From Sphaerolaimus hirsutus (Eukaryota > Nematoda > Chromadorea > Monhysterida > Sphaerolaimidae): DNA of 64,000 nucleotides. Within the stretch, counting starts at the first letter, position 1, and every line of letters begins with the position of its first letter. Where the stretch lies: NCBI GenBank assembly GCA_964036195.1, contig OZ038451.1:1178001-1242000 (forward strand), read 5' to 3'. Below are positions 1 to 64,000 of the stretch, in pieces. Position numbers and translations under genes: made by a program. The notes under the pieces were generated by a model, which was given only the letters and a program-made list of their open reading frames with translations, did no database searches and was not told the origin of the DNA.

Positions 1-231
1 GGAACCACGCGTGCAGGGTTTAAAGTAACCGGAGTATATCTGGAGCGCTTTTGAGCAATTTTACCCTAATTTTCACCAAAATTCCCTAATTTTCATACTT
101 CTTATAGATTTTCACCTTCAAAATAACTAGGTCATGTGTTTTATTGCCTATTTTCAACATGCCAGGTATAATTCAACGTGTTCCGGGTCAACATGCGGGA
201 TGGGCTTACATGCGGAATAGTGCACTGCCCA
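1..231. other. unassigned repeat-derived sequence
   Basis: No gene is seen. The first 120 bases resemble the right-hand interior of the 8-bp-duplication elements at 3154-3664 and 21471-21965 (phrases such as gagcaattttaccctaattttcac recur there in variant form), so this is probably a decayed repeat fragment. Confidence 0.4.
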
Positions 232-547
232 TTGCGTTAACCGCAAAATGGCAATCTTCCATACCGTACTCTTTACCAACAAGCTGTACCGTTTAAATAC
301 CACCCTAATTTCGACCCCTCAATATTATCAGGGGTGCTTGCCCCAACTCACTCGAATTGTCACAATCCTGTGGGGGTCGGCTGCGTAAGCCCTGAGCAGT
401 TTATGCACCCTTTCCTCTACTATTCCCACCCGCTCAATTTGCTTTTCCGCCACAAGATATACTGGTTGCTGTTCGCTGAAAAAGTTATTGTTGTAGTTTT
501 GTTTTCAGAGTCTGGATTCCCATCAACGATAATTCAACTAGACAATG
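232..547. repeat. dispersed repeat, unoccupied copy
   Basis: This segment is repeated in inverted orientation at 2183-2680. The two copies run collinearly from the gcgttaaccgc end through to the ataattcaactaga end with scattered differences. The copy here reads continuously through CTG at 392-394, the position where the other copy carries a 184-bp terminal-inverted-repeat element, so it represents the empty insertion site. Confidence 0.8.
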
Positions 548-1081
548 AGATTGGATGTCCTCCAGGCCGGCTGGTTTCCATTCAGAATTTAGAATAAGCG
601 GGCATAGAAGACATCGTCTACATGAGCTCTGGGTCTACATTAACACGGTAGCGCTACGTGAGCGCCGGGATTAATGAGTGCCGGGTTTACCTACATGAGG
701 ACCGGCACAGGGTCAATTTTCCTGCAACCTGTCAACTATAATCTGAGTTGACATGGAAACAAGTTGACACCCGCTGTCTGCAGCGTCATTCGACTGTTTC
801 GTTTCTCGGAACAATTTCACAAAAACAACAATAGCATTCATGGTCACTCGAGTTGACAAAACAAAATTGCAGTTGACCAACGTGTTGACTTTGATCCTAT
901 GACACAGCTGGACACCTTTTTGGTGCCGCTTCACATATCCCAGCTTGACGGTTTGCACTGGTGCCTCCACCAGACGAAAATACGCAAGTAGACAATTGAT
1001 AAGAGAAGTGCTAAGTGGTAACTGTCTTTACTTACTCACCTAAGACAAGGACACCAAATGTCAGCTGGGTCCTATCTAGGG
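548..1081. other. repeat-rich stretch without a gene
   Basis: Several agttgac / gtcaact words between about 740 and 1000 relate this stretch to the family seen at 9020-9390 and 12340-12625. No coding signal is seen. Confidence 0.35.
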
Positions 1082-1281
1082 NNNNNNNNNNNNNNNNNNN
1101 NNNNNNNNNNNNNNNNNNNNNNNNNNNNNNNNNNNNNNNNNNNNNNNNNNNNNNNNNNNNNNNNNNNNNNNNNNNNNNNNNNNNNNNNNNNNNNNNNNNN
1201 NNNNNNNNNNNNNNNNNNNNNNNNNNNNNNNNNNNNNNNNNNNNNNNNNNNNNNNNNNNNNNNNNNNNNNNNNNNNNNNNN
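1082..1281. other. assembly gap (200 N)
   Basis: Exactly 200 consecutive N. Reading frames across it are not meaningful. Confidence 0.99.
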
Positions 1282-1511
1282 GTAGCACATAGAAATGGAT
1301 GTTTTGATACTAAAAATGCAACAAAACCAATGAAAACAACCACCAATGTCAATTTGTGTGTGAAATTGCGCGCTTGCGCGCAAAATTTTTGCAAAATACC
1401 TAGTGCTTAGTACTAATAATTTCGGCCGATGTTTTTTTTAAAAAAAAAACATTTCGGACGTCATGTTTTTTTTTTTAAAAAACTTTTAAAAAAAAACATC
1501 GGCCAACCCTA
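1282..1511. mobile_element. right part of a hAT-type element cut by the gap
   Basis: The gtagcacatagaaatgg...catcggccaaccctac sequence matches the right halves of the complete elements at 18178-18806 and 24865-25546. The left half is lost in the gap. Confidence 0.75.
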
Positions 1512-2182
1512 CTCGTGACTCGAGGGTAAAATTGGGTACTGACGCGACTCGCCGACTCGACCGGAAAAATTTTGGGGTTGCGACTCGAACTCGAGTTTGA
1601 AAAAAATCGAGTTTCGAGCCCTAGCGCCACGGTTCTAATTGTTCGGGCGGCTCAATGCATTCCCAAATGGATGTGATGGGGTCCGCTGCCACCGCGGATG
1701 CCATTTCAATGTTTTTTTTTCATTACATGAGACTTTTTCAGACCCACCGCATATCAATTGTCGCTTTATTTAGCACGCTGAACTAAAGACTGCGTTTTGT
1801 TGCCTTGAATTCCCTGAAAAATTCGAAAACTAATTTCGAATTTTTGAATTTTCTTAAAAAATAGATCGATTTTTAAGTGTTTTCCAAGAGTGAAATACAC
1901 ATTCGAAAATTATGAAAAAATTCGAAAATATTTTCGAATTTTGAATCTTTTTTTGCCATTGTTAATTGTCAACTTATGTGTGTAGAGCCAATAAGGCGGA
2001 ATCGCAATTCTTAATGCGCGCCATGTCAAATGCACAACGGAAAGTTGGCACTGATAAACAAATGCAAGCAATGCAGTGAAATTTTGAATAGAGCTGAATG
2101 GGTGAAAAACATAAAAATAAATGGAATATGAATTTTTCATTTACGTACTAAAACTACTGATACTAATAAGTTGAACTAGAAC
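1512..2182. repeat. AT-rich stretch with TTCGAA-type array
   Basis: Around 1815-1950 the words aattcgaaaa and ttttcgaatt recur in both orientations, as at 51390-51560 and 52300-52510. The rest shows nothing recognisable. Confidence 0.5.
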
Positions 2183-2680
2183 TCTAGTTGAATTATCGCT
2201 GATGGGAATCCCGACTCTGAAAACAAAACTACAACAATTACTTTTTTCAGCGAACAGCAACCAGTATTTCTGGTGGCGGAAAAGCAAATTGAGCGCGTGG
2301 GAATAGTAGAGGAAAGAGTGCATAAATTACTCAGGTGGCAGTCCCAAGCCCTGTAAAGTGTAATGTAAAGTGTCAAATGTAAAGTCAAATGCAAAGTAAA
2401 CTGTCATGTAAGGTTCAGTAATAAAATCTTTTCTTTTTTGTTTTAATTGACAGTTTACTTTGCATTTGACTTTACATTTGACACTTTACTTTACACTTTA
2501 CAGGGCTTGGGACTGCCCCCAGGGCTTACGCAGCCGACCCCCACAGGATTGTGACAATTCTAGTGAGTTGGGGCAAGCACACCTGATAATATTGAAGGGT
2601 CGAAATTAGGGTGCTAAACGGTACAGCTTGTTGGTAAAGAGTACGGTATGGAAGATTGCCATTTTGCGGTTAACGCAATG
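2183..2680. repeat. dispersed repeat, occupied copy
   Basis: Inverted copy of 232-547, interrupted by the element at 2336-2519. Removing that element and one copy of the CAG duplication restores collinearity with the empty copy. Confidence 0.8.
2336..2519 (+). mobile_element. CWG-targeting TIR element (intron-forming family 1), intergenic copy
   Basis: It starts GTGGCAGTCCCAAGCCCTG and ends with the inverse, ...CAGGGCTTGGGACTGCCCC, with long TIRs built from gtaaagtgtcaaatg words. It is flanked by CAG at 2333-2335 and 2520-2522, a 3-bp target duplication. Read on this strand the boundaries are CAG|GTGG...CCCCAG, a ready-made GT-AG pair, although no gene is seen here. The empty site is preserved at 392-394. 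Confidence 0.9.
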
Positions 2681-2735
2681 CTGGGGCGACTAAATGTTTA
2701 AATTACCAGTTCGCTTCAGTCAACAAAGCACATCT

Positions 2736-2985
2736 ACGGTATTTCTTCGAAATACCCCCCGGGGGGTGATTGTTTCAGAGTGGGAATTTTAAGAGAAAAA
2801 CGTGAAAAATGCAACAATAACCACCATTTATAAGTTCTTACAGCCTTTTATAAGAATGTAGATGGTATAAACGATGTTCTAACGTAACACAGTATGTGTT
2901 TTAAACGTCTGTTATGCATTTCCCGGACCACAAATTCATAGTGCCGATTTTGAGGGGGGGGGGGGGGTATTTCGAGGAAATACGT
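2736..2985. mobile_element. short TIR element of the 'cctcgaaatac' family
   Basis: Left end acggtatttcttcgaaatac, right end gtatttcgaggaaatacgt, with C-rich then G-rich inner flanks. The same ends recur at 33703, 42771, 43545, 44198, 48577, 51711 and 59824. Confidence 0.7.
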
Positions 2986-3153
2986 TAAGTGATGTATGTT
3001 TCCAAGTCAATCCAAACGAGGGGGTCAGCAGCTGTGGTTAACATACATCCCTGGACATCTGTGCTCCATGGACAATGCATGTGCATGGTGGGCAGCAAAC
3101 ACACCTGGACATCAGTGACACATGCACATGGGTTCTGCTGTTGTACATCAGAG
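2986..3153. other. short non-repetitive segment
   Basis: Between two elements. Short open frames exist on the plus strand, but no family is recognised. Confidence 0.3.
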
Positions 3154-3664
3154 TCTCAGGGGTCTCCTAGGGGGGGGGGGGGCGGGGGGGGCTGGGGGGG
3201 GGCTGCCCCCCCCCCAAATCGGCCAACTATCCTATCTATCCCGGAGGTCGCTCAGCTATCTATCTATCCCGAGGCAAAATTTTTGGCTACTACCCCCAAA
3301 GACCCCCCCCCCCCAAATCGCTCAGCTATCTATCTATCTGGAGTGGTTTTTGAGAAATTTTGCCCCAATTTTCGCTCAAAATCACTCATTTTCGCACCTT
3401 TTTATAGTTATTCAGCTTCAAAATCGTGCTTTCCGGCTATATACATGGTTATATACCTATTTTTAGCCATTTTGAACCTACTTTTGGCTACTTTGAACTG
3501 ATTATTAGCGATTTTTTCCCCTTTCTGCCTTCTTCACCTTGAAAAAGCCTATATATTGTGCCCCCGTCAGCCCCCCCAGAAATTTTTTTAGCTATCTATC
3601 CCTCCGGAGGAGCGATTTGCTACCTATCCAGCCCCCGCGAGGGCCAAAATCCTGGAGACCCCTG
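3154..3664. mobile_element. hAT-type element with CAGGGGTCTCC ends
   Basis: CAGGGGTCTCC near the left end is inverted at the right end (GGAGACCCCTG). The 8-bp direct repeat CATCAGAG occurs at 3146-3153 and 3665-3672. G-run and C-run blocks and ccaaatcg..ctatctatc words match the element at 21471-21965. Open frames inside are low-complexity artefacts. Confidence 0.8.
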
Positions 3665-3672
3665 CATCAGAG

Positions 3673-4105
3673 GTTAAATGGGTGCCAGAGTAGCAAGAAA
3701 CCTGGCACACGGTGCTCATGGCATCAGCTGCCCACGCATAACACCGTGGATGGCATGTATTTGCAAGATGTTCCTGAGGAACATTGCACCAATTCAAATC
3801 ATGAAATGTCTGCCAGATCTACAACAATGATCCCAACACTGAACCTGTGGATTTTTAAAGATTGATCCACTGTAGACTCAAAGCTCTTGATCCATTGATC
3901 CACTCTGCGGGTCGCTAATCCCGCCAATTCCCTAGCCTTCCAGCACATATACCCATCATGCATTTGTGCCCATTCCGCATCATGGCCCATCCCGCACGTT
4001 GCATCACCTGTGTGCGGGATGGGCACATGTGCAAGATGGGTCACATAACATGCGGGATGGGCACATGTGCGGAATGGTTTTTGATGCGGAATAGGCCCTT
4101 GCCGT
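3673..4105. other. gene-free stretch with degenerate short repeats
   Basis: Between about 3950 and 4100 the phrase gcgggatgggcacatgtgc recurs imperfectly. Upstream of that nothing is recognised, although a frame covering 3690-3865 is open on the plus strand. Confidence 0.35.
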
Positions 4106-4109
4106 CCAG

Positions 4110-5428
4110 AGGTGTTTGCTGCCGTTGTCCACTATGCACATGTAAATGTCCAAAGCACAGCTGCCCAGCTGTTTGATGTCCATGGTCTATTCACCCAACC
4201 ACTCAGAAATCTGTCAGTATCTCACGCATGTGTAAATAGATTCCATTGGAACAAAAATAATGACAATAAAACTGCCTCTAACGTACACATCCACCCATGT
4301 TTCTAGTTGCCGGCGATGCCGAAACCCCGGGAAACATTACACCTCAAGTGTTATCAGAAACAGATGCTACCGAATGGAACTGGCCTGAATCTAATCAAAT
4401 CGGCACCGATTAGCGATGATATTGGCTTTTTGAAGGCTGAAACTGGTGCCAATCTCAAAAGTGGACAAGTGACACAGTTGTGCTATAAGTTAGGTGACTA
4501 GAAAATTTATGACTGACAAGAATTTACATTTATAAATGTTCACGCTTGTACGTTTACTTGTAACTCGACTTAAATCACACTTGTCACAATAGTTGGGATG
4601 ATATATCGAATATCGGCCATTTTTTAATATCAAATATCGACCATTTTTCCTACTGAATATCGAATATCTATGTCGGGCAGGGACGTAGCCAGGATTTTTG
4701 AGCGGGGGGGGGGGCGGATTGTATACGGAGCCCGGCGAACGGGGGGGGCGGCGCCCCCCCCCCCCCCCCCCCTAAAATTTTACCTCTGTAGTAGGGGAGT
4801 GGCGCCATGGCGCTGGCGCCATTCGTAGGCGCCACGCCATGGCGCCACTGGCGTTGGCATTGGCGCCAAAACGGCAGTATATGTCTGTATTTTACAGGCA
4901 TATACAGCGACATGGACACGAATTGAGTTCATTTTCACTGGTTTTGAGGCCGCGGTGACCGGTCAGCCGAAAATATATGTTGTGAAGGGAAAATGCGCGC
5001 TTGCGCGCAAAATTTTTTCAAAGTGTCGACAAAATCGTCTTCTGAAAGTGCCATTTCTGGCACATTTTTTGGTCCGGCCCGGGAGGGGGGGGGGGGGCGC
5101 CCCCCCGCCCCCCCCCCACCCCCCCCCCCCCCCCCCCCTGGCTACGTCCTTGATGTCGGGCACCCATATCGTCATCGATTTTCAGAAACAATTTTGAATA
5201 TCCATATCAAAAAGTCATTTAGTCCCATCCTACTTGTAACTATTTATGCACATGGCACTTTTCTTGGCACATGTCCACTTGGAATTGTCCCCTGGTCACA
5301 CTATTTTGCTGGACACTCTCGAACACGAAACACACGCTCTGCGAGTGCATTTGTGCGATGGATTTCATGGAAATGTGACGCGCAATGTAAAAGCTGAGAG
5401 CGCCAATTTGAAGGGAGGAATTGGTTAG
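4110..5428 (+). CDS. candidate three-exon gene of unknown function, interrupted by a CWG element
   Basis: I do not recognise this protein. Exon a is 4110-4231 (after cag, before gtaaat, ending in phase 0). Exon b is 4307-4445 (after tttctag, opening in phase 0 with LPAMPKPRETLHL). Exon c is 5295-5428, ending TAG. Exon b ends ...KAETG exactly at the left edge of a TIR element, and exon c resumes in the same phase (HTILLDTLEHETHALRV) exactly at its right edge. The phase agreement across two junctions is the main support. The 3' boundary of the second intron would be TG (CCCTG|GTCAC), not AG, so the gene may be broken or may use a rare TG acceptor. A minus-strand frame is also partly open. It could instead be an old gene remnant. 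Confidence 0.35.
4590..5232. mobile_element. ATATCG-array element nested in the family 2 element
   Basis: Ends tagttgggatgatatatcg and ...catttagtcccatccta. The interior is built of aatatcg words and is split by the hAT-type element at 4678-5152. Confidence 0.6.
4678..5152. mobile_element. hAT-type MITE, CAGGGACGTAGCC ends
   Basis: Left end CAGGGACGTAGCCAGGATTT, right end CCTGGCTACGTCCTTG, and an exact 8-bp duplication ATGTCGGG at 4670-4677 and 5153-5160. The interior has a GGCGCC-rich block and G/C homopolymers. Sister copies are at 6816, 15897, 17840 and 30064. Confidence 0.9.
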
Positions 5429-5431
5429 AAC

Positions 5432-6125
5432 TGGGTCCAAACGGGATCCCGATCCCGATCCCCAGAAATATCGGGATTTCGTGGTCCCGATCCCGATCCC
5501 GATTTGAAAATCCCAATCCCAATCCCGAAAAAAATGCCCCAATCCCGATCCCGGAAAAATTCACAGACACAAAAGGTGCCAGAAATGGCACTTTTAAAGG
5601 ACCATTTTGTATGCAGTTTGCAAAAATTTTGCGCGCAAGCGCGCATTTCCCCACCTCCCTCTATATCTCTGTTGCGTCGGCATGGACACAACTACAAATG
5701 GACTCGATACAGTGCCCATTACGATAGTTAAAGGTTAATACACATGTATATATGGTACACAGTTGTGTGAATGACAATGCCAGGCAGCCCATTGCGCAGT
5801 GCCTAAATGAATCTATAGCATTGTTTTGGATGCCAATTTAATCTTACGTTTCTGGCATCCATTGTTTTTGGTGTTTTGTGTCATTTCGTAAAATATCAGG
5901 AAAAAAACCCTGAAACCCAATTTTTTAGGCCAAACTGCCGATACCGAAAAAACGCCAATCCCGATCCCGATCCCGAAAGGTCAATCCCGATCCCGATCCC
6001 GAAATCTCAACAGCCAATCCCGATCCCGACCCGGAAAGGCCAATCCCGATCCCGATCCCAATCCCGAAATTACAAAAATCCAATCCCGATCCCGATCCCG
6101 AAAAGTCAATCCCGTTTGAACCCTA
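5432..6125. mobile_element. GGGATC-array hAT-type element
   Basis: Left end tgggtccaaacgggatc, right end tcccgtttgaaccctag. Arrays of atcccg lie at both ends and a non-repetitive core at about 5570-5930. Flanks gttagaac and gttatacc are a plausible but imperfect 8-bp duplication. The long frames of Ile-Pro-Ile-Pro or Ser-Arg repeats are array artefacts. Confidence 0.7.
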
Positions 6126-6635
6126 GTTATACCCAAATATTTTCTTCTCATAAAATAAATATAATCGAATCTCTCTGGGGAAAAACTGGAGAAAATATAA
6201 AACAAATATAATATATTTTCAAAAACATAATTATCTCGAGATTTTTGGAAAGCTTATCGTGGTCTTTTTGTTTGAGTAAGACTCGTCTCGCAGCACCAAT
6301 GAGCCAGCAGTGGCCACAGTTGGAACAGTGCCAAGTAACTGCGTACGCCCAGCCCAGATCCGTATGCGTACACAGGTGCGTTCGCAGTAACCATGACAAA
6401 CAATGGCTCCGCACATCAGTAGTTGACAACGACACGAACTATCAACTGGTTCCCATCCCAATTCAAAGCTTGCTCATGAGCCCACCAGCGACGTTCAAAT
6501 GCAAAAGTGTTGAATCATGTTGCAAATGAAGCTGCAGTGTTGAAATAAATATTGCGGTATGTGTTACTCGTGAGCAAGCTTTGAATTGGGATGGGAACCA
6601 GTAGACATTTGGTATCCTTGTCAACTGGTGTGTGG
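6126..6635. other. repeat-rich stretch without a confirmed gene
   Basis: The segment 6400-6600 belongs to the gtcaact...caattcaaagcttgc family. At 6245-6400 a moderately GC-rich piece has open frames on both strands with no recognisable product. Confidence 0.3.
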
Positions 6636-7315
6636 CAATGGCCCCACACACGCTAGTTGACATCGACACCAAATGTCAACTGGTTCCGTTCCTAATTCAA
6701 AGATTGCGTTTGAACGTCGTCCGTCCACTCGTCAGTGGGCTTGAAATCGGGATCGGCACCAGTTGACATTTGGTGTCGATGTCAACTAGCGTGCGTGGGG
6801 CCATTGTCACACACCCAAGGACGTACGCAGGGGGGGGGGGGCGGGGGGGCGGCCGCCCCCCCGTTCCCGGGCCGGACATAAAAATTTGCCAGGAATGGCA
6901 CTTTTCTAAAGCGATTTTGTAGGCATGTTCAAAAATTTTTGCGCGCAAGCGCGCAAATCCCCACTCCATTGTTTAATGTGTATTTTTAGGAGCCTGAAAA
7001 GCATCAAAAGTGTCCAACATGTGTTTGAGTCTTATATATAGGTTAAAATCAGTACGTATAGAGTACACCTTGGCGCCAGCGCCAACTCCAATACTGCCAT
7101 GGCGCTGGCGCCTACAAATGGCGCCAGCGCCATGGCTCCATTCCTTTACTATAGGGCCAAATTTTAGGGGGGGGGGGGCGCCGCCCCCCCCGTTCGCCGG
7201 GCTCCGTAAACAATCCGCCCCCCCCGCTCAAAAATCCTGCGTACGTCCCTGCACACACCAGTTGACAAGGATACCAAATGTCTACTGGTTCCCATCCCAA
7301 TTCAAAGCTTGCACC
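6636..7315. repeat. 'cccacacac..agttgac' family, interrupted by a hAT-type element
   Basis: Words ccccacacacgctagttgaca and cccatcccaattcaaagcttgc recur here as at 7890, 9020, 12340 and 16390. The element at 6816-7251 sits inside. Confidence 0.6.
6816..7251. mobile_element. hAT-type MITE, CAAGGACGTACGC ends
   Basis: Same family as 4678-5152. The exact 8-bp duplication CACACACC is at 6808-6815 and 7252-7259. Confidence 0.9.
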
Positions 7316-7395
7316 CTACCCCGTTGCGCAGGTCGAGCGCGGTGCTGATCAGCCGCGAGGAAGTCGATTACGTTTGCCACGGCCATGGCGCAAGT
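7316..7395. other. unassigned GC-rich segment beside PIGK
   Basis: This 80-base block has exon-like composition. On the minus strand it is open as M-A-V-A-N-V-I-D-F-L-A-A-D up to a gtaggg donor-like site. I could not align this to the part of PIGK that should follow exon 7769-7827. It could be a remnant of another gene. Confidence 0.2.
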
Positions 7396-7743
7396 GATAA
7401 GTCAATGTCTTTGTGAGTTGACAATGTGCACGCATACGCACCAGTGTGATTTTCCTTTGAAATAGCGCCCATGCCCCATTTACGCGATAAATGTATCGGG
7501 TCGATTCCGCAAGTGGAAAAGTAAAACATTGACGCAAGTGAAATCGTAAGTGAAAGGTTTAAAACGAAGTAAAATGAAAAGTGAAATGCGAAATTATATG
7601 ATGAGTAAAAAAGTTAAAACCAAGGTAAGACGTAAAAAGAAAAGTAAAAACGTTACTTTGCTTTTTACATAAAACCTTTACTTCCCATTTCACTTGTCAC
7701 TTCTCAAATTCGATTTTACTTGTCCACTTGCGGTACAGGCCCC
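7376..7743. mobile_element. degenerate family 2 CWG element in a PIGK intron
   Basis: The right end CCACTTGCGGTACAGGCCCC followed by CAG resembles the right end of the 34322-36281 element. The left part contains the shared phrase gcaagtgataagtcaa. The left terminus is decayed. Confidence 0.4.
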
Positions 7744-7768
7744 AGTTGTTTTAATCCTGTGCACATAC

Positions 7769-8986
7769 CTGGTCTTGGGTTTCGCGGGTTGCACGGCATG
7801 TCGTCAGCGAGCATCATTATAATTTGGCTGAAATGTGAATGGAGACAATGAAAAACAGAAATTCCCGATTCGAACCTTTGCTCTACACCGACCAGTTCAC
7901 AAGGACACCACATGTCAACTGGTTCCTATCCCAATTCAAAGCTTGCTAAGTAAATATACATATTTTTCATGCTCGCTTTGCATTAACATTGCATATGACA
8001 CATTATTGTTATTCAACACTACAACACTGCAACATGCTTTAACACCTTTGCATTTGAACATGCGCTCGTGAGCAAGATTTGAATTGGGATGGGGACCAGT
8101 AGTATCTTGGTGTCAATTAGTCTGCGCGGGGACTAGGGATGGCCAAAAATTATTTGTAACGACCGTTTTTTTAAACATGTTTTTTTATATAAAAAAACGT
8201 TTTTTTTTAAAGCTCCCAAATATGGTTATGGGTCAACATATACAGGTATATCAGACTATTGTCAGTACTTTGTGGCGTTATATATAGCCACAGAATGGCT
8301 GTGGAGCTAGTTATAAGTGGTGATTTCTGCCAAAAATGACTTTTTTGTCACCTTGTTGCATAAAATCGCCTTTTGTCAAATGTTTGTGACTTCAAGTCAA
8401 GTTTTGCATGGAATAGCGGTTATATGAGGTTATAATATAAGGCTAATCCATTGACAGTGATGGATCACACTGTAGAAGTATGTGGGATCACATTGGCTGG
8501 ATAGTATATGCTACACTAACATATCACGGCTTATTATGACACAATAGCATGAACAAATGCCACTCTTTCACACTAAAAATGCAACAAAACCAATGAAAAC
8601 AATCACCAATGGTAAAGTGTATGTGGAATTGCGCGCTTGGGCGCAAAAAAATTGCAAAAACCCTAGTGCATAGTACAAATTTTTTAGCCGTTTTAAAAAA
8701 ACTGTTTCGACGTCCGTTTTTAAAAACTTTTTTTAAAGGACGGTTTAAAAACACCGGCCATCCCCAGCGGGGACACAAATCGAAGTGGCAACAAGTCAGC
8801 AAACGTAGGTCACCTGTCGGGGATGCCGAGCCTCTTGACGGAGTGGTACAGGGAGAGCACGTTGGCCACGTGTCTGTAGTTGAACCAGAAGCGGCTGGCG
8901 CACACCAGCACCGCCCAGTTGTTCGTGTGGCTGCCAGACTGCAGGAACGACGTCGCAGCACTCAGAGCCGTGGTAGAGGGGGCTGT
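7769..8986 (-). CDS. PIGK: GPI-anchor transamidase subunit PIGK (GPI8), two internal exons
   Basis: PIGK is the cysteine-protease subunit of the ER complex that attaches GPI anchors to proteins. Exon 8814-8986 encodes the conserved start of the mature domain (SGSHTNNWAVLVCASRFWF, then NYRHVAN and VKRLGIPD) and ends in a gtgacc donor. Exon 7769-7827 follows after tttcag and encodes QIIMMLADDMPCNPRNPRP, ending at gtatgt. The phases agree (2 then 1). The signal-peptide exon and everything after NPRNPRP, including the catalytic His and Cys, are not found here. The gene may continue through the gap and off the left edge, or be truncated. Identification rests on near-exact family motifs. Confidence 0.88.
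8134..8766. mobile_element. hAT-type element inside the PIGK intron
   Basis: Ends TAGGGATGGCC and GGCCATCCCCA, with the exact 8-bp duplication gcggggac at 8126-8133 and 8767-8774. The interior has aaaacgttttt-type blocks like 18178-18806. Confidence 0.9.
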
Positions 8987-9019
8987 CTGAGTCGAGAGTA
9001 TGGCAGAATGGCCCCACAG

Positions 9020-9390
9020 ATATTATACTAGTTGACAAGGCCACCAAGGACTGTAAAATGTCTAATGTCATGCAAAGTGTCTAAAGTCATAGGAAATGCC
9101 CTGCAAAATGGCAACTCGGTTTTTACAGGGTCTGGGACTGCCCCCTGGTTCTTATCCCAATTCAAAGCTTGCTCACCAGCCCACCAACAACGTGCAAATG
9201 CAAAAAGTGTTGAATATGCCGCAATGAAGTGGTAGTGTCGAAAAAAATACATACTGCCGTAAAACATAAATGTACAGATATTTATAAGGCGACGTACAAG
9301 AACTTGTGGTGTTACTGGTGAGCGAGCTCTGAATTGGGATGGGAACCAGCAGACATCTGGTGTTCTTGTCAACTAGTGTATGTAGGGACT
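9020..9390. repeat. 'ctagttgacaagg' family copy carrying a decayed family 1 element
   Basis: Ends tactagttgacaaggccacc and ggtgttcttgtcaactagtg are inverted. Inside, about 9050-9160 ends with acagggtctgggactgcccc, the right terminus of family 1; its left terminus is deleted. Confidence 0.55.
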
Positions 9391-9488
9391 AACTCGCAAC
9401 TGACAACAAAGGCGCAATGTGCCACGTGGCATCCTACATGACATAAAAATTTTTTTAAATAACATCTGGCTACCGCCATCAAATTTAG

Positions 9489-9574
9489 AAAATGACGAAA
9501 AGTACAAACAGTTTCAGGAAACTTCACCGCTGGGAGACTTTTACTCCCGCATGGACACACTCCCTATTGTGTGA
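9489..9574 (+). CDS. possible terminal exon of an unrecognised gene
   Basis: After caaatttag the frame reads NDEKYKQFQETSPLGDFYSR then MDTLPIV and stops at TGA (9572-9574). Composition and the acceptor-like site suggest coding, but no partner exon or family is recognised, so this could be chance. Confidence 0.2.
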
Positions 9575-10330
9575 CAGGCACAAAACCAGGGCTAAGAATG
9601 TTTTTAGTTGCCACAAAATGGAAAAAGCGCGGAAATGCAGAACGAAAAGTTGGCACATAACACGAAATTAGAAAAAATGTAAATATTTAGAACGAACCTC
9701 ATGCTGATTGCAAGCGACTGAACTGAATCCTGTCAAACACAAAGCAAAAAACGCACTCAGCACTTCAATCGCCATCACTGAGACACGTTTAATAAACGTT
9801 TTAACGTTATAAATACTGTTTTACGTTTGTGTACGTTGAAAATAAGCCGCGTTTGAATTTTTGCGTTCTTTGAAATAAATGCAACTATTTCCCACCACCG
9901 ATACCTTCGGAAATGAAACGATCGCTTCAATTTTTTTTGCAATTTTATTACTTTTAACAAGGGACAGCTACTTAATTGACTTACAAAGGGAATGATTGAG
10001 ACCGGAGACGAAAATTTACACAATTTGTCATACATTCACTGAGTATCAATGATTCCAGACTGGGGTTAGGACGACATATCGTATCGACATGAACTTTTTT
10101 CCCTAGCAAAAACTTTTCGCAATGGACCATTTCTTCCTATTGAATATCGAATGTCGTTAAATGGTTATATGCAATTGAATTTAGTTGCAAACATTATTGA
10201 ATATCGACCAGTCATATCGTCCCACCAGACTATATTGAAAAACGAAACAGCCAGAATTGGCACAACAATTGACATTCGAAACCGAAACTCGATACATTTT
10301 TTATAAAAACCTATCAGCGAGGATTTACCA
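9575..10330. other. gene-free stretch
   Basis: AT-rich. A fragment of ATATCG-type sequence lies near 10060-10225 (gacgacatatcgtatcg ... catatcgtcccacc). Nothing else is recognised. Confidence 0.4.
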
Positions 10331-10338
10331 GTGCGAAT

Positions 10339-11092
10339 TAGGGTTCAAACGATATATCGTATCGAATATCGGATATCGACCATTTTTTAATATCGAATAT
10401 CGATATCGAAAATTTTGAAAAAATATCGAATATCGATATCGAAAATTTTGAAAAAATATCGAATATCGACCATTTTTTCGATATATCGAACCTGTATTGT
10501 GTCCCCAAATCTACTTTTCATTTTCATTTTGAGATGTTTATGGTTGATCTGATGTGCTTATAGTATTGTATTTGATGAGTAAAAGTACAGTATTTATAAT
10601 GTCATTGTTGTTGGAGTGCTAAATTTGAAGCCAGAAAACGCTGATGTACTTTTTTTTGCAACATGCCCTTAAGCAATTAGGTTAGGATGAACTGTAATAT
10701 CTACCAATTGTTATTTGTCTGATACACTTTGATTCATCATGTTTTTCTTCTATTTTCTACCATTGAGTGATGTAAAGCTTGTTAAAATCACTTGTACCGT
10801 TCAAATTTCAGTAAAGAGATGATTAAACATGTGTGCAACCACATGAAAATACAATATGCCACTTGAAATATGCCTTGCTATACCAAAAGCATATCACAAT
10901 ATCGAATATCGAAAATATCGAAAATCGAATATCGACCATTTTTCAATATCGAATATCGAATATCGATATCGAGGTTCCATATCGTATCGATATCGAATAT
11001 CGAGTTTCAGAAAAAAATATCGAATATCGATATCGAAAATTTTGAAAAAATATCGAATATCGATATCGAAAAGTCATATCGTTTGAACCCTA
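10339..11092. mobile_element. ATATCG-array hAT-type element
   Basis: Ends TAGGGTTCAAACGATAT and ATATCGTTTGAACCCTA, with the exact 8-bp duplication GTGCGAAT at 10331-10338 and 11093-11100. Arrays of aatatcg words flank a unique core (about 10500-10880) that recurs at 20700-21100, 28260-28430 and, inverted, 31080-31450. Confidence 0.92.
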
Positions 11093-11100
11093 GTGCGAAT

Positions 11101-11640
11101 CTCGCACGTGGACAAGTGGGGCGAAAATCAACTAAGTAAACTTATTTGCCAAATACCTCACTTTGCAACTTGTCAGTTCACTACACATTTGACTTGCGAA
11201 TTGACTTATCCGTTGCCACTTTTACTGTCACTTGCCCAATTGTAAATAGACCTAAATTCGTTAGTGGCCTAAGGATCGGACTGTGATAATATAATTGAAA
11301 AAGTCGAACATTGACATCAAAAAGTTCTAGGTATAGTGCACCGAATACCATTTATCAAGCAAAATTCATATCAAATGCTTACCATACTCCCATAGTCCAA
11401 TCCCAAGCAGGAACATCCTACACTTTTACAGTCAATGGCCTCTAGTAGAGGGGTACTACCCCCTGCCTCCCAAATCGCCCAGCTATCAATGTATATGGGG
11501 CAAATTTTGATAGATTTCCCCGCGATTTTCAATTGATTTTTGGTACTTTCAAATAAGGTACACAAATTACAAATCACAATCAAATTAAAAGAAGATTTTA
11601 TTCTAAATTTTTTACATTTGACACTATAAGGGGTGCGGGC
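11101..11640. other. gene-free stretch
   Basis: 11100-11245 has acttgtc / cacttgcccaattg words related to family 2 CWG elements but no clear termini. The remainder is AT-rich with no recognised feature. Confidence 0.35.
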
Positions 11641-12165
11641 CGGGCCAGGCTCATTACGCACAGAAACCCGTTACGCACACGCGCCCGTAACGCACAGAAT
11701 CAAAACCCGCCACGCACAGACGCCCGTTACGCACACAACTGGGCCCTGTGCGTGGCGGGCTTCTGTGCGGTGGGTCCCCAGTCGGCCATCTGAGTTCAGG
11801 ATTTTCATGTGTGTTGAAGTAGTTGACACCTGAAATTTCATCAACTGTTACAGCTGTTTTCTACATATTTTACATTCGCAATCGCGAAAGTCAAATATGT
11901 AGAAAACAGATGTAACGGTTGGCAAAAATTCGGGTGTCAACTACTGCTACATAGGGAATAGAATAGAAGATAATGTGAAAAATCACACAAACTTTGTACG
12001 CACAGAATCTCGGTATGCACAGAAACTCGGCACGCACATGGCATCAGCTATGTGCGGGCCGAGTTTCTGTGCGTACCGAGTTAACTTCTGTGCGTAACGG
12101 GCTTCTGTGCGTGCCGAGTTTCTGTGCGTACAGCTACAGGCTCGTGCGGGCCAGCCGCCAGAGAG
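11641..12165. repeat. inverted arrays of 'cgcacagaa..ccgttacgcac'
   Basis: The left block (11650-11770) and right block (11995-12160) consist of variants of acgcacagaaacccg in opposite orientations. The middle contains the inverted pair tgttttctacatattt / aaatatgtagaaaaca. This is a palindromic, probably mobile, element. Confidence 0.6.
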
Positions 12166-12339
12166 ATTTACTATCTACCTGAACCACCGCAAGTGTCAAA
12201 ATCTAAAAGACCCAGTTTACAATGCAAAGTTACAAAAGAAACACTTAACAATTAACGCATTTCACTACAAAACAAACAAACAAACACACGCGAGTCAGCA
12301 GGACATAAGAGAACAAAAACTTATGCATCAGCATAAAAG

Positions 12340-12625
12340 CCCCCACACACTAGTTGACAACCGAAATTTCTATAGCAGATAAATGTTTTAAACACATTTC
12401 AGTTTACCTGGATGTTGTGTTCTTAACTACTATTTATGGCGATCAAAAATGGGGGCTATCCCAGACCCTGTAAAACGTGGAGTGTCAAACGTACATTTTC
12501 CAGGGCACTTTACATGACTTTAGACACTTTGCATGACATTTGACATTTCACAGGGTCAGGCAGTGCCCCCTGGTGAACTCAAATGCGTTTAACTCGATTA
12601 TTTAGTTGCCCGAATTCCGGCTGTC
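12340..12625. repeat. 'ccccacacactagttgac' family copy with a decayed family 1 element inside
   Basis: Outer words ccccacacactagttgacaa and gctgtcaactagttgg are inverted. The inner segment 12459-12573 has GGGGCTATCCCAGACCCTG and CAGGGTCAGGCAGTGCCCC ends. Confidence 0.55.
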
Positions 12626-12650
12626 AACTAGTTGGCGTAGAGCCAAAGTG

Positions 12651-14962
12651 TCAGACGGACTGAATCAGGGTGATGTTGTCGCCCTTGAGGAGAATGCGGC
12701 CGATCTTTTTGCGGTTTTTCGTCTTGATGTGCACTTCTTCCGCGTCGTCCAGCACCACGTTCATGTACTCGTCGAAGCCTGCCAATAGTATGCATATTAT
12801 ACACTAATATAAATACTTCTCTTACGACAGGGTTACTTGTGAACTCGCAAACATTGCCCCCCGCCCCCCACAGGGGTCTAGGGGCGCTCCAAAGGCGCAA
12901 GCTATTTATGCAGAGGCAAAAGTGTAGGGCACTACTGGGGTTGGGACGATATATCGTATCGAATATCGGATATCGACTATTTTTTCATATCGAATATCGA
13001 AATCGAAAATTTTGAAAAAAAATATCGAATATCGACCATTTTTTCTCTCGATATTTTCGATATTCTATACTCCCTGGGCCTGATTTCAAATAAGCCAGGA
13101 ATGGCACTATTAGAAGGCGATTTCATAAGCAATTTTAACAAATTTTGCGCACAAGCACACACTTTGTTCTCACATGACGGGTATTTTTGTTTCAGCACTT
13201 GCGGCAGCATCAAATCTTGTGCAAATGCTCTCTCAGATGTTCACATAAGAGTATATGTATGCTTAATAGCTACTTACACCATGGAAACATCAATGGCACC
13301 ATGGCATGGCACCTATAAATGGGGCTGGCACCTTTTCCTTACATCTGACACATTTTTGAATCATTTTCTCATTTTGATCATTGTGTGCCATTTAAATTTG
13401 TATCATCTACTTTTCAGTAGAGATGATCAGTTGGGTTTGTGATCAAATGGAAATGCAATATGCCAAATGAGATATTCCCTGCTATACCAAAAGCAAAATA
13501 TCGAAAATATCTAAATATCGATATCGAATATCGAGCATTTTTTAATATCAAATATAATATTGAGGGTCCACGTCGTATCGATATTGAGTTTCAGAAAAAA
13601 ATATCGAATATCGATATCGAAAAGTCATATCGTCCCAACCCTACACCCCTTCAATCGGCCAGATATCTGACCACGTGGAGTATATTTTGAGCAATTTTTC
13701 CCAAATTTTCACTTAATCGCTAATTTTTGCTCCATTTTGTCGATTTTCACATTCAAAATCGCTTATGCTATTCAAAATCGCTATTTCGGCTATACATATA
13801 TTCCCAACCTTTTCCCTCTTCTATATATCGAGCCCCTACAATTTTTCAGCTGCCCATACCTCAGGACAAGCGATTAGCTATCTACCCTGCGGCCATTTCA
13901 AATATCGTATCAGTGTCAGAAGTCATGTAAAATGGTTTTGCAACTTCATTTTTGCAGAGTAAGAGTGCGAGACACGTCCCACACACATAATCGACTTTCT
14001 ACAGTGTGCGCAGAAATTCCTGTGCGTATTGGCACCGAGCCAAGTGCCACTGTTACTCCGCGCACTCGCGCCAGCCTACATCTTAAAACTGCACGCCAAT
14101 TTTGCTCGGCCGGGCGTGTCGTTTTCCCTATACAAACTTGTGATTTTTACGAACCTTTCGAGGCCCACCACGCACTTAAAAATTGGAATTGTTGGTCGAG
14201 CGTACGAACAGGGCGCCAAAATTATGTGCTTTCTCTGTCAAATGTAAAAAATCGGAGAAATTTAACTGTTGTTATTGAGCTCACACACAAAAAAAGGCAA
14301 GCCTGACGGAACGTTCGTGATTTTTGGGGTTAGCGCTACAGTGCGCGCAGAAATTTGTGTTTTTTATTTATTTTCAGCCATCTAAACAACTAGACAAAGA
14401 GACCCGTACGGGAACTCGGCAGCCAGCCAAAAACAGCCGGCCGAAACTTGTTTCGAAATCGATAAAATAAAATAGGCTAAAAATAGGTATATAACCATCT
14501 ATATAGACGAAAATAGCGAAAATACCTCTATGCACCTCAAAATATGTGCGTTCCCTGCGAAATGTAAGATATATAGCAATTTAACTTCATTGTTGAGCCA
14601 CACACAAAAGTGACACGCCTGACCGAAAATGCGTGCTTAGCGCTCGCGGGCATTCACACCAGTGGGCGGAGCTTATGCGGACCGGCGCAAGCAAAGCAAA
14701 ATATCTGCGCGCACTGTAGTGGGCATTTACACGAAAGTGGGCGGAGCTTGCGCCGACAGCCGCATGCAAAGCAAAATATCTGCGCGCACTGTAGCAAACA
14801 ATCAAAAGAACAAAACGCACCGATAATGTAGCCCTCGATGCGGTTATTCACATTCTCATACAGCCAGATCTGAATCCTGGATCGATTTTGCAAATACCTG
14901 AAAATCAGGTTGATTGGCTGGACCATCACTTTCTGCACTTTCGGCCCGCCTTTTGCTGCCAT
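12651..14962 (-). CDS. SNRPE: small nuclear ribonucleoprotein E (Sm protein E), complete in two exons
   Basis: SmE is one of seven Sm proteins forming the ring on U1, U2, U4 and U5 snRNAs in the spliceosome. Exon 1 (14821-14962) encodes [20 protein letters not shown] and [18 protein letters not shown], ending in phase 1 at gtgcgt. Exon 2 (12651-12778), after ttggcag, encodes [15 protein letters not shown] and the Sm2 motif [16 protein letters not shown] before TGA. The joined product is 89 residues, close to the family's usual length of about 92. I chose the ATG at 14962 because it places the conserved KVQKVMVQ as in other SmE proteins; an in-frame ATG 12 codons upstream gives no conserved residues. 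The 2-kb intron is filled with repeats. Confidence 0.95.
12936..13643. mobile_element. ATATCG-array element in the SNRPE intron
   Basis: Ends tggggttgggacgatatatcg and atatcgtcccaaccctac. The interior is the same array plus part of the core of the 10339-11092 element. No exact target duplication is seen. Confidence 0.75.
13644..14650. other. rest of the SNRPE intron
   Basis: 13660-13930 is a fragment resembling hAT-type elements with ctatctatc words. A degenerate duplicated phrase (gtgctttctctgtcaaatgtaa near 14225; gtgcgttccctgcgaaatgtaa near 14545, each followed by acacacaaaa..gacaagcctgac-like sequence) shows two copies of one repeat. Confidence 0.4.
14651..14806. repeat. two-unit tandem repeat next to SNRPE exon 1
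   Basis: Two units of about 78 bases each contain gtgggcggagctt, a gcaagcaaagc/catgcaaagc phrase and aaaatatctgcgcgcactgtag. It sits just inside the intron donor side of exon 1. The duplicated gggcgg word could bind GC-box factors, but no function is shown. Confidence 0.65.
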
Positions 14963-15063
14963 TTTTGCAGGTTTTGCGCACACGCCTGCCGCTGACAATT
15001 TCTGGTGTGGCTAAAAGCTGGAAAAATGGGTAAAAGTGGGGGATCAGCGAGTTGACACACCAG

Positions 15064-15255
15064 GGGGCAGTCCCAAGCCCTGTAAAGTGTAAAGTAAAGT
15101 GTCAAATGTAAAGTCAAATGCAAAGTAAACTGTCAATCAAAACAAAAAAGAAAAGATTTTATTACTGAACTTTGCATGACAATTGACACTTTACTTTGCA
15201 TTTGACTTTACATTTGACACTTTACTTTACACTTTACAGGGCTTGGGACTGCCAC
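15064..15255 (-). mobile_element. CWG-targeting TIR element, family 1, upstream of SNRPE
   Basis: Ends GGGGCAGTCCCAAGCCCTG and CAGGGCTTGGGACTGCCAC. The exact 3-bp duplication CAG is at 15061-15063 and 15256-15258. Orientation relative to CAG is opposite to 2336-2519, so on neither strand does it give CAG|GT...CAG. Confidence 0.9.
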
Positions 15256-15259
15256 CAGT

Positions 15260-15890
15260 TGACGAAGCGTCAGTGCATATCAGTTGTCAATCGAAAATTT
15301 GTATTTTAATATGTCAAAATCACCTTTCGATGATTTCATAATTCAATGTAAAATTCAATAGGCAACTGGAATACATGAACGCTAAGTCAACTGGTATGTT
15401 TCGCTATAAAATTTAAAAAAACAAAAACAAAATAAAATTGATAATGTGCCTTGAGCACACATGCAAATATTTACATATTCGGTTGAACATTCGAAGTTGA
15501 TGCACCGAAAAGAATTTGACACATGAAAGATAAAAGCATTCATTCCACCTTCCTGTGAGTCAATCAAATACAAAAACGACTAAAAATGACTGTCAAAAAT
15601 CACAATAAGCATTAGCAAGGCTGTGGTTCGGACGATATATCGACCCGCGCAAATATTTATGTACCTATGTGTTTATACAAAATATAAATGTGTGAATGTA
15701 CTTAAGAAAATGTATACTCCAGTGACTTGACACCTCACAAACCTGGTTAACGCTGGAAGCGTGCCAACGATATTTAACTCAAGCGATTTTCATAAAAAAA
15801 TTCATTGCTGCCGTAACGCCTTACGTTAACGTTTTCTTAACAACGAACGTTTTCATTTTTTTTACAAAAATAGCACGCTTAAGTTATCAG
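15260..15890. other. gene-free stretch
   Basis: AT-rich, with scattered gttgac words. No recognised element ends or coding. Confidence 0.35.
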
Positions 15891-15896
15891 TAGCAC

Positions 15897-16285
15897 CAGG
15901 GACGTATCCAGGATTTTTGAGCGGGGGGGGCTGCTTGTTTACGGAGGCCGGCGAACGGGGGGGGGGGGCTCAGCCCCCCCCCCCTAAAATTTTTCCCTAT
16001 ATAGGTACGAAAAAGCGTTTTGGCGCTAGCGCCATACAAAGGCGCCACGCCATGGCGTTATTGGCGTTGGCGCCAGCGCCGGGAACCGCTTTGTATGTAT
16101 GTAATTATGCATACATATACTGCGAAAAGTTGTAAAAATGTGTTCATTTCTAAGGATATTGATTTAAAGGGACCAATCCGCTGAAAATACAATGCATGGG
16201 GACGAAAAGTCGCATTTTCCGGGACTTTTTAGGTTTCACCCCGGGAAGGGGGGGGGCTGCAGCCCCCTCCCTGGATACGTCCTTG
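15897..16285. mobile_element. hAT-type MITE, CAGGGACGTATCC ends
   Basis: Same family as 4678-5152. Exact 8-bp duplication agtagcac at 15889-15896 and 16286-16293. Confidence 0.92.
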
Positions 16286-16389
16286 AGTAGCACGTTCCCA
16301 ACGTTATACAAATAACTGCACGTGTTATGTCACCGGAGTACAACCAGCATGGGAGCCTCTAGGTATTTCACATAGAATGGCATTTCAAG

Positions 16390-17520
16390 GGGAATCACTT
16401 GGCACACACGCTAGTTGAATACCGCACTTAAAACGGATAAATATATTCAGAGTTTACCACGATTAATCATTCTTGAGTGTCAACTGTCATGCAAAATGTC
16501 ACACAAATTCGTCAGAGGTCAAAACTTCAGGAATAAAATCTTTTGAATTTTCATTGGCACTTTGTATGACATTTGAGGATTGACATGACACTTGACAGGG
16601 TGCGGGACTGCTAACTGAACCCGCAGTATTAATACACTCAAAAAATACCATAGCAATTCGGACATTCTTAAAAAAGCGTGTAGATCCCCACTAGCGTTCC
16701 AAAAATATCGAATATTTATTTTTTTAAATATAATGGCCCCACACACGCTAATTGACATCGACACTAAATGTCAACAGGGGGCAGTCCCAAGCCCTGTAAA
16801 GTGTAAAGTAAAGTGTCAAATGTAAAGTAAAGTGTAAAGTAAAGTGTCAATCAAAACAAAAAAAAAAAATTTTATTACTGAAATTTGCATGACAATTGAC
16901 AGTTTACTTTGCATTTGACTTTACATTTGACACTTTACTTTGCATTTGACTTTACATTTGATACTTTACTTTACACTTTACAGGGCTTGGGATTGCCACC
17001 TGGTTCCGTTCCCAATTCAAAGCTTGCGTTTGAACGGCGCAGGACCGGTGCACAAGTAAACCCGATGCACAAGTAACAATGTCCGGTACCAATGTAGACC
17101 CGGTACTTAGGTACGGCCCCCATACTTGAGCACTGGGTCTTGCAATGGGCATTGCAGGTGTTCATTATGGGGGGTTGGGTTACCCCCCAAACGCTCCAGC
17201 TATCTACATATGTATCTAGCGATTTTTCTCCCGTTTTTTTCCTTCTAAAGCTTGAAAAACCCCATAATTTTGAACCCCTTCAACCCCCACCTCCAAATAC
17301 AACAACTATACACATGATTGATGGAATGGTGCCATTTGAGCGCGCCAAAGTACGCCACACCATGGCGCCGTTATACTACTTTTGCTACTTGTGCACCGGG
17401 TTTACTTGTGCACCGACCCACGCCCGTTTGAACGTCGTTCGTCCACTCGTCAGCAAGCTTTGTATCGGGATCGGTACCAGTTGATATTTGGTGTCGATGT
17501 CAACTAGCGTGTGTGGGCCC
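16390..17520. repeat. 'acacacgctagttgac' family copies
   Basis: Inverted outer words (cacacacgctagttgaatacc; gatgtcaactagcgtgtgtggg). It contains the family 1 element at 16778-16999 and, at about 17170-17320, a C-rich block of another element. Confidence 0.5.
16778..16999 (-). mobile_element. CWG-targeting TIR element, family 1
   Basis: Ends GGGGCAGTCCCAAGCCCTG and CAGGGCTTGGGATTGCCAC, flanked by CAG (16775-16777) and CTG (17000-17002), a duplication with one difference. It carries long TIRs of gtaaagtgtcaaatgtaaag words. Confidence 0.8.
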
Positions 17521-17839
17521 AATAAAAAAAATTACTTATATTTTCTTGTCTACTTATATTTTCTCCAGGAGAGATTATTTTCTGAAAATCACAATTTTTG
17601 AAACACTAATCCCGACTAAAGCATGAGCAAACTAATGCCTCTCATGTTTGTGCCGAGTTTTCTCTGGACACCCCGTATTGCTTTCAGTGTTTGTGTCCTT
17701 TGAAATGCACAACTGCTTCTTTGGGATCGGCGAATGCCCGGTTCCGTTTCTGCACGGTGATTTCCTGTGAGCGGGCATGTTTCATTAAAATAAAAGTCAT
17801 GTATATAAGGAGCGGGGATGGCGGTGCCCCCTTGGGATC

Positions 17840-18909
17840 CAAGGACGTAGCCAGGGAGGGGGGAGGGCGGGGGGGCGGCCGCCCCCCCCCCCCCCTCACG
17901 GGCCGGTCAAAAAATATACCTGAAATGGCACTTTCATAGAGCGATTTTTTCGGCAGTTTCGAAAAATTTTGCGCGCAAGCGCGCATTTTCCCTTCACAAC
18001 ATATATTTTCGGCTAACCGGTGTCCGCGGCTTCAAAGCCAGTGAAAATGGACTCAATTCCAGTCCCTGTCGCACTATATGCCTGTAAAATACAGACGTAT
18101 ACTGCTGTTTTGGCGCCAATGCCAGTGGCGCCATGGCGTGGCGCCTACGAATGGCGCCAGCGCCATTCCCCTACGACTAGGGTTGGAAAAAAAACGTTTT
18201 TTTTTAACTCGATGTTTTTTTTTTAAAAAAAACCTTTTTTTTAATAAAAAACGTTTTTTTTTAAAAGCTCCCAGATATGACCTTGTGTCAACATATATAG
18301 GTATATCAGACAGTGGCAATACTCTGTGATGTTATATATGACCATATAATGTCTGTGGAGCCATGGGATAGCATTATAAGTGGTGATTTGTGTCAAAAAT
18401 ATCCATTTTTTGTCGACATATCGTTCGTATATCGCCTTATAGTCAATGTTCGTGACTTCTGGTAAAGTTTGGCACGGAATAGTGATCAAACAAGGTTATA
18501 AAACGAGGTTGTTACTTTGGGAGTGAAGTTACACACTGTGGAGGTACATGGAAGCACATTACCTCAATATTGTATACTACAGCAACATATGACGGCTTAT
18601 TAACCCATGGTAGCACATAGAAATGGATACTTTGATACTAAAAATGCCACAAAACTAATGAAAACAACCACCAATGTAAATTTGTGTGTGAAATTGCGCG
18701 CTTGCGCGCAAAAATTTTGCAAAATACCTAGTGCTTAGTACTAAAAATTTCGGTCGATGTTTTTTTTTAATAAAAAACGTTTAAAAAAAAACATCGGCCA
18801 ACCCTACCTACGACAGGGGTAAAATTTTAGGGGGGGCGCCGCCCCCCCGTTCGCCAGGCTCCGTATACAATCCGCCCCCCCCCGCTCAAAAATCCCGGCT
18901 ACGTCCCTG
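17840..18909. mobile_element. hAT-type MITE, CAAGGACGTAGCC ends, with nested element
   Basis: Exact 8-bp duplication ttgggatc at 17832-17839 and 18910-18917. The element at 18178-18806 inserted into it later. Confidence 0.92.
18178..18806. mobile_element. hAT-type element with aaaacgtttt blocks
   Basis: Ends TAGGGTTGG and GGCCAACCCTA, with the exact 8-bp duplication cctacgac at 18170-18177 and 18807-18814. Both ends hold aaaaacgtttttt blocks. The core (atatgaccttgtgtcaac...gtagcacatagaaatgg) recurs at 24865-25546 and 8134-8766. Confidence 0.93.
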
Positions 18910-19219
18910 TTGGGATCCTAATCCCGATCTCGAATCCCGAGAAATTTCGGGATTTTGCAGTCCCGATCCCACAATACCGATCCCGAAAAGTCAATCCCGT
19001 TTGAGCCCTATGCCCCCGCCTTAAAATTTCACCCGTGTAGTAAGGAAATATCGCCACGGCGCTGATGCCATTCATAGACGCCACGACATGGCGCCGTTGG
19101 CTTTGAACCCCCCCAATACATTTTTAAGCAAATTCATATAGGTCTTAACAAAAGCTTGACAAAACTGTAAGACCAAAACCCGGTGCGCATGTGCACCCGG
19201 TGAGTTACATACATCCGTT
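18910..19219. repeat. GGGATC-array fragment
   Basis: Cccgatcc words up to cccgtttgagcccta near 19009: the right half of a GGGATC element. Beyond that, to 19219, nothing is recognised. Confidence 0.5.
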
Positions 19220-19227
19220 CATATAAC

Positions 19228-21261
19228 TAGGGTTCAAACGATATATCGTATCGAATATCGGATATCGACCATTTTTTAATATCGAATATCGATATCGAAA
19301 ATTTTGTAAAAAATATCGAATATCGATATCGAAAATTTTGAAAATATCGAATATCGACCATTTTTTCGATAAATCGAACCTATAAAGAGCCGGCAAATAT
19401 AAGTGAGAAATTGGACATTTATTTTTTGAAAACATTTTTCTCGGCACTCGAGTAAAGTTGGGCCGAGCTACTTTGTTTGTGCGTAGCCCCAACATTTGTC
19501 TACACGAAACCCTGGGGAGGGCCCCTGTAGCTGCTACGATGCGGCCACAGGGGCGCCTCCCGAAAAATTTTTTAAATTTCTAGTTGGCCCATATAAATGA
19601 GAAATTTTAATCGATTTTTTTTGCGCTCTTTACACGCATTGTGTAAAGAGCGCAAGAGGTTGCGGTTAAAATATTCATGTACAGAAATGCGCGGGCTTTC
19701 TTTATAGATGCCCAGCGTTGCGCGTATCCTAAAAATTTTAGCTAAAATTTGACTGCGACGATCGACGTTTTTTTGGTCGGTTTTTGGTGGTTTTGACACC
19801 TTTTTGCCGGGCGCCAGCCGGAATCTGCATGGAGAGGAGCGAAAATTGAATGAAATATGCACAAAAACATGGCGCATCTTTCTACACGCACCAAATCCCC
19901 CAAAACACCCCTCAAAAAAAGTTTGAATTGAACAAAGACTAACTTTTTCTCGTCCAAAAAGATGTTCAGGTTCAGGCGGCCTTCACGGTGCTCCTGCAGC
20001 AGCAGACATTCAGACGCCACACGCTCGCGACGGCGGTGGCTTAAGAACAACTTTGCTGCAGGCCACGAGGGATAGGAACCCCTTGTGGCCATGTAGCAGT
20101 GCACGGTCCTTGGAAAGACGTGGCGTCCAAAAAATTAGTTTGAAGTTCCATATACAACTTTTTTTGAGGAGGGTTTTGGGGAATTTGGAGCGTGTAGAAT
20201 GATGCGCCATGTTTTTGTGCATATTTCATTCAATTTTCGCTCCTCTCCATGCAGATTCCGGCTGGCGCCCGGCAAAAAGGTGTCAAAACCGCCAAAAACC
20301 GACCAAAAAACGTCGATTTTCGCAGTCAAATTTTGACTGATAATTTTAGGATACACGTGGCGCTGGGCATGTATAAAGAAAGCCAGTACATTTCTGTACA
20401 CGAATATCCTCATCGCAACCTTTTGCGCTCTTTACACAATGCGTGTGAAGAGCGCAAAAAAAATCGATTAAAATTTCTCATTTATATGGGCCGACTAGAA
20501 ATTTAAAAATTTTTCGGGAGGCGCCCCTGTGGCCGCATCGTAGCAGCTACAGGGGCCCTCCCCAGGGTTTCGTGTAGACAAATGTTGGGGCTACGCACAA
20601 ACAAAGTAGCTCGGCCCAACTTTACTCGAGTGCCGAGAAAAATGTTTTCAAAAAATAAATTTCTAATTTCTCACTTATATTTGCCGGCTCTTTATTGTGT
20701 CCCTAAAAAAGTTATCATTTTCATTTTGAGATATTTATTTATGATTGATCTGATGTGCTTGATCTGATCTGAGTGGAATTGATGAGTAAAAGTACAGTAC
20801 TTATAATGTCATTTTTGTTGGAGTGCTAAATTTGAAGCCAGAAAATGCTGATATTCTATTTTTTGCAACATGCCCTTAGCAATCAGGTTATCAGTATGAA
20901 CTGTAATATCTACCAATTGTTATTTGTCTGATACACATTGATTCATCATGTTTTTTTCTACATGTTCTACTTTTGAGTGATGTAAACATTGTTAAAATCA
21001 CTTGTACCATTCACATTTAACTAAAAAGATGATTAACCATGCGTGCAACCACATGAAAATACAATATGTCACTTGAAATATGCCTTGCTATACCAAAAGC
21101 AAATCGCAATATCGAATATTGAAAATATCGAATATTGACCATTTTTAATATTGAATATCGAATATCGATATCGAGGTTCCATATCGTATCGATATCGAAT
21201 ATCGAGTTTCAGAAAAAAATATCGAATATCGATATCGAAAAGTCATATCGTTTGAACCCTA
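19228..21261. mobile_element. ATATCG-array hAT-type element with a nested palindrome
   Basis: Ends TAGGGTTCAAACGATAT and ATATCGTTTGAACCCTA, with the exact 8-bp duplication CATATAAC at 19220-19227 and 21262-21269. The 1.3-kb palindromic element at 19385-20692 lies inside, at the point where the 10339 copy reads gaacctgtattgtgtc. Confidence 0.93.
19385..20692. mobile_element. long palindromic (foldback) element with TA duplication
   Basis: Left arm 19385 to about 19920 and right arm about 20156-20692 are near-perfect inverted copies, starting AAGAGCCGGCAAATATAAG. TA flanks both sides (19383-19384, 20693-20694). A single-copy spacer of about 235 bases separates the arms. The same type of structure is seen at 31998-33676, 34720-36175 and 56591-58936. 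Confidence 0.85.
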
Positions 21262-21470
21262 CATATAACACCCTAACTGCAGGTCTGTAAACCACTGTTT
21301 ACAGAGCTAGTTATTACAGAGCACAGAGCTAGTGGTTCAATGGGTAAAAATACCTCCATCCTGCACGACCGCGCACAGAAACAAATACAATGTTCCATAG
21401 AAGGGGTCTCCAATGGGAAGGGTTGGGGGTCACAGAGGGCCAAAATCTAGGATACCCCTGTTCCGCGGGG
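21262..21470. other. short gene-free stretch with an older element end
   Basis: At 21400-21460 the words aaggggtctccaatggg and ccaaaatctaggatacccctg look like remnants of another element of the 21471-21965 family. Confidence 0.45.
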
Positions 21471-21965
21471 CAGGGGTCTCCTAGGGGGGGGCTGGGGGGG
21501 GGGCTGCCCCCCCAAATCGGCCAGCTATCTATCTATCCCGGAGGCCGCTCAGCTATATATTTATCCCGAGCCAAAAATTTTGGCCACTACCCCCAAAGAC
21601 CCCCCCCCCCCAAATCGCTCAGCTATCTATATATCTAGAGTGGTTTTTGAGAAATTTTGCCCCAATTTTCGCTCAAAATCACTCATTTTCGCACATTTTT
21701 ATAGTTTTTCACCTTCAAATTCGTACTCTCCAGCTATAGGTGTGGTTATATGTCTGTTTTAAGACATTTTAAACCTACTTTTAGCCACTTTTAACTAATT
21801 ACTAGCGATTTTTTCCCCCTTTCGGCCTTCTATGCACTGAAAAAGCATATATATTTTGCCCCCCAAGCCCCCCCCCCAGAAAAATTTTTCAGCTATCTAT
21901 CCCTCGGGAGGAGCGATTTGCTATCTATCCAGCGCCCGCGAGGCCCAAAATCTAGGATACCCCTG
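21471..21965. mobile_element. hAT-type element overlapping the JMJD6 stop codon
   Basis: Ends CAGGGGTCTCC and ...GGATACCCCTG, with the exact 8-bp duplication CCGCGGGG at 21463-21470 and 21966-21973. The interior matches 3154-3664. Its right end supplies the apparent JMJD6 stop (21952-21954). Confidence 0.92.
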
Positions 21966-24900
21966 CCGCGGGGAAAAAATCGCAAAGGCACCTTTTCAAC
22001 GCCCTGCCATCATCTGCAGCCAGGCCATTTTGTTCCCGGTGTGCACCGATTTGCACGTTTTGACTGCTGTCGTCATCGCTGGAATCGGTCTCACTGGAAC
22101 TGCTAGAACTGGAACTATCGCTCGAACTGTCAGATTGCACCGAGTCTTGAATTTCAGGTGCCCGGTCGCATATGACCGCCATTTCTGGCCGCGCGCTCTG
22201 CCAAGTGGGGTTATCGACTCAGGAGTGGATTTATCGACCTTTTTTCTCGAGACAGCATTTATGCTCCCGGTTATTATGCACAATTTATGCACATATCGAC
22301 ATCTAGAAGTTGGCGTACCACATGGACTAACACATTTCTTGCCGTTTTTCCCATAAAAAATAGTGGACTTTTTGCTGGATACAGCATTAGAGCTACCGAC
22401 TGAACGCTGGAGATTTTTACAAATTGTTCCAAGTGTCAAAATTAAGTTACCTTCCGTCGACAAAATTCAGAAAATGGTGAAAAATGTGTGGGACCAATTC
22501 TAGATGCCTATCCGTGCTTACTCATTTTACGATCTTTTGGATTTTAAGTCGACGCGTCACTTGCAAACACACAAAAAGGCCAACCTTGAGTTTCTTATAC
22601 CAATGTTTGGAAAATCTCGGCCTCCCTTTGACAGTTTTCTGCCAAACTAAAGGCAAATTGACAGGCGAAGCGAAATTTTGAGTGACTGCTATGGTTGTGT
22701 CCAAATTGAGAACCACGTGCCACCAGCCGCCGGGGACAAACACTATTTCACCTGGATTTTGCACGCAGCTTATCTGAGAAATTTTTAAAAATAAAGGTTA
22801 AGTTGGGCATATAATGTATCGATATCACGACTTATATCGATACCCAAGGACGTAGACAGGGTCACATTCTACAAATATCAGATTGTAGTTCAAATTTCAA
22901 ACGGGATCCAGATCCCGAATCCCGTCAAATTTCGGGATTTTGTGGTCCCGATCCCGACCCCGAAACGTCAATCCCGATCCTGATCCAAAAAAAACGAATC
23001 ACGATCCCGATCCGGAAACTTTTGAATTCATTCCCAATTCATGCAAAGTAGAGGGGGTTGCGCCAAAACTCCCCCCCCCCAAGTTTCAGCTTCTGGCGCA
23101 TCCTATTTACAACTGGCGATAGAACGTCAGAAGTAAAATCAAAAATGGGGGGGCCGGACTTGATCGGGCAGGTATTTACAAAGGACTGCAAACACAAACA
23201 ACACCAACAAAAAAGTTAACACAGACTGGTTTCAAATCGTCCGGCCATTGACCACTCTCAATTCTCTTATTCACAGTTTGAAACCACACGACCGCCTCGG
23301 TATAATGTTTGCCTCCCTCCATTTTTGTAGGCTTCACCAAATCTCTGGGCGTCTCAGTGGGCAGAAAACACCACCTTTTGTGGCCAGAAATCAACGCGTT
23401 CCAGGCGGACGTGCCCAGCGGGTCGATGTGCACGCCCGTGCCAGACAGACGCGGCCCCATCACGAACCTGCGCAGTAGATTTGCGCTTGCGAGCATATTT
23501 TTGGGGCGCCATTTGAAACATAATTTGTCCATAAGGTAAATTTAATTGACCGAAATAATTGAACGATTTCGGCATAGGAACCGGGATAGGACGACAAAAT
23601 CCCGAAAATTCTCGGGATAACGAATCCCGTTTGAACCGTAGCGAGAAGTCGATAAGGCCACTTTTTACTGAAATTTTCATCATTATTTGTTCCTGTCCAA
23701 ATGCACTATGTTGAAAAGCCACTGCTGCCATATGTTGACAACAGAGGCAGAAAATTTGACACTTAGACTCAACATTTGGAACTTGATGATATGTAAAAAC
23801 ATCAGACGCACCCATCAGAAACAAAAAACACTGACGGATCCCATCAGACTGAGAATTGGAAATGTAACTTAAAACAGCAATATCTCAAAATGTTTTTGTA
23901 CTGATAGACTTCTAGAAGTAGACAATTGAGGCGTCCAATTCTAAAAGTCGACAAGTCCAAAATATGAAAATTTCGTGTTTGGCCCGAAAACGTCATTTGG
24001 GGCTACTCCCGCGCATTCATTATTTTCCGTAAATTTTTCGACCACACATGACCCCTATGCGATAGTGTCAAATTTGACATTTTTGGAAAAAATGGCACAA
24101 ATTTGAGCAAAAATTTGGTTCACATTCTTTTGGGCTTCCGCAACTCCACCTTACGCAGCTTCTTTTGCTAGGAAAAAGCAAGAAATGTGATTGGAATTGG
24201 GCTTGAAACTTAAAAGGCGATTTACTCAAAATGGCATTTTGTGGACTTGTCGACTTTTAGAATAAGACGCCTCAATTGCATTTCAATTCAAGCTTCAATT
24301 GGAATTCAAGAGTCGACCAAACCATCTATAAGGGGGTCTGCGCTGGTCATCCGCGTAACCAAACAGGTCATCCGAAAAGAACTCTGGCACCGTGTAATCA
24401 TCGAGTAGCTTTTTCACTTTCTTCCGCTGTAAAAACGGATAAAATAAAATAAAAGGCTGCAGAGAAAAGAAGACGTTTTCACTGCATTGCACAAATGTGG
24501 ACCTTTTTCGGTGGCGTCTGTGTCAGCTCATACTGCTAAGTGCCACCCCCCTGGAGACCCCTGTACTGGCAAATGTTAGTGCGTGCGCGAGCCCGAGCAT
24601 TTTCACATCGGGATATGTAAAATCGTTACTCTGCAATTGACGGCTAGTTTAGTGGTGGGGGGAGGGGGGGTTGGGGGGATACAGTTTATAAATTTTTTAA
24701 GTGTAAAGGTAGAAAAGGTAGAAAAACATATATATAGCGGACTAGAAGTGTGAAAAATAGCTAAAATAGGCACAACATATATGCAGATTTTTACCAAAAA
24801 TAGCTGAAAATGGTAAATAAGGCACATTAACTGGTAATTTTGAAGGTGATTAAATAGGGATGAATAGGGTTGGAAAAAAAACGTTTTTTTTAACTCGATG

Positions 24901-27900
24901 TTTTTTTTTAAAAAAAAACGTTTTTTTTTTTTTAAAACGTTTTTTTTTAAAAGCTCCCAGATATGACCTAGTGTCAACATATATAGGTATATCAGACACT
25001 GGCAATACTCTGTGATGTTAAATATGACCATATAATGGCTGTGGAGCCATGGGATAGCATTATAAGTGGTGATTTGTGTCAAAAATATCCATTTTTCGTC
25101 GACATATCGTTCGTATATCGCCTTATAGTCGAATGTTCGTGACTTCAGGTAAAGTTTGGCACGGAATGGTGATCAAACAAGGTTATAAAAGGAGGTTGTT
25201 ACTTTGGGAGTGAAGTTACACACTGTGGAGGTACATGGAAGCACATTACCTCAATATTATATATTACAGCAACATATGTCGGCTTATTCACCCATGGTAG
25301 CACATAGAAATGGATGTTTTGATACTAAAAATGCAACAAAACCAATGAAAACAACCACCAATGTCAATTTGTGTGTGAAATTGCGCGCTTGCGCGCAAAA
25401 ATTTTGCAAAATACCTAGTGCTTAGTACTAAAAATTTTGGCTGATGTTTTTTTTTAAAAAAAAACATTTCGGACGTCATGTTTTTTTTTTAAAAAAAACG
25501 TTTTTTTTTTAAAAAAACGTTTAAAAAAAAACATCGGCCAACCCTAGGGATGAATAATAGCGATTTTGTGCAAAAATTGGATGTAAAATTTCTCAAAATC
25601 CGCTCCAGATGGTCGATTTGAGGGGGTAGGAATATAGTAGCCAAAAAATTGCCTCGGGATAGATAGCTGGAGCGCTGGGGATTACCCACCACCCACACCA
25701 CCACTGAATGCTACTTATAACCATATAACGGACATGGTGCCATGGGTAGGGTTCAAACGGGATTGACTTTTCGGGATCGGGATTCACTTTTTGAGATTTC
25801 GGGATCGGGATCGGGATTGGGGTTTCGGGATCGGGATTGGTTTTTTGAGATTTCGGGATCGGGATCGGGATCGGGATTGGCCGGGATTGGGGTCACGGGA
25901 TCGAAATTGGGATAGGCATTTTTCCGGGATCGGGATTGGGTTCTAGGGATAGATATTTTGGCCATTTTTCTGGCATTCACAGTAGTTCATAACGGTCTCA
26001 AAACACTGTTGGATGCCAGAAAAGTGGCATAAAATTGACGCTGGGGGTTTGCATCCAGTTTTTTTGCATGCAAAAACGCCATTATTTCACTTTTGATAAT
26101 TTCCACTAATTTTTCCGGGATCGGGATCCCGGACTTGGGAGTTTCTCGGGATCGGGATCGGGATTTGAAAACTTTCGGGATCGGGATCGGGATTGCTATT
26201 TTTGAGATTTCGGGATCGGGATCGGGATTGGGGTTTCGGGATCGGGATCGGGACTGGTAAATCCCGAAATTTCACGGGATCCGGGATCGGGATCCCGTTT
26301 GAACCCTAGCCATGGGATAACCTTTAAGCAAATATTTCTGCCAAAATATCTATTTTTTGTAAATACGCACTGTGCAGTTTTGATTTTGCATATTTGTATT
26401 TTTATGTGCAAACGCACGAGCTCGCTTAAGCACTTTATGAGACAGAATTCAAATCGACCAACCTCCCCGAAACTACTATCGAATATATATAGCGGGGAAT
26501 CGTCGTTCGTGTGCTTGATGTAATCCACAAAATATTTCATTTTCAATCGCACAGAGTAGCCATCGTCATCTTCGCCGCATTTGAATTTTTGATTGCGATA
26601 TTTTTTCGCCAATTTCTGTGTGTGGCAAAAATATGTTGCAAATTGTTGAGTGCAAAGTTCCTCCGACACAAAAGGACCAAAATATTTGATGATTTTGGCG
26701 GTTTTTCATATCATTTCATATTTCAAGGTAAAAGTTATATTGTTATTCTTTCAAATATTTCGTTATTACTATGGAATACTTAATGGTAGGAGTATTATCG
26801 GTAGGGAGTAATGGCGGATTGAAAAAGAATCCATGCCAATTCCCTATTTTCGATCCTAATCTGAACCCGCAAAAATCACGCTTCAATGATTCTTCAATAG
26901 GACTGGCAAATGAAAATATTTTCAGCCCCAGCAGATGGAGCTTCGTTTCTTTACCTTTGGAGCTGACTTTGGTTGGATGCCCCAAAAATCATGAAACATA
27001 TTTTTTACAGGTTCAGAGTCTTCAGAGTGACTACCTCAACATATTTGGGGAACTCACTCTGACCATGTTGTACTGAACCCGCAAGAAATATGTTTCAATG
27101 ATTTTTGGTTATCATTGAAATTTTTGACAAAGTGTGGCCTTTACAAATGAAGGCTGATGATTATATATTTTTGAGGGTGGGTAATGGGTGTGGTTTGTTG
27201 GGCCATAGAACCACGCCATGGTCGCTGAGGCCCTGAAAATGGTGAAACATTTTTTGGGTAAGGTTTCCAATTTTAGTGCATTCATTGCCCCCAAAAATTG
27301 TGAAACATAATTTTTGCGGGTTCAGTTTGGCCCCATATTCAACCTAAAAATCTTTTGATGTCCCTAAAAATGCCTGGAGTACCTCTAACCCCAAACCCGC
27401 AAAATTGATGTTTCATCAGTTCTTGAAACATATTTTCTAAGGGTGGCTGTATTTCAGTGGAATCTACAACAGACCACTGAAATAGTCAAGTGCAACTGTT
27501 GGAGCACAACTTGCTTGCTCCAACAGTTGCTTGGCATTGCGTCTTTTAAAGGCGTACTACTGGTGATCCAGCTCCCTACTTAATTACGAAATTTATCAGA
27601 TATCAGGTATACTTCACTGCATTTTCTCACAAATACGGACTATTCTCCTCGAAATATGAAACTTAAACACAGAAACTTGGTAGCAGAACGCAAAACGATA
27701 GGAAAATATCTAAGAGCTGAAAATGATGAAGAGTTATCCCTCAAAGATAGCCCAAAGATAGCAGGTCAATGTCGTAATTTCAAATGGAATTTTGAAGAAA
27801 AAATGAAAATGATGTAGTCAAGTGTAAACATTGGAAAAGTGCACTGACGCGAACAGTCCACTTGTCATTTGCAGGCCACTTGTCAGTGAGCCCAGTCAAC

Positions 27901-28656
27901 ACCACGGGTACCCGGGGAATTTCGAATCTCTGTCGGAACTCAGCCACACTCAGTCGTGACCCATCAACCCTTTGAATATTGTCAACAACGAGTTTTGGAC
28001 TCAAATCGACCTTTTCGTCCAAGTGCAGCGTGTCCCAGCCGTGATGTTTCAGTTCTGTAAATTGTGCCACATTTGTTAGCTTTGTGAATGCATATCTGTC
28101 ATTATCAATATCTTATAATTATCATTAGGATTCAAACGATATATCGTATCGAATATCGGATATCGACCATTTTTTAATATCGAATATCGATATCGTAAAT
28201 TTTGAAAAAATATCGAATATCGACCTTTTTTTTCTCGATATATCGAACCTGTATTGTGTCCCTAAATGAAGTTAGTATTTTCATTTTGAGATATTTATGA
28301 TTGATCTGATGTGCTTATAGTATTGTATTTGATGAGTAAAAGTACAGTATTTATAATGTCATTTTTGTTGGAGTGCTAAATTTGAAGCCAGAAAATGCTG
28401 ATATGCTATTTTTTGCAACATGCCATTACAGACGATTACCAGACGATACACGGACGCTCTAAGCATCAATTAGACCTAGTGGTCTACAAATCGTCAGATA
28501 AAATTATCAAATGCACACATCTGGCAAGTGGCCAAAACACTAAAATCCACCGATGACAATCACAATTAGGAAAAACCAAAGCAAAAATGGAACACAGTAA
28601 CCTGGTCTCGCTTTGTCTTTAGCATCCTTGATTTTTCTCACCGCACGTCGATCCAT
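21952..28656 (-). CDS. JMJD6: JMJD6, Fe(II)/2-oxoglutarate-dependent lysyl hydroxylase, complete in seven exons
   Basis: JMJD6 is a nuclear JmjC oxygenase that hydroxylates lysines of splicing factors. Exons (5' to 3'): 28602-28656, 27849-28054, 26463-26615, 24323-24426, 23227-23467, 22585-22773, 21952-22197. All junctions are GT-AG and phases agree, giving 397 residues against about 403 in the human protein. The start [18 protein letters not shown] matches the basic N terminus. Catalytic residues are visible: H186 and D188 in [17 protein letters not shown], and H272 in [15 protein letters not shown]. Also diagnostic are [24 protein letters not shown] and RRPPYRWF. The last exon has the typical poly-Ser tract (residues about 338-360). 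The final codons and stop lie in a transposon end (21471-21965), so the native C terminus may differ slightly. Introns are rich in repeats but none is a CWG element. Confidence 0.96.
24865..25546. mobile_element. hAT-type element with aaaacgtttt blocks, JMJD6 intron 3
   Basis: Ends TAGGGTTGG and GGCCAACCCTA, with the exact 8-bp duplication gggatgaa at 24857-24864 and 25547-25554. Very similar to 18178-18806. Confidence 0.94.
25747..26308. mobile_element. GGGATC-array hAT-type element, JMJD6 intron 3
   Basis: Ends TAGGGTTCAAACGGGAT and ATCCCGTTTGAACCCTA, with the exact 8-bp duplication gccatggg at 25739-25746 and 26309-26316. The ends are shared with the ATATCG family, but the arrays are cgggatcgggatt. 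Confidence 0.94.
26616..27848. other. JMJD6 intron 2
   Basis: No mobile element with clear ends. The phrase gaaacata..tttttgcgggttcag recurs around 26990, 27075, 27300 and 27420 in variant form, suggesting an old repeat. Open frames at 26771-27076 are not supported by splice context. Confidence 0.4.
28126..28430. mobile_element. 5'-half of an ATATCG-array element, JMJD6 intron 1
   Basis: Begins taggattcaaacgatatatcg and continues into the shared core, but stops near 28430 without the right terminus: a truncated copy. Confidence 0.75.
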
Positions 28657-30055
28657 AAACAAGCAAAAGAAATTCAAGAAACGAATGTGAACCTGTAGCC
28701 GAAAAGATTCGAATATTTCTTTTTTTTGTTGCTACCGGTACATAAGTTCATGTCAAGTTACATTTATATTGTAGTGTCTGACGGATACATGCCGAAAACG
28801 TTCCATATTGTAAACGTACTTATTTAGCGTTAAAATATTGAGAAAACTATCTATGTGAACGACCTTCGCTGCTTTTTTTCGAATTTTCCGCTCATTTGAA
28901 AAATTTTTGAGTTATTTCAGTGGTATCGTTGATGTTTATGTATGATGTTAGTTCATGATGTCATAGTGTCTTACCAGAAACTTATATTTGGAAAAAACAA
29001 TCACATCAAATTTTTGTAACTATTGATTATACTTTTTGCACGTTTGCCAGTGGTTGAACATTCTTTAAAATATGTTTGTGAATATAAAACGTCCACTTCT
29101 ACTTAAAGTGAATTATTTCAGATAATATTTGTTTTTTTGTTGATGCATAATTCGGTCATTTGCCGGAAGTTTGACGTTCGCGTCCGATACAATAGAAAGA
29201 AAAGGAAAAGTCCCTGTATGATGACTTGGGAACTTGCCAAGAGGTATAGACATCGCTATAGATATATATGGAATAGGTATATAATCATGTATAGAGACGA
29301 AAATAGCGATTATAATGCAAGATGATTAGCAAAATTGAGCACATATTACACATTTTGAGCATAAAATTGGGGAAAAATCGCTCAGACTTATACGTAGGTC
29401 TAAAGGACTAAGAGTCTAATGACTAAAGCACAAGTCATCATACGTGACCCGATCCAAACGGGTGGTAAATTTGCATACAATAAATACGTTGTTTGCGCTC
29501 TCTTTTCGTTGTGTGGCTGTGTAAGCGATCTAGTTTATCTCCAAATTAGGTATTGTATACTTTATTAGCGCCGCGACAGTCGTTATCAGTCAACTGGATG
29601 AATTTTCACTCGTTTGGATCGACTGCAAAGCATTATTTTTGCCCCGTTAACTTATTTCAACAAATGAACATAATCGATGCATTACTGTTAATTTTAGCAT
29701 GTGTGAAAAGGATATTTTAGTTGACGACCGATTGAATGTCAACTAGAGTTTACATAGACAATGAGTTGTCAGATGCGCAAAAGTCAACTCCGCTTGAAGC
29801 AACCTTTACGTGTATACCTAATATTGTGTGCACTGTGGAACAATATCATGTGTAGATTAGTAGATTGCATCAATAGTTCTCAACAACATGCTTATTTTCA
29901 TACCCACTGCACTCGCATCACTTAGTGAATTATTTTAAAAAAATACTTAAAATACAATTTTCTCCAAATAGATTTTTTGGATTCTCAACATATAGTTGTA
30001 AATAGTGTTAAAAGCGCCATGGCGTTATGTTGCTGTGGCGGCATTGGCGCTTGGC
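28657..30055. other. intergenic stretch upstream of JMJD6
   Basis: 1.4 kb, AT-rich, largely free of recognised element ends, with a few gttgac words at 29720-29790. It should hold the JMJD6 promoter; no core promoter motif stands out. Confidence 0.4.
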
Positions 30056-30063
30056 GCTAGAAC

Positions 30064-30387
30064 CAGGGATGTAGCCAGGATTTTTGAGCGGGGGGGGGGC
30101 GATTGTATACAGTAAACGGGGGGGGCGGCGCCCCCCCCCTAAAATTTGACCGCTGTGGTAAAGGAATGGCACCTTGGAGCCAGCCCCATTCGTAGGCGCG
30201 ATGCCATGGCACCATGGCGTTGGCATTGGCACCAAATAGTGCTGTACTTGTATGTATTTTACATATTTACATATACAGAGACGGGGGCACATTTTGAGTG
30301 ATTTTTTGGTCCTAAACCACATGTATGACTAAAATATACTGTGCGACGCCGAAAGGCGGCCGCCCCCCCCCCCTGGCTACGTCCTTG
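30064..30387. mobile_element. hAT-type MITE, CAGGGATGTAGCC ends
   Basis: Same family as 4678-5152. Flanks gctagaac and gctagcat share the first five of eight bases, a decayed duplication. Confidence 0.8.
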
Positions 30388-30889
30388 GCTAGCATCAATG
30401 CTAAGAGCGCCATGACGCTTCTGTCGCCTGGCGCCATTTTGCTCTGGCGCCATTGGCGCTTGGCGCTGAGGGTAGGAAAATCGTCATGGCGCTTGACGCT
30501 AAGGTCTTGACACTCTTTACATCACTGGATGTAAATGTCTCATACCAATTCTCGTTACACAGTTGCCTCATGCAGGCTTGCCTTGCTCCATACATCTGAT
30601 GAATTCATGTACAGTACATTGTAAGTTGTAACAATGATCTGTTTAAACATAAGTCAATAACATATTTACATTTCATCCTTTTTGATATTCCTTGGCTCCT
30701 CAGTTTTTCATGCATTAAAAAATGACTATCTGCATTATGTAAATTTTTAGAACAATACACTTGTTATTTCTTTGTCTTCACAAAATACGTCAAGTCACTA
30801 TTATTACTTACAATATGGCTTTGGTATGCATTATGTGACTATTCATCAAAATTTGGTAACGTAACATTCTGTACACATCGTGCAGTCCG
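30388..30889. other. gene-free stretch
   Basis: 30390-30520 has ggcgccattggcgc-type words (degenerate). The remainder is AT-rich with no recognised feature. Confidence 0.35.
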
Positions 30890-31638
30890 TAGGGTTCAAA
30901 CGATATGACTTTTCGATATCGATATTCGATACTTTTTTCTGAAACTCGATATTCGATATCGATACGATATGGAACCTCGATATCGATAATCGATATTGAA
31001 AAATGGTCGATTTTCGATATTCGATATTTCGATATTTTCGATATTCGATATTGCGATATGCGTTTGGTATAGCAAGGCATATTTCAAGTGGCATATTGTA
31101 TTTTCATGTGGTTGCACACATGTTTAATCATCTCTTTACTGACATTTTGAATGGTACAAGTGATTTTAACAAGCTTTACATCACTCAATGGTAGAAAATA
31201 GAAGAAAAACATGATGAATCAAAGTGTATCAGACAAATAACAATTGGTAGATATTACAGTTCATCCTTAAAACCTAATTGCTTAAGGGCATGTTGCAAAA
31301 AAGTATATCAGCGTTTTCTGGCTTCAAACTTAGCACTCCAACAACAATGACATTATAAATACTGTACTTTTACTCATCAAATACAATACTATAAGCACAT
31401 CAGATCAACCATAAACATCTCAAAATGAAAATGAAAAGTAAATTTGGGGACACAATACAGGTTCGATATATCGAAAAAATGGTCGATATTCAATATCGAT
31501 ATTCGATATTTTTTCAAAATTTTCGATATCGATATTCGATATTCGATATTAAAAAGTGGTCGATATCCAATATTCGATATTCGATATTAAAAAGTGGTCG
31601 ATATCCAATATTCGATACGATATATTGTTTGAACCCTA
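30890..31638. mobile_element. ATATCG-array hAT-type element, inverted relative to 10339-11092
   Basis: Exact 8-bp duplication gcagtccg at 30882-30889 and 31639-31646. Same core as 10339-11092, read in reverse. Confidence 0.93.
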
Positions 31639-31845
31639 GCAGTCCGGCCAGTAAATTCTAGCGTTTTCTCTATTCTTTTCTCTCTAGAGACATTCTGCTC
31701 CAAATGCTACGACTTCCATATTTATACATCCTCAAGCATCTATTTCCACGAATATACCCTCAAAATGAAAACATCTATGAATTAAAACAATACAGAACAA
31801 AATGCACATTTACGCTACAATCTCAGATTAAAACAAATCTGAACG

Positions 31846-34800
31846 ATGGAAAGCGTCTCTAATGAAGATTCATCAATTGCAGAATGGATTTTGTTGGACC
31901 AATTTCAGTCTGGTGTCGCTCCCAGATCCTGTAAAATGCCCTGTAAAACTTAAACTGCTATGTGTCAAGCCTGTTGTCAAGTGTCTGAAGTGATGTAAAC
32001 AGCGGACACGCCAGGTCCGCCACCCACTTTCTGAGTCGGTGCCGGACTCCATATCATCAGCTGTAGTGGGGGGATTTATTCGAAATTTTGAGGTTATATA
32101 CTCGACATCCCCCCACTACTTTATACGGGCTGGGGGAGGTCGGCGACCCACCTGAATGGGCCCCCACACACTGGATGTCAACTGAATTCGTGTCAACTAA
32201 ATGTAAACTGAATTTAAGTGATACTGTGATTTCAACTTATCTATCTGATAGAGCATAGTAAATTTTACATCATGACACTTTCATTTTCATTGTTGCTGTT
32301 AAGTGTGATGCTTTTTACAAACTTCTTGTTTTATTCAATTGACACTGAGTTGACGCGAATTTGCGATGTCAACTAGTGTGTGTGGGCCCAATGTGGGCCG
32401 CCGTATACATGAATATTCGTTTTGAAAAAACGGCTGAGTGAGGTCAGCCACCCATGTTTTTTTTCCAATATAACGGGCTGCCAAACTAAAACTGTTGGGG
32501 TGAATTGATCGAAATTTTGAGGGGGTGTACACGACGCTCCCTACTACTTTTCACGGAAGGTTGAACCCCCCTGGCAACCCCCCTGAGAGTGGACCGCTGA
32601 AAAATTTACTCATATTTTCGAAAATTCACTGTCCAGGTATGGCACTGGACAGCAAAAATAAAAATTACATTAGAATATCCCCTAGAGGACAATGTATACC
32701 ACTGTAAAAAGTGTGTATTGAAAAACAAATTTTAAAACCACAATTTAATATGGTAATTGTGTATCTTTGACACCAATACACAAGTTCCTAATCAAATTTC
32801 GATTTTAAGTCAAATTTTAATACACTTTTAAAGCTGGTTTACGATGTCCTCTAGGAGATGATTCAAGGTAAAAATTCGCTTAAACAACATTGCCCCAAAA
32901 ATGAACCATAGTGGAGTTTCAATGGGGGTCACTGTAATGATGTCATCAATGACATCATTCCAGGAACAAAATTCACCTCGTGGGACAGCTTTTGTGTTGA
33001 CCCCCATCAAATCTCCTCCATGGTTGATTTTGGGGCAATGTTGTTTACACAATATTTAACCTTTAATCATCTCCTAGAGGACATCGTAAAGCAGCCTTTA
33101 AAGTGTGTATTAATTGGATCTTGTGTATAGGTGTCGAAGATACACAAGTACCAGATAAAATTTTGGTTTTAAAATTTGTTTTTTAATACACACTTTTTAC
33201 AGCAGTATACATTGTCCTCTAAGGGACTTTCTAATGTAACTTTTATTTTTGCTGTCCTGTGCCAAACCTGGACAGTGAATTTTCAAAAATATGAGTTTAT
33301 TTTCCAGCGGCCACTCTCAGGGGGGTCGCCAGGGGGCTCAACCTTCCGTGAAAAGTAGTGGGGGTTGTCGTGTACACCCCCTCAAAATTTCGATCAATTC
33401 CCCCCAACAGTTTTAGTTTGGGAGCCCGTTATATTGACCAAAAAAATCGGGTGGCGGACCTCGCTCGGACAGCCGTTGTTTCAAAAAGAATATTCATGTA
33501 TACGACGGCCCACATTCAGGTGGGTCGCCGACCTCCCCCAGCCCGTATAAAGTAGTGGGGGATGTTGAGTATATAACCTCAGAATTTCGAATAAATCCCC
33601 ACACTACAGCTGATGATATGGTGTCCGGCACATATTTATTCAGAAAGTAGGTGGTGGACCTGGCGTGTCCGCTGTTTAGAATGCCCTGTAAAATGGCAAA
33701 AATACTGTTTCCTCGAAATACCCCCAGGGGTTTATTTCTTCAGAGTGCGAATTTTGAGGGGGTTAAATGAGGGGGGGTTCATTGTTTCGCCAGAAATTTT
33801 TTGAAATCCCAGTACTAAATTGTTGTTTGTAGCGTACACAGACGTCGAAAAAAGCAACAAAAACCGCCATGTATAAGACTCTATAAACTTATAGTACATA
33901 GACGGTGTAAACCCTGTTCTAACATAACACAGTCATTGCTTTTAACGTGTGTTCTGCGTTCCCGGATCAAAAACCGTAGTTTTTGTCATTAACGTTCTCC
34001 ATACTTTAAATTTGGGGGGCGTGTATTTCGAGAGGGGTTTATAAATTCATAGTATCCATTTTGAGGGGGGTATTTCGAGGAAATACGGTATTTGGCATTT
34101 TGCAGTTAACTCTGACTTTTGACACTTTGCATGACATTTTACATTTTTCAGTACATTCTACAGGGTCTGGGAGTGCCCCCTGGTGATGATGTGGGTATGA
34201 ATGAACCGAGTTGTAGCAATGCAGAAAAGAAGCCCGATTTTTCTGTTGACATTTTGTTAATGGCAAAGTGCCAAAAATTTGATTCTGCGCTGTCAAAAAT
34301 TATCACCGATGATTTGCCCAGGTGCCAATTTCCCAAGTGCACACGTAACAAGAATTGTTAATTGATAAGTCAAGCTATAAGTGGAAATGCAAGTGACAAG
34401 TATTTTCATATTGAAAGACACGCTCCATCATGATGTCAACATTAATGAAATCAAATCTGTTTAAAAAAGGGAAAATATAAGCAAAATACTTTTGTCACTT
34501 GTAGGAGACACCGCCCCTTTATTTTTGAAATATTTTTAGTTGAAAATGTAATTATGCATAAGTATTCTGCTCACGCGTTATCGACTTGGAAAAACAAACC
34601 TAGACTAGAAATTTGGATGATAGAAACATTGGAATTTGGACGCATACTTGCGTCAGCTGTGTATACTTACATATTAATTCCCTTCCCCTCAAATTATGCC
34701 TCTGTAATAGCGGAATATAAACACCTTCCCGGACAAGTTAACCACCCATTTTGTTATTCCACTGCAAATGCAATATCACCGTCCATGGGGGTGTTATAAG

Positions 34801-37800
34801 GCTGAAACTTTGTATAGGTATATAAAGTTGTAAGACCCCCTTACTCCCCAACAATGGGGGGAGGTGCGGCGACTGACTACAGGGTGGGTCGCCCTATATG
34901 CAACAATTTTTTGTGGCGTTTTTGGTGTCCCAAGCAAGTTCACCACCCACTCGATTAGCTATACTTTGAAGGCTATATCTCCAGCTGTGAGGGCGGTAGA
35001 AAGCTGAGATTTGGGGGATGTCTTGCCAACAACCCCCCTCACAATACACCAGTGGGGCAGCTGCCGACGACCCACTAAAGCATGGGTCACTGCATATAAA
35101 GTTGATAATTTCTTTAAGAACAGCCAAAGTGTCCCAAACAAGTTTGCCACCCAACCACATTATAAAAAAATGTTGTGAGAACATACCTGATATAAAATTG
35201 AATCAGATTTAAACCCTAGTTCTGCTCATTAAAATTTATTCAGTAGGGCACCCACCCTGTCCCATAAACAGCAGACTGAAAATTTCACTTAAACCAATTT
35301 TTTGTATCACACTTAAAAAGTTGGTTTACAAAGTTCACTAGGTGAGGGTCTAAGGTTCAAAGTTATGTAAACAACATAACCTCTAAAATGCTTCCATAAG
35401 GAAATTTATTTGGGGTGAATGAAAAAGTGAAAATTTTGTCAAATTTTGTTCCTGAAATGACATCATTTTGACATCATAGAATTCACCCCAAGTAAATTTC
35501 CTTATGGAGGCATTTTAGAGGTTGTGTTGTTTACATAACTTTGAACCTTAGACCATTCTCTAGTGAACTTTGTAAACCAACTTTGTAAGTGTGAAACAAA
35601 AAAAGGGTTTAAAGTGAAATTTTAATTCTACCATTTATGAGACAGGGTGGGTGCCCTACTGAAACAATTTTTTTGCGCTGAAATAGTGTTCCAACCTGAT
35701 TCAGATTTTTATTAGGTATGTTGTTGCAACATTTTTTTAATGCAGTTGGGTGATGAACTTGTTTTGGGACACTTGGGCTGTTTTTAGAAAATGGTCAACT
35801 TTATATGCGGAGACCCATGCTTTAGTGGGTCGTTGGCAGCCACCTCACTGGTGTATCGTGAGGGGGGTTGTTGGCAAGACATCCCCCAAATTTCAGCTTT
35901 ATACCGCCATCACAGCTGGAGATATGGCTCTCGTAGTGTAACCAATCAAGTGGGTGGTGAACTTGTTTGGGACACCAAAAACACAAAAAAAATTTGTTGC
36001 ATATAGGGCGACCCACCGTGTAGTGAGTCGCCGCACCTCCACCATTGTTGGGGAGTAGAGGGGTGTTACAACTTTATATATACAAAGTTACAGCTTTATA
36101 GCACCCCCATGGACGGAGATATTGCATTCAAAGTGAAATAAAAAAATGGGTGGTGAACTTGTCCGGGAAGGTGTTTACATAGTGATGGCACCCGGGCACA
36201 CTGCTTACCACTTACTTACCACTTACAACTTTACGTATCACTTAGCACTTTCTGTTACCCATCCACTTGTGGAATTGGCCCCAGCTCTTCCGAAGAAAGT
36301 TCTTATACGGTGGAATCTAGACTGAGCACTCATGAGCATGAAATACTATCAATTGGTGCAGAAAATACTCGGGCTAATGTTTGCCAAAAATCTAGTCCAG
36401 CTAATTTGGACAAAAATGGTCAAAATTTGATGGAGCCGTTGAACTTGGAGCCTATTTCAGGTTTTTATTTCTGTTGTTTTTGGGTTTCAGGGACATTGAT
36501 CTGTAACATCGTGGATTCATAAAACTTACAGTGGGAATTTGAAACTGCCACCCATTTTTTGAATAATTGTTTTAAAATAAAACTTGAGTTTCCACACTCA
36601 TTTTTCATCCATTTTTTCCACTCGAGATACATTTTAAACAATTGATAAAACTTCTTTAAATTGGCACCTATTACAAAAAGCGCATTGTTCTCGGGCTGTG
36701 GGTCGCTTTTGAGGGGGGTGCACTGATACGCACATCTGCCCGATACGCACATTTGCCCATTTTTTCACTTGACACCTTTTCAAGTGATTTTCAGATATGA
36801 GTTAGGTGAAAAAAGTTGCGCAATGACATTAGTGAACTGTTTTCACTCCACTCATATCTGAAAATCACTTGAAAAAGTGTCAAGTGAAAAAAAACGGAAA
36901 TGTGCTTATCGGGCAGATGTGCGTATCAGGCCTGCCCCGCTTTTGAGGGGGGTATTTCGAGGGGGTTATTATTTCGTCAGAAATTTCCATTAACTTTCAT
37001 GTATCCTACTAAAGATGGGCTTTTCATACCCAAAACTGGTGTTGCCCGCATGGGCAAGTACTGACGGCGGGCGCGCGTGCACGCGAGTGTCGCCCCAGTC
37101 GCCCGCGGCACTGCGCGCCACTGGCGCGCAGTGCAGCGGGTTGCTGCGGCGGCACCCGCACAGCGCATGCGCCAGCCGACATTTATAAGGGCCGCGTTTC
37201 GCGGTCATTTCAGTTGTGTTCCCTCGCAGCTCATTTCCCTCGCCCCACCCGCTCAAGAAATGAATACACATTTGAACTTGTGAAGCCAGTGTCGCGAGGC
37301 GACGTTTTGCCCCTAAATAATCAATTCCACAATATAAATGTGTTTCACTCCTCCTCGGTTGACAGCGCCAGGGTTGACATCACCTCAGTCAAAGACCCGT
37401 GGCTGTTTTTCAGTGAAATCGGCACTTCAGTAAATTTTCTGTGGGACTGGTGTAAGTTTGCCACTGCTCAGGCACCCAGTGCCCACAACATGGTGACCAC
37501 ACTGGCTTGAATCCCCTCAAGCCCAAGCGAACCCGAGAGCGAAACATAGCCTGCGGCAGCAATACAGCACCGCAGGAGTCCCGCGCAAAGTAAATTCCGC
37601 CCAGAACGAAGGGCAACTAGGCGCCATACGAGCGCAGAGAAAACGTCAAAATGACAACGAATCCCCCCACAGGCCCACTAGAGGCCACAGCATCGCACCC
37701 AGTGCTACAAGCACCCGTGGAATATTCAGAGCAAGAGCTCACCCAAAAAGTGTCCGAATGGACAGCATCCCGCAAAAGGGGAGTGTTAATTAATGCAATC

Positions 37801-40800
37801 GAATCCGTGAATTACTGGCGAAAATCAAATTGGCCAAAAGGCACAATAGCCAGCAAAGACAGTAACTCCACTTTGGGCCGCCGGTTGATAAACCTGGCAG
37901 ACACGTATTTCAAAAGCACACAAAAAACCACAATCACGATTGAAAACCCGGAGCGCCATGACAGTGGCAGCAGCGGGGAAGAAAGTGATAGCGGTAACAT
38001 CACCGCAGCAAACGAACCCCTACTGCGATCAACCACGCAACCGCGCAACTCCGCGTCCCCGACACCGCTTGCAAAAATGGAAGCGCAAACGTTGGACTTG
38101 GCCGCAATGGCCTCCATGTTCAACCAGCGATTTGATGAACAAAACAAGCGCATCGAGCAACTAACACAGCTCATAGCCAACAACTCCCTTGGAAATTCAC
38201 CCCGAAACACAGTGCCACAATCTGACGACGCCTGGCGATGGCCAAAAGAAGACCGACTCGCAACATTAACTCAGGGCCCCCTACTAAACCAAATCATAGA
38301 ATACATGGAGCGGTACGTCATTGCGCCAGAAGATGGCCTGCAACCCCTAGGCACTATACGGGCCCCAAAAGACAAAATCAGCATTGGACACGTCGTATCC
38401 ACGGCAAATAAACAGATCAAATTTGATGGAAATGAAAAAAGCCAAACTGGCCCATTCCGCTTCTGGCTCCATATGATAACACAGCAAGCCGTGGGCATTC
38501 CAGAAAGCCAGCAGCAACTGTTTTGGATGAACATTTTTATGCAGTGTCTGACGGGAGACGCACAGAACAAGTATCTGGCGGTGCGCATAAACAAACGCCA
38601 TGACATCCTCTACGTACTCAACAGCCTAGTAGAGGCATACAAAGCTGACCACACAGTCCACTCGGTGGCAGACTGGTACAATTTGAAACCCGACCCCAGT
38701 GAGTCCGCGTCCTCATTTTACACGCGACTTTGCACAAATTTTTTCCACGTCAGTGAAACCATGTCGGACCATGAACGCCAGAGAATGATTGGAGACAAAT
38801 TTTTCACCGAAGCCCCCAAACTGGCCCCAGTGAATTGCTGGTACATGTGGCGGGAGCGCTGGCAAGACGGCGCTTGCACCATCAACCGAGCCATCGCAAA
38901 AATTGATGCCGCCCGGAAAGAAGCCAAACGCGCTAAAACACAGCGCCGAGAAGAACAAAGAAGCCAACGCACATGCCCACGGTATAACACAAGCTGGCAA
39001 TCCGAGCCAAAAATGCCAAAAGACACTGCCTTTGACCCTGACAACCATAAAGGACCATGGTGCACTTTCTACCTGCATCCAAAACCCATGCCCCACAGCC
39101 CCAGCAAGTGTTACATAAACCCAGACTCTACAGCATACCAAGCTGACAGAGCAAACAACATCAAACAATCCCTCACTAGACAGGGAAAATCAGAACAAGA
39201 GGCCAAAAACAGCATGAAGCAAAAGTGTGCCCAGATGGGCATCCCTTTCACTGAAACACCACCCAGTAGGTACACACAAGAACAGTATGAAATGGACAAT
39301 GACTTGTGGGATAACAGCGAAGACCCAGAAGACGAGGGTAACCCAGACGATTGGGTTCGCACAATTGCAAGCACAAAAATCGACACATGTGCACACACAA
39401 TGGATTCGCCCAACCCAATGGCGACCATCACCTTCTGTGGTGTACCCATCATGGGCCACATAGACAGTGGTTGTAACATTGGACTGTTCATTGAGGACTC
39501 CACATTGGAGCGCGCATGGGCGAAAGCCAACATGAACCCCGACAAGGAAAGAAAAAAGTTCAGACCCTATGTGGGCAGCCACATCCATACGCCTGGAAAT
39601 ATCATCAAAGGAGAATGGCTAAGACTATATGACATGGAAGTGGTGCACAGAACCCCAGATGGGGCACAACGAACAGACACACTGCCAGCCGTCGTAAAGT
39701 TAATGGAGTTCTTTCCCCCAGGAGACCCACTCCTAATTGGGCGGGCAGCGATATGGGGCCCCCTCCAAATAGTCCAAACAGCACACCAGGAACTAAAACG
39801 ATTGTCAAAAGAGTATGAACAAGAAGCGGAAGTGCTGAGAACACGCGACAAGACAGGCACAGACTGCCACATTCCCACGCAGACAAAAGTAGTGAAACTG
39901 GGCGCTGTGACCCACACACTAGCATTCGAAGAGCAAGAAACCCCCACAGCTCAAGGATTGAAAGAGCATCCTCTTTGGGACAGGGACCGCAAGTTCTGCC
40001 AACCAATCAACCCCCCATCCTGTGAGCCCAGCACCAAGGGTGCAAACATGGAATGGGTCAGCTCAGTTTGCCACAGCCAGGCTCAAAACGCAACTGCACA
40101 CTGCACCTCCCCCACTACTCAGAACCACCCTAGGCTTGAAAGCATAGTTGCCCGGGTGAACATTCAGGCACCAGTGCCTTTGAATGCCATGCAGCCGAAA
40201 CATGACCCAGGTGTGCATTACGTTTCCCCAGTTTTGTCCTCACCAGAGCAAAATCCAACCGTTCACAAGCGAGCTCATGCAGATGTGAACAAGCGCGGCA
40301 TACGCTGCGACTCCATAAACGCCAACCACACAGTGGCAGCCACCCACCATACAAACACGTTGAATAAGCTCACAGAAATGATCTTTTGGAATCAAAATTT
40401 CGTGGCCACATGCACAGACATCCCTAGAAGAATTCCGGCACGACAACCCCTTCTGCCCACACCCACACACATGGCCCCGGACCCATGTGGGGACAGCAAC
40501 GAGCTCACAACGCTGCGTGGCTCCGTCAACCGGTTATCATTGGCCATTGAGCGATTGTCACTGCACCCAGAAGCCCATCACTCAAATTCAGTCCCTCCCT
40601 GCACGAATTCAGTGAAAGCGCCTTCAACGAAACCCACAAATTGTTGCCACACAGTCCACCCAATGTGTAACACAAACCCAAGCATATTTATGCCCTATTT
40701 ACCACATAACCCCCCACCCGCTGTCACCGCCGCATCACAGCCGCATCTCGTGTGCCTGCTTGCTGATGCCTTTGGGCCAAAGTACTGGCATGGAAAGCGG

Positions 40801-43274
40801 CAACCAATCATGATGACCAGCCTGAAGAAACTGACAAAGGAGTAAGCGACATGGCAATTTTGTAGGAATGGAAATTTTGTTGAAAAAGTTTTTTGTTTTG
40901 TCAGATTGGTGCATTTTGGGTACATTTCTATCGCGTGCAGTGTTTTTACATTTTTCCATGAATATGGGTATCATTTCTCTTGCAATTTTAACATTTATTT
41001 ATTTATGTGAAACAGGTCAAATTATTTATTTGTAAATGGGTTTTTGTTTGCCCTTGGGTTTTATATTTTTACAATTAACTAATTCCCACCCATTTGTGAA
41101 AAGTTTTGCATCACTAACAGGTTTTATTTTATGGCATCTGGATGGTACTTTGTATTTTATTTTATTTTTGTTTTTTTTTCGGAACCCCTGCCCCGGGCTT
41201 GAGGGGGGGTGTTGCCCGCATGGGCAAGTACTGACAGCGGGCGCGCGTGCACGCGAGTGTCGCCCCAGTCGCCCGCGGCACTGCGCGCCACTGGCGCGCA
41301 GTGCAGCGGGTTGCTGCGGCGGCACCCGCACAGCGCATGCGCCAGCCGACATTTATAAGGGCCGCGTTTCGCGGTCATTTCAGTTGTGTTCCCTCGCAGC
41401 TCATTTCCCTCGCCCCACCCGCTCAAGAAATGAATACACATTTGAACTTGTGAAGCCAGTGTCGCGAGGCGACGTTTTGCCCCTAAATAATCAATTCCAC
41501 AATATAAATGTGTTTCACTCCTCCTCGGTTGACAGCGCCAGGGTTGACATCACCTCAGTCAAAGACCCGTGGCTGTTTTTCAGTGAAATCGGCACTTCAG
41601 TAAATTTTCTGTGGGACGGGTGTAAGTTTGCCACTGCTCAGGCACCCGTGCCCACAACACTGGTAATAAACGTGAAAGAACAGGATATATTTATTAACAT
41701 CAACATATATGCTACACAAACTATTGTAATGTAATGTACTATTGTAACTTCGATGCATATTGGCAGCGCTAAGTACCAGAGTTGTTAAAAGTACCGAACT
41801 TTTTTAAAAGCCTACGTAAACGTTAAGTATTTATTTTTTACTCACCCCCTGAGTACAGAAAACGTAAAGTAAATTTTTTTACTTTTACTCATGAGTAAAC
41901 GTGAGTAAACGTACGTTTCCCCCCAGAAAACGTAAACGTGAGTACTTTTGAGAAATGTCACCAAAATTGTCACTCAAAATCTTTAATTTTCATAACTTTT
42001 TGCCTATTTTATGCAATTGTTGACAATATATTTGGTTTTATACCCATTTTCGACTAGTTTTCCATATTTTTAGCATATTTTCTCTCTTTTTTCCCTTCTA
42101 TGCCTTTAAAAATCTATATAAAAGATGATCCGAAATACGTTTTCTGTACTTGAGTACTTTCAAAAAGTATTCGTAAAAGCGAGTACCGGAACTTTTTTCG
42201 CAGGAAACGTAAACGTATTTGTATTCGAGTAAAAAGTCGAGTAAATGTAAATAGGTTTTAACAACTATGCTAAGTACATCATTTACCTTGCATACATGAT
42301 GTACCTTATTTCGGGGGGGGGGTATTTCGAGGGGGTCTATTTTCCTCAGCTCAAATGACCTCAAATTCAAGGCGTGGGGCGCCCAACACCGGGACGGTGC
42401 CTTTCCATCACTACATTTGACACCCCAGTATCAGTTTTCACTGCAAATATTTTTTTTAAACTTCCAGATGTTTCAGATTCTGAAAGTGAAAGATCGTCAT
42501 TGGATCCACAGACATCTACTAAACAAGTTGAATTGCTGTCACGCGGTGTTTCTGATTTTAAAGTGACAAAGACAAAAACAAGGAAATATAGAAGAGACCA
42601 TAGGGTCAGATTGGTCATTGCTGATGACCCGTGCTATAACAGAGTCAAATGCAAGAGTTGTCAACCAGAAAAAGTGTTTACACATTGGCCTTTGCTGGTT
42701 GGTTTGTTTTCTTTTCTATTGAAAAACTTTGCTTATACAGTAGCTACATTGTGGAATTTTCTTTTTTATTTACCGTATTACCTCGAATTATCCCCCCTTG
42801 AATTACCCCCCCCCTCAAAATGGGCCGAGGAAATAATAACCCCCCCCTCGAAATACCCCCCCCCTTCGGAATGATGTACATCATGTACATAATAAATACA
42901 TCATGTACGCAATGTACATGATGTATATTACTGTTAATTTGCATTGCAGCTACACATAGACTAGTTTGTGTAGCTATCTACGTTTTTATGTCCAAATATA
43001 TCCTGTTTGGACACATTTATTACCTATTTTGGGTACGCAAATGCCTACTGTTTACTACGATCCTTACGAAAATTTCTGACGAAATAATAAACCCCCCCTC
43101 GAATTAACCCCCCCTCAAATTTTGCTGGCGAAATAATGAACCCCATGGGGGTATTTCGAGGTAATACGGTACTTTGTAAATACTTCAATGCAGCTGGCCC
43201 ATGTATTGCAAGCACACCCCGAGCAGTATGCCAAGTACATTCTGAAGGCAGCAGACATTAAAAATTACAAGTGA
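31846..43274 (+). CDS. unrecognised five-exon gene whose first two introns are CWG elements
   Basis: I do not recognise this protein (about 225 residues). Exons: 31846-31912 (MESVSNEDSSIAEWILLDQF), 34174-34321 (or from 34183), 36285-36460, 42468-42673, 43194-43274 (LAHVLQAHPEQYAKYILKAA ... TGA). All four junctions keep phase (1, 2, 1, 0). Visible: a Ser/Asp/Glu-rich middle (VSDSESERSSLDPQTS), a basic stretch (KVTKTKTRKYRRDHRVR), a CxxC pair in NRVKCKSCQPEK and a helical C terminus. Intron 2 has perfect CAG|GT...CAG element boundaries. Intron 1 is an element inserted at CTG; it can be spliced at an AG inside the element (34172-34173, giving ..QSVPPGDD..) or at the TG edge (..QSGDD..), both in frame. 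Exon 4 may instead end at 42697. An AATAAA lies at 43459-43464. Nuclear regulator is a guess only. Confidence 0.65.
31998..33676. mobile_element. long palindromic (foldback) element, TA duplication
   Basis: Arms begin AACAGCGGACACGCCAGG and run inward as inverted copies for about 800 bases each to a centre near 32950 (aatgatgtcatcaatgacatcatt). TA at 31996-31997 and 33677-33678. The left arm is interrupted at 32160-32389. A further copy begins at 63875. Confidence 0.88.
32160..32389. mobile_element. 'ccccacacactgg..agtgtgtgtggg' element nested in the palindrome's left arm
   Basis: The right arm of the palindrome is continuous (acattcaggtgggtcgcc) where the left arm is split by this element, which identifies it as a later insertion. 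Inverted ends ccccacacact / agtgtgtgtgggg-like. Confidence 0.75.
33703..34090. mobile_element. short TIR element of the 'cctcgaaatac' family
   Basis: Ends atactgtttcctcgaaatac and gtatttcgaggaaatacggtat, with C-rich/G-rich inner borders. Confidence 0.75.
34322..36281 (+). mobile_element. CWG-targeting TIR element, family 2, forming intron 2 of the five-exon gene
   Basis: Left end GTGCCAATTTCCCAAGTGCAC, right end CACTTGTGGAATTGGCCC, flanked by CAG at 34319-34321 and 36282-36284. Boundaries read CCCAG|GTGCC...CCCAG|CTCTT, a canonical GT-AG intron in which the acceptor AG is the duplicated target. The palindrome 34720-36175 is nested inside; without it the element is about 0.5 kb. Confidence 0.82.
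34720..36175. mobile_element. long palindromic (foldback) element, TA duplication
   Basis: Arms begin AACACCTTCCCGGACAAG and are inverted copies of about 700 bases each around a centre near 35450. TA at 34718-34719 and 36176-36177. A second copy is 56591-58936. Short frames in the arms are not coding. Confidence 0.9.
36724..36928. mobile_element. small palindromic element, 'gatacgcacatctgccc' ends
   Basis: Left tgatacgcacatctgccc and right gggcagatgtgcgtatca are exact inverses. The inner arms contain cacttttca / gatatgagt blocks shared with 61331-61699. Confidence 0.8.
37040..37490 (+). repeat. 5' LTR
   Basis: 451 bases, TG...CA. Contains a TATA-like ttataagg at about 37182. Nearly identical to the 3' LTR. 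Confidence 0.95.
37491..37508 (+). promoter_or_regulatory. putative primer-binding site
   Basis: TGGTGACCACACTGGCTT directly follows the 5' LTR and begins TGG, as expected for pairing with a tRNA 3' CCA end. The tRNA is not identified. Confidence 0.5.
37651..40845 (+). CDS. Gag-like polyprotein with retropepsin-like motif
   Basis: A 1064-residue frame, the only long one in the element. The N-terminal third is charged and Ser/Thr-rich with a predicted coiled segment (about residues 150-175). The middle (about 260-420) has the Trp/Phe-rich, helical character of Gag capsids. A Cys-His cluster C471-x4-H-x5-H-x4-C487 could be a zinc knuckle variant. The motif HIDSGCNIGLFI with D605-S-G, followed by LLIGR about 100 residues on, resembles a retropepsin-type aspartic protease. 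The C-terminal third is Pro/Thr/His-rich and unrecognised. There is no polymerase or integrase. The start is the first ATG after the leader. Confidence 0.75.
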   Translation: MTTNPPTGPLEATASHPVLQAPVEYSEQELTQKVSEWTASRKRGVLINAIESVNYWRKSNWPKGTIASKDSNSTLGRRLINLADTYFKSTQKTTITIENPERHDSGSSGEESDSGNITAANEPLLRSTTQPRNSASPTPLAKMEAQTLDLAAMASMFNQRFDEQNKRIEQLTQLIANNSLGNSPRNTVPQSDDAWRWPKEDRLATLTQGPLLNQIIEYMERYVIAPEDGLQPLGTIRAPKDKISIGHVVSTANKQIKFDGNEKSQTGPFRFWLHMITQQAVGIPESQQQLFWMNIFMQCLTGDAQNKYLAVRINKRHDILYVLNSLVEAYKADHTVHSVADWYNLKPDPSESASSFYTRLCTNFFHVSETMSDHERQRMIGDKFFTEAPKLAPVNCWYMWRERWQDGACTINRAIAKIDAARKEAKRAKTQRREEQRSQRTCPRYNTSWQSEPKMPKDTAFDPDNHKGPWCTFYLHPKPMPHSPSKCYINPDSTAYQADRANNIKQSLTRQGKSEQEAKNSMKQKCAQMGIPFTETPPSRYTQEQYEMDNDLWDNSEDPEDEGNPDDWVRTIASTKIDTCAHTMDSPNPMATITFCGVPIMGHIDSGCNIGLFIEDSTLERAWAKANMNPDKERKKFRPYVGSHIHTPGNIIKGEWLRLYDMEVVHRTPDGAQRTDTLPAVVKLMEFFPPGDPLLIGRAAIWGPLQIVQTAHQELKRLSKEYEQEAEVLRTRDKTGTDCHIPTQTKVVKLGAVTHTLAFEEQETPTAQGLKEHPLWDRDRKFCQPINPPSCEPSTKGANMEWVSSVCHSQAQNATAHCTSPTTQNHPRLESIVARVNIQAPVPLNAMQPKHDPGVHYVSPVLSSPEQNPTVHKRAHADVNKRGIRCDSINANHTVAATHHTNTLNKLTEMIFWNQNFVATCTDIPRRIPARQPLLPTPTHMAPDPCGDSNELTTLRGSVNRLSLAIERLSLHPEAHHSNSVPPCTNSVKAPSTKPTNCCHTVHPMCNTNPSIFMPYLPHNPPPAVTAASQPHLVCLLADAFGPKYWHGKRQPIMMTSLKKLTKE
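41201..41209 (+). promoter_or_regulatory. polypurine tract
   Basis: gaggggggg lies immediately before the 3' LTR, the expected site for plus-strand DNA priming. Confidence 0.75.
41210..41659 (+). repeat. 3' LTR
   Basis: 450 bases; differs from the 5' LTR by G/A near the start, T/G near the end and one missing base. Confidence 0.95.
41777..42269. mobile_element. hAT-type element, CAGAGTTGTTAAAA ends
   Basis: Exact 8-bp duplication CTAAGTAC at 41769-41776 and 42270-42277. Interior of acgtaaacg / gagtaaa words. Same family at 44756-45547, 55682-56195 and 62165. Confidence 0.92.
42771..43171. mobile_element. short TIR element of the 'cctcgaatta' family, intron 4 of the five-exon gene
   Basis: Ends taccgtattacctcgaatta and atttcgaggtaatacggt, with C-rich interior blocks. 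Confidence 0.8.
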
Positions 43275-43458
43275 TCAAGAATTTGCACATCAATGTGATA
43301 TCAATCAACTTCTGAGACTTTTAATTGAGTGAAACTTCTGACAGTGGATGAAATTATGTGCTTTTGTCCCTGAGGTGACTAAGGTCCAGTAACACACACA
43401 CTGCAAAATGGAAGAAGAATTTGTCAAATGATTGCATGTAAAATGTTCAAAAGCTCCC

Positions 43459-43464
43459 AATAAA
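43459..43464 (+). promoter_or_regulatory. candidate polyadenylation signal
   Basis: AATAAA 185 bases after the stop of the five-exon gene. Confidence 0.4.
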
Positions 43465-43544
43465 ATTTTACTTTGCATTTCTGGCTATTTTACATTCTAC
43501 ATGACATTTTTCTGCCCCTTTCACTTCACAAAGCTATAAATATG

Positions 43545-43749
43545 TACCGTATTTCCTCGAATTACCCCCCGGGGGTTTATTTTTTCAGAGTGAAAATTTT
43601 GAGAGAAAAACGTGAAAAATTCAACAAAAACCACCATTTATAAGTTTTACAGAGTTTTTGAACGTCTGTTATGCATTTCCCAGACACCAAATTCATAGTG
43701 CCCATTTTGTGGGGGGTATTTCGAGGGGGGATATACGAGGAAATACGGC
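43545..43749. mobile_element. short TIR element of the 'cctcgaatta' family
   Basis: Ends accgtatttcctcgaatta and atacgaggaaatacgg. Confidence 0.75.
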
Positions 43750-44197
43750 GTACATAAATTCAGATTCATAATGGTGCTATATTTGTTATGACAGCATTGG
43801 TACCCTCATATTCTTTAGAGAAACTGTGATTTTTATGGGTCGAGGTTTTAGCCTGTTGTCACCCATATTACTCGTTTCTATTGCAATCTAGCTATTTCCA
43901 CACCTGTAAAATATTATTTTAGTTAATGAATGTACCTGGCAACAAGAAAACAAATAAAAACAAAAATGACTTTCTCGGGTAGCTATTACGTGGATAATGC
44001 AATATTAATGCGAACCTGAGCAACATGTTTGGATTAGGATCCCTATAGGATTGTTCATTGTTCACCACAAAACTCATATGGTAAAAATACTTTAAAAAGT
44101 TAAAAATCATTGTTCCTTTCACACTCATTTACTCCAATTTTTGTGATGGTTGATGCTGCTTATCTTGATGATATGCTTACCTCTGTTTGATCTAACG
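43750..44197. other. gene-free stretch
   Basis: AT-rich intergenic DNA between two short TIR elements. No feature is seen. Confidence 0.4.
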
Positions 44198-44627
44198 TAC
44201 CGTATTACCTCGAATTATCCCCCCCTTGAATTAATCCCCCCCATCGAAATACCCACCCTAAATTTCGGCTGAGGAAATAATAACCCCCCCCTCGAAATAC
44301 CCCCCCCCCCCTAAAATTGAGTGTAACGTGAACATACGTGACAAATACCGCAGTTTGTGATGTGTACTACGCAGAACACACGTTAAAACTGATGATTAAG
44401 TGACGTTAGGGAAGGGTTTTTGTGTATATACAGTAATATATGCCTATAAACACATATAAATCTATGTGATTGTTCGATTTTTCAACGTCTGCGTATGGGG
44501 AATTTTCTGAAAATTTCTGGCGAAATAATAGACCCCCCCTCGAAAAAACCCCCCCTCGAATTATCCCCCCTCAAATTTTGCTGGCGAAATAATAAACCCC
44601 CTGGGGGTATTTCGAGGTAATACGGTA
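44198..44627. mobile_element. short TIR element of the 'cctcgaatta' family
   Basis: Ends taccgtattacctcgaatta and tttcgaggtaatacggta. The interior resembles 59824-60232. Confidence 0.78.
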
Positions 44628-44755
44628 GATAAATATGTGTAAAACAGTATATAGGTACTATCGATTCAATTAGACGAGGATTTGTTGCATTCAAAATCAT
44701 GAATCCAGATTCCAGGAAACATTGCCACTTTGTATTTTTATCAGTTGCTGTCCAC

Positions 44756-45547
44756 CAGAGTTGTTAAAATACCGGTATTTTTGGAAAGTGTAAGTGTAAG
44801 TGTAAATACACTTTCCAAATTTTGAGTATGGATACCAAAAGTGTAAGGTATTTTAAAAATACCTAGGAAAGTGTAAAAAAAGTGTAAGTGTAAAATTTTG
44901 TTTAGAAAGAGCTCTCACTGTTGAGCATTTAAAAACACCACTGTGTTCACCTTTAGATCACTTTATTTGTCATTTTCCTGCATTATTTCACATTTTACTG
45001 CATTTTATAAAACATTTCAGACTGTAACAAATACTGTAGTGGTATGAAGTTCCCTAATAATGGCACTTTTTCAGTGTTGATATTTTACTGATAAAGCAAT
45101 GCGATACACACTGTTTAATTGCAAGAATGGACATGCAGCAAATGTCAATGCAAAAGCCAGTTGACTTTGTGTCCAGCTGGTGAATTTCCATTGATCTTGT
45201 CTTTTTTTACAAAAGTATGATGAACTGTAGAATACCATAAGTACTGATCAAAGGTTAGAGATCAATGGCTAGTTTGTACATTTGTCAAATTTTCAACAAT
45301 CAATGCATAACTGCATGTGTGCACTGTGCAGTTATTTTTTGTACATGACCCTATTTTATGCTGTCTCAAAAGCATAAAACAGGGCCATCTGAAAGAAAAA
45401 AATACACTTTCTGTACCCGGGTATTTTGCTCAGGAAAGTGTAAAAAAAGTGTATGGGTATTTTATGAAAGTGTAAGTGTAAGTGTAAATATAAATACCCA
45501 TTTACCCGGGTATTTCGGGTAAGTGTAAATACACTTTCGCAACTCTG
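44756..45547. mobile_element. hAT-type element, CAGAGTTGTTAAAA ends
   Basis: Exact 8-bp duplication CTGTCCAC at 44748-44755 and 45548-45555. Interior arrays of gtgtaagtgtaaata words. Confidence 0.92.
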
Positions 45548-45730
45548 CTGTCCACTGGCCTGACGTTTTGGCATCATGACAAAATGATGAGAAAAAGATC
45601 ATGGTGAGGCATCATGATGAGAAAAACATTAAAAAAGCGTTTCTTCTAGTGTAGAAATAAAAATTCAAAATAATTTGAAATTTTTTGGATTAGCATTTTT
45701 GCATTTTTTGCCATCATTAGTCCCAATTAG

Positions 45731-45988
45731 GGTGTCAACAAAGTATTTTTACAGGAAAACGGAAACGGAAATTTTTTTGCACGTGCCGGAAAACAGAAAT
45801 GCAAATGGGAAATTGTTTGCACTTGCCAGAAAACGGAAACAGAAAAAATTTTGCCTGCAGAAAGCGAAAACAGAAAACATGTGCCCGCGGAAAGCGGAAA
45901 CAAATTTTTTTTGGTACTTGTCGGAAAACGGAAACAGAAAAAAATTTGCCTGCAGAAAGCGGAAACGGAAAATGGAAAGTTGACACCA
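45731..45988. mobile_element. element of ggaaaacggaaac arrays
   Basis: Inverted ends ggtgtcaac and gttgacacc flank degenerate repeats of ccggaaaacggaaacag. Confidence 0.6.
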
Positions 45989-46279
45989 TAGTCCAAATCA
46001 ACAATTATCTGCATTGTTTTTCTTTTATTAGGACACATAATCCAGCAAAACACAGTGCATATCATACCATATTTGCTCGAATAATTCCCCTGGGGAAACG
46101 TTTTGATGCGGGAACTTTTTGAGGGGGGCCCTTTTGGGTTGTTTCGAGGAAATACAGTAAGAGTAAGCATAATTTTTCGTTTTGAAAATGATGGCTATTC
46201 CAAGTCTCTGTCGTTAATTCTCACTCAATGTGATGAGAAACAGGGTAAACAGCAGCTTCTGGTGCTGAAGACACATTCT

Positions 46280-47289
46280 CTATTCGCGTTTCCTGCCACA
46301 GCAACAACAACAGTAACAGCAGACAGTGCGAATGGCTGTCCTGGCCTTGCTGTTGCCAGCGGTGTGGAACAGGAGCACCGCGGCGGCACACATCAGATTG
46401 GCCACGGCGCCGCAGCTGACCACCGTGGCGCTGGTGGAGTAGACGCCAGCAGCGCCGCACAGCCAGCTGGCCACGCCCAGCACGGTGACCACCAGCCCGC
46501 CCAGCACGTTCACCTTGGCCGACGTCTCCATGCCTGCCATCGCCGCCGGTCTGTGCGCCTGCGCCACGTGCCGCACGCTCGGGTGCACCCAGGTCATGGG
46601 GGCTGCCTCGGACAGAATCACAGCTGGCACGGCCATCAGCAGACCTGGCCCGACGGTGCACAGTGCAGCTGGCACCGAGCCAAAGTTGACCCAGCACGTG
46701 AAATCGGAGCCATACTCATCAAACAGAAACAGTGCACACATGCTCACGAATAGGAGGGGCGAAATGACTATGATCAGAAATGTATACAGTTTGCTGAATG
46801 TGTTCCTCACGAGCACAAATGTGATCACCATATAATTGTGCAGTGCTTCCACGAAAAGTGACACAAAAAGTGTGAGGAATAAGTAGTGCAATGCGAGTGC
46901 AAAGAATGCACATGTGCTTAGATCAAATTTTGGTGGCCCAGCATTCTCATCAAAAGGATCACACATGGCACTGAAACCACCAACTGTTGGCTCTCTGCCA
47001 AACAACAATATTATGCATGCAAGAAGTAATGAAAACTCTTGTATGGAATGAAATATCCTGACAATGCCAAAGTCACGTGCAATGATAAATATTATCAGAA
47101 TTATAATACAAGCAATTAGGAGGACTATAACAGAGAGGTTATAGAAAGCATTTGCAACAAATTTGCTGGCTTTTGTGAGTGCTGACTGATTTGGCTGGCA
47201 ACGACCCAGCCAAGTTTCGCAGTTTTTGCCAGTTGCGAGTCCACTTGGACAGATGCAGCTGTACCCTCCCAGCTGATCCACACATGTGC
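46280..47289 (-). CDS. receptor terminal exon: EGF end plus seven-helix domain
   Basis: After the acceptor ctacag the exon completes an EGF domain (GTCVDQLGGYSCICPSGLAT, then GKNCE). A linker of about 25 residues follows, then seven hydrophobic segments and a short Cys-rich tail (CYCCCCCGRKRE) before TAG at 46280-46282. The GC content rises sharply from helix 5 onward. Similarity to adhesion GPCRs rests on the helix 3 pattern, the extracellular Cys in CAFFAL and CWV. No long cytoplasmic tail, so signalling partners cannot be inferred. Confidence 0.85.
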
Positions 47290-50200
47290 CTGTAGTGTGA
47301 TAATAGGAATGAAAATTTACACAGCAAAAATTAGGTTCATGATGTGTGTGGAAGCGGGCTAGATGTGCGTGAAGCGCCCTCTGTGAAGACACTTCCACAC
47401 ACTTCACCACACATCACTAAGTTTTTCGAGATTGTTTGTGAAGTGTCTTCCACACACAACACACATCATCACGGCGACCGAAGTTCGTGAAGTGCACTTC
47501 ACGAACTATTACAGCATACTTTGCATGGTTCGTGAAGCGCCGGGAAGTGCCAACCAGCGCTTCACAGCGTCGGGAAGTGTCGACATGAAGGCACCTCACG
47601 ACGCTTCACGACACATCACATACCCATTTTTTGCGGTGTTCGCTCTCTCAGAAATGTTGGTTCAATTGTGCCATTTTTCATGTCACAAACCATGATATCA
47701 CTTCATAAGTGAATATAATAAGAACACACCTGAGTGCTGACAAGTAACAAAGTCACAATCATTGGTCACATCTCGCTCACAGGTCTTTCCACCAAATGGA
47801 GGCTTGCACTTGCATTCAAATGTCGTGGTGTGGTCCTGTGAACGATCCTTTTACTTACCTATGAATCATCCATCCAGTTCGATTGTGCATGTAACATACA
47901 CAATGTGTAGACAAACATTTAGTTCACCACACATATCATATGTTACACAAGTGCATATTCAGATTATAATAGAATGGGTAACTAACGATGCAATATCCAG
48001 CATTGACGCAGGGTGCCAGTGCACACCAGTCGATTTTCTCTGTGCACCTGTGTCCAGTGTAGCCGGGTGCACATTGACACTGTGCGTCGGCCCTGGGGGC
48101 AGTCCCAAGCCCTGTAAAGTGTAAAGTAAAGTGTCAAATGTAAAGTCAAATGCAAAGTAAAGTGTCAATCAAAACAAAAAAGAAAAGATTTTATTACTGA
48201 ACTTTGCATGACAATTGACAGTTTACTTTGCATTTGACTTTACATTTGACACTTTACTTTGCATTTGACTTTACATTTAACACTTTACTTTACACTTTAC
48301 AGGGCTAGGGACTGGCACCTGTGCGCACTCGGCTCGCAGCTGCCTCCGTTGTGGCACAGCATCAGGCAGAATGCTTGCGCTAGGTTGCCTGGACCAGCGA
48401 CACGAGACACCCATTGCATTGAAATATCGAACCCTTGCACTGTGCGGCCGCCTTGATCAGTACCAACGTGAGGCTGATCCCACACTGCAGTGGGACACAT
48501 TCAAGTTTTCAATTACATTTCAACATTTCAATATTTATCATTTAATGCAAAAAGCTCGCCAAGTGCTAATAATGCGTACCGTATTTCCTCGAAATACCCC
48601 CAGGGGGTTTATTTTTTCAGAGTGAGAATTTTGAGGGGGGTATTTCGAGGGGGGGGTAATTCGAGGGGGATTTATCATTTTGCCAGAAATTTTTTGCACA
48701 CCCAGTACTAATAACGTACGCAGAGGTAGAAAGGTGCCACAAAAACCACCATGTATAGGAGTCTATAGCCATATATAAGTATGTAGATGATGAAAACCAT
48801 GTTCTAACGTAACACAATCATTGTTTTTAACGTGTCCCGCAGCTTTTGTCATCTACGTTACTTATACACTGAATTTGGGGGGGGGGGTATTTCGAGGTTG
48901 AGATCATGTCATTATGCTATAAATATATATTTATGTAGAACATCTGCAACATTAATTTTAAGCACCATTCAACCACCAGGCGCCAATGGATGGCATCAGA
49001 GAAAAAAGCCTCAAGCACAAATAAAAAATATTTAGGGGAAAATATTCATTTACAATTACAAGAGTAATTTTTAAAATATACAATAGTTTGAGAATGCCTC
49101 ACAGGTGTTCCAATTCTCATATTGCACAGGCCGGCCATCAATCCACTTCCAATCTTGGTCTTTTTCCCTGAACAAACCTAGCCACAGTTGATACCTGGCT
49201 CCAGTATCTTGCACAAAACCTGGGCAGAGTGAAGTAACACTGATTTTGAAGTGTAGTAAAATCAACACAGATAAACACTGTTTTTCATCTACCTAACAAA
49301 TTGGCGTCATTTACTGCCACTCGCGCACTTCCTGTATCTTCAGCATGAAATGAAATGGACACTTCACCAAAAAAATTAAACTGGTGGCAAATATAAATGG
49401 AAAATTCACAAAATAACATTTAAAAAATCGCTCAAGCAAGCTATCAGGCTGTCACTTAGTGTGAGGGTGCCTCCAAGTATCTACTATATATACCCAAGGG
49501 GGCACCCCCTCAGGCCACCCTTGCTGCTGAAAATATTTTTTAGTGTTTTCTCTGGCAAATATAAATGGAAAATCCATACAAATTTTTGTTCAGGCCAGAA
49601 TTTGATTTATTTATAAAATTGGTTGGGGATGGTTAAGGCCACTGATTTTTTTTGACATATGAGATGGTAACTTCCTGCAACTTTTCCGCCCCCTCACAAC
49701 CCACACAATCCCCACACCAAAATTTTGCTGAAGATCAAACCTGAAATCTTTTTTTGAACAAAACAGAGTGGAACTAATGTGTCTTACACACCCCCAGGCT
49801 TATAACACAGAACATGGGGGCCAGGACTAAGGTTCAAACGATATTTATATCATATCGAATATCGAATATCGGATATCGACCATTTTTATATATCGAATAT
49901 CGAATATCGATATCGATAATTTTGAAAAAATATCGAATATCGAATATCGAATATCGATATCGAAAAGTCATATCGTTTGAACCCTAGCCAGGACTGGCTT
50001 CCTAAGTGTCATGAGCTACATGTGGCTAGCCCTGCACCACATTGTTGCATGAAGTCTGCATTTGTGGCTATCAGTGAAAATATGACTGTTCAAAGACAGC
50101 ATTTATGTAAAAGCATGACCAGCCTCTGCTGCATCTGATGCAAATCATTAAATGCTAGTGCCCATTGAATTCAAGCAACAATTATCTGTTAAAGATATAC

Positions 50201-53200
50201 CAGGGGACAACTGGCAATGTGTCTTGTATTTTGTGTAAATGGGCAAGACAGATGAAGAGGTCATTCTCAGAAAGTGTAAATTTGTGGTTTTTGCAATTAC
50301 AATCAAAATGTTTGCACTTATAAAGTTCTCAATATGTTTGAATGTTATGAAGGGGCTGATCTCTGCAATTTGGGATAGATTTTTGTGGGGCAGCAGCAGT
50401 GGGGGGACACCAGCGGGTACAAATCACCCTGCAACCTATGTGCGACCCTGAGTGAGCCATTTGTGATTTTTTCCCATCAAAAAACTGCCAGCACAAGCAT
50501 ATCCATTGCTTGTGTTGGCAGCATGCCAAAAAATGGCAGCGGGCTTTCCCTCAGCAAAATTCTGTGTGGGATGCTGAAATTTTCCATTTATATTTGCCAT
50601 AAAAAAATCGTTAAAATATATAGAAGGCTGTCACGGCAGACCAGGGGGGTCCTGGGGGGTGCCATTTGGGGACAATGTAAAGAAATGTTGGCCCCACATT
50701 GACACAAAATTTTAGTAAGATTGGGCTGATCATTTGCACATGAGAATATTTAGAAAATTGATGTAGTCAATTTTCTATTTATATGTTCCACCAGTTTATG
50801 ATGCTATTGGAAGTGTTCAGAAATGTGTACATATTTTATGTATCCTGTGTGTACATTTTCAAATTCAGTGTTTGCTCTGGTTGATTGTGTCATTCTTACT
50901 GGCATTGAGAAATCCACACATTTCACCCAATTGTGTAAATTGATTTACATGTGCACATTGAAAGTTTACCCATTGCTGTCTTCTCTTCCACACTGCTGCC
51001 ATATGAGATCAACTGGGAGTCATTCCATCCCTTGCAAAATGCCTTTGCGAAATCCCCGGACACATATTCTCTTCCTATCATTAGACAAGCATTGCCATCA
51101 GCCCACGGATAAGCATACCACTTTTCGAATTCTTTATCTGCAGTTTTGCTAGGCAGTTAGTGCTATATATCAGGTAAACCGGCATGTAGGTTACAATTTA
51201 CATTATTGATGGATTGCTGAAAGGTTTATGCGGCGTTTACACGGATTTCATGGCTACGACAAATCGTTTTTTTTAAGTTCCATAACTCCGGAATAAAGTT
51301 CCATATTCGCGAGTAAAAATGGTTGAGTATATATCATACTTAGGAGTATATGTGTGTGTAATTTCAGTTCAATTGGCTTAGTCATTAATAACGATGGCCA
51401 AAAAAGATTCGATAATTTGAAAACATTTTCGAATTTTCGAATTTTTTTTGAATTTTCGAATTTTTATTTCACCCCTAGAAAAAACACTTAAAAATCGATT
51501 TATTTTTCAAAAAATTCGAAAATTCAAAAATTCGAAAATAGTTTTCGAATCTTTCAGGCAATTCAAGGCAACAAAACGCATTCTTAAGTTCAACATGCTA
51601 AATAAAGCGACAATTGATATGCGGCGCATATGAAAAAGCGAAATGTAACAAAAAAAAACATTAAAATGACATCCGCGGCGGAAGAGACGGACTTCGACAC
51701 ATCCGTTTTTATACAGTACTTCCTTGAAATATCTTTCCCCCTCCCCCTCAATATTTGCCCTATGAATTTATAACCCCCCCCCCCTCGAAATACCGCCCCC
51801 AAATTTGGTGTATAGAGAACGTTTGTGCGGTTTGTTATCTGGGAAACACGTTAAAAACAATGACTGTGTTGCGTTAGAACAGGGTTTGTACCGTCTACGT
51901 ACTTATATAAGTCTATAGAGTCTTATAAATAGCGGTTTTTGTTGCATTTTTTACATCTGTGTTACTTTCAAAAAACAATTTAGCACTGGGTTTTCAAAAA
52001 AATTCTGGCAAAGTAATAGACCCCCAAGGGGGGGGGGGGGTTAATTCAAGGAAATACGGTATTTGATGCCAATATTTTATTTCATGCCAATATTCTATTT
52101 GATGCCAATATTTTATTTGACACCGATTTTCAATTGTTGTTTTTATTGCCTTTGCTGCATTGGTGAATTAAATGTGTCAATGTGTGAATTAAAGGAAAAA
52201 GTTGAACACTGGTACGTATAACTCCTTCCACCATTTTTAATGCTAAATTATGGTAAAAATAATGTTATAAAAACTGAGGAGAATGTGAAAACAGTCCAAA
52301 TAATGTGTTTAAAGCTTCAGATTCAATATTTTTCCAAAAAAATTCTAAAATTATTTGAAAAAATTCGAAAACTGGCCAAAAAATTCGAAAATTGCTAAAA
52401 AAGATTCGAAAATTTGAAAATTCGAAAATTAAATTCGAAATTCGAAAATTAATTTGGGGAAAAATTCGAAAATTCAAAAATTGATTTTAGAAAAAACACT
52501 TAAAAATTTAAATACTTTTTTCTTGGGGGTTTGCCATTGTTAGTCATTAAATAGTTATGGACTGTTGAATTTTTTTTCTGCCGGGCCTTCCGACAGCTTT
52601 CCGACAAATCTAAAAAAACTCAATTTTCACGCTGTGACAGTGTGACAATCACAGATTGTCGTCACACGCAGAATCTGACAGGATGACAAAGTGGTTGATA
52701 TTTGATAACGAGGCCGATTTGTCGTCACACACGTAAAATTTGCAACTTTCATTAAAAAAATGTCTGTGACGACACACATTTTTTGTCGTCACACGAAATC
52801 CGTGTAAACACAGTCTTATGCTGTTTGAGAGAGAAATGTAGAAACGTTTTTCTGTTTTCAATACTTTGGGATATTTTTATATTTTGATTTTATGCACATA
52901 GGTAGCTGCGATAACAACACATCAAGATGTACTATTACCAACAATGGGTACGTTCTCCAGAAAAAACAAATTCTGTGTTTTAGGTTTTTCAAAAATGTAT
53001 ACCTGTGTTTTGAGTCTTTTTTCATTAAAAAACTTGGGTAACTCTGTTTTTGTTTATGTGTTTTTTTTTGTAAAAACTCAAGTTTTCTCATAAAAACTTG
53101 AGTTTTTCATAAAATGTAAGTTTATACCCAAATACAGTGATTCAATGCAAAACAGTGGTTTTCACGATACAAAATTGTTTTTGTATTTCCAGGGACCCTG

Positions 53201-56200
53201 CAAGATGTGCTGAAAAATGTAAACAGTCATGCAAAATGTCAAATTAAGGTTTACACATTTTGTATTTTTGGTGACATTTTACTTTACTTACAGGTTTCAC
53301 TTGACTCAATCATCTTTTGACCCATAAGATTTGTAAATAAGACCTTACAAGTGACCAGGTTATGCTTTTGGCAGCTTTGGGGTCAGCCCTCAACTCTGTA
53401 GAGTGAGCTGGTGGGTGAAAGTATCTTCAATCAGTCAATGTCAATCACAATTCCAATCATTGTCAGAATGATCAGGTGCCATTTTGTGACTTAGGTTGTA
53501 TTTTGTTACTTGTTATTAAATTTGGACCCTTTGTTATCTGTTGATATGCACTTGTGCACATTTCTTATTTTGTTCAGTTAAACACAGCACAGTATTCCTC
53601 AAATCCAATGAAAAAACTCAAAAAACTTCTCTGTGTTTCTGTGTTCTCCAATAAAAAACTCATTTTAGTTTTGAGTTTTTCAAAATTTTTTGAGTTTCAG
53701 TGTTTCTATGTAAAACAACAACACAGAAATGCAATGAGTTCCTGTGTTCAATTTCTGTGTTTTTTTTCTTCCATCGTTGACTATTACACACTCTATCATA
53801 TCGTTGTGCACACTGAAAATTGTGGTAACTGGATGGTGCGGTAAGTCTTATAAGTCCGCAGTATGGCACTGTAAATTTTGCCATCCTGCGCTGAGCTGAA
53901 CCTGAAATCATGACTTTTCGTCAACAAACCGGTGTCTTGAACATTGCTCTCGCATCTGTCGCCAGTGAAATCGGTGGCGCAGTCGCACCGCGCCCTGTCG
54001 TTGTCGTTGTCCACTGCGCACGTGCCCCCGTTCATGCACATCACCGAGCAGACCGCGTGGAAGCGGGTATTGCAATCTATATCTACAAGCAACCACTCTG
54101 GGGCAGTCACAGACCCTGTAAAAGACCGTGTAAAATACCCTGCACAGTGTCATGTGTTATGTAAAAGACCCTATAAAGTGTCAAATGTCATGTAAAAGAC
54201 CATGTAATGTGTCATGTGTATCCAAACTTTATTTAATCGTATCCAAATGTCATGTTTTTGTATCAAAATCTTATGCACAAAAGTAAGATTTGGATACAAA
54301 AATGTAAGATTTAAATCAGTACAATACGATTTCGATACACATAACACTTTACAGGGTGTTTTACATGACATTTGACACTTTACAGGGTCTTTTACATATG
54401 ACACGTGACATTTTACAGGGTCTTTTGCAGGGTCTGGGACTGGCACCTGGCCAGAAGTTAAGCAAGGCGCAGTTTTCGGCGGTACCTCCGGCCGGCTCGA
54501 CCAATCCTTCATCGGTCATCCACATTTCCTTTCTCTCTTCACTGAATGTGTAATTTACGTCGAGCGATCGCCACGTGCCCTCGGTCAACTTGTCGTTGGC
54601 ACTGACCCAGTAAGTGATGTCCCCAGACACGGAGCGCACGAATGCTGCGATGTGCGCTTGCTCACAGTCACCGCAAAAAATAGGTGTGGGGATGCGCGGT
54701 GAAGCGTCGGGAAGTGCCTGCACGCTGACGCTTCCCGACGCTTCACCAAGCACGCTAGCGCTTCCACACGCATCACGAAAATGAAGACACTTCACGCTTT
54801 TTAACGAAGAGCTGGTGTGCAAATGTACAGGGTGCGGCAATTTAGACCTGCGCTGGTCGGATGAACGTCAAATTTTACATAACATTTATGCTGCGATTAC
54901 AGCTCGGGCGTAAAATTGACCGGGCGTAAAATTGATTTTGGGCGTAAAATTAATTACAGATGAAGGAATAAAGATACGACATTGTTATTTCAGTCAAAGA
55001 AAGCTTAGATGCAGATGTTTCTTGTGTCCAAAGCTCATGAGTTTGTTTTAATCGTACTGGGAGTTATTAATTTTAGCACAATTTTTCCAATTATGCGCTG
55101 TAACTGGCGTAAAATTAGGGTGTAAAATAAAAAAAATTTGCACCAAAATTCATAACTTCTAGTACAATTAAAATAAACCGATGAGCTTTGGACACAAGCA
55201 ACATCTGCATGTGCCCTTTCTTTGGCTGAAATTACAACGCCATATCTTTATCCATTCACCTGTAATTAATTTTATGCCCAAAAATCAATTTTACGCCCGA
55301 GCTGTAATCGCAGCATAACAACTAAATAGGAAAGAATCCCTGAAAATATGGCTGCCATAGCTCCACTCGTTCTCAAGTTATTCATGCAAATGCGTAGTTG
55401 TCACTTTACCACCACCCCGTGATAGGTTTCAAACGGGATCCACTTTCGAGACCCGGATCGGGATTGGGATTGTTTTTTCAGTTTTTTTCTCTCCTTTTTT
55501 GCAGCGGCATGCCAAAATGCGTTCGCGCGCGCCACTAATCCGCCTTACCGATAAGGAAATCGGCAGACGCTTCCGTAATTGGTTGTAAAGCAACAATTAT
55601 TGGTGTTTGCATCAATAACTTGAGAACGAGCAGCTATCGCAGCCATATTCTCAGGGATCCTTTCCTATTTAGTTGTTAATGCAGAGTTGTTAAAAGTACT
55701 GAACTTTTGTCAAAGTAAACAAAAACATAAAGTATTTGATTTTGGCTCAACTCTGAGTACAGACAACGTAAAGTATTTTTCTAATACTTTTACACTGCGT
55801 AAAACATGAGTAAAATACTTTTTTCAGAGAACTGAGTATTTTTCTCACAGAAAACGTAAAAATGAGTATTTTTCTCATCTAAAATGTTAAAGTGAGTTAT
55901 GTAGAATGTAAAAATCAGAAATTTTGTCAATTTTCACTCTAGAATACATCAAATATGTGTTTTGTTCTCCCGTTCACTAAATACTTCTTAGGAAAATGTC
56001 CTATTTTTGTCGCGTTCTGTCTGTCAAAATGTCATATTCTATGTCCTGTTTAAACACGTTTTCAGTACTCGCGTACTTTCAAAAAGTATGCGAGTAAGTG
56101 TGTACCGGTTTTTTTTTTGGAGGAAACGTAAACATATTTACGCAGTACTCGAGGATCCGTATTTATCGAGTAAATGTGAATACGTTTTAACAACTGAGCG

Positions 56201-59200
56201 TATAAGTGTACCTAACTGCAATACAAATTAGTAGTAATAAATACATCATGTATTATACATTGCATACATTATGTCCATCATTCAGGAGGGGGGGGTATTT
56301 CGAGGGGGGGTTTATTATTTCTCCAGCCTATTTTGAGGGGGGGTTAATTCGAGGGGCGGTTAATTCAAGGGGGGATAATTCGAGGTAATACGGTATGTGT
56401 TAATGTTGATTTCAAATTTGACGTTAATCCGACCACCCAGTGACAAGTTATTCGAAATCTAGAGCGCAGGTCTAAATTGCCGCACCCTGTATATGTGAGT
56501 GAAGCGTGTGGAAGCGGTAGCATTGTGAAGTGTCTTCCGCAATTTTGGAAGCGTGTGGAATCGCGCCGATTCACGCGCATCACGAACCTAAACACCTTCC
56601 CGGACAAGTTCACTACCCAATTTTTTATTTCACTTCGGATGTAATATCTCCGTCTATGGGGGTGTTATAAAGCTGAAACTTGGAATATATAAAGTTGTAA
56701 CACCCTCCTACTCTGCTTCAATGCAGGGTGGGTTGCCCTATACACAACAATTTTTTTTTGGCTTTTTTGGTGTCCCAAACAAGTTCACCACCCACTTGAT
56801 TAGCTACACTTCGAGGGTCCTATCTCCAGCTGTGAGGATGGTATAAAGCTGAAATTTGGGGGATGTTTTCCAAACAACCCCATCTCACAATACACCAGTG
56901 GGTGGCCACTAGTGATCGAATGGCGCCATGGCGCTGAGGGCGCCAAAGGGCGCCGCGCCATGGCGCCATTGGCGCTTGGCGCCCTTTTCCTGTGGCGCCC
57001 TTGGCGCCTGGCGCCCACTTTCTGAAAGGCGCCATGGCGCCCTTGGCGCTTGGCGCCCTTTCTCCATGGCGCCCTTGGCGCCTGGCGCCCTGCCATAGAA
57101 GGGCGCCAAAATGGCGCCAGCAGGCTTTCAACGTGAGTGCCTCGTAAATGAGAAAAATACAAAAGCGCATCAGTGGATAACGGAAATTCACCAGAAAAAT
57201 GGACAAAGTAGTGACATTGGATTGAAATTTTTTGTCCAACGGTTTATCAGAAGCGTTTGACCTATCAGAAGCTAAGAATGATGAACCATCAAACTTGTAA
57301 ACTCATAAATAAACAGATTCAAATTGTCGTAATACCATTTCCGTCAACTTCCATGTCGAATCCATGTGAAGTGAATGCATTGTTTTTTGTCTAATGGAAA
57401 TTTTCATCATGTCAAGTGAATGTCAAGTGGAAGTACGATTTTATTCTTTTACAAGTACAAATTGTTGCTAGTTGTTGATTTGTTGATTTTTTGTTGATTA
57501 CATCCTGGAGAACGTAAGTGAAGTGAATTTGTGCAATACAGTGTTGGAAAAACACTTCTAGCACACACAGGGTATTGTACGCACTTAGTTACCCTGACGC
57601 CCTTGGCGCCTGGCGCCCTAACTTTCAAATGGCGCCATGGCGCCATTGGCGCTTGGCGCCCTCTTTCCGTGGCGCCATTGGCGCCTGGCGCCCCCTTTTT
57701 GAATGGCGCCATGGCGCCCTTGGCGCTTGGCGCCCTTTTTCTGTGGCGCCCACTTTCCGAATGGCGCCATGGCGCCATTGGCGCTTGGCGCCCTTTTTTC
57801 TGGCGCTTTTCCATCACTAGTGGCCACCAACGACCTGCTACTGCATGCGTCGCCACATATAAAGTTGTTCATTTTTTTTAAACCACCCAAGTCTCCCAAA
57901 CAAATTTGCCAACCAACTGCATTATAAAAAATGTTGCGAGAACATACCTGATATAAAATTGAATAAGATTTGAACCCTACTTCTGCTCATCCAAAATGTT
58001 TCAGTAGGGCACCCACCCCGTCCCATAAACAGCAGACCGAAAATTTCACTTTAAACCAGCTTTTTGTTTCACACTTTAATAGTTGGTTTACAAAGTTCAC
58101 TAGGGAAGGGTCCAAGGTTCAAAGTTACGTAAACAACATGACCTCTAAAATGCCTCCATAACGAAATTTATTTGGGGTGAATATTATGATGTCATAATCA
58201 CATCATCACAGGAACAAAATTTGACAAAATTTCCACTTTTTCATTCACCCCAAATAAATTTCCTTATGCAGGCATTTTAGAGGTTATGTTGTTTACATAA
58301 CTTTGAACCTTAAGCCTTCCCCTGCCAACCTTTGTAAACCAACTTTTTAAGTGTGAAACAAAAAATTGGTTTAAAGTGAAATTTTCAGTCTGCTGTTTAT
58401 GGGATGGGGTGGGTACCCTACTGAAAAAAATTTAATGAGCAGAACTAAGGTTCAAATCTTATTCAATTTTATATCAGGTATGTTCTCGCAACATTTTTTT
58501 ATAATGCAGTTGGTTGGCGAACTTGTTTGGGAGACTTGTGTTGTTTAAAAAAATGAACAACTTTATATGTGGCGACGCATGCAGTAGCGAGTCGTTGGCA
58601 GCCACCCGCTGGTGTATTGTGAGGGGGGTTGTTTGCAAGACATCCCCCAAATTTCAGCTTTCTACCATCCTCACAGCTGGAGATATGGTCCTCGTAGTGT
58701 AGCCAATCAAGTGGGTGGTGAACTTGTTTAGGACACCGAAAAAGCCACAAAAAATGTTTGCATATAGGGGACCCACACTGTAATGAGTCGCCGCACCTTC
58801 CCCCATTGAAACGGCGTAGCGGGGTATTAGTACTATATACCCACCAAATATTAGCTTTGTACCACTCCCATAGCCAGAGATATTGCATCCGAAGTGAAAT
58901 AAAAAAATGGGTGGTGAACTTGTCCGGGAAGGTGTTTATTTTTTGCTGTGATTGATTCAGCTTTTTTTCGCTACCGATTTTTTCCAACACAAACTCTGTG
59001 ACCAGGGTGTTTAAACAACATCAAACTTTTAGTTCTAAAAGGCCTGTCACATATGAATCCTACCTAAGCTAGTTATTAAGCCGGAATTACAGCTCAGCGG
59101 CGTTTGACGTGAAATGATTACGTCGTAAAATTGATTACATCAAAATGGACAAAGGTACAGCATTGAAATTTCAGAATAAGATAGTTCTAGTAATTGGGTG

Positions 59201-62200
59201 TAATGTCCCAAAAAAATTTTATCAAATAATCATTATTTAAGTAGTTATTAATTTACCGTCAAAATTTTTTGATGACGTAAAATGTTTGACGTGAAATGTT
59301 GACGTAGAATGTGTAAATTTCGACGGTAAATTAATAACTACTTAAATAATGATTATTTGATAATATTTGTTTGGGACATTACACACAATTACTAGAACTA
59401 TCTAATTCTGAAATTTCAATGCTGTACCTTTGTCCATTTTGATGTAATCAATTTTACAATGTAATCATTTCACGTCAAACGCCGCTGAGCTGTAATTCCG
59501 GCTTTATGGTATCAACTTTCCATTTTCCAAAAACAACATTTTCTTCCTTTCCATTTGCTCATCCTATTTACTTTCACTTACCATTTGCATTTCGTGCATC
59601 AGTTAAATTGTACAATGTGATGAGTGAGCCTGCTGGGAAATTGGTGCATCTATTGGCTGCTTCAAAGTACGTGGCATTGTGAATGTTGGTAACCCTCAAG
59701 CAATCACTTCTTCCTGGCCACGTCAATGGGTACCATGTATTGTAGTCTCTTGCCTCTGAAATTATATGAAATTGATTGATTTGCATTGATATTGATTTGC
59801 CTGTACCGATATTGATTTGCATATACCGTATTAACTCGGATTAACCCCGCCCCTTGAATTGACCCCCCTCGAAATACCCCCACCCCCTAAAATTTGGCTG
59901 AGGAAATAATAACCCCCCTGGAAATTCCCCCTCTAAAATTGAATGTAAAGAGAACGTACATGACAAATACCACAGTTAGTGATCTGTACAATGCAGAACA
60001 CACGTTAAAACCGATGATTGAGTCACGTGAGGGAAGGGTTTATGTGTATATACAGTCATATATGACTATAAACACTTGTAAAATACATCTATGTGGGTAA
60101 TTGTTTGATTTTTATATGTCCGAGTATGGGGACTTTCCAAAAATTTCTGGTAAAATAATAGACCCCCTCGAATTATCCCCCCTCAAATTTTGCTGGCGAA
60201 ATAATAAACCCCCTCAGGGTATTTCGAGGTAAAGTTGATGGAGGTATCACCTTTATGACGTTTTCGCGTTTGGCCACATCACTGCATAAATTGTATTGAA
60301 ATTTGAATGAGTTTACCATGTAAGTACGCCGAATGTGCTGAAATCATTTATAAGTCACATAATTTAGTTTGTTCATGCCGTTTTGCATGCATTTGTGTGA
60401 TTCTAGTGCATGTTAGTCATTTGGATACTGCACTAAAAAAGTAACCATGATGTGTGCAAATTTCTTTGCGCAGCAGTAAAAATCTTTTTAAAGCGAAAAT
60501 TGTTGCGAATTGGGGAGAGTTGTATTTCCGAAGATTGGGGCGTCCGTTTGTGCAATGCACGCAGCGATAATCAGATGTTGCACGTGAAACGTGAATAACA
60601 AACCCCCCGGGCAGCTTTTGTTCTCGGATTCTCAGTCACCCTGTGCAAGAACAAATTCTAACTCTGACTTTTTGTAGGCTGATATCTACGCCAACTTTAA
60701 TATGGTACAATACAGAATGGGAATATTGAAATGATATTGGAAGCACGGTTGGCTTTATAAAAATTATTTGTATACATATTGTATAAAAATTGTATTTTAT
60801 TTTATTTTATCCCAAAAGTCGTTGATAGTCGTTATGTTTTTGTATGCAAAGCTTATGTTTTGTACCCAAATCTTATGTTTTTCTTCTCATGTTATTATTT
60901 TCTAAGCTAAACCTTAAACTTGTTACCAAAGATTGATCAACAAACCAGTATCGCATCTGTCGCCAGTGAACCCGACAGCACAATTGCACCGCGCCCTGTC
61001 GTTGTCGTTGTCCACGACGCACGTGCCCCCGTTAAAGCACATCACCGAGCAGACCACGTGGAAGCGGCTGTCGCAGCGCACATCCACCAGCTTGTTCCAC
61101 GGTAGATGGGGATAGTTGAGTACAGCGCAGTTTTCAGCCGTGCTCCCATTCGGCTCGTTGTAGCCATCGACAATCATCCACATGTCCGACTGTTCATCAA
61201 ATGTTTGAGTCACATCGGGTGACCGCCACGTGTTCTCATTCAAATTGTCAGTGGCGCTGATCCAGAAAACGATGTCCCCAGACACGGAGCGCACGAATGC
61301 TGCGATGTGCACATCTCCCTGGGGCATGCCTAATACGCACATCTGCCCGTTACGCACATTTGCCCGTTTTTTTCACTTGACACTTTTTCAAGTGATTTTC
61401 AGATATGAGTGAAGTGAAAAAAGGTTGCGCAACGACATTAGTGAACTTTTTTCACTTCACTCATATCTGAAAATCACTTGAAAAAGTGTCAAAAGAAAAA
61501 ACGGTCAAAAATAGCCATTTTTCACCATTTTTTTCACTTGATAATTTTTCAAGTGATGTTCAAATATGAGTGAAGTGAAAAAAGTTCACTTATGTCATTG
61601 CGCAACTTTTTTTCACATCACTCATATCTGAAAATCACCTGAAAAAGTGTCAAATGAAAAAAACGGGCAAATGTGCGTAACGGGCACATGTGCGTATTAG
61701 TGCACCCTCATCGCCCCATTGTTTTTCCTAGTTGATTTGACATAGGGTCCCATCAGTAGTGATGGAAAAGCGCCAGGAAAAGTGGCGACAGGCGCCGATG
61801 GCGCCATGGCGCCATTCAAAAATATGACGCCGGGCGCCAAAGGGCGTCACAGAAAATGGCGCCAGGCGCCAATGGCGCCATGGCGCCATCTGAAAAAATT
61901 GCGCCGATCGCCAAAGGGCGCCAGAAACAATGGCGCCAACAAAAAAATTCACTATTTCAGCCTGTGTATCACCATGGAAGCATTTACAGGAAAGCAACAT
62001 GCTGTACCATTTTTTGGTATCATCTTGGCGCCGTTTCCGGCGCCATCCAAAACAATGGCGCCGGGCGCCAAATTGGCGCCAGCGAAAATGGCGCCAAGCG
62101 CCAAGGACCAGCGCCATCGCGCCATTCCATCACTAGTCCCTAGGCATGTAAACCCTCTCTGCATCAGAGTTGTTAAAAGTACCAAACTTTTTTCAAAGTA

Positions 62201-63840
62201 TACGTAAACGTCAAGTATATATTTTTTACTCACCCCCTGAGTACAGAAAACGTAAAGTAAAAGTTTTTTACTTTTACTCGTGAGTAAACATGAGTAAAAT
62301 ACTTTTCCACCAGAAAATGTAAAAGTCAGTATTTTTAGAAATTTTGCCCAAACGTTCACTAAAAATCACTAATTTTCCTGCCTTTTTCACCATTTTAACC
62401 ATCTAATTCACTATTTCATGCGTTATTTGTCTATTTTCAGCTATTTTTGCTATTTTTTCTGCTATCGTTAGTCCCGATACATGCTATTTGGTCACGTTTA
62501 TTACCGGTTTGAAGTATGTAAAAGTGTATTCTTTACTATGAATTTCACGAAAATTTCTGGCGAAATAATAGACCCCCGCCCCGCCATTCGAATACAACCC
62601 TGAATTCACCCGCCCCCCAATAATAAACTCCCATGGGGGAATTTCGAGGTAATACAGTAAGTACTCTAAATCCTTGAATAAGACCCCAGGGGAGTTATTT
62701 TTTCGTCAGACGTTTTGGAGGGGGGAGTAACTCAAGGGGGGAGTTATTCGAGGGGGGGGAGTTATTATTTCTCAGGAAACCTGGACTTTATTCATTGTAT
62801 GGATGCAGTATGTAAACTTGCGTAATTCAGGTATTTCACTGTCCAACAACCACAAAACAATGTGTATACACTGCATACACTTTATGTATCTACTGTCTCT
62901 ACTATTCTTTTATTGTTTTGTATTGTATCCTTTTCATCAGAAGTAGGAGTTATTTAAGAGGGGGGAGTTATTCAAGGGGGGAGTTATTTTTTCCTCACCC
63001 CGCCAGCAGGGGGGACTTATTCAAGGGGAGAGTTATTCGAGGGGGGGTCTTTTTCGAGCATTAGATTATTAGATTAGATTCGAGGATTAGATTCGAGGTC
63101 TTATTCGAGGATTGCGGTACATAGACTCTCATACATGGCGGTTATTGTTGCATTTTTCTACATCTGCGTACGTTACAAATAACAAATAAGTACCGTATTT
63201 CTCCGTGTAAAGCACCCGGGTGCTATACAAAATTGAGACACTTTGCAGCAACCTTTTTTCAAACCTTGTATAACACCCGGGTGTTAGGTCAGGGGGTGTT
63301 ATACACGGAAACACCTCCAAATCCAATTTTTTTTATTCCCAGTGTGCATCAATTCAATGGAAAAATGCGTGCCACGGAGTAACAATGAGTGGCGCGCGCC
63401 ACGCCGCGTATTTAAGCGATTCAAATCGGGTGATCTTTTTGAAACCTAGCATAGCACCCCAGGGGTGCTATGCAGCTGTATAACACCCCGGTGTTGTGCA
63501 CGGGGGGTCCTTTACACGGAGAAATACGGTACTGGAAGTTCAGGAAAATTTTGGCGAAATTAACAACCCCCCCCCGTTTAACCCCCCTTTCAAAATATTA
63601 TTTTAAAAAACCCAGGGGGATTTCGAGGAAATACGGTATTCAGTATTTCTATTACTCTTCACATACCATTTGTATTTTGTGCATCAGTTAACGTGTACGC
63701 TGTGATGAGTGAGCCGGCTGGGAAATTGGTGCATATATTCGCTGCTTCGGAGTACGTGGCACTGTCGCTGCTGGTGACCCTCAAGCAATCACTTCTTCCT
63801 GGCCACGTCCATGGGTACCATGTGTTGTAGTCTCTTGCCT
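46280..63840 (-). CDS. multi-module lectin/EGF adhesion-type 7TM receptor, 5' incomplete
   Basis: Eleven exons join in phase. Module A: 63667-63840, 60946-61314. Module B: 59582-59755, 54447-54656, 53930-54097. Module C: 50970-51137, 49082-49219, 48319-48484. EGF exons: 47987-48092, 47730-47835. EGF-7TM exon: 46280-47289. Each module is a C-type lectin-like domain fused to one EGF (for example CFNGGTCVVDNDNDRARCNC). All modules start and end in phase 1, which explains tandem growth. Two EGFs and a third partial-exon EGF precede seven hydrophobic helices. The third helix region (LALHYLFLTLFVSLFVEAL) and CWV...GP resemble adhesion-family GPCRs. No GAIN/GPS domain is seen between EGF and helix 1. 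A plasma-membrane sugar- or cell-adhesion receptor is inferred. The signal peptide and any further modules lie beyond the right edge. Two introns are TIR elements. Exons 49082-49219 and 48319-48484 have less certain edges. Confidence 0.82.
47340..47625. repeat. inverted 'gtgaagcg..ttccacac' repeats in a receptor intron
   Basis: The words tgtgtggaagcg, gaagtgtcttccacac and cgcttcacgacg occur in both orientations. Related fragments are at 54690-54800 and 56500-56590. Probably an element specialised for this region or an old MITE. Confidence 0.5.
47730..47835 (-). CDS. receptor EGF exon
   Basis: Codes for the end of one EGF (DHTTTFECKCKPPFGGKTCE) and the start of the next (NDCDFVTCQHSG). 106 bases, phases 0 to 1. 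Confidence 0.85.
47987..48092 (-). CDS. receptor EGF exon downstream of an element-derived intron
   Basis: Begins exactly at the duplicated CAG end of the 48093-48318 element and codes for ADAQCQCAPGYTGHRC followed by IDWCALAPCVNAGYCI. The upstream half of the first EGF (LMLCHNGGSCEPSAH) is on the other side of the element, so the element splits one EGF domain. Confidence 0.88.
48093..48318 (-). mobile_element. family 1 CWG element forming a complete intron inside an EGF domain
   Basis: On the minus strand the exon ends ...GCGCACAG, then GTGCCAGTCCCTAGCCC... with long TIRs, ...GGGCTTGGGACTGCCCCCAG, then GGCCGACGC. The intron is the element plus the duplicated CAG and nothing else (226 bases). 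The interior matches intergenic copies at 2336, 15064 and 16778. Splicing it restores a standard six-cysteine EGF. Confidence 0.93.
48319..48484 (-). CDS. receptor exon: end of lectin domain C and start of EGF
   Basis: Frame runs from VWDQPHVGTDQGG through MQWVSRVAGPGNLAQAFC to LMLCHNGGSCEPSAH. The donor side is certain; the acceptor at 48485-48486 (ctgcag) is chosen because it matches phase 1 of the preceding exon. Confidence 0.7.
48577..48897. mobile_element. short TIR element of the 'cctcgaaatac' family
   Basis: Begins taccgtatttcctcgaaatac and ends ggtatttcgagg; the outermost right bases are lost. Confidence 0.7.
49082..49219 (-). CDS. receptor exon: middle of lectin domain C
   Basis: Codes for GFVQDTGARYQLWLGLFREK then WKWIDGRPVQYENWNTCEAF, the WIDG...NW core of a C-type lectin fold. 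Donor gtatat and acceptor gcccag fit in phase. Confidence 0.8.
49300..49820. other. receptor intron without recognised elements
   Basis: AT-rich; contains two copies of ggcaaatataaatggaaaat (49386, 49555). Confidence 0.4.
49828..49986. mobile_element. minimal ATATCG-array hAT-type element
   Basis: Only 159 bases: terminal array without the core. Exact 8-bp duplication gccaggac at 49820-49827 and 49987-49994. Confidence 0.93.
49995..50969. other. receptor intron without recognised elements
   Basis: About 1 kb with no clear repeat ends. Short plus-strand frames are not supported. Confidence 0.4.
50970..51137 (-). CDS. receptor exon: N-terminal part of lectin domain C
   Basis: After ctgcag the frame reads DKEFEKWYAYPWADGNACLM and later FAKAFCKGWNDSQLISYGSS, ending TAMG before gtaaac. 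It aligns by position, length (168 against 174 bases) and phase with 59582-59755 and 63667-63840. It fills the gap between module B and exon 49082-49219. Confidence 0.8.
51138..51710. repeat. receptor intron with TTCGAA-type array
   Basis: 51390-51560 consists of aaaattcgaaaatt words in both orientations, flanking an interior. Similar arrays are at 1815-1950 and 52300-52510. Nothing is seen at 51138-51390. Confidence 0.45.
51711..52060. mobile_element. short TIR element of the 'cctcgaaatac' family
   Basis: Ends atacagtacttccttgaaata and aattcaaggaaatacggtat. Confidence 0.7.
52061..53929. repeat. receptor intron with several decayed repeats
   Basis: Three tandem units of atttgatgccaatatttt (52060-52130), a TTCGAA array (52300-52510), tgtcgtcacac words (52650-52800) and inverted ctgtgtttt..gagttttt blocks (52960-53115 and 53600-53770). 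At 53190-53300 a weak family 1-like piece (ccagggaccctgc, tgcaaaatgtc). Confidence 0.45.
53930..54097 (-). CDS. receptor exon: end of lectin domain B plus EGF
   Basis: Codes for EWLLVDIDCNTRFHAVC and the EGF CMNGGTCAVDNDNDRARCDC. It begins exactly at the duplicated CAG end of the 54098-54446 element. In module A the homologous sequence is continuous with the preceding part of the domain. Confidence 0.9.
54098..54446 (-). mobile_element. family 1-type CWG element forming an intron in lectin module B
   Basis: On the minus strand: ..CTGGCCAG|GTGCCAGTCCCAGACCCTGCA ... CAGGGTCTGTGACTGCCCCAG|AGTGG.. The outer TIRs are of family 1. The interior (tgtaaaagaccctg, atgtcatgtaaa and long atacg/cttat words) is longer and more diverged than 48093-48318, consistent with an older insertion. 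Confidence 0.9.
54447..54656 (-). CDS. receptor exon: middle of lectin domain B
   Basis: HIAAFVRSVSGDITYWVSAN ... TAENCALLNFWP. It matches the first half of exon 60946-61314 closely. The acceptor caag|CGCAC was chosen for phase. Confidence 0.85.
54889..55315. mobile_element. palindromic element, TA duplication
   Basis: Arms TGCTGCGATTACAGCTCGGG and its inverse. TA at 54887-54888 and 55316-55317. Internal arms (acctgtaatt, gcatctgcatgt-like words) are also inverted. Related ends at 59079-59504. Confidence 0.85.
55318..55676. mobile_element. palindromic element adjacent to the previous one, sharing a TA
   Basis: Arms ACAACTAAATAGGAAAGAAT and the inverse ending ctatttagttgt; TA at 55316-55317 and 55677-55678. 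The middle contains a GGGATC fragment (55430-55480). Confidence 0.75.
55682..56195. mobile_element. CAGAGTTGTTAAAA-family element
   Basis: Left end cagagttgttaaaagtact, right end tacgttttaacaactg. Interior gagtattttt words as in 41777-42269. No exact duplication found. Confidence 0.7.
56290..56398. mobile_element. fragment of a 'cctcgaaatac' element
   Basis: G-rich block ending aattcgaggtaatacggta: a right end only. Confidence 0.6.
56591..58936. mobile_element. long palindromic element, second copy of 34720-36175, with nested element
   Basis: Ends AACACCTTCCCGGACAAG and its inverse, TA at 56589-56590 and 58937-58938, centre near 58200. The left arm holds the 910-base element 56910-57819. 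Confidence 0.9.
56910..57819. mobile_element. GGCGCC-array hAT-type element
   Basis: Ends TAGTGATCGAATGGCGCC and GGCGCTTTTCCATCACTA, with the exact 8-bp duplication GTGGCCAC at 56902-56909 and 57820-57827. Arrays of ggcgccatggcgcccttggc lie at both ends with a unique middle (57126-57590). The long Ala/Pro/Trp/Arg frames are array artefacts. Confidence 0.93.
59079..59504. mobile_element. near-perfect palindrome, TA-type flanks
   Basis: agccggaattacagctcagc and its inverse. Nearly the whole 426 bases fold back (tagttctagtaattg / caattactagaacta, gacgtgaaatg / catttcacgtc). Confidence 0.88.
59582..59755 (-). CDS. receptor exon: N-terminal part of lectin domain B
   Basis: EARDYNTWYPLTWPGRSDCL ... 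DARNANG, 174 bases, same length as the module A exon 63667-63840 and about 85 percent identical by eye. Donor gtaagt. Confidence 0.9.
59824..60232. mobile_element. short TIR element of the 'cctcgaatta' family
   Basis: Ends ataccgtattaactcggatta and atttcgaggtaa. Interior like 44198-44627. Confidence 0.7.
60233..60945. other. receptor intron without recognised elements
   Basis: AT-rich; nothing with element ends is seen. Confidence 0.4.
60946..61314 (-). CDS. receptor exon: lectin domain A second half plus EGF, uninterrupted
   Basis: HIAAFVRSVSGDIVFWISAT ... TAENCAVLNYPHLPW ... CSVMCFNGGTCVVDNDNDR. This one exon covers what module B divides between 54447-54656 and 53930-54097, in the same overall phase. 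The acceptor (gggag|ATGTG) is weak and lies 16 bases from a transposon. Confidence 0.9.
61331..61699. mobile_element. palindromic element, 'taatacgcacatctgcccg' ends, beside a receptor acceptor
   Basis: taatacgcacatctgcccg and cgggcacatgtgcgtatta are inverse. Nested gatatgagtgaagtg blocks are in both orientations. Related to 36724-36928. Confidence 0.8.
61757..62135. mobile_element. GGCGCC-array element
   Basis: Ends TAGTGATGGAAAAGCGCC and GCGCCATTCCATCACTA. Interior arrays as in 56910-57819. Flanks share only gtccc, so the duplication is not clear. Confidence 0.8.
62165..62520. mobile_element. left part of a CAGAGTTGTTAAAA-family element
   Basis: Begins cagagttgttaaaagtacc with acgtaaacg words; no right terminus found. 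Confidence 0.6.
62560..63120. mobile_element. fragments of 'cctcgaaatac'-type elements
   Basis: Clusters of gggggagttattcgagg and ccccctcg..; one boundary near 62655 (tttcgaggtaatacagta) and one near 63118 (ttcgaggattgcggta). Confidence 0.5.
63192..63532. mobile_element. TIR element, 'taccgtatttctccgtgtaaag' ends
   Basis: taccgtatttctccgtgtaaa and tttacacggagaaatacggta are inverse; interior acccgggtgctat words in both orientations. Confidence 0.82.
63540..63640. mobile_element. fragment of a 'cctcgaaatac' element
   Basis: Ends atttcgaggaaatacggtat; the left end is not found. Confidence 0.55.
63667..63840 (-). CDS. receptor exon: N-terminal part of lectin domain A
   Basis: EARDYNTWYPWTWPGRSDCL ... 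DAQNTNG, 174 bases, phase 1 at both ends, donor gtatgt, acceptor tttcag. Phase 1 entry means at least one more coding exon lies beyond the right edge. Confidence 0.9.
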
Positions 63841-63874
63841 CTGAAATTTCATGAAATCTATTGAATTGCATATA

Positions 63875-64000
63875 AACAGCGGACACGCCAGGTCAGGCAC
63901 ATACTTTCTGAGTCGGTGCTGGACGCCATACATCCAGCTATTCTTTTTTTCGAATTTTTCCCCAAAACACTTTTCTAATTTTCAAATTTAGTTTTTGAAT
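63875..64000. mobile_element. left end of a third long palindromic element
   Basis: TA|AACAGCGGACACGCCAGG... matches the start of 31998-33676 and runs off the window. Confidence 0.8.

Follow-up and report, generated by a model that had tools for sequence, protein, structure and literature searches.

Three copies of a short foldback transposable element in the stretch of DNA analysed here (the window, 64,000 nucleotides) appear to have turned into introns of the exons that received them. The reading we favour, with a probability of roughly 0.86, is that a non-autonomous foldback MITE of the NuwaI type, related to PIF/Harbinger, inserted into these exons and acts as an introner. The origin of new introns is an old question, and the copies concerned, E1, E4 and E5, provide a rare and readable example of a possible route, in which the target, its duplication, empty sites and the one-base TIR difference that supplies the GT are all displayed by the sequence. 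Since the one-base difference and the empty sites are visible, a direct test is possible of whether the GTG end is needed for an insertion into an exon to survive. If the NuwaI-like reading is true, it would connect introners with NuwaI, an already named group of PIF/Harbinger-like transposons. The coordinates of all copies, candidate introns and exons are collected in Table 1.

Table 1. Positions in the window of the elements, the candidate introns and the surrounding sequences (a slash marks a splice junction)
Feature	Position	Strand	Remarks
Empty copy of E1 locus	230..542	-	94% identical; apparent exon 352-475
E1 + CAG, probable third case	2335..2522	+	splits apparent exon (2251-2334, 2523-2562), sense orientation
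Element E1	2335-2519	+	185 bp
Element E6, degenerate relative	12452..12569	.	118 bp; GGGG at both ends; flanking triplets ATG, CTG
Element E2	15064..15255	-	192 bp; CTG flanks in GTG-first orientation; ends not splice-competent; no exon recognised around it
Element E3	16778..16999	-	222 bp; inside repeat; flanks now differ, CAG before and CTG after
Receptor 7-transmembrane part	46283..47320	-	Pfam 7tm_2, E = 1.9e-9
Exon downstream of E4	47990..48092	-	holds second half of split EGF, then beginning of following EGF; lower end approximate
E4 + acceptor-side CAG, candidate intron	48093..48318	-	226 nt; donor CAG/GTGCCA, acceptor CCCCCAG/G
Element E4, foldback TIR	48096-48318	-	223 bp
Duplicated CAG at E4	48093-48095 and 48319-48321	-	both flanks
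Exon upstream of E4	48319..48480	-	ends in first half of split EGF; exon-side CAG 48319-48321; upper boundary approximate
Exon downstream of E5	53946..54097	-	uninterrupted EGF; lower boundary approximate
E5 + acceptor CAG, second candidate intron	54098..54446	-	349 nt; donor CAG/GTGCCA, acceptor CCCCAG/A
Element E5, related subfamily	54101-54446	-	346 bp
Exon upstream of E5	54447..54666	-	C-type-lectin-like by eye; no Pfam lectin match
Uninterrupted duplicate of E5-split exon	60944..61318	-	64% aa identity; intron-less paralogous site

On the minus strand, E4 meets its two exons at ...GAGTGCGCACAG/GTGCCAGTCCCTAGCC ... CTTGGGACTGCCCCCAG/GGCCGACGCACAG.... Removal of 48093-48318 leaves CHNGGSCEPSAHR/ADAQCQCAPGYTGHRC in a single open frame that passes through CHNGGSCEPSAHRADAQCQCAPGYTGHRC into the following EGF, while retention of the element leads to a stop after 7 codons. 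The peptide joined at the exact acceptor (125 aa, two EGF repeats) matches Pfam EGF with E = 4.6e-10, and the best stretch within it, residues 42-69, is the domain split by the element. Judged by eye, ten residues lie between the third and the fourth cysteine of this domain, and the EGFs near 54.0 and 61.0 kb, which no element interrupts, have the same spacing. The window contains uninterrupted EGF repeats but no empty copy of the E4 locus. The initial annotation had described this intron as one element plus one duplicated CAG that splits a single EGF domain; its coordinates prove correct to the base, and the restored frame and the EGF match bear out the second point. It had also assigned the donor to the terminal GTG and the acceptor to the duplicated CAG, an assignment supported, as far as sequence can do so, by the exact boundaries, the restored frame, the E5 site with its uninterrupted duplicate and, likely, the E1 site with its 94%-identical empty copy.

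A second complete candidate intron, formed by E5, lies in the same receptor region. The ends of the element read CAG/GTGCCAGTCCC and CTGCCCCAG/AG, the right one having one C fewer than in the other copies if the CAG duplication is assumed to be complete. Here too exact excision would restore the reading frame, and with the element retained translation meets a stop after 28 codons. After exact excision the site is 2 aa shorter than the duplicate at 60944-61318. No Pfam lectin domain was detected at the E5 region under either of the two acceptors considered below; the neighbouring exons at about 51.1 and 49.2 kb, when joined, match Lectin_C at 2.6e-6. The stretches 60944-61318 and 53946-54666 contain duplicated lectin-like/EGF exons, belonging either to one gene with repeated modules or to a tandem pair.

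The introns could be derived from the elements and yet be spliced at an internal acceptor, TTTACAG/GG, located 18-19 nt before the intron end. We hold this to be improbable, although by eye its pyrimidine tract is the better one and in E5 its use is in frame, adding the six residues GSVTAP. At the E4 site, use of the internal acceptor puts the EGF out of frame and the resulting peptide matches no Pfam family, in a comparison that is uneven, the test peptide being shorter (94 vs 125 aa). The same 19-nt tail is shared by E1, in which the frame would presumably shift too. The predicted folds of E1, E4 and E5 all have the internal AG in a base-paired state. At the E5 site Pfam EGF does not separate the two acceptors (1.3e-4 for the exact one, 1.5e-4 for the internal one), and the internal acceptor makes the protein 4 aa longer than the duplicate instead of 2 aa shorter, a difference that is not decisive. 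In E5 the internal acceptor may be a minor alternative site.

E1 probably represents a third intron, in an exon that we call tentative because its peptide belongs to no recognised family: Pfam returned no family for the E1 copy and only Septin, at a non-significant E = 0.13, for the empty copy, and no significant relative was found in the PDB (best E = 1.2). Between the E1 locus and its empty copy 296 of 314 alignment columns are identical, and the CAG duplication and the exact ends of the element can be read directly from the comparison. The apparent exon, 124 nt in length, is split at a CAG, and excision would give the layout of the empty copy; if E1 is retained a stop follows after 7 codons.

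Six complete copies of the family were found in the window (E1 to E6, 118-346 bp). The counts of ends given below do not include two half copies that end at 9144 and 34179, and whose other ends were not recognised; weak partial matches to the family are found at 16476-16596 and elsewhere in the window. GGG is present at one end of every complete copy, and in five of the six the opposite end is GTG, the exception being E6. The TIRs of E2 agree at 59 of their first 60 bases, the lone difference being position 2, the T that makes the GT. As for the target triplets, CAG stands on both sides of E1, E4 and E5 and CTG on both sides of E2, with E3 and E6 as exceptions; an empty copy of the repeat that hosts E3 (6637-6719) reads CAACTGGTTCC, which gives CTG as the E3 target. 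In a non-systematic search no exon was recognised around E2 or E3. With at most one mismatch allowed, the right-end 11-mer GGGACTGCCCC is matched 11 times in the window, some of these matches not being ends of the elements, against 0.54 expected. A search of viral contigs, a collection that possibly excludes the genome of the window itself, gave no match to the exact end pattern. By blastn E4 is 97% identical to E2 over 174 bp and 95% identical to E3 over 223 bp, and such identity between copies is the only basis for the initial claim of an active or recently active family, which goes beyond the evidence. Position 4 of the element is C (GTGC) in E4 and E5, the firmest intron copies, and G (GTGG) in E1, E2 and E3, numbers too few for a test.

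E1, E4 and E5, the copies that could be assigned to exons, are all in sense orientation at a CAG, the sole arrangement that yields CAG/GT...AG. The chance of finding three of three in this splice-competent state is 1/64 if orientation and the W of the target are random, or 1/16 for E4 and E5 alone, so that the bias is suggestive, not strong. It nevertheless bears on the possibility that this copy of the receptor gene is decaying, with E4, E5 and E1 as ordinary insertions never spliced out. The density of repeats in the window would suit such a history, to which we give little credence: one arrangement in four is splice-competent and all three exon copies have it, E4 and E5 are flanked by exons that stay open and keep their EGF cysteines, with the 7tm_2 stretch following, and the two copies of the E1 exon, with a single frame open in both, differ silently in 4 codons and non-silently in 2. 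For the 7-transmembrane stretch itself there were no protein matches at E <= 0.001 among 7027 candidates. The gene content of the window, with EGF, C-type-lectin and 7tm_2 parts in the receptor and a JMJD6-like exon, points to a probable animal host, less probably to a choanoflagellate or another relative; in naming an animal genome outright the initial annotation went further than this evidence.

An introner is expected to show similarity up to both splice boundaries at different positions, as E4, E5 and E1 do, and to have a related site without the intron, which is found for E5 (60944-61318) and E1 (230-542), E4 having only the uninterrupted EGF repeats. That the elements landed in pre-existing introns and coincide with splice sites by accident is the least probable account, since, for all the repeats that lie outside exons in this repeat-dense window, nothing but the duplicated CAG separates E4 and E5 from their exons, no intron occupies the site in the duplicate of the E5 exon, and the element is missing from a 94%-identical copy of the E1 locus.

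Under the introner reading, insertion at a CAG would leave a CAG on both flanks of the element. The left CAG and the GTG of the element would constitute the donor (CAG/GTG), the right end, ...GCCC(C), and the second CAG would constitute the acceptor, and excision of the element together with one CAG, presumably performed in vivo by the spliceosome, would restore the reading frame. The long hairpin may aid splicing by bringing the donor and the acceptor close to each other and by burying the competing internal TTTACAG/GG. When the fold is predicted for each intron together with 30 nt on either side, donor and acceptor come to lie 4 (E1), 11 (E4) and 11 (E5) steps apart, against 188, 226 and 349 nt along the unfolded chain. 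Of the terminal AG, both bases are predicted to be free in E1 and, for the most part, in E5; in E4 pairing takes up the G and leaves the A open. Because the donor is partly buried in the same predicted folds, by pairing of the T in E4, of the G in E1 and of both bases in E5, the hairpin may hinder splicing as well as help it. Positions +4 to +6 of the donor, CCA in E4 and E5 and GCA in E1, are off the usual splice consensus. The GTG end could have arisen from the GGG terminus by one substitution and have been kept since insertions into exons then survive. We are evenly divided on a broader proposal. In it, the change from GGG to GTG in one TIR provides the donor, the CAG target provides the exonic context and the acceptor, and a near-perfect hairpin brings the splice sites together and conceals the competing AG; by these means a MITE lineage of NuwaI type would have turned into a self-sparing maker of introns that is now spreading them through an animal genome.

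Several systems invite comparison. Huff et al. reportedly described in 2016 MITE-like introners of Micromonas and Aureococcus, in which an element with TIRs and a TSD is said to give one splice site and the TSD the other; in the present family TSD, TIR and host are all different. Henriet et al. are said to have found in 2019 that the animal Fritillaria borealis has introns linked to mobile elements. When these element-linked introns are considered through the available text of a related tunicate paper (PMC13326754), the present candidates are set apart by their GT/AG boundaries.

A closer parallel to the proposed splicing is the type of introner that brings its own 5′ splice site and relies on the target for the 3′ one (Fig. 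2C legend, Gozashti et al. 2022, PMC9860276). According to the portions of that paper available to us, which also names copepods, mRNA length is unchanged in most families with the donor in the element and the acceptor from the target. The Chrysochromulina introners described there resemble the present copies in both respects, donor in the element with acceptor from the target and unchanged mRNA length. They differ in having a TSD of 4 bp against the 3-bp CWG found here and, in the same portions of PMC9860276, no evident counterpart of the long foldback TIRs, and the host here is presumably an animal.

NuwaI is a group of the PHIS (PIF/Harbinger-related) superfamily whose CWG TSD was established from paralogous empty sites, and whose TIRs usually begin with GGG and are reported to be 12-61 bp long (available text of PMC4482050). 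Its hosts are animals only according to the NuwaI section of that paper and mainly animals according to its abstract (PMC4482050). The present family is alike in its CWG target with a paralogous empty site (the CAG of E1 and the copy at 230-542) and in its probable animal host. GGG stands at one end of all six complete copies, in partial agreement with the NuwaI TIRs. It is unlike NuwaI in the GTG at one end of five of six copies, in foldback arms that exceed the 12-61 bp of NuwaI TIRs, and in the apparent creation of introns, of which the available text of PMC4482050 makes no mention for NuwaI. In autonomous NuwaI elements a DDE transposase is accompanied by a Myb/SANT ORF. No transposase was seen in Pfam scans of five ORFs of the window, and the copies, at 118-346 bp, are too short to encode one. 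Because no transposase was seen, we regard the family, on its sequence features, as NuwaI-like and do not assign it to NuwaI as a member. In the literature searched, with some introner work of 2025 falling outside the search, 'introner' and 'Harbinger' occur together only in a fungal intron study, whose available text has 'Harbinger' once. Three features appear to be new here, in a comparison that likewise leaves aside some 2025 introner work: the asymmetry of the TIRs at a single base, the use of CWG as target and the likeness to NuwaI.

A few other features of the window deserve mention. An ORF of 1074 aa (37621-40845, plus strand), without a match in Pfam, lies between direct repeats of 300 nt (37038-37337 and 41208-41507) listed as 100% identical, and 37038-41507 looks like a young LTR-type retroelement. 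JMJD6-like exons are spread along 23176-28112 (minus strand): 23176-23541 matches solved JMJD6 structures with E = 1.7e-31, and 26196-26705 and 27780-28112 are further segments that we take to resemble JMJD6, Pfam giving none for the former and Cupin_8 at 0.0074 for the latter. Dense simple and MITE-like repeats, of the families CCCGATCCCGAT, ATATCGATATCG and CCTCGAAATACCCCCC, occupy 5959-6088, 10337-11094 and 42808-44556.
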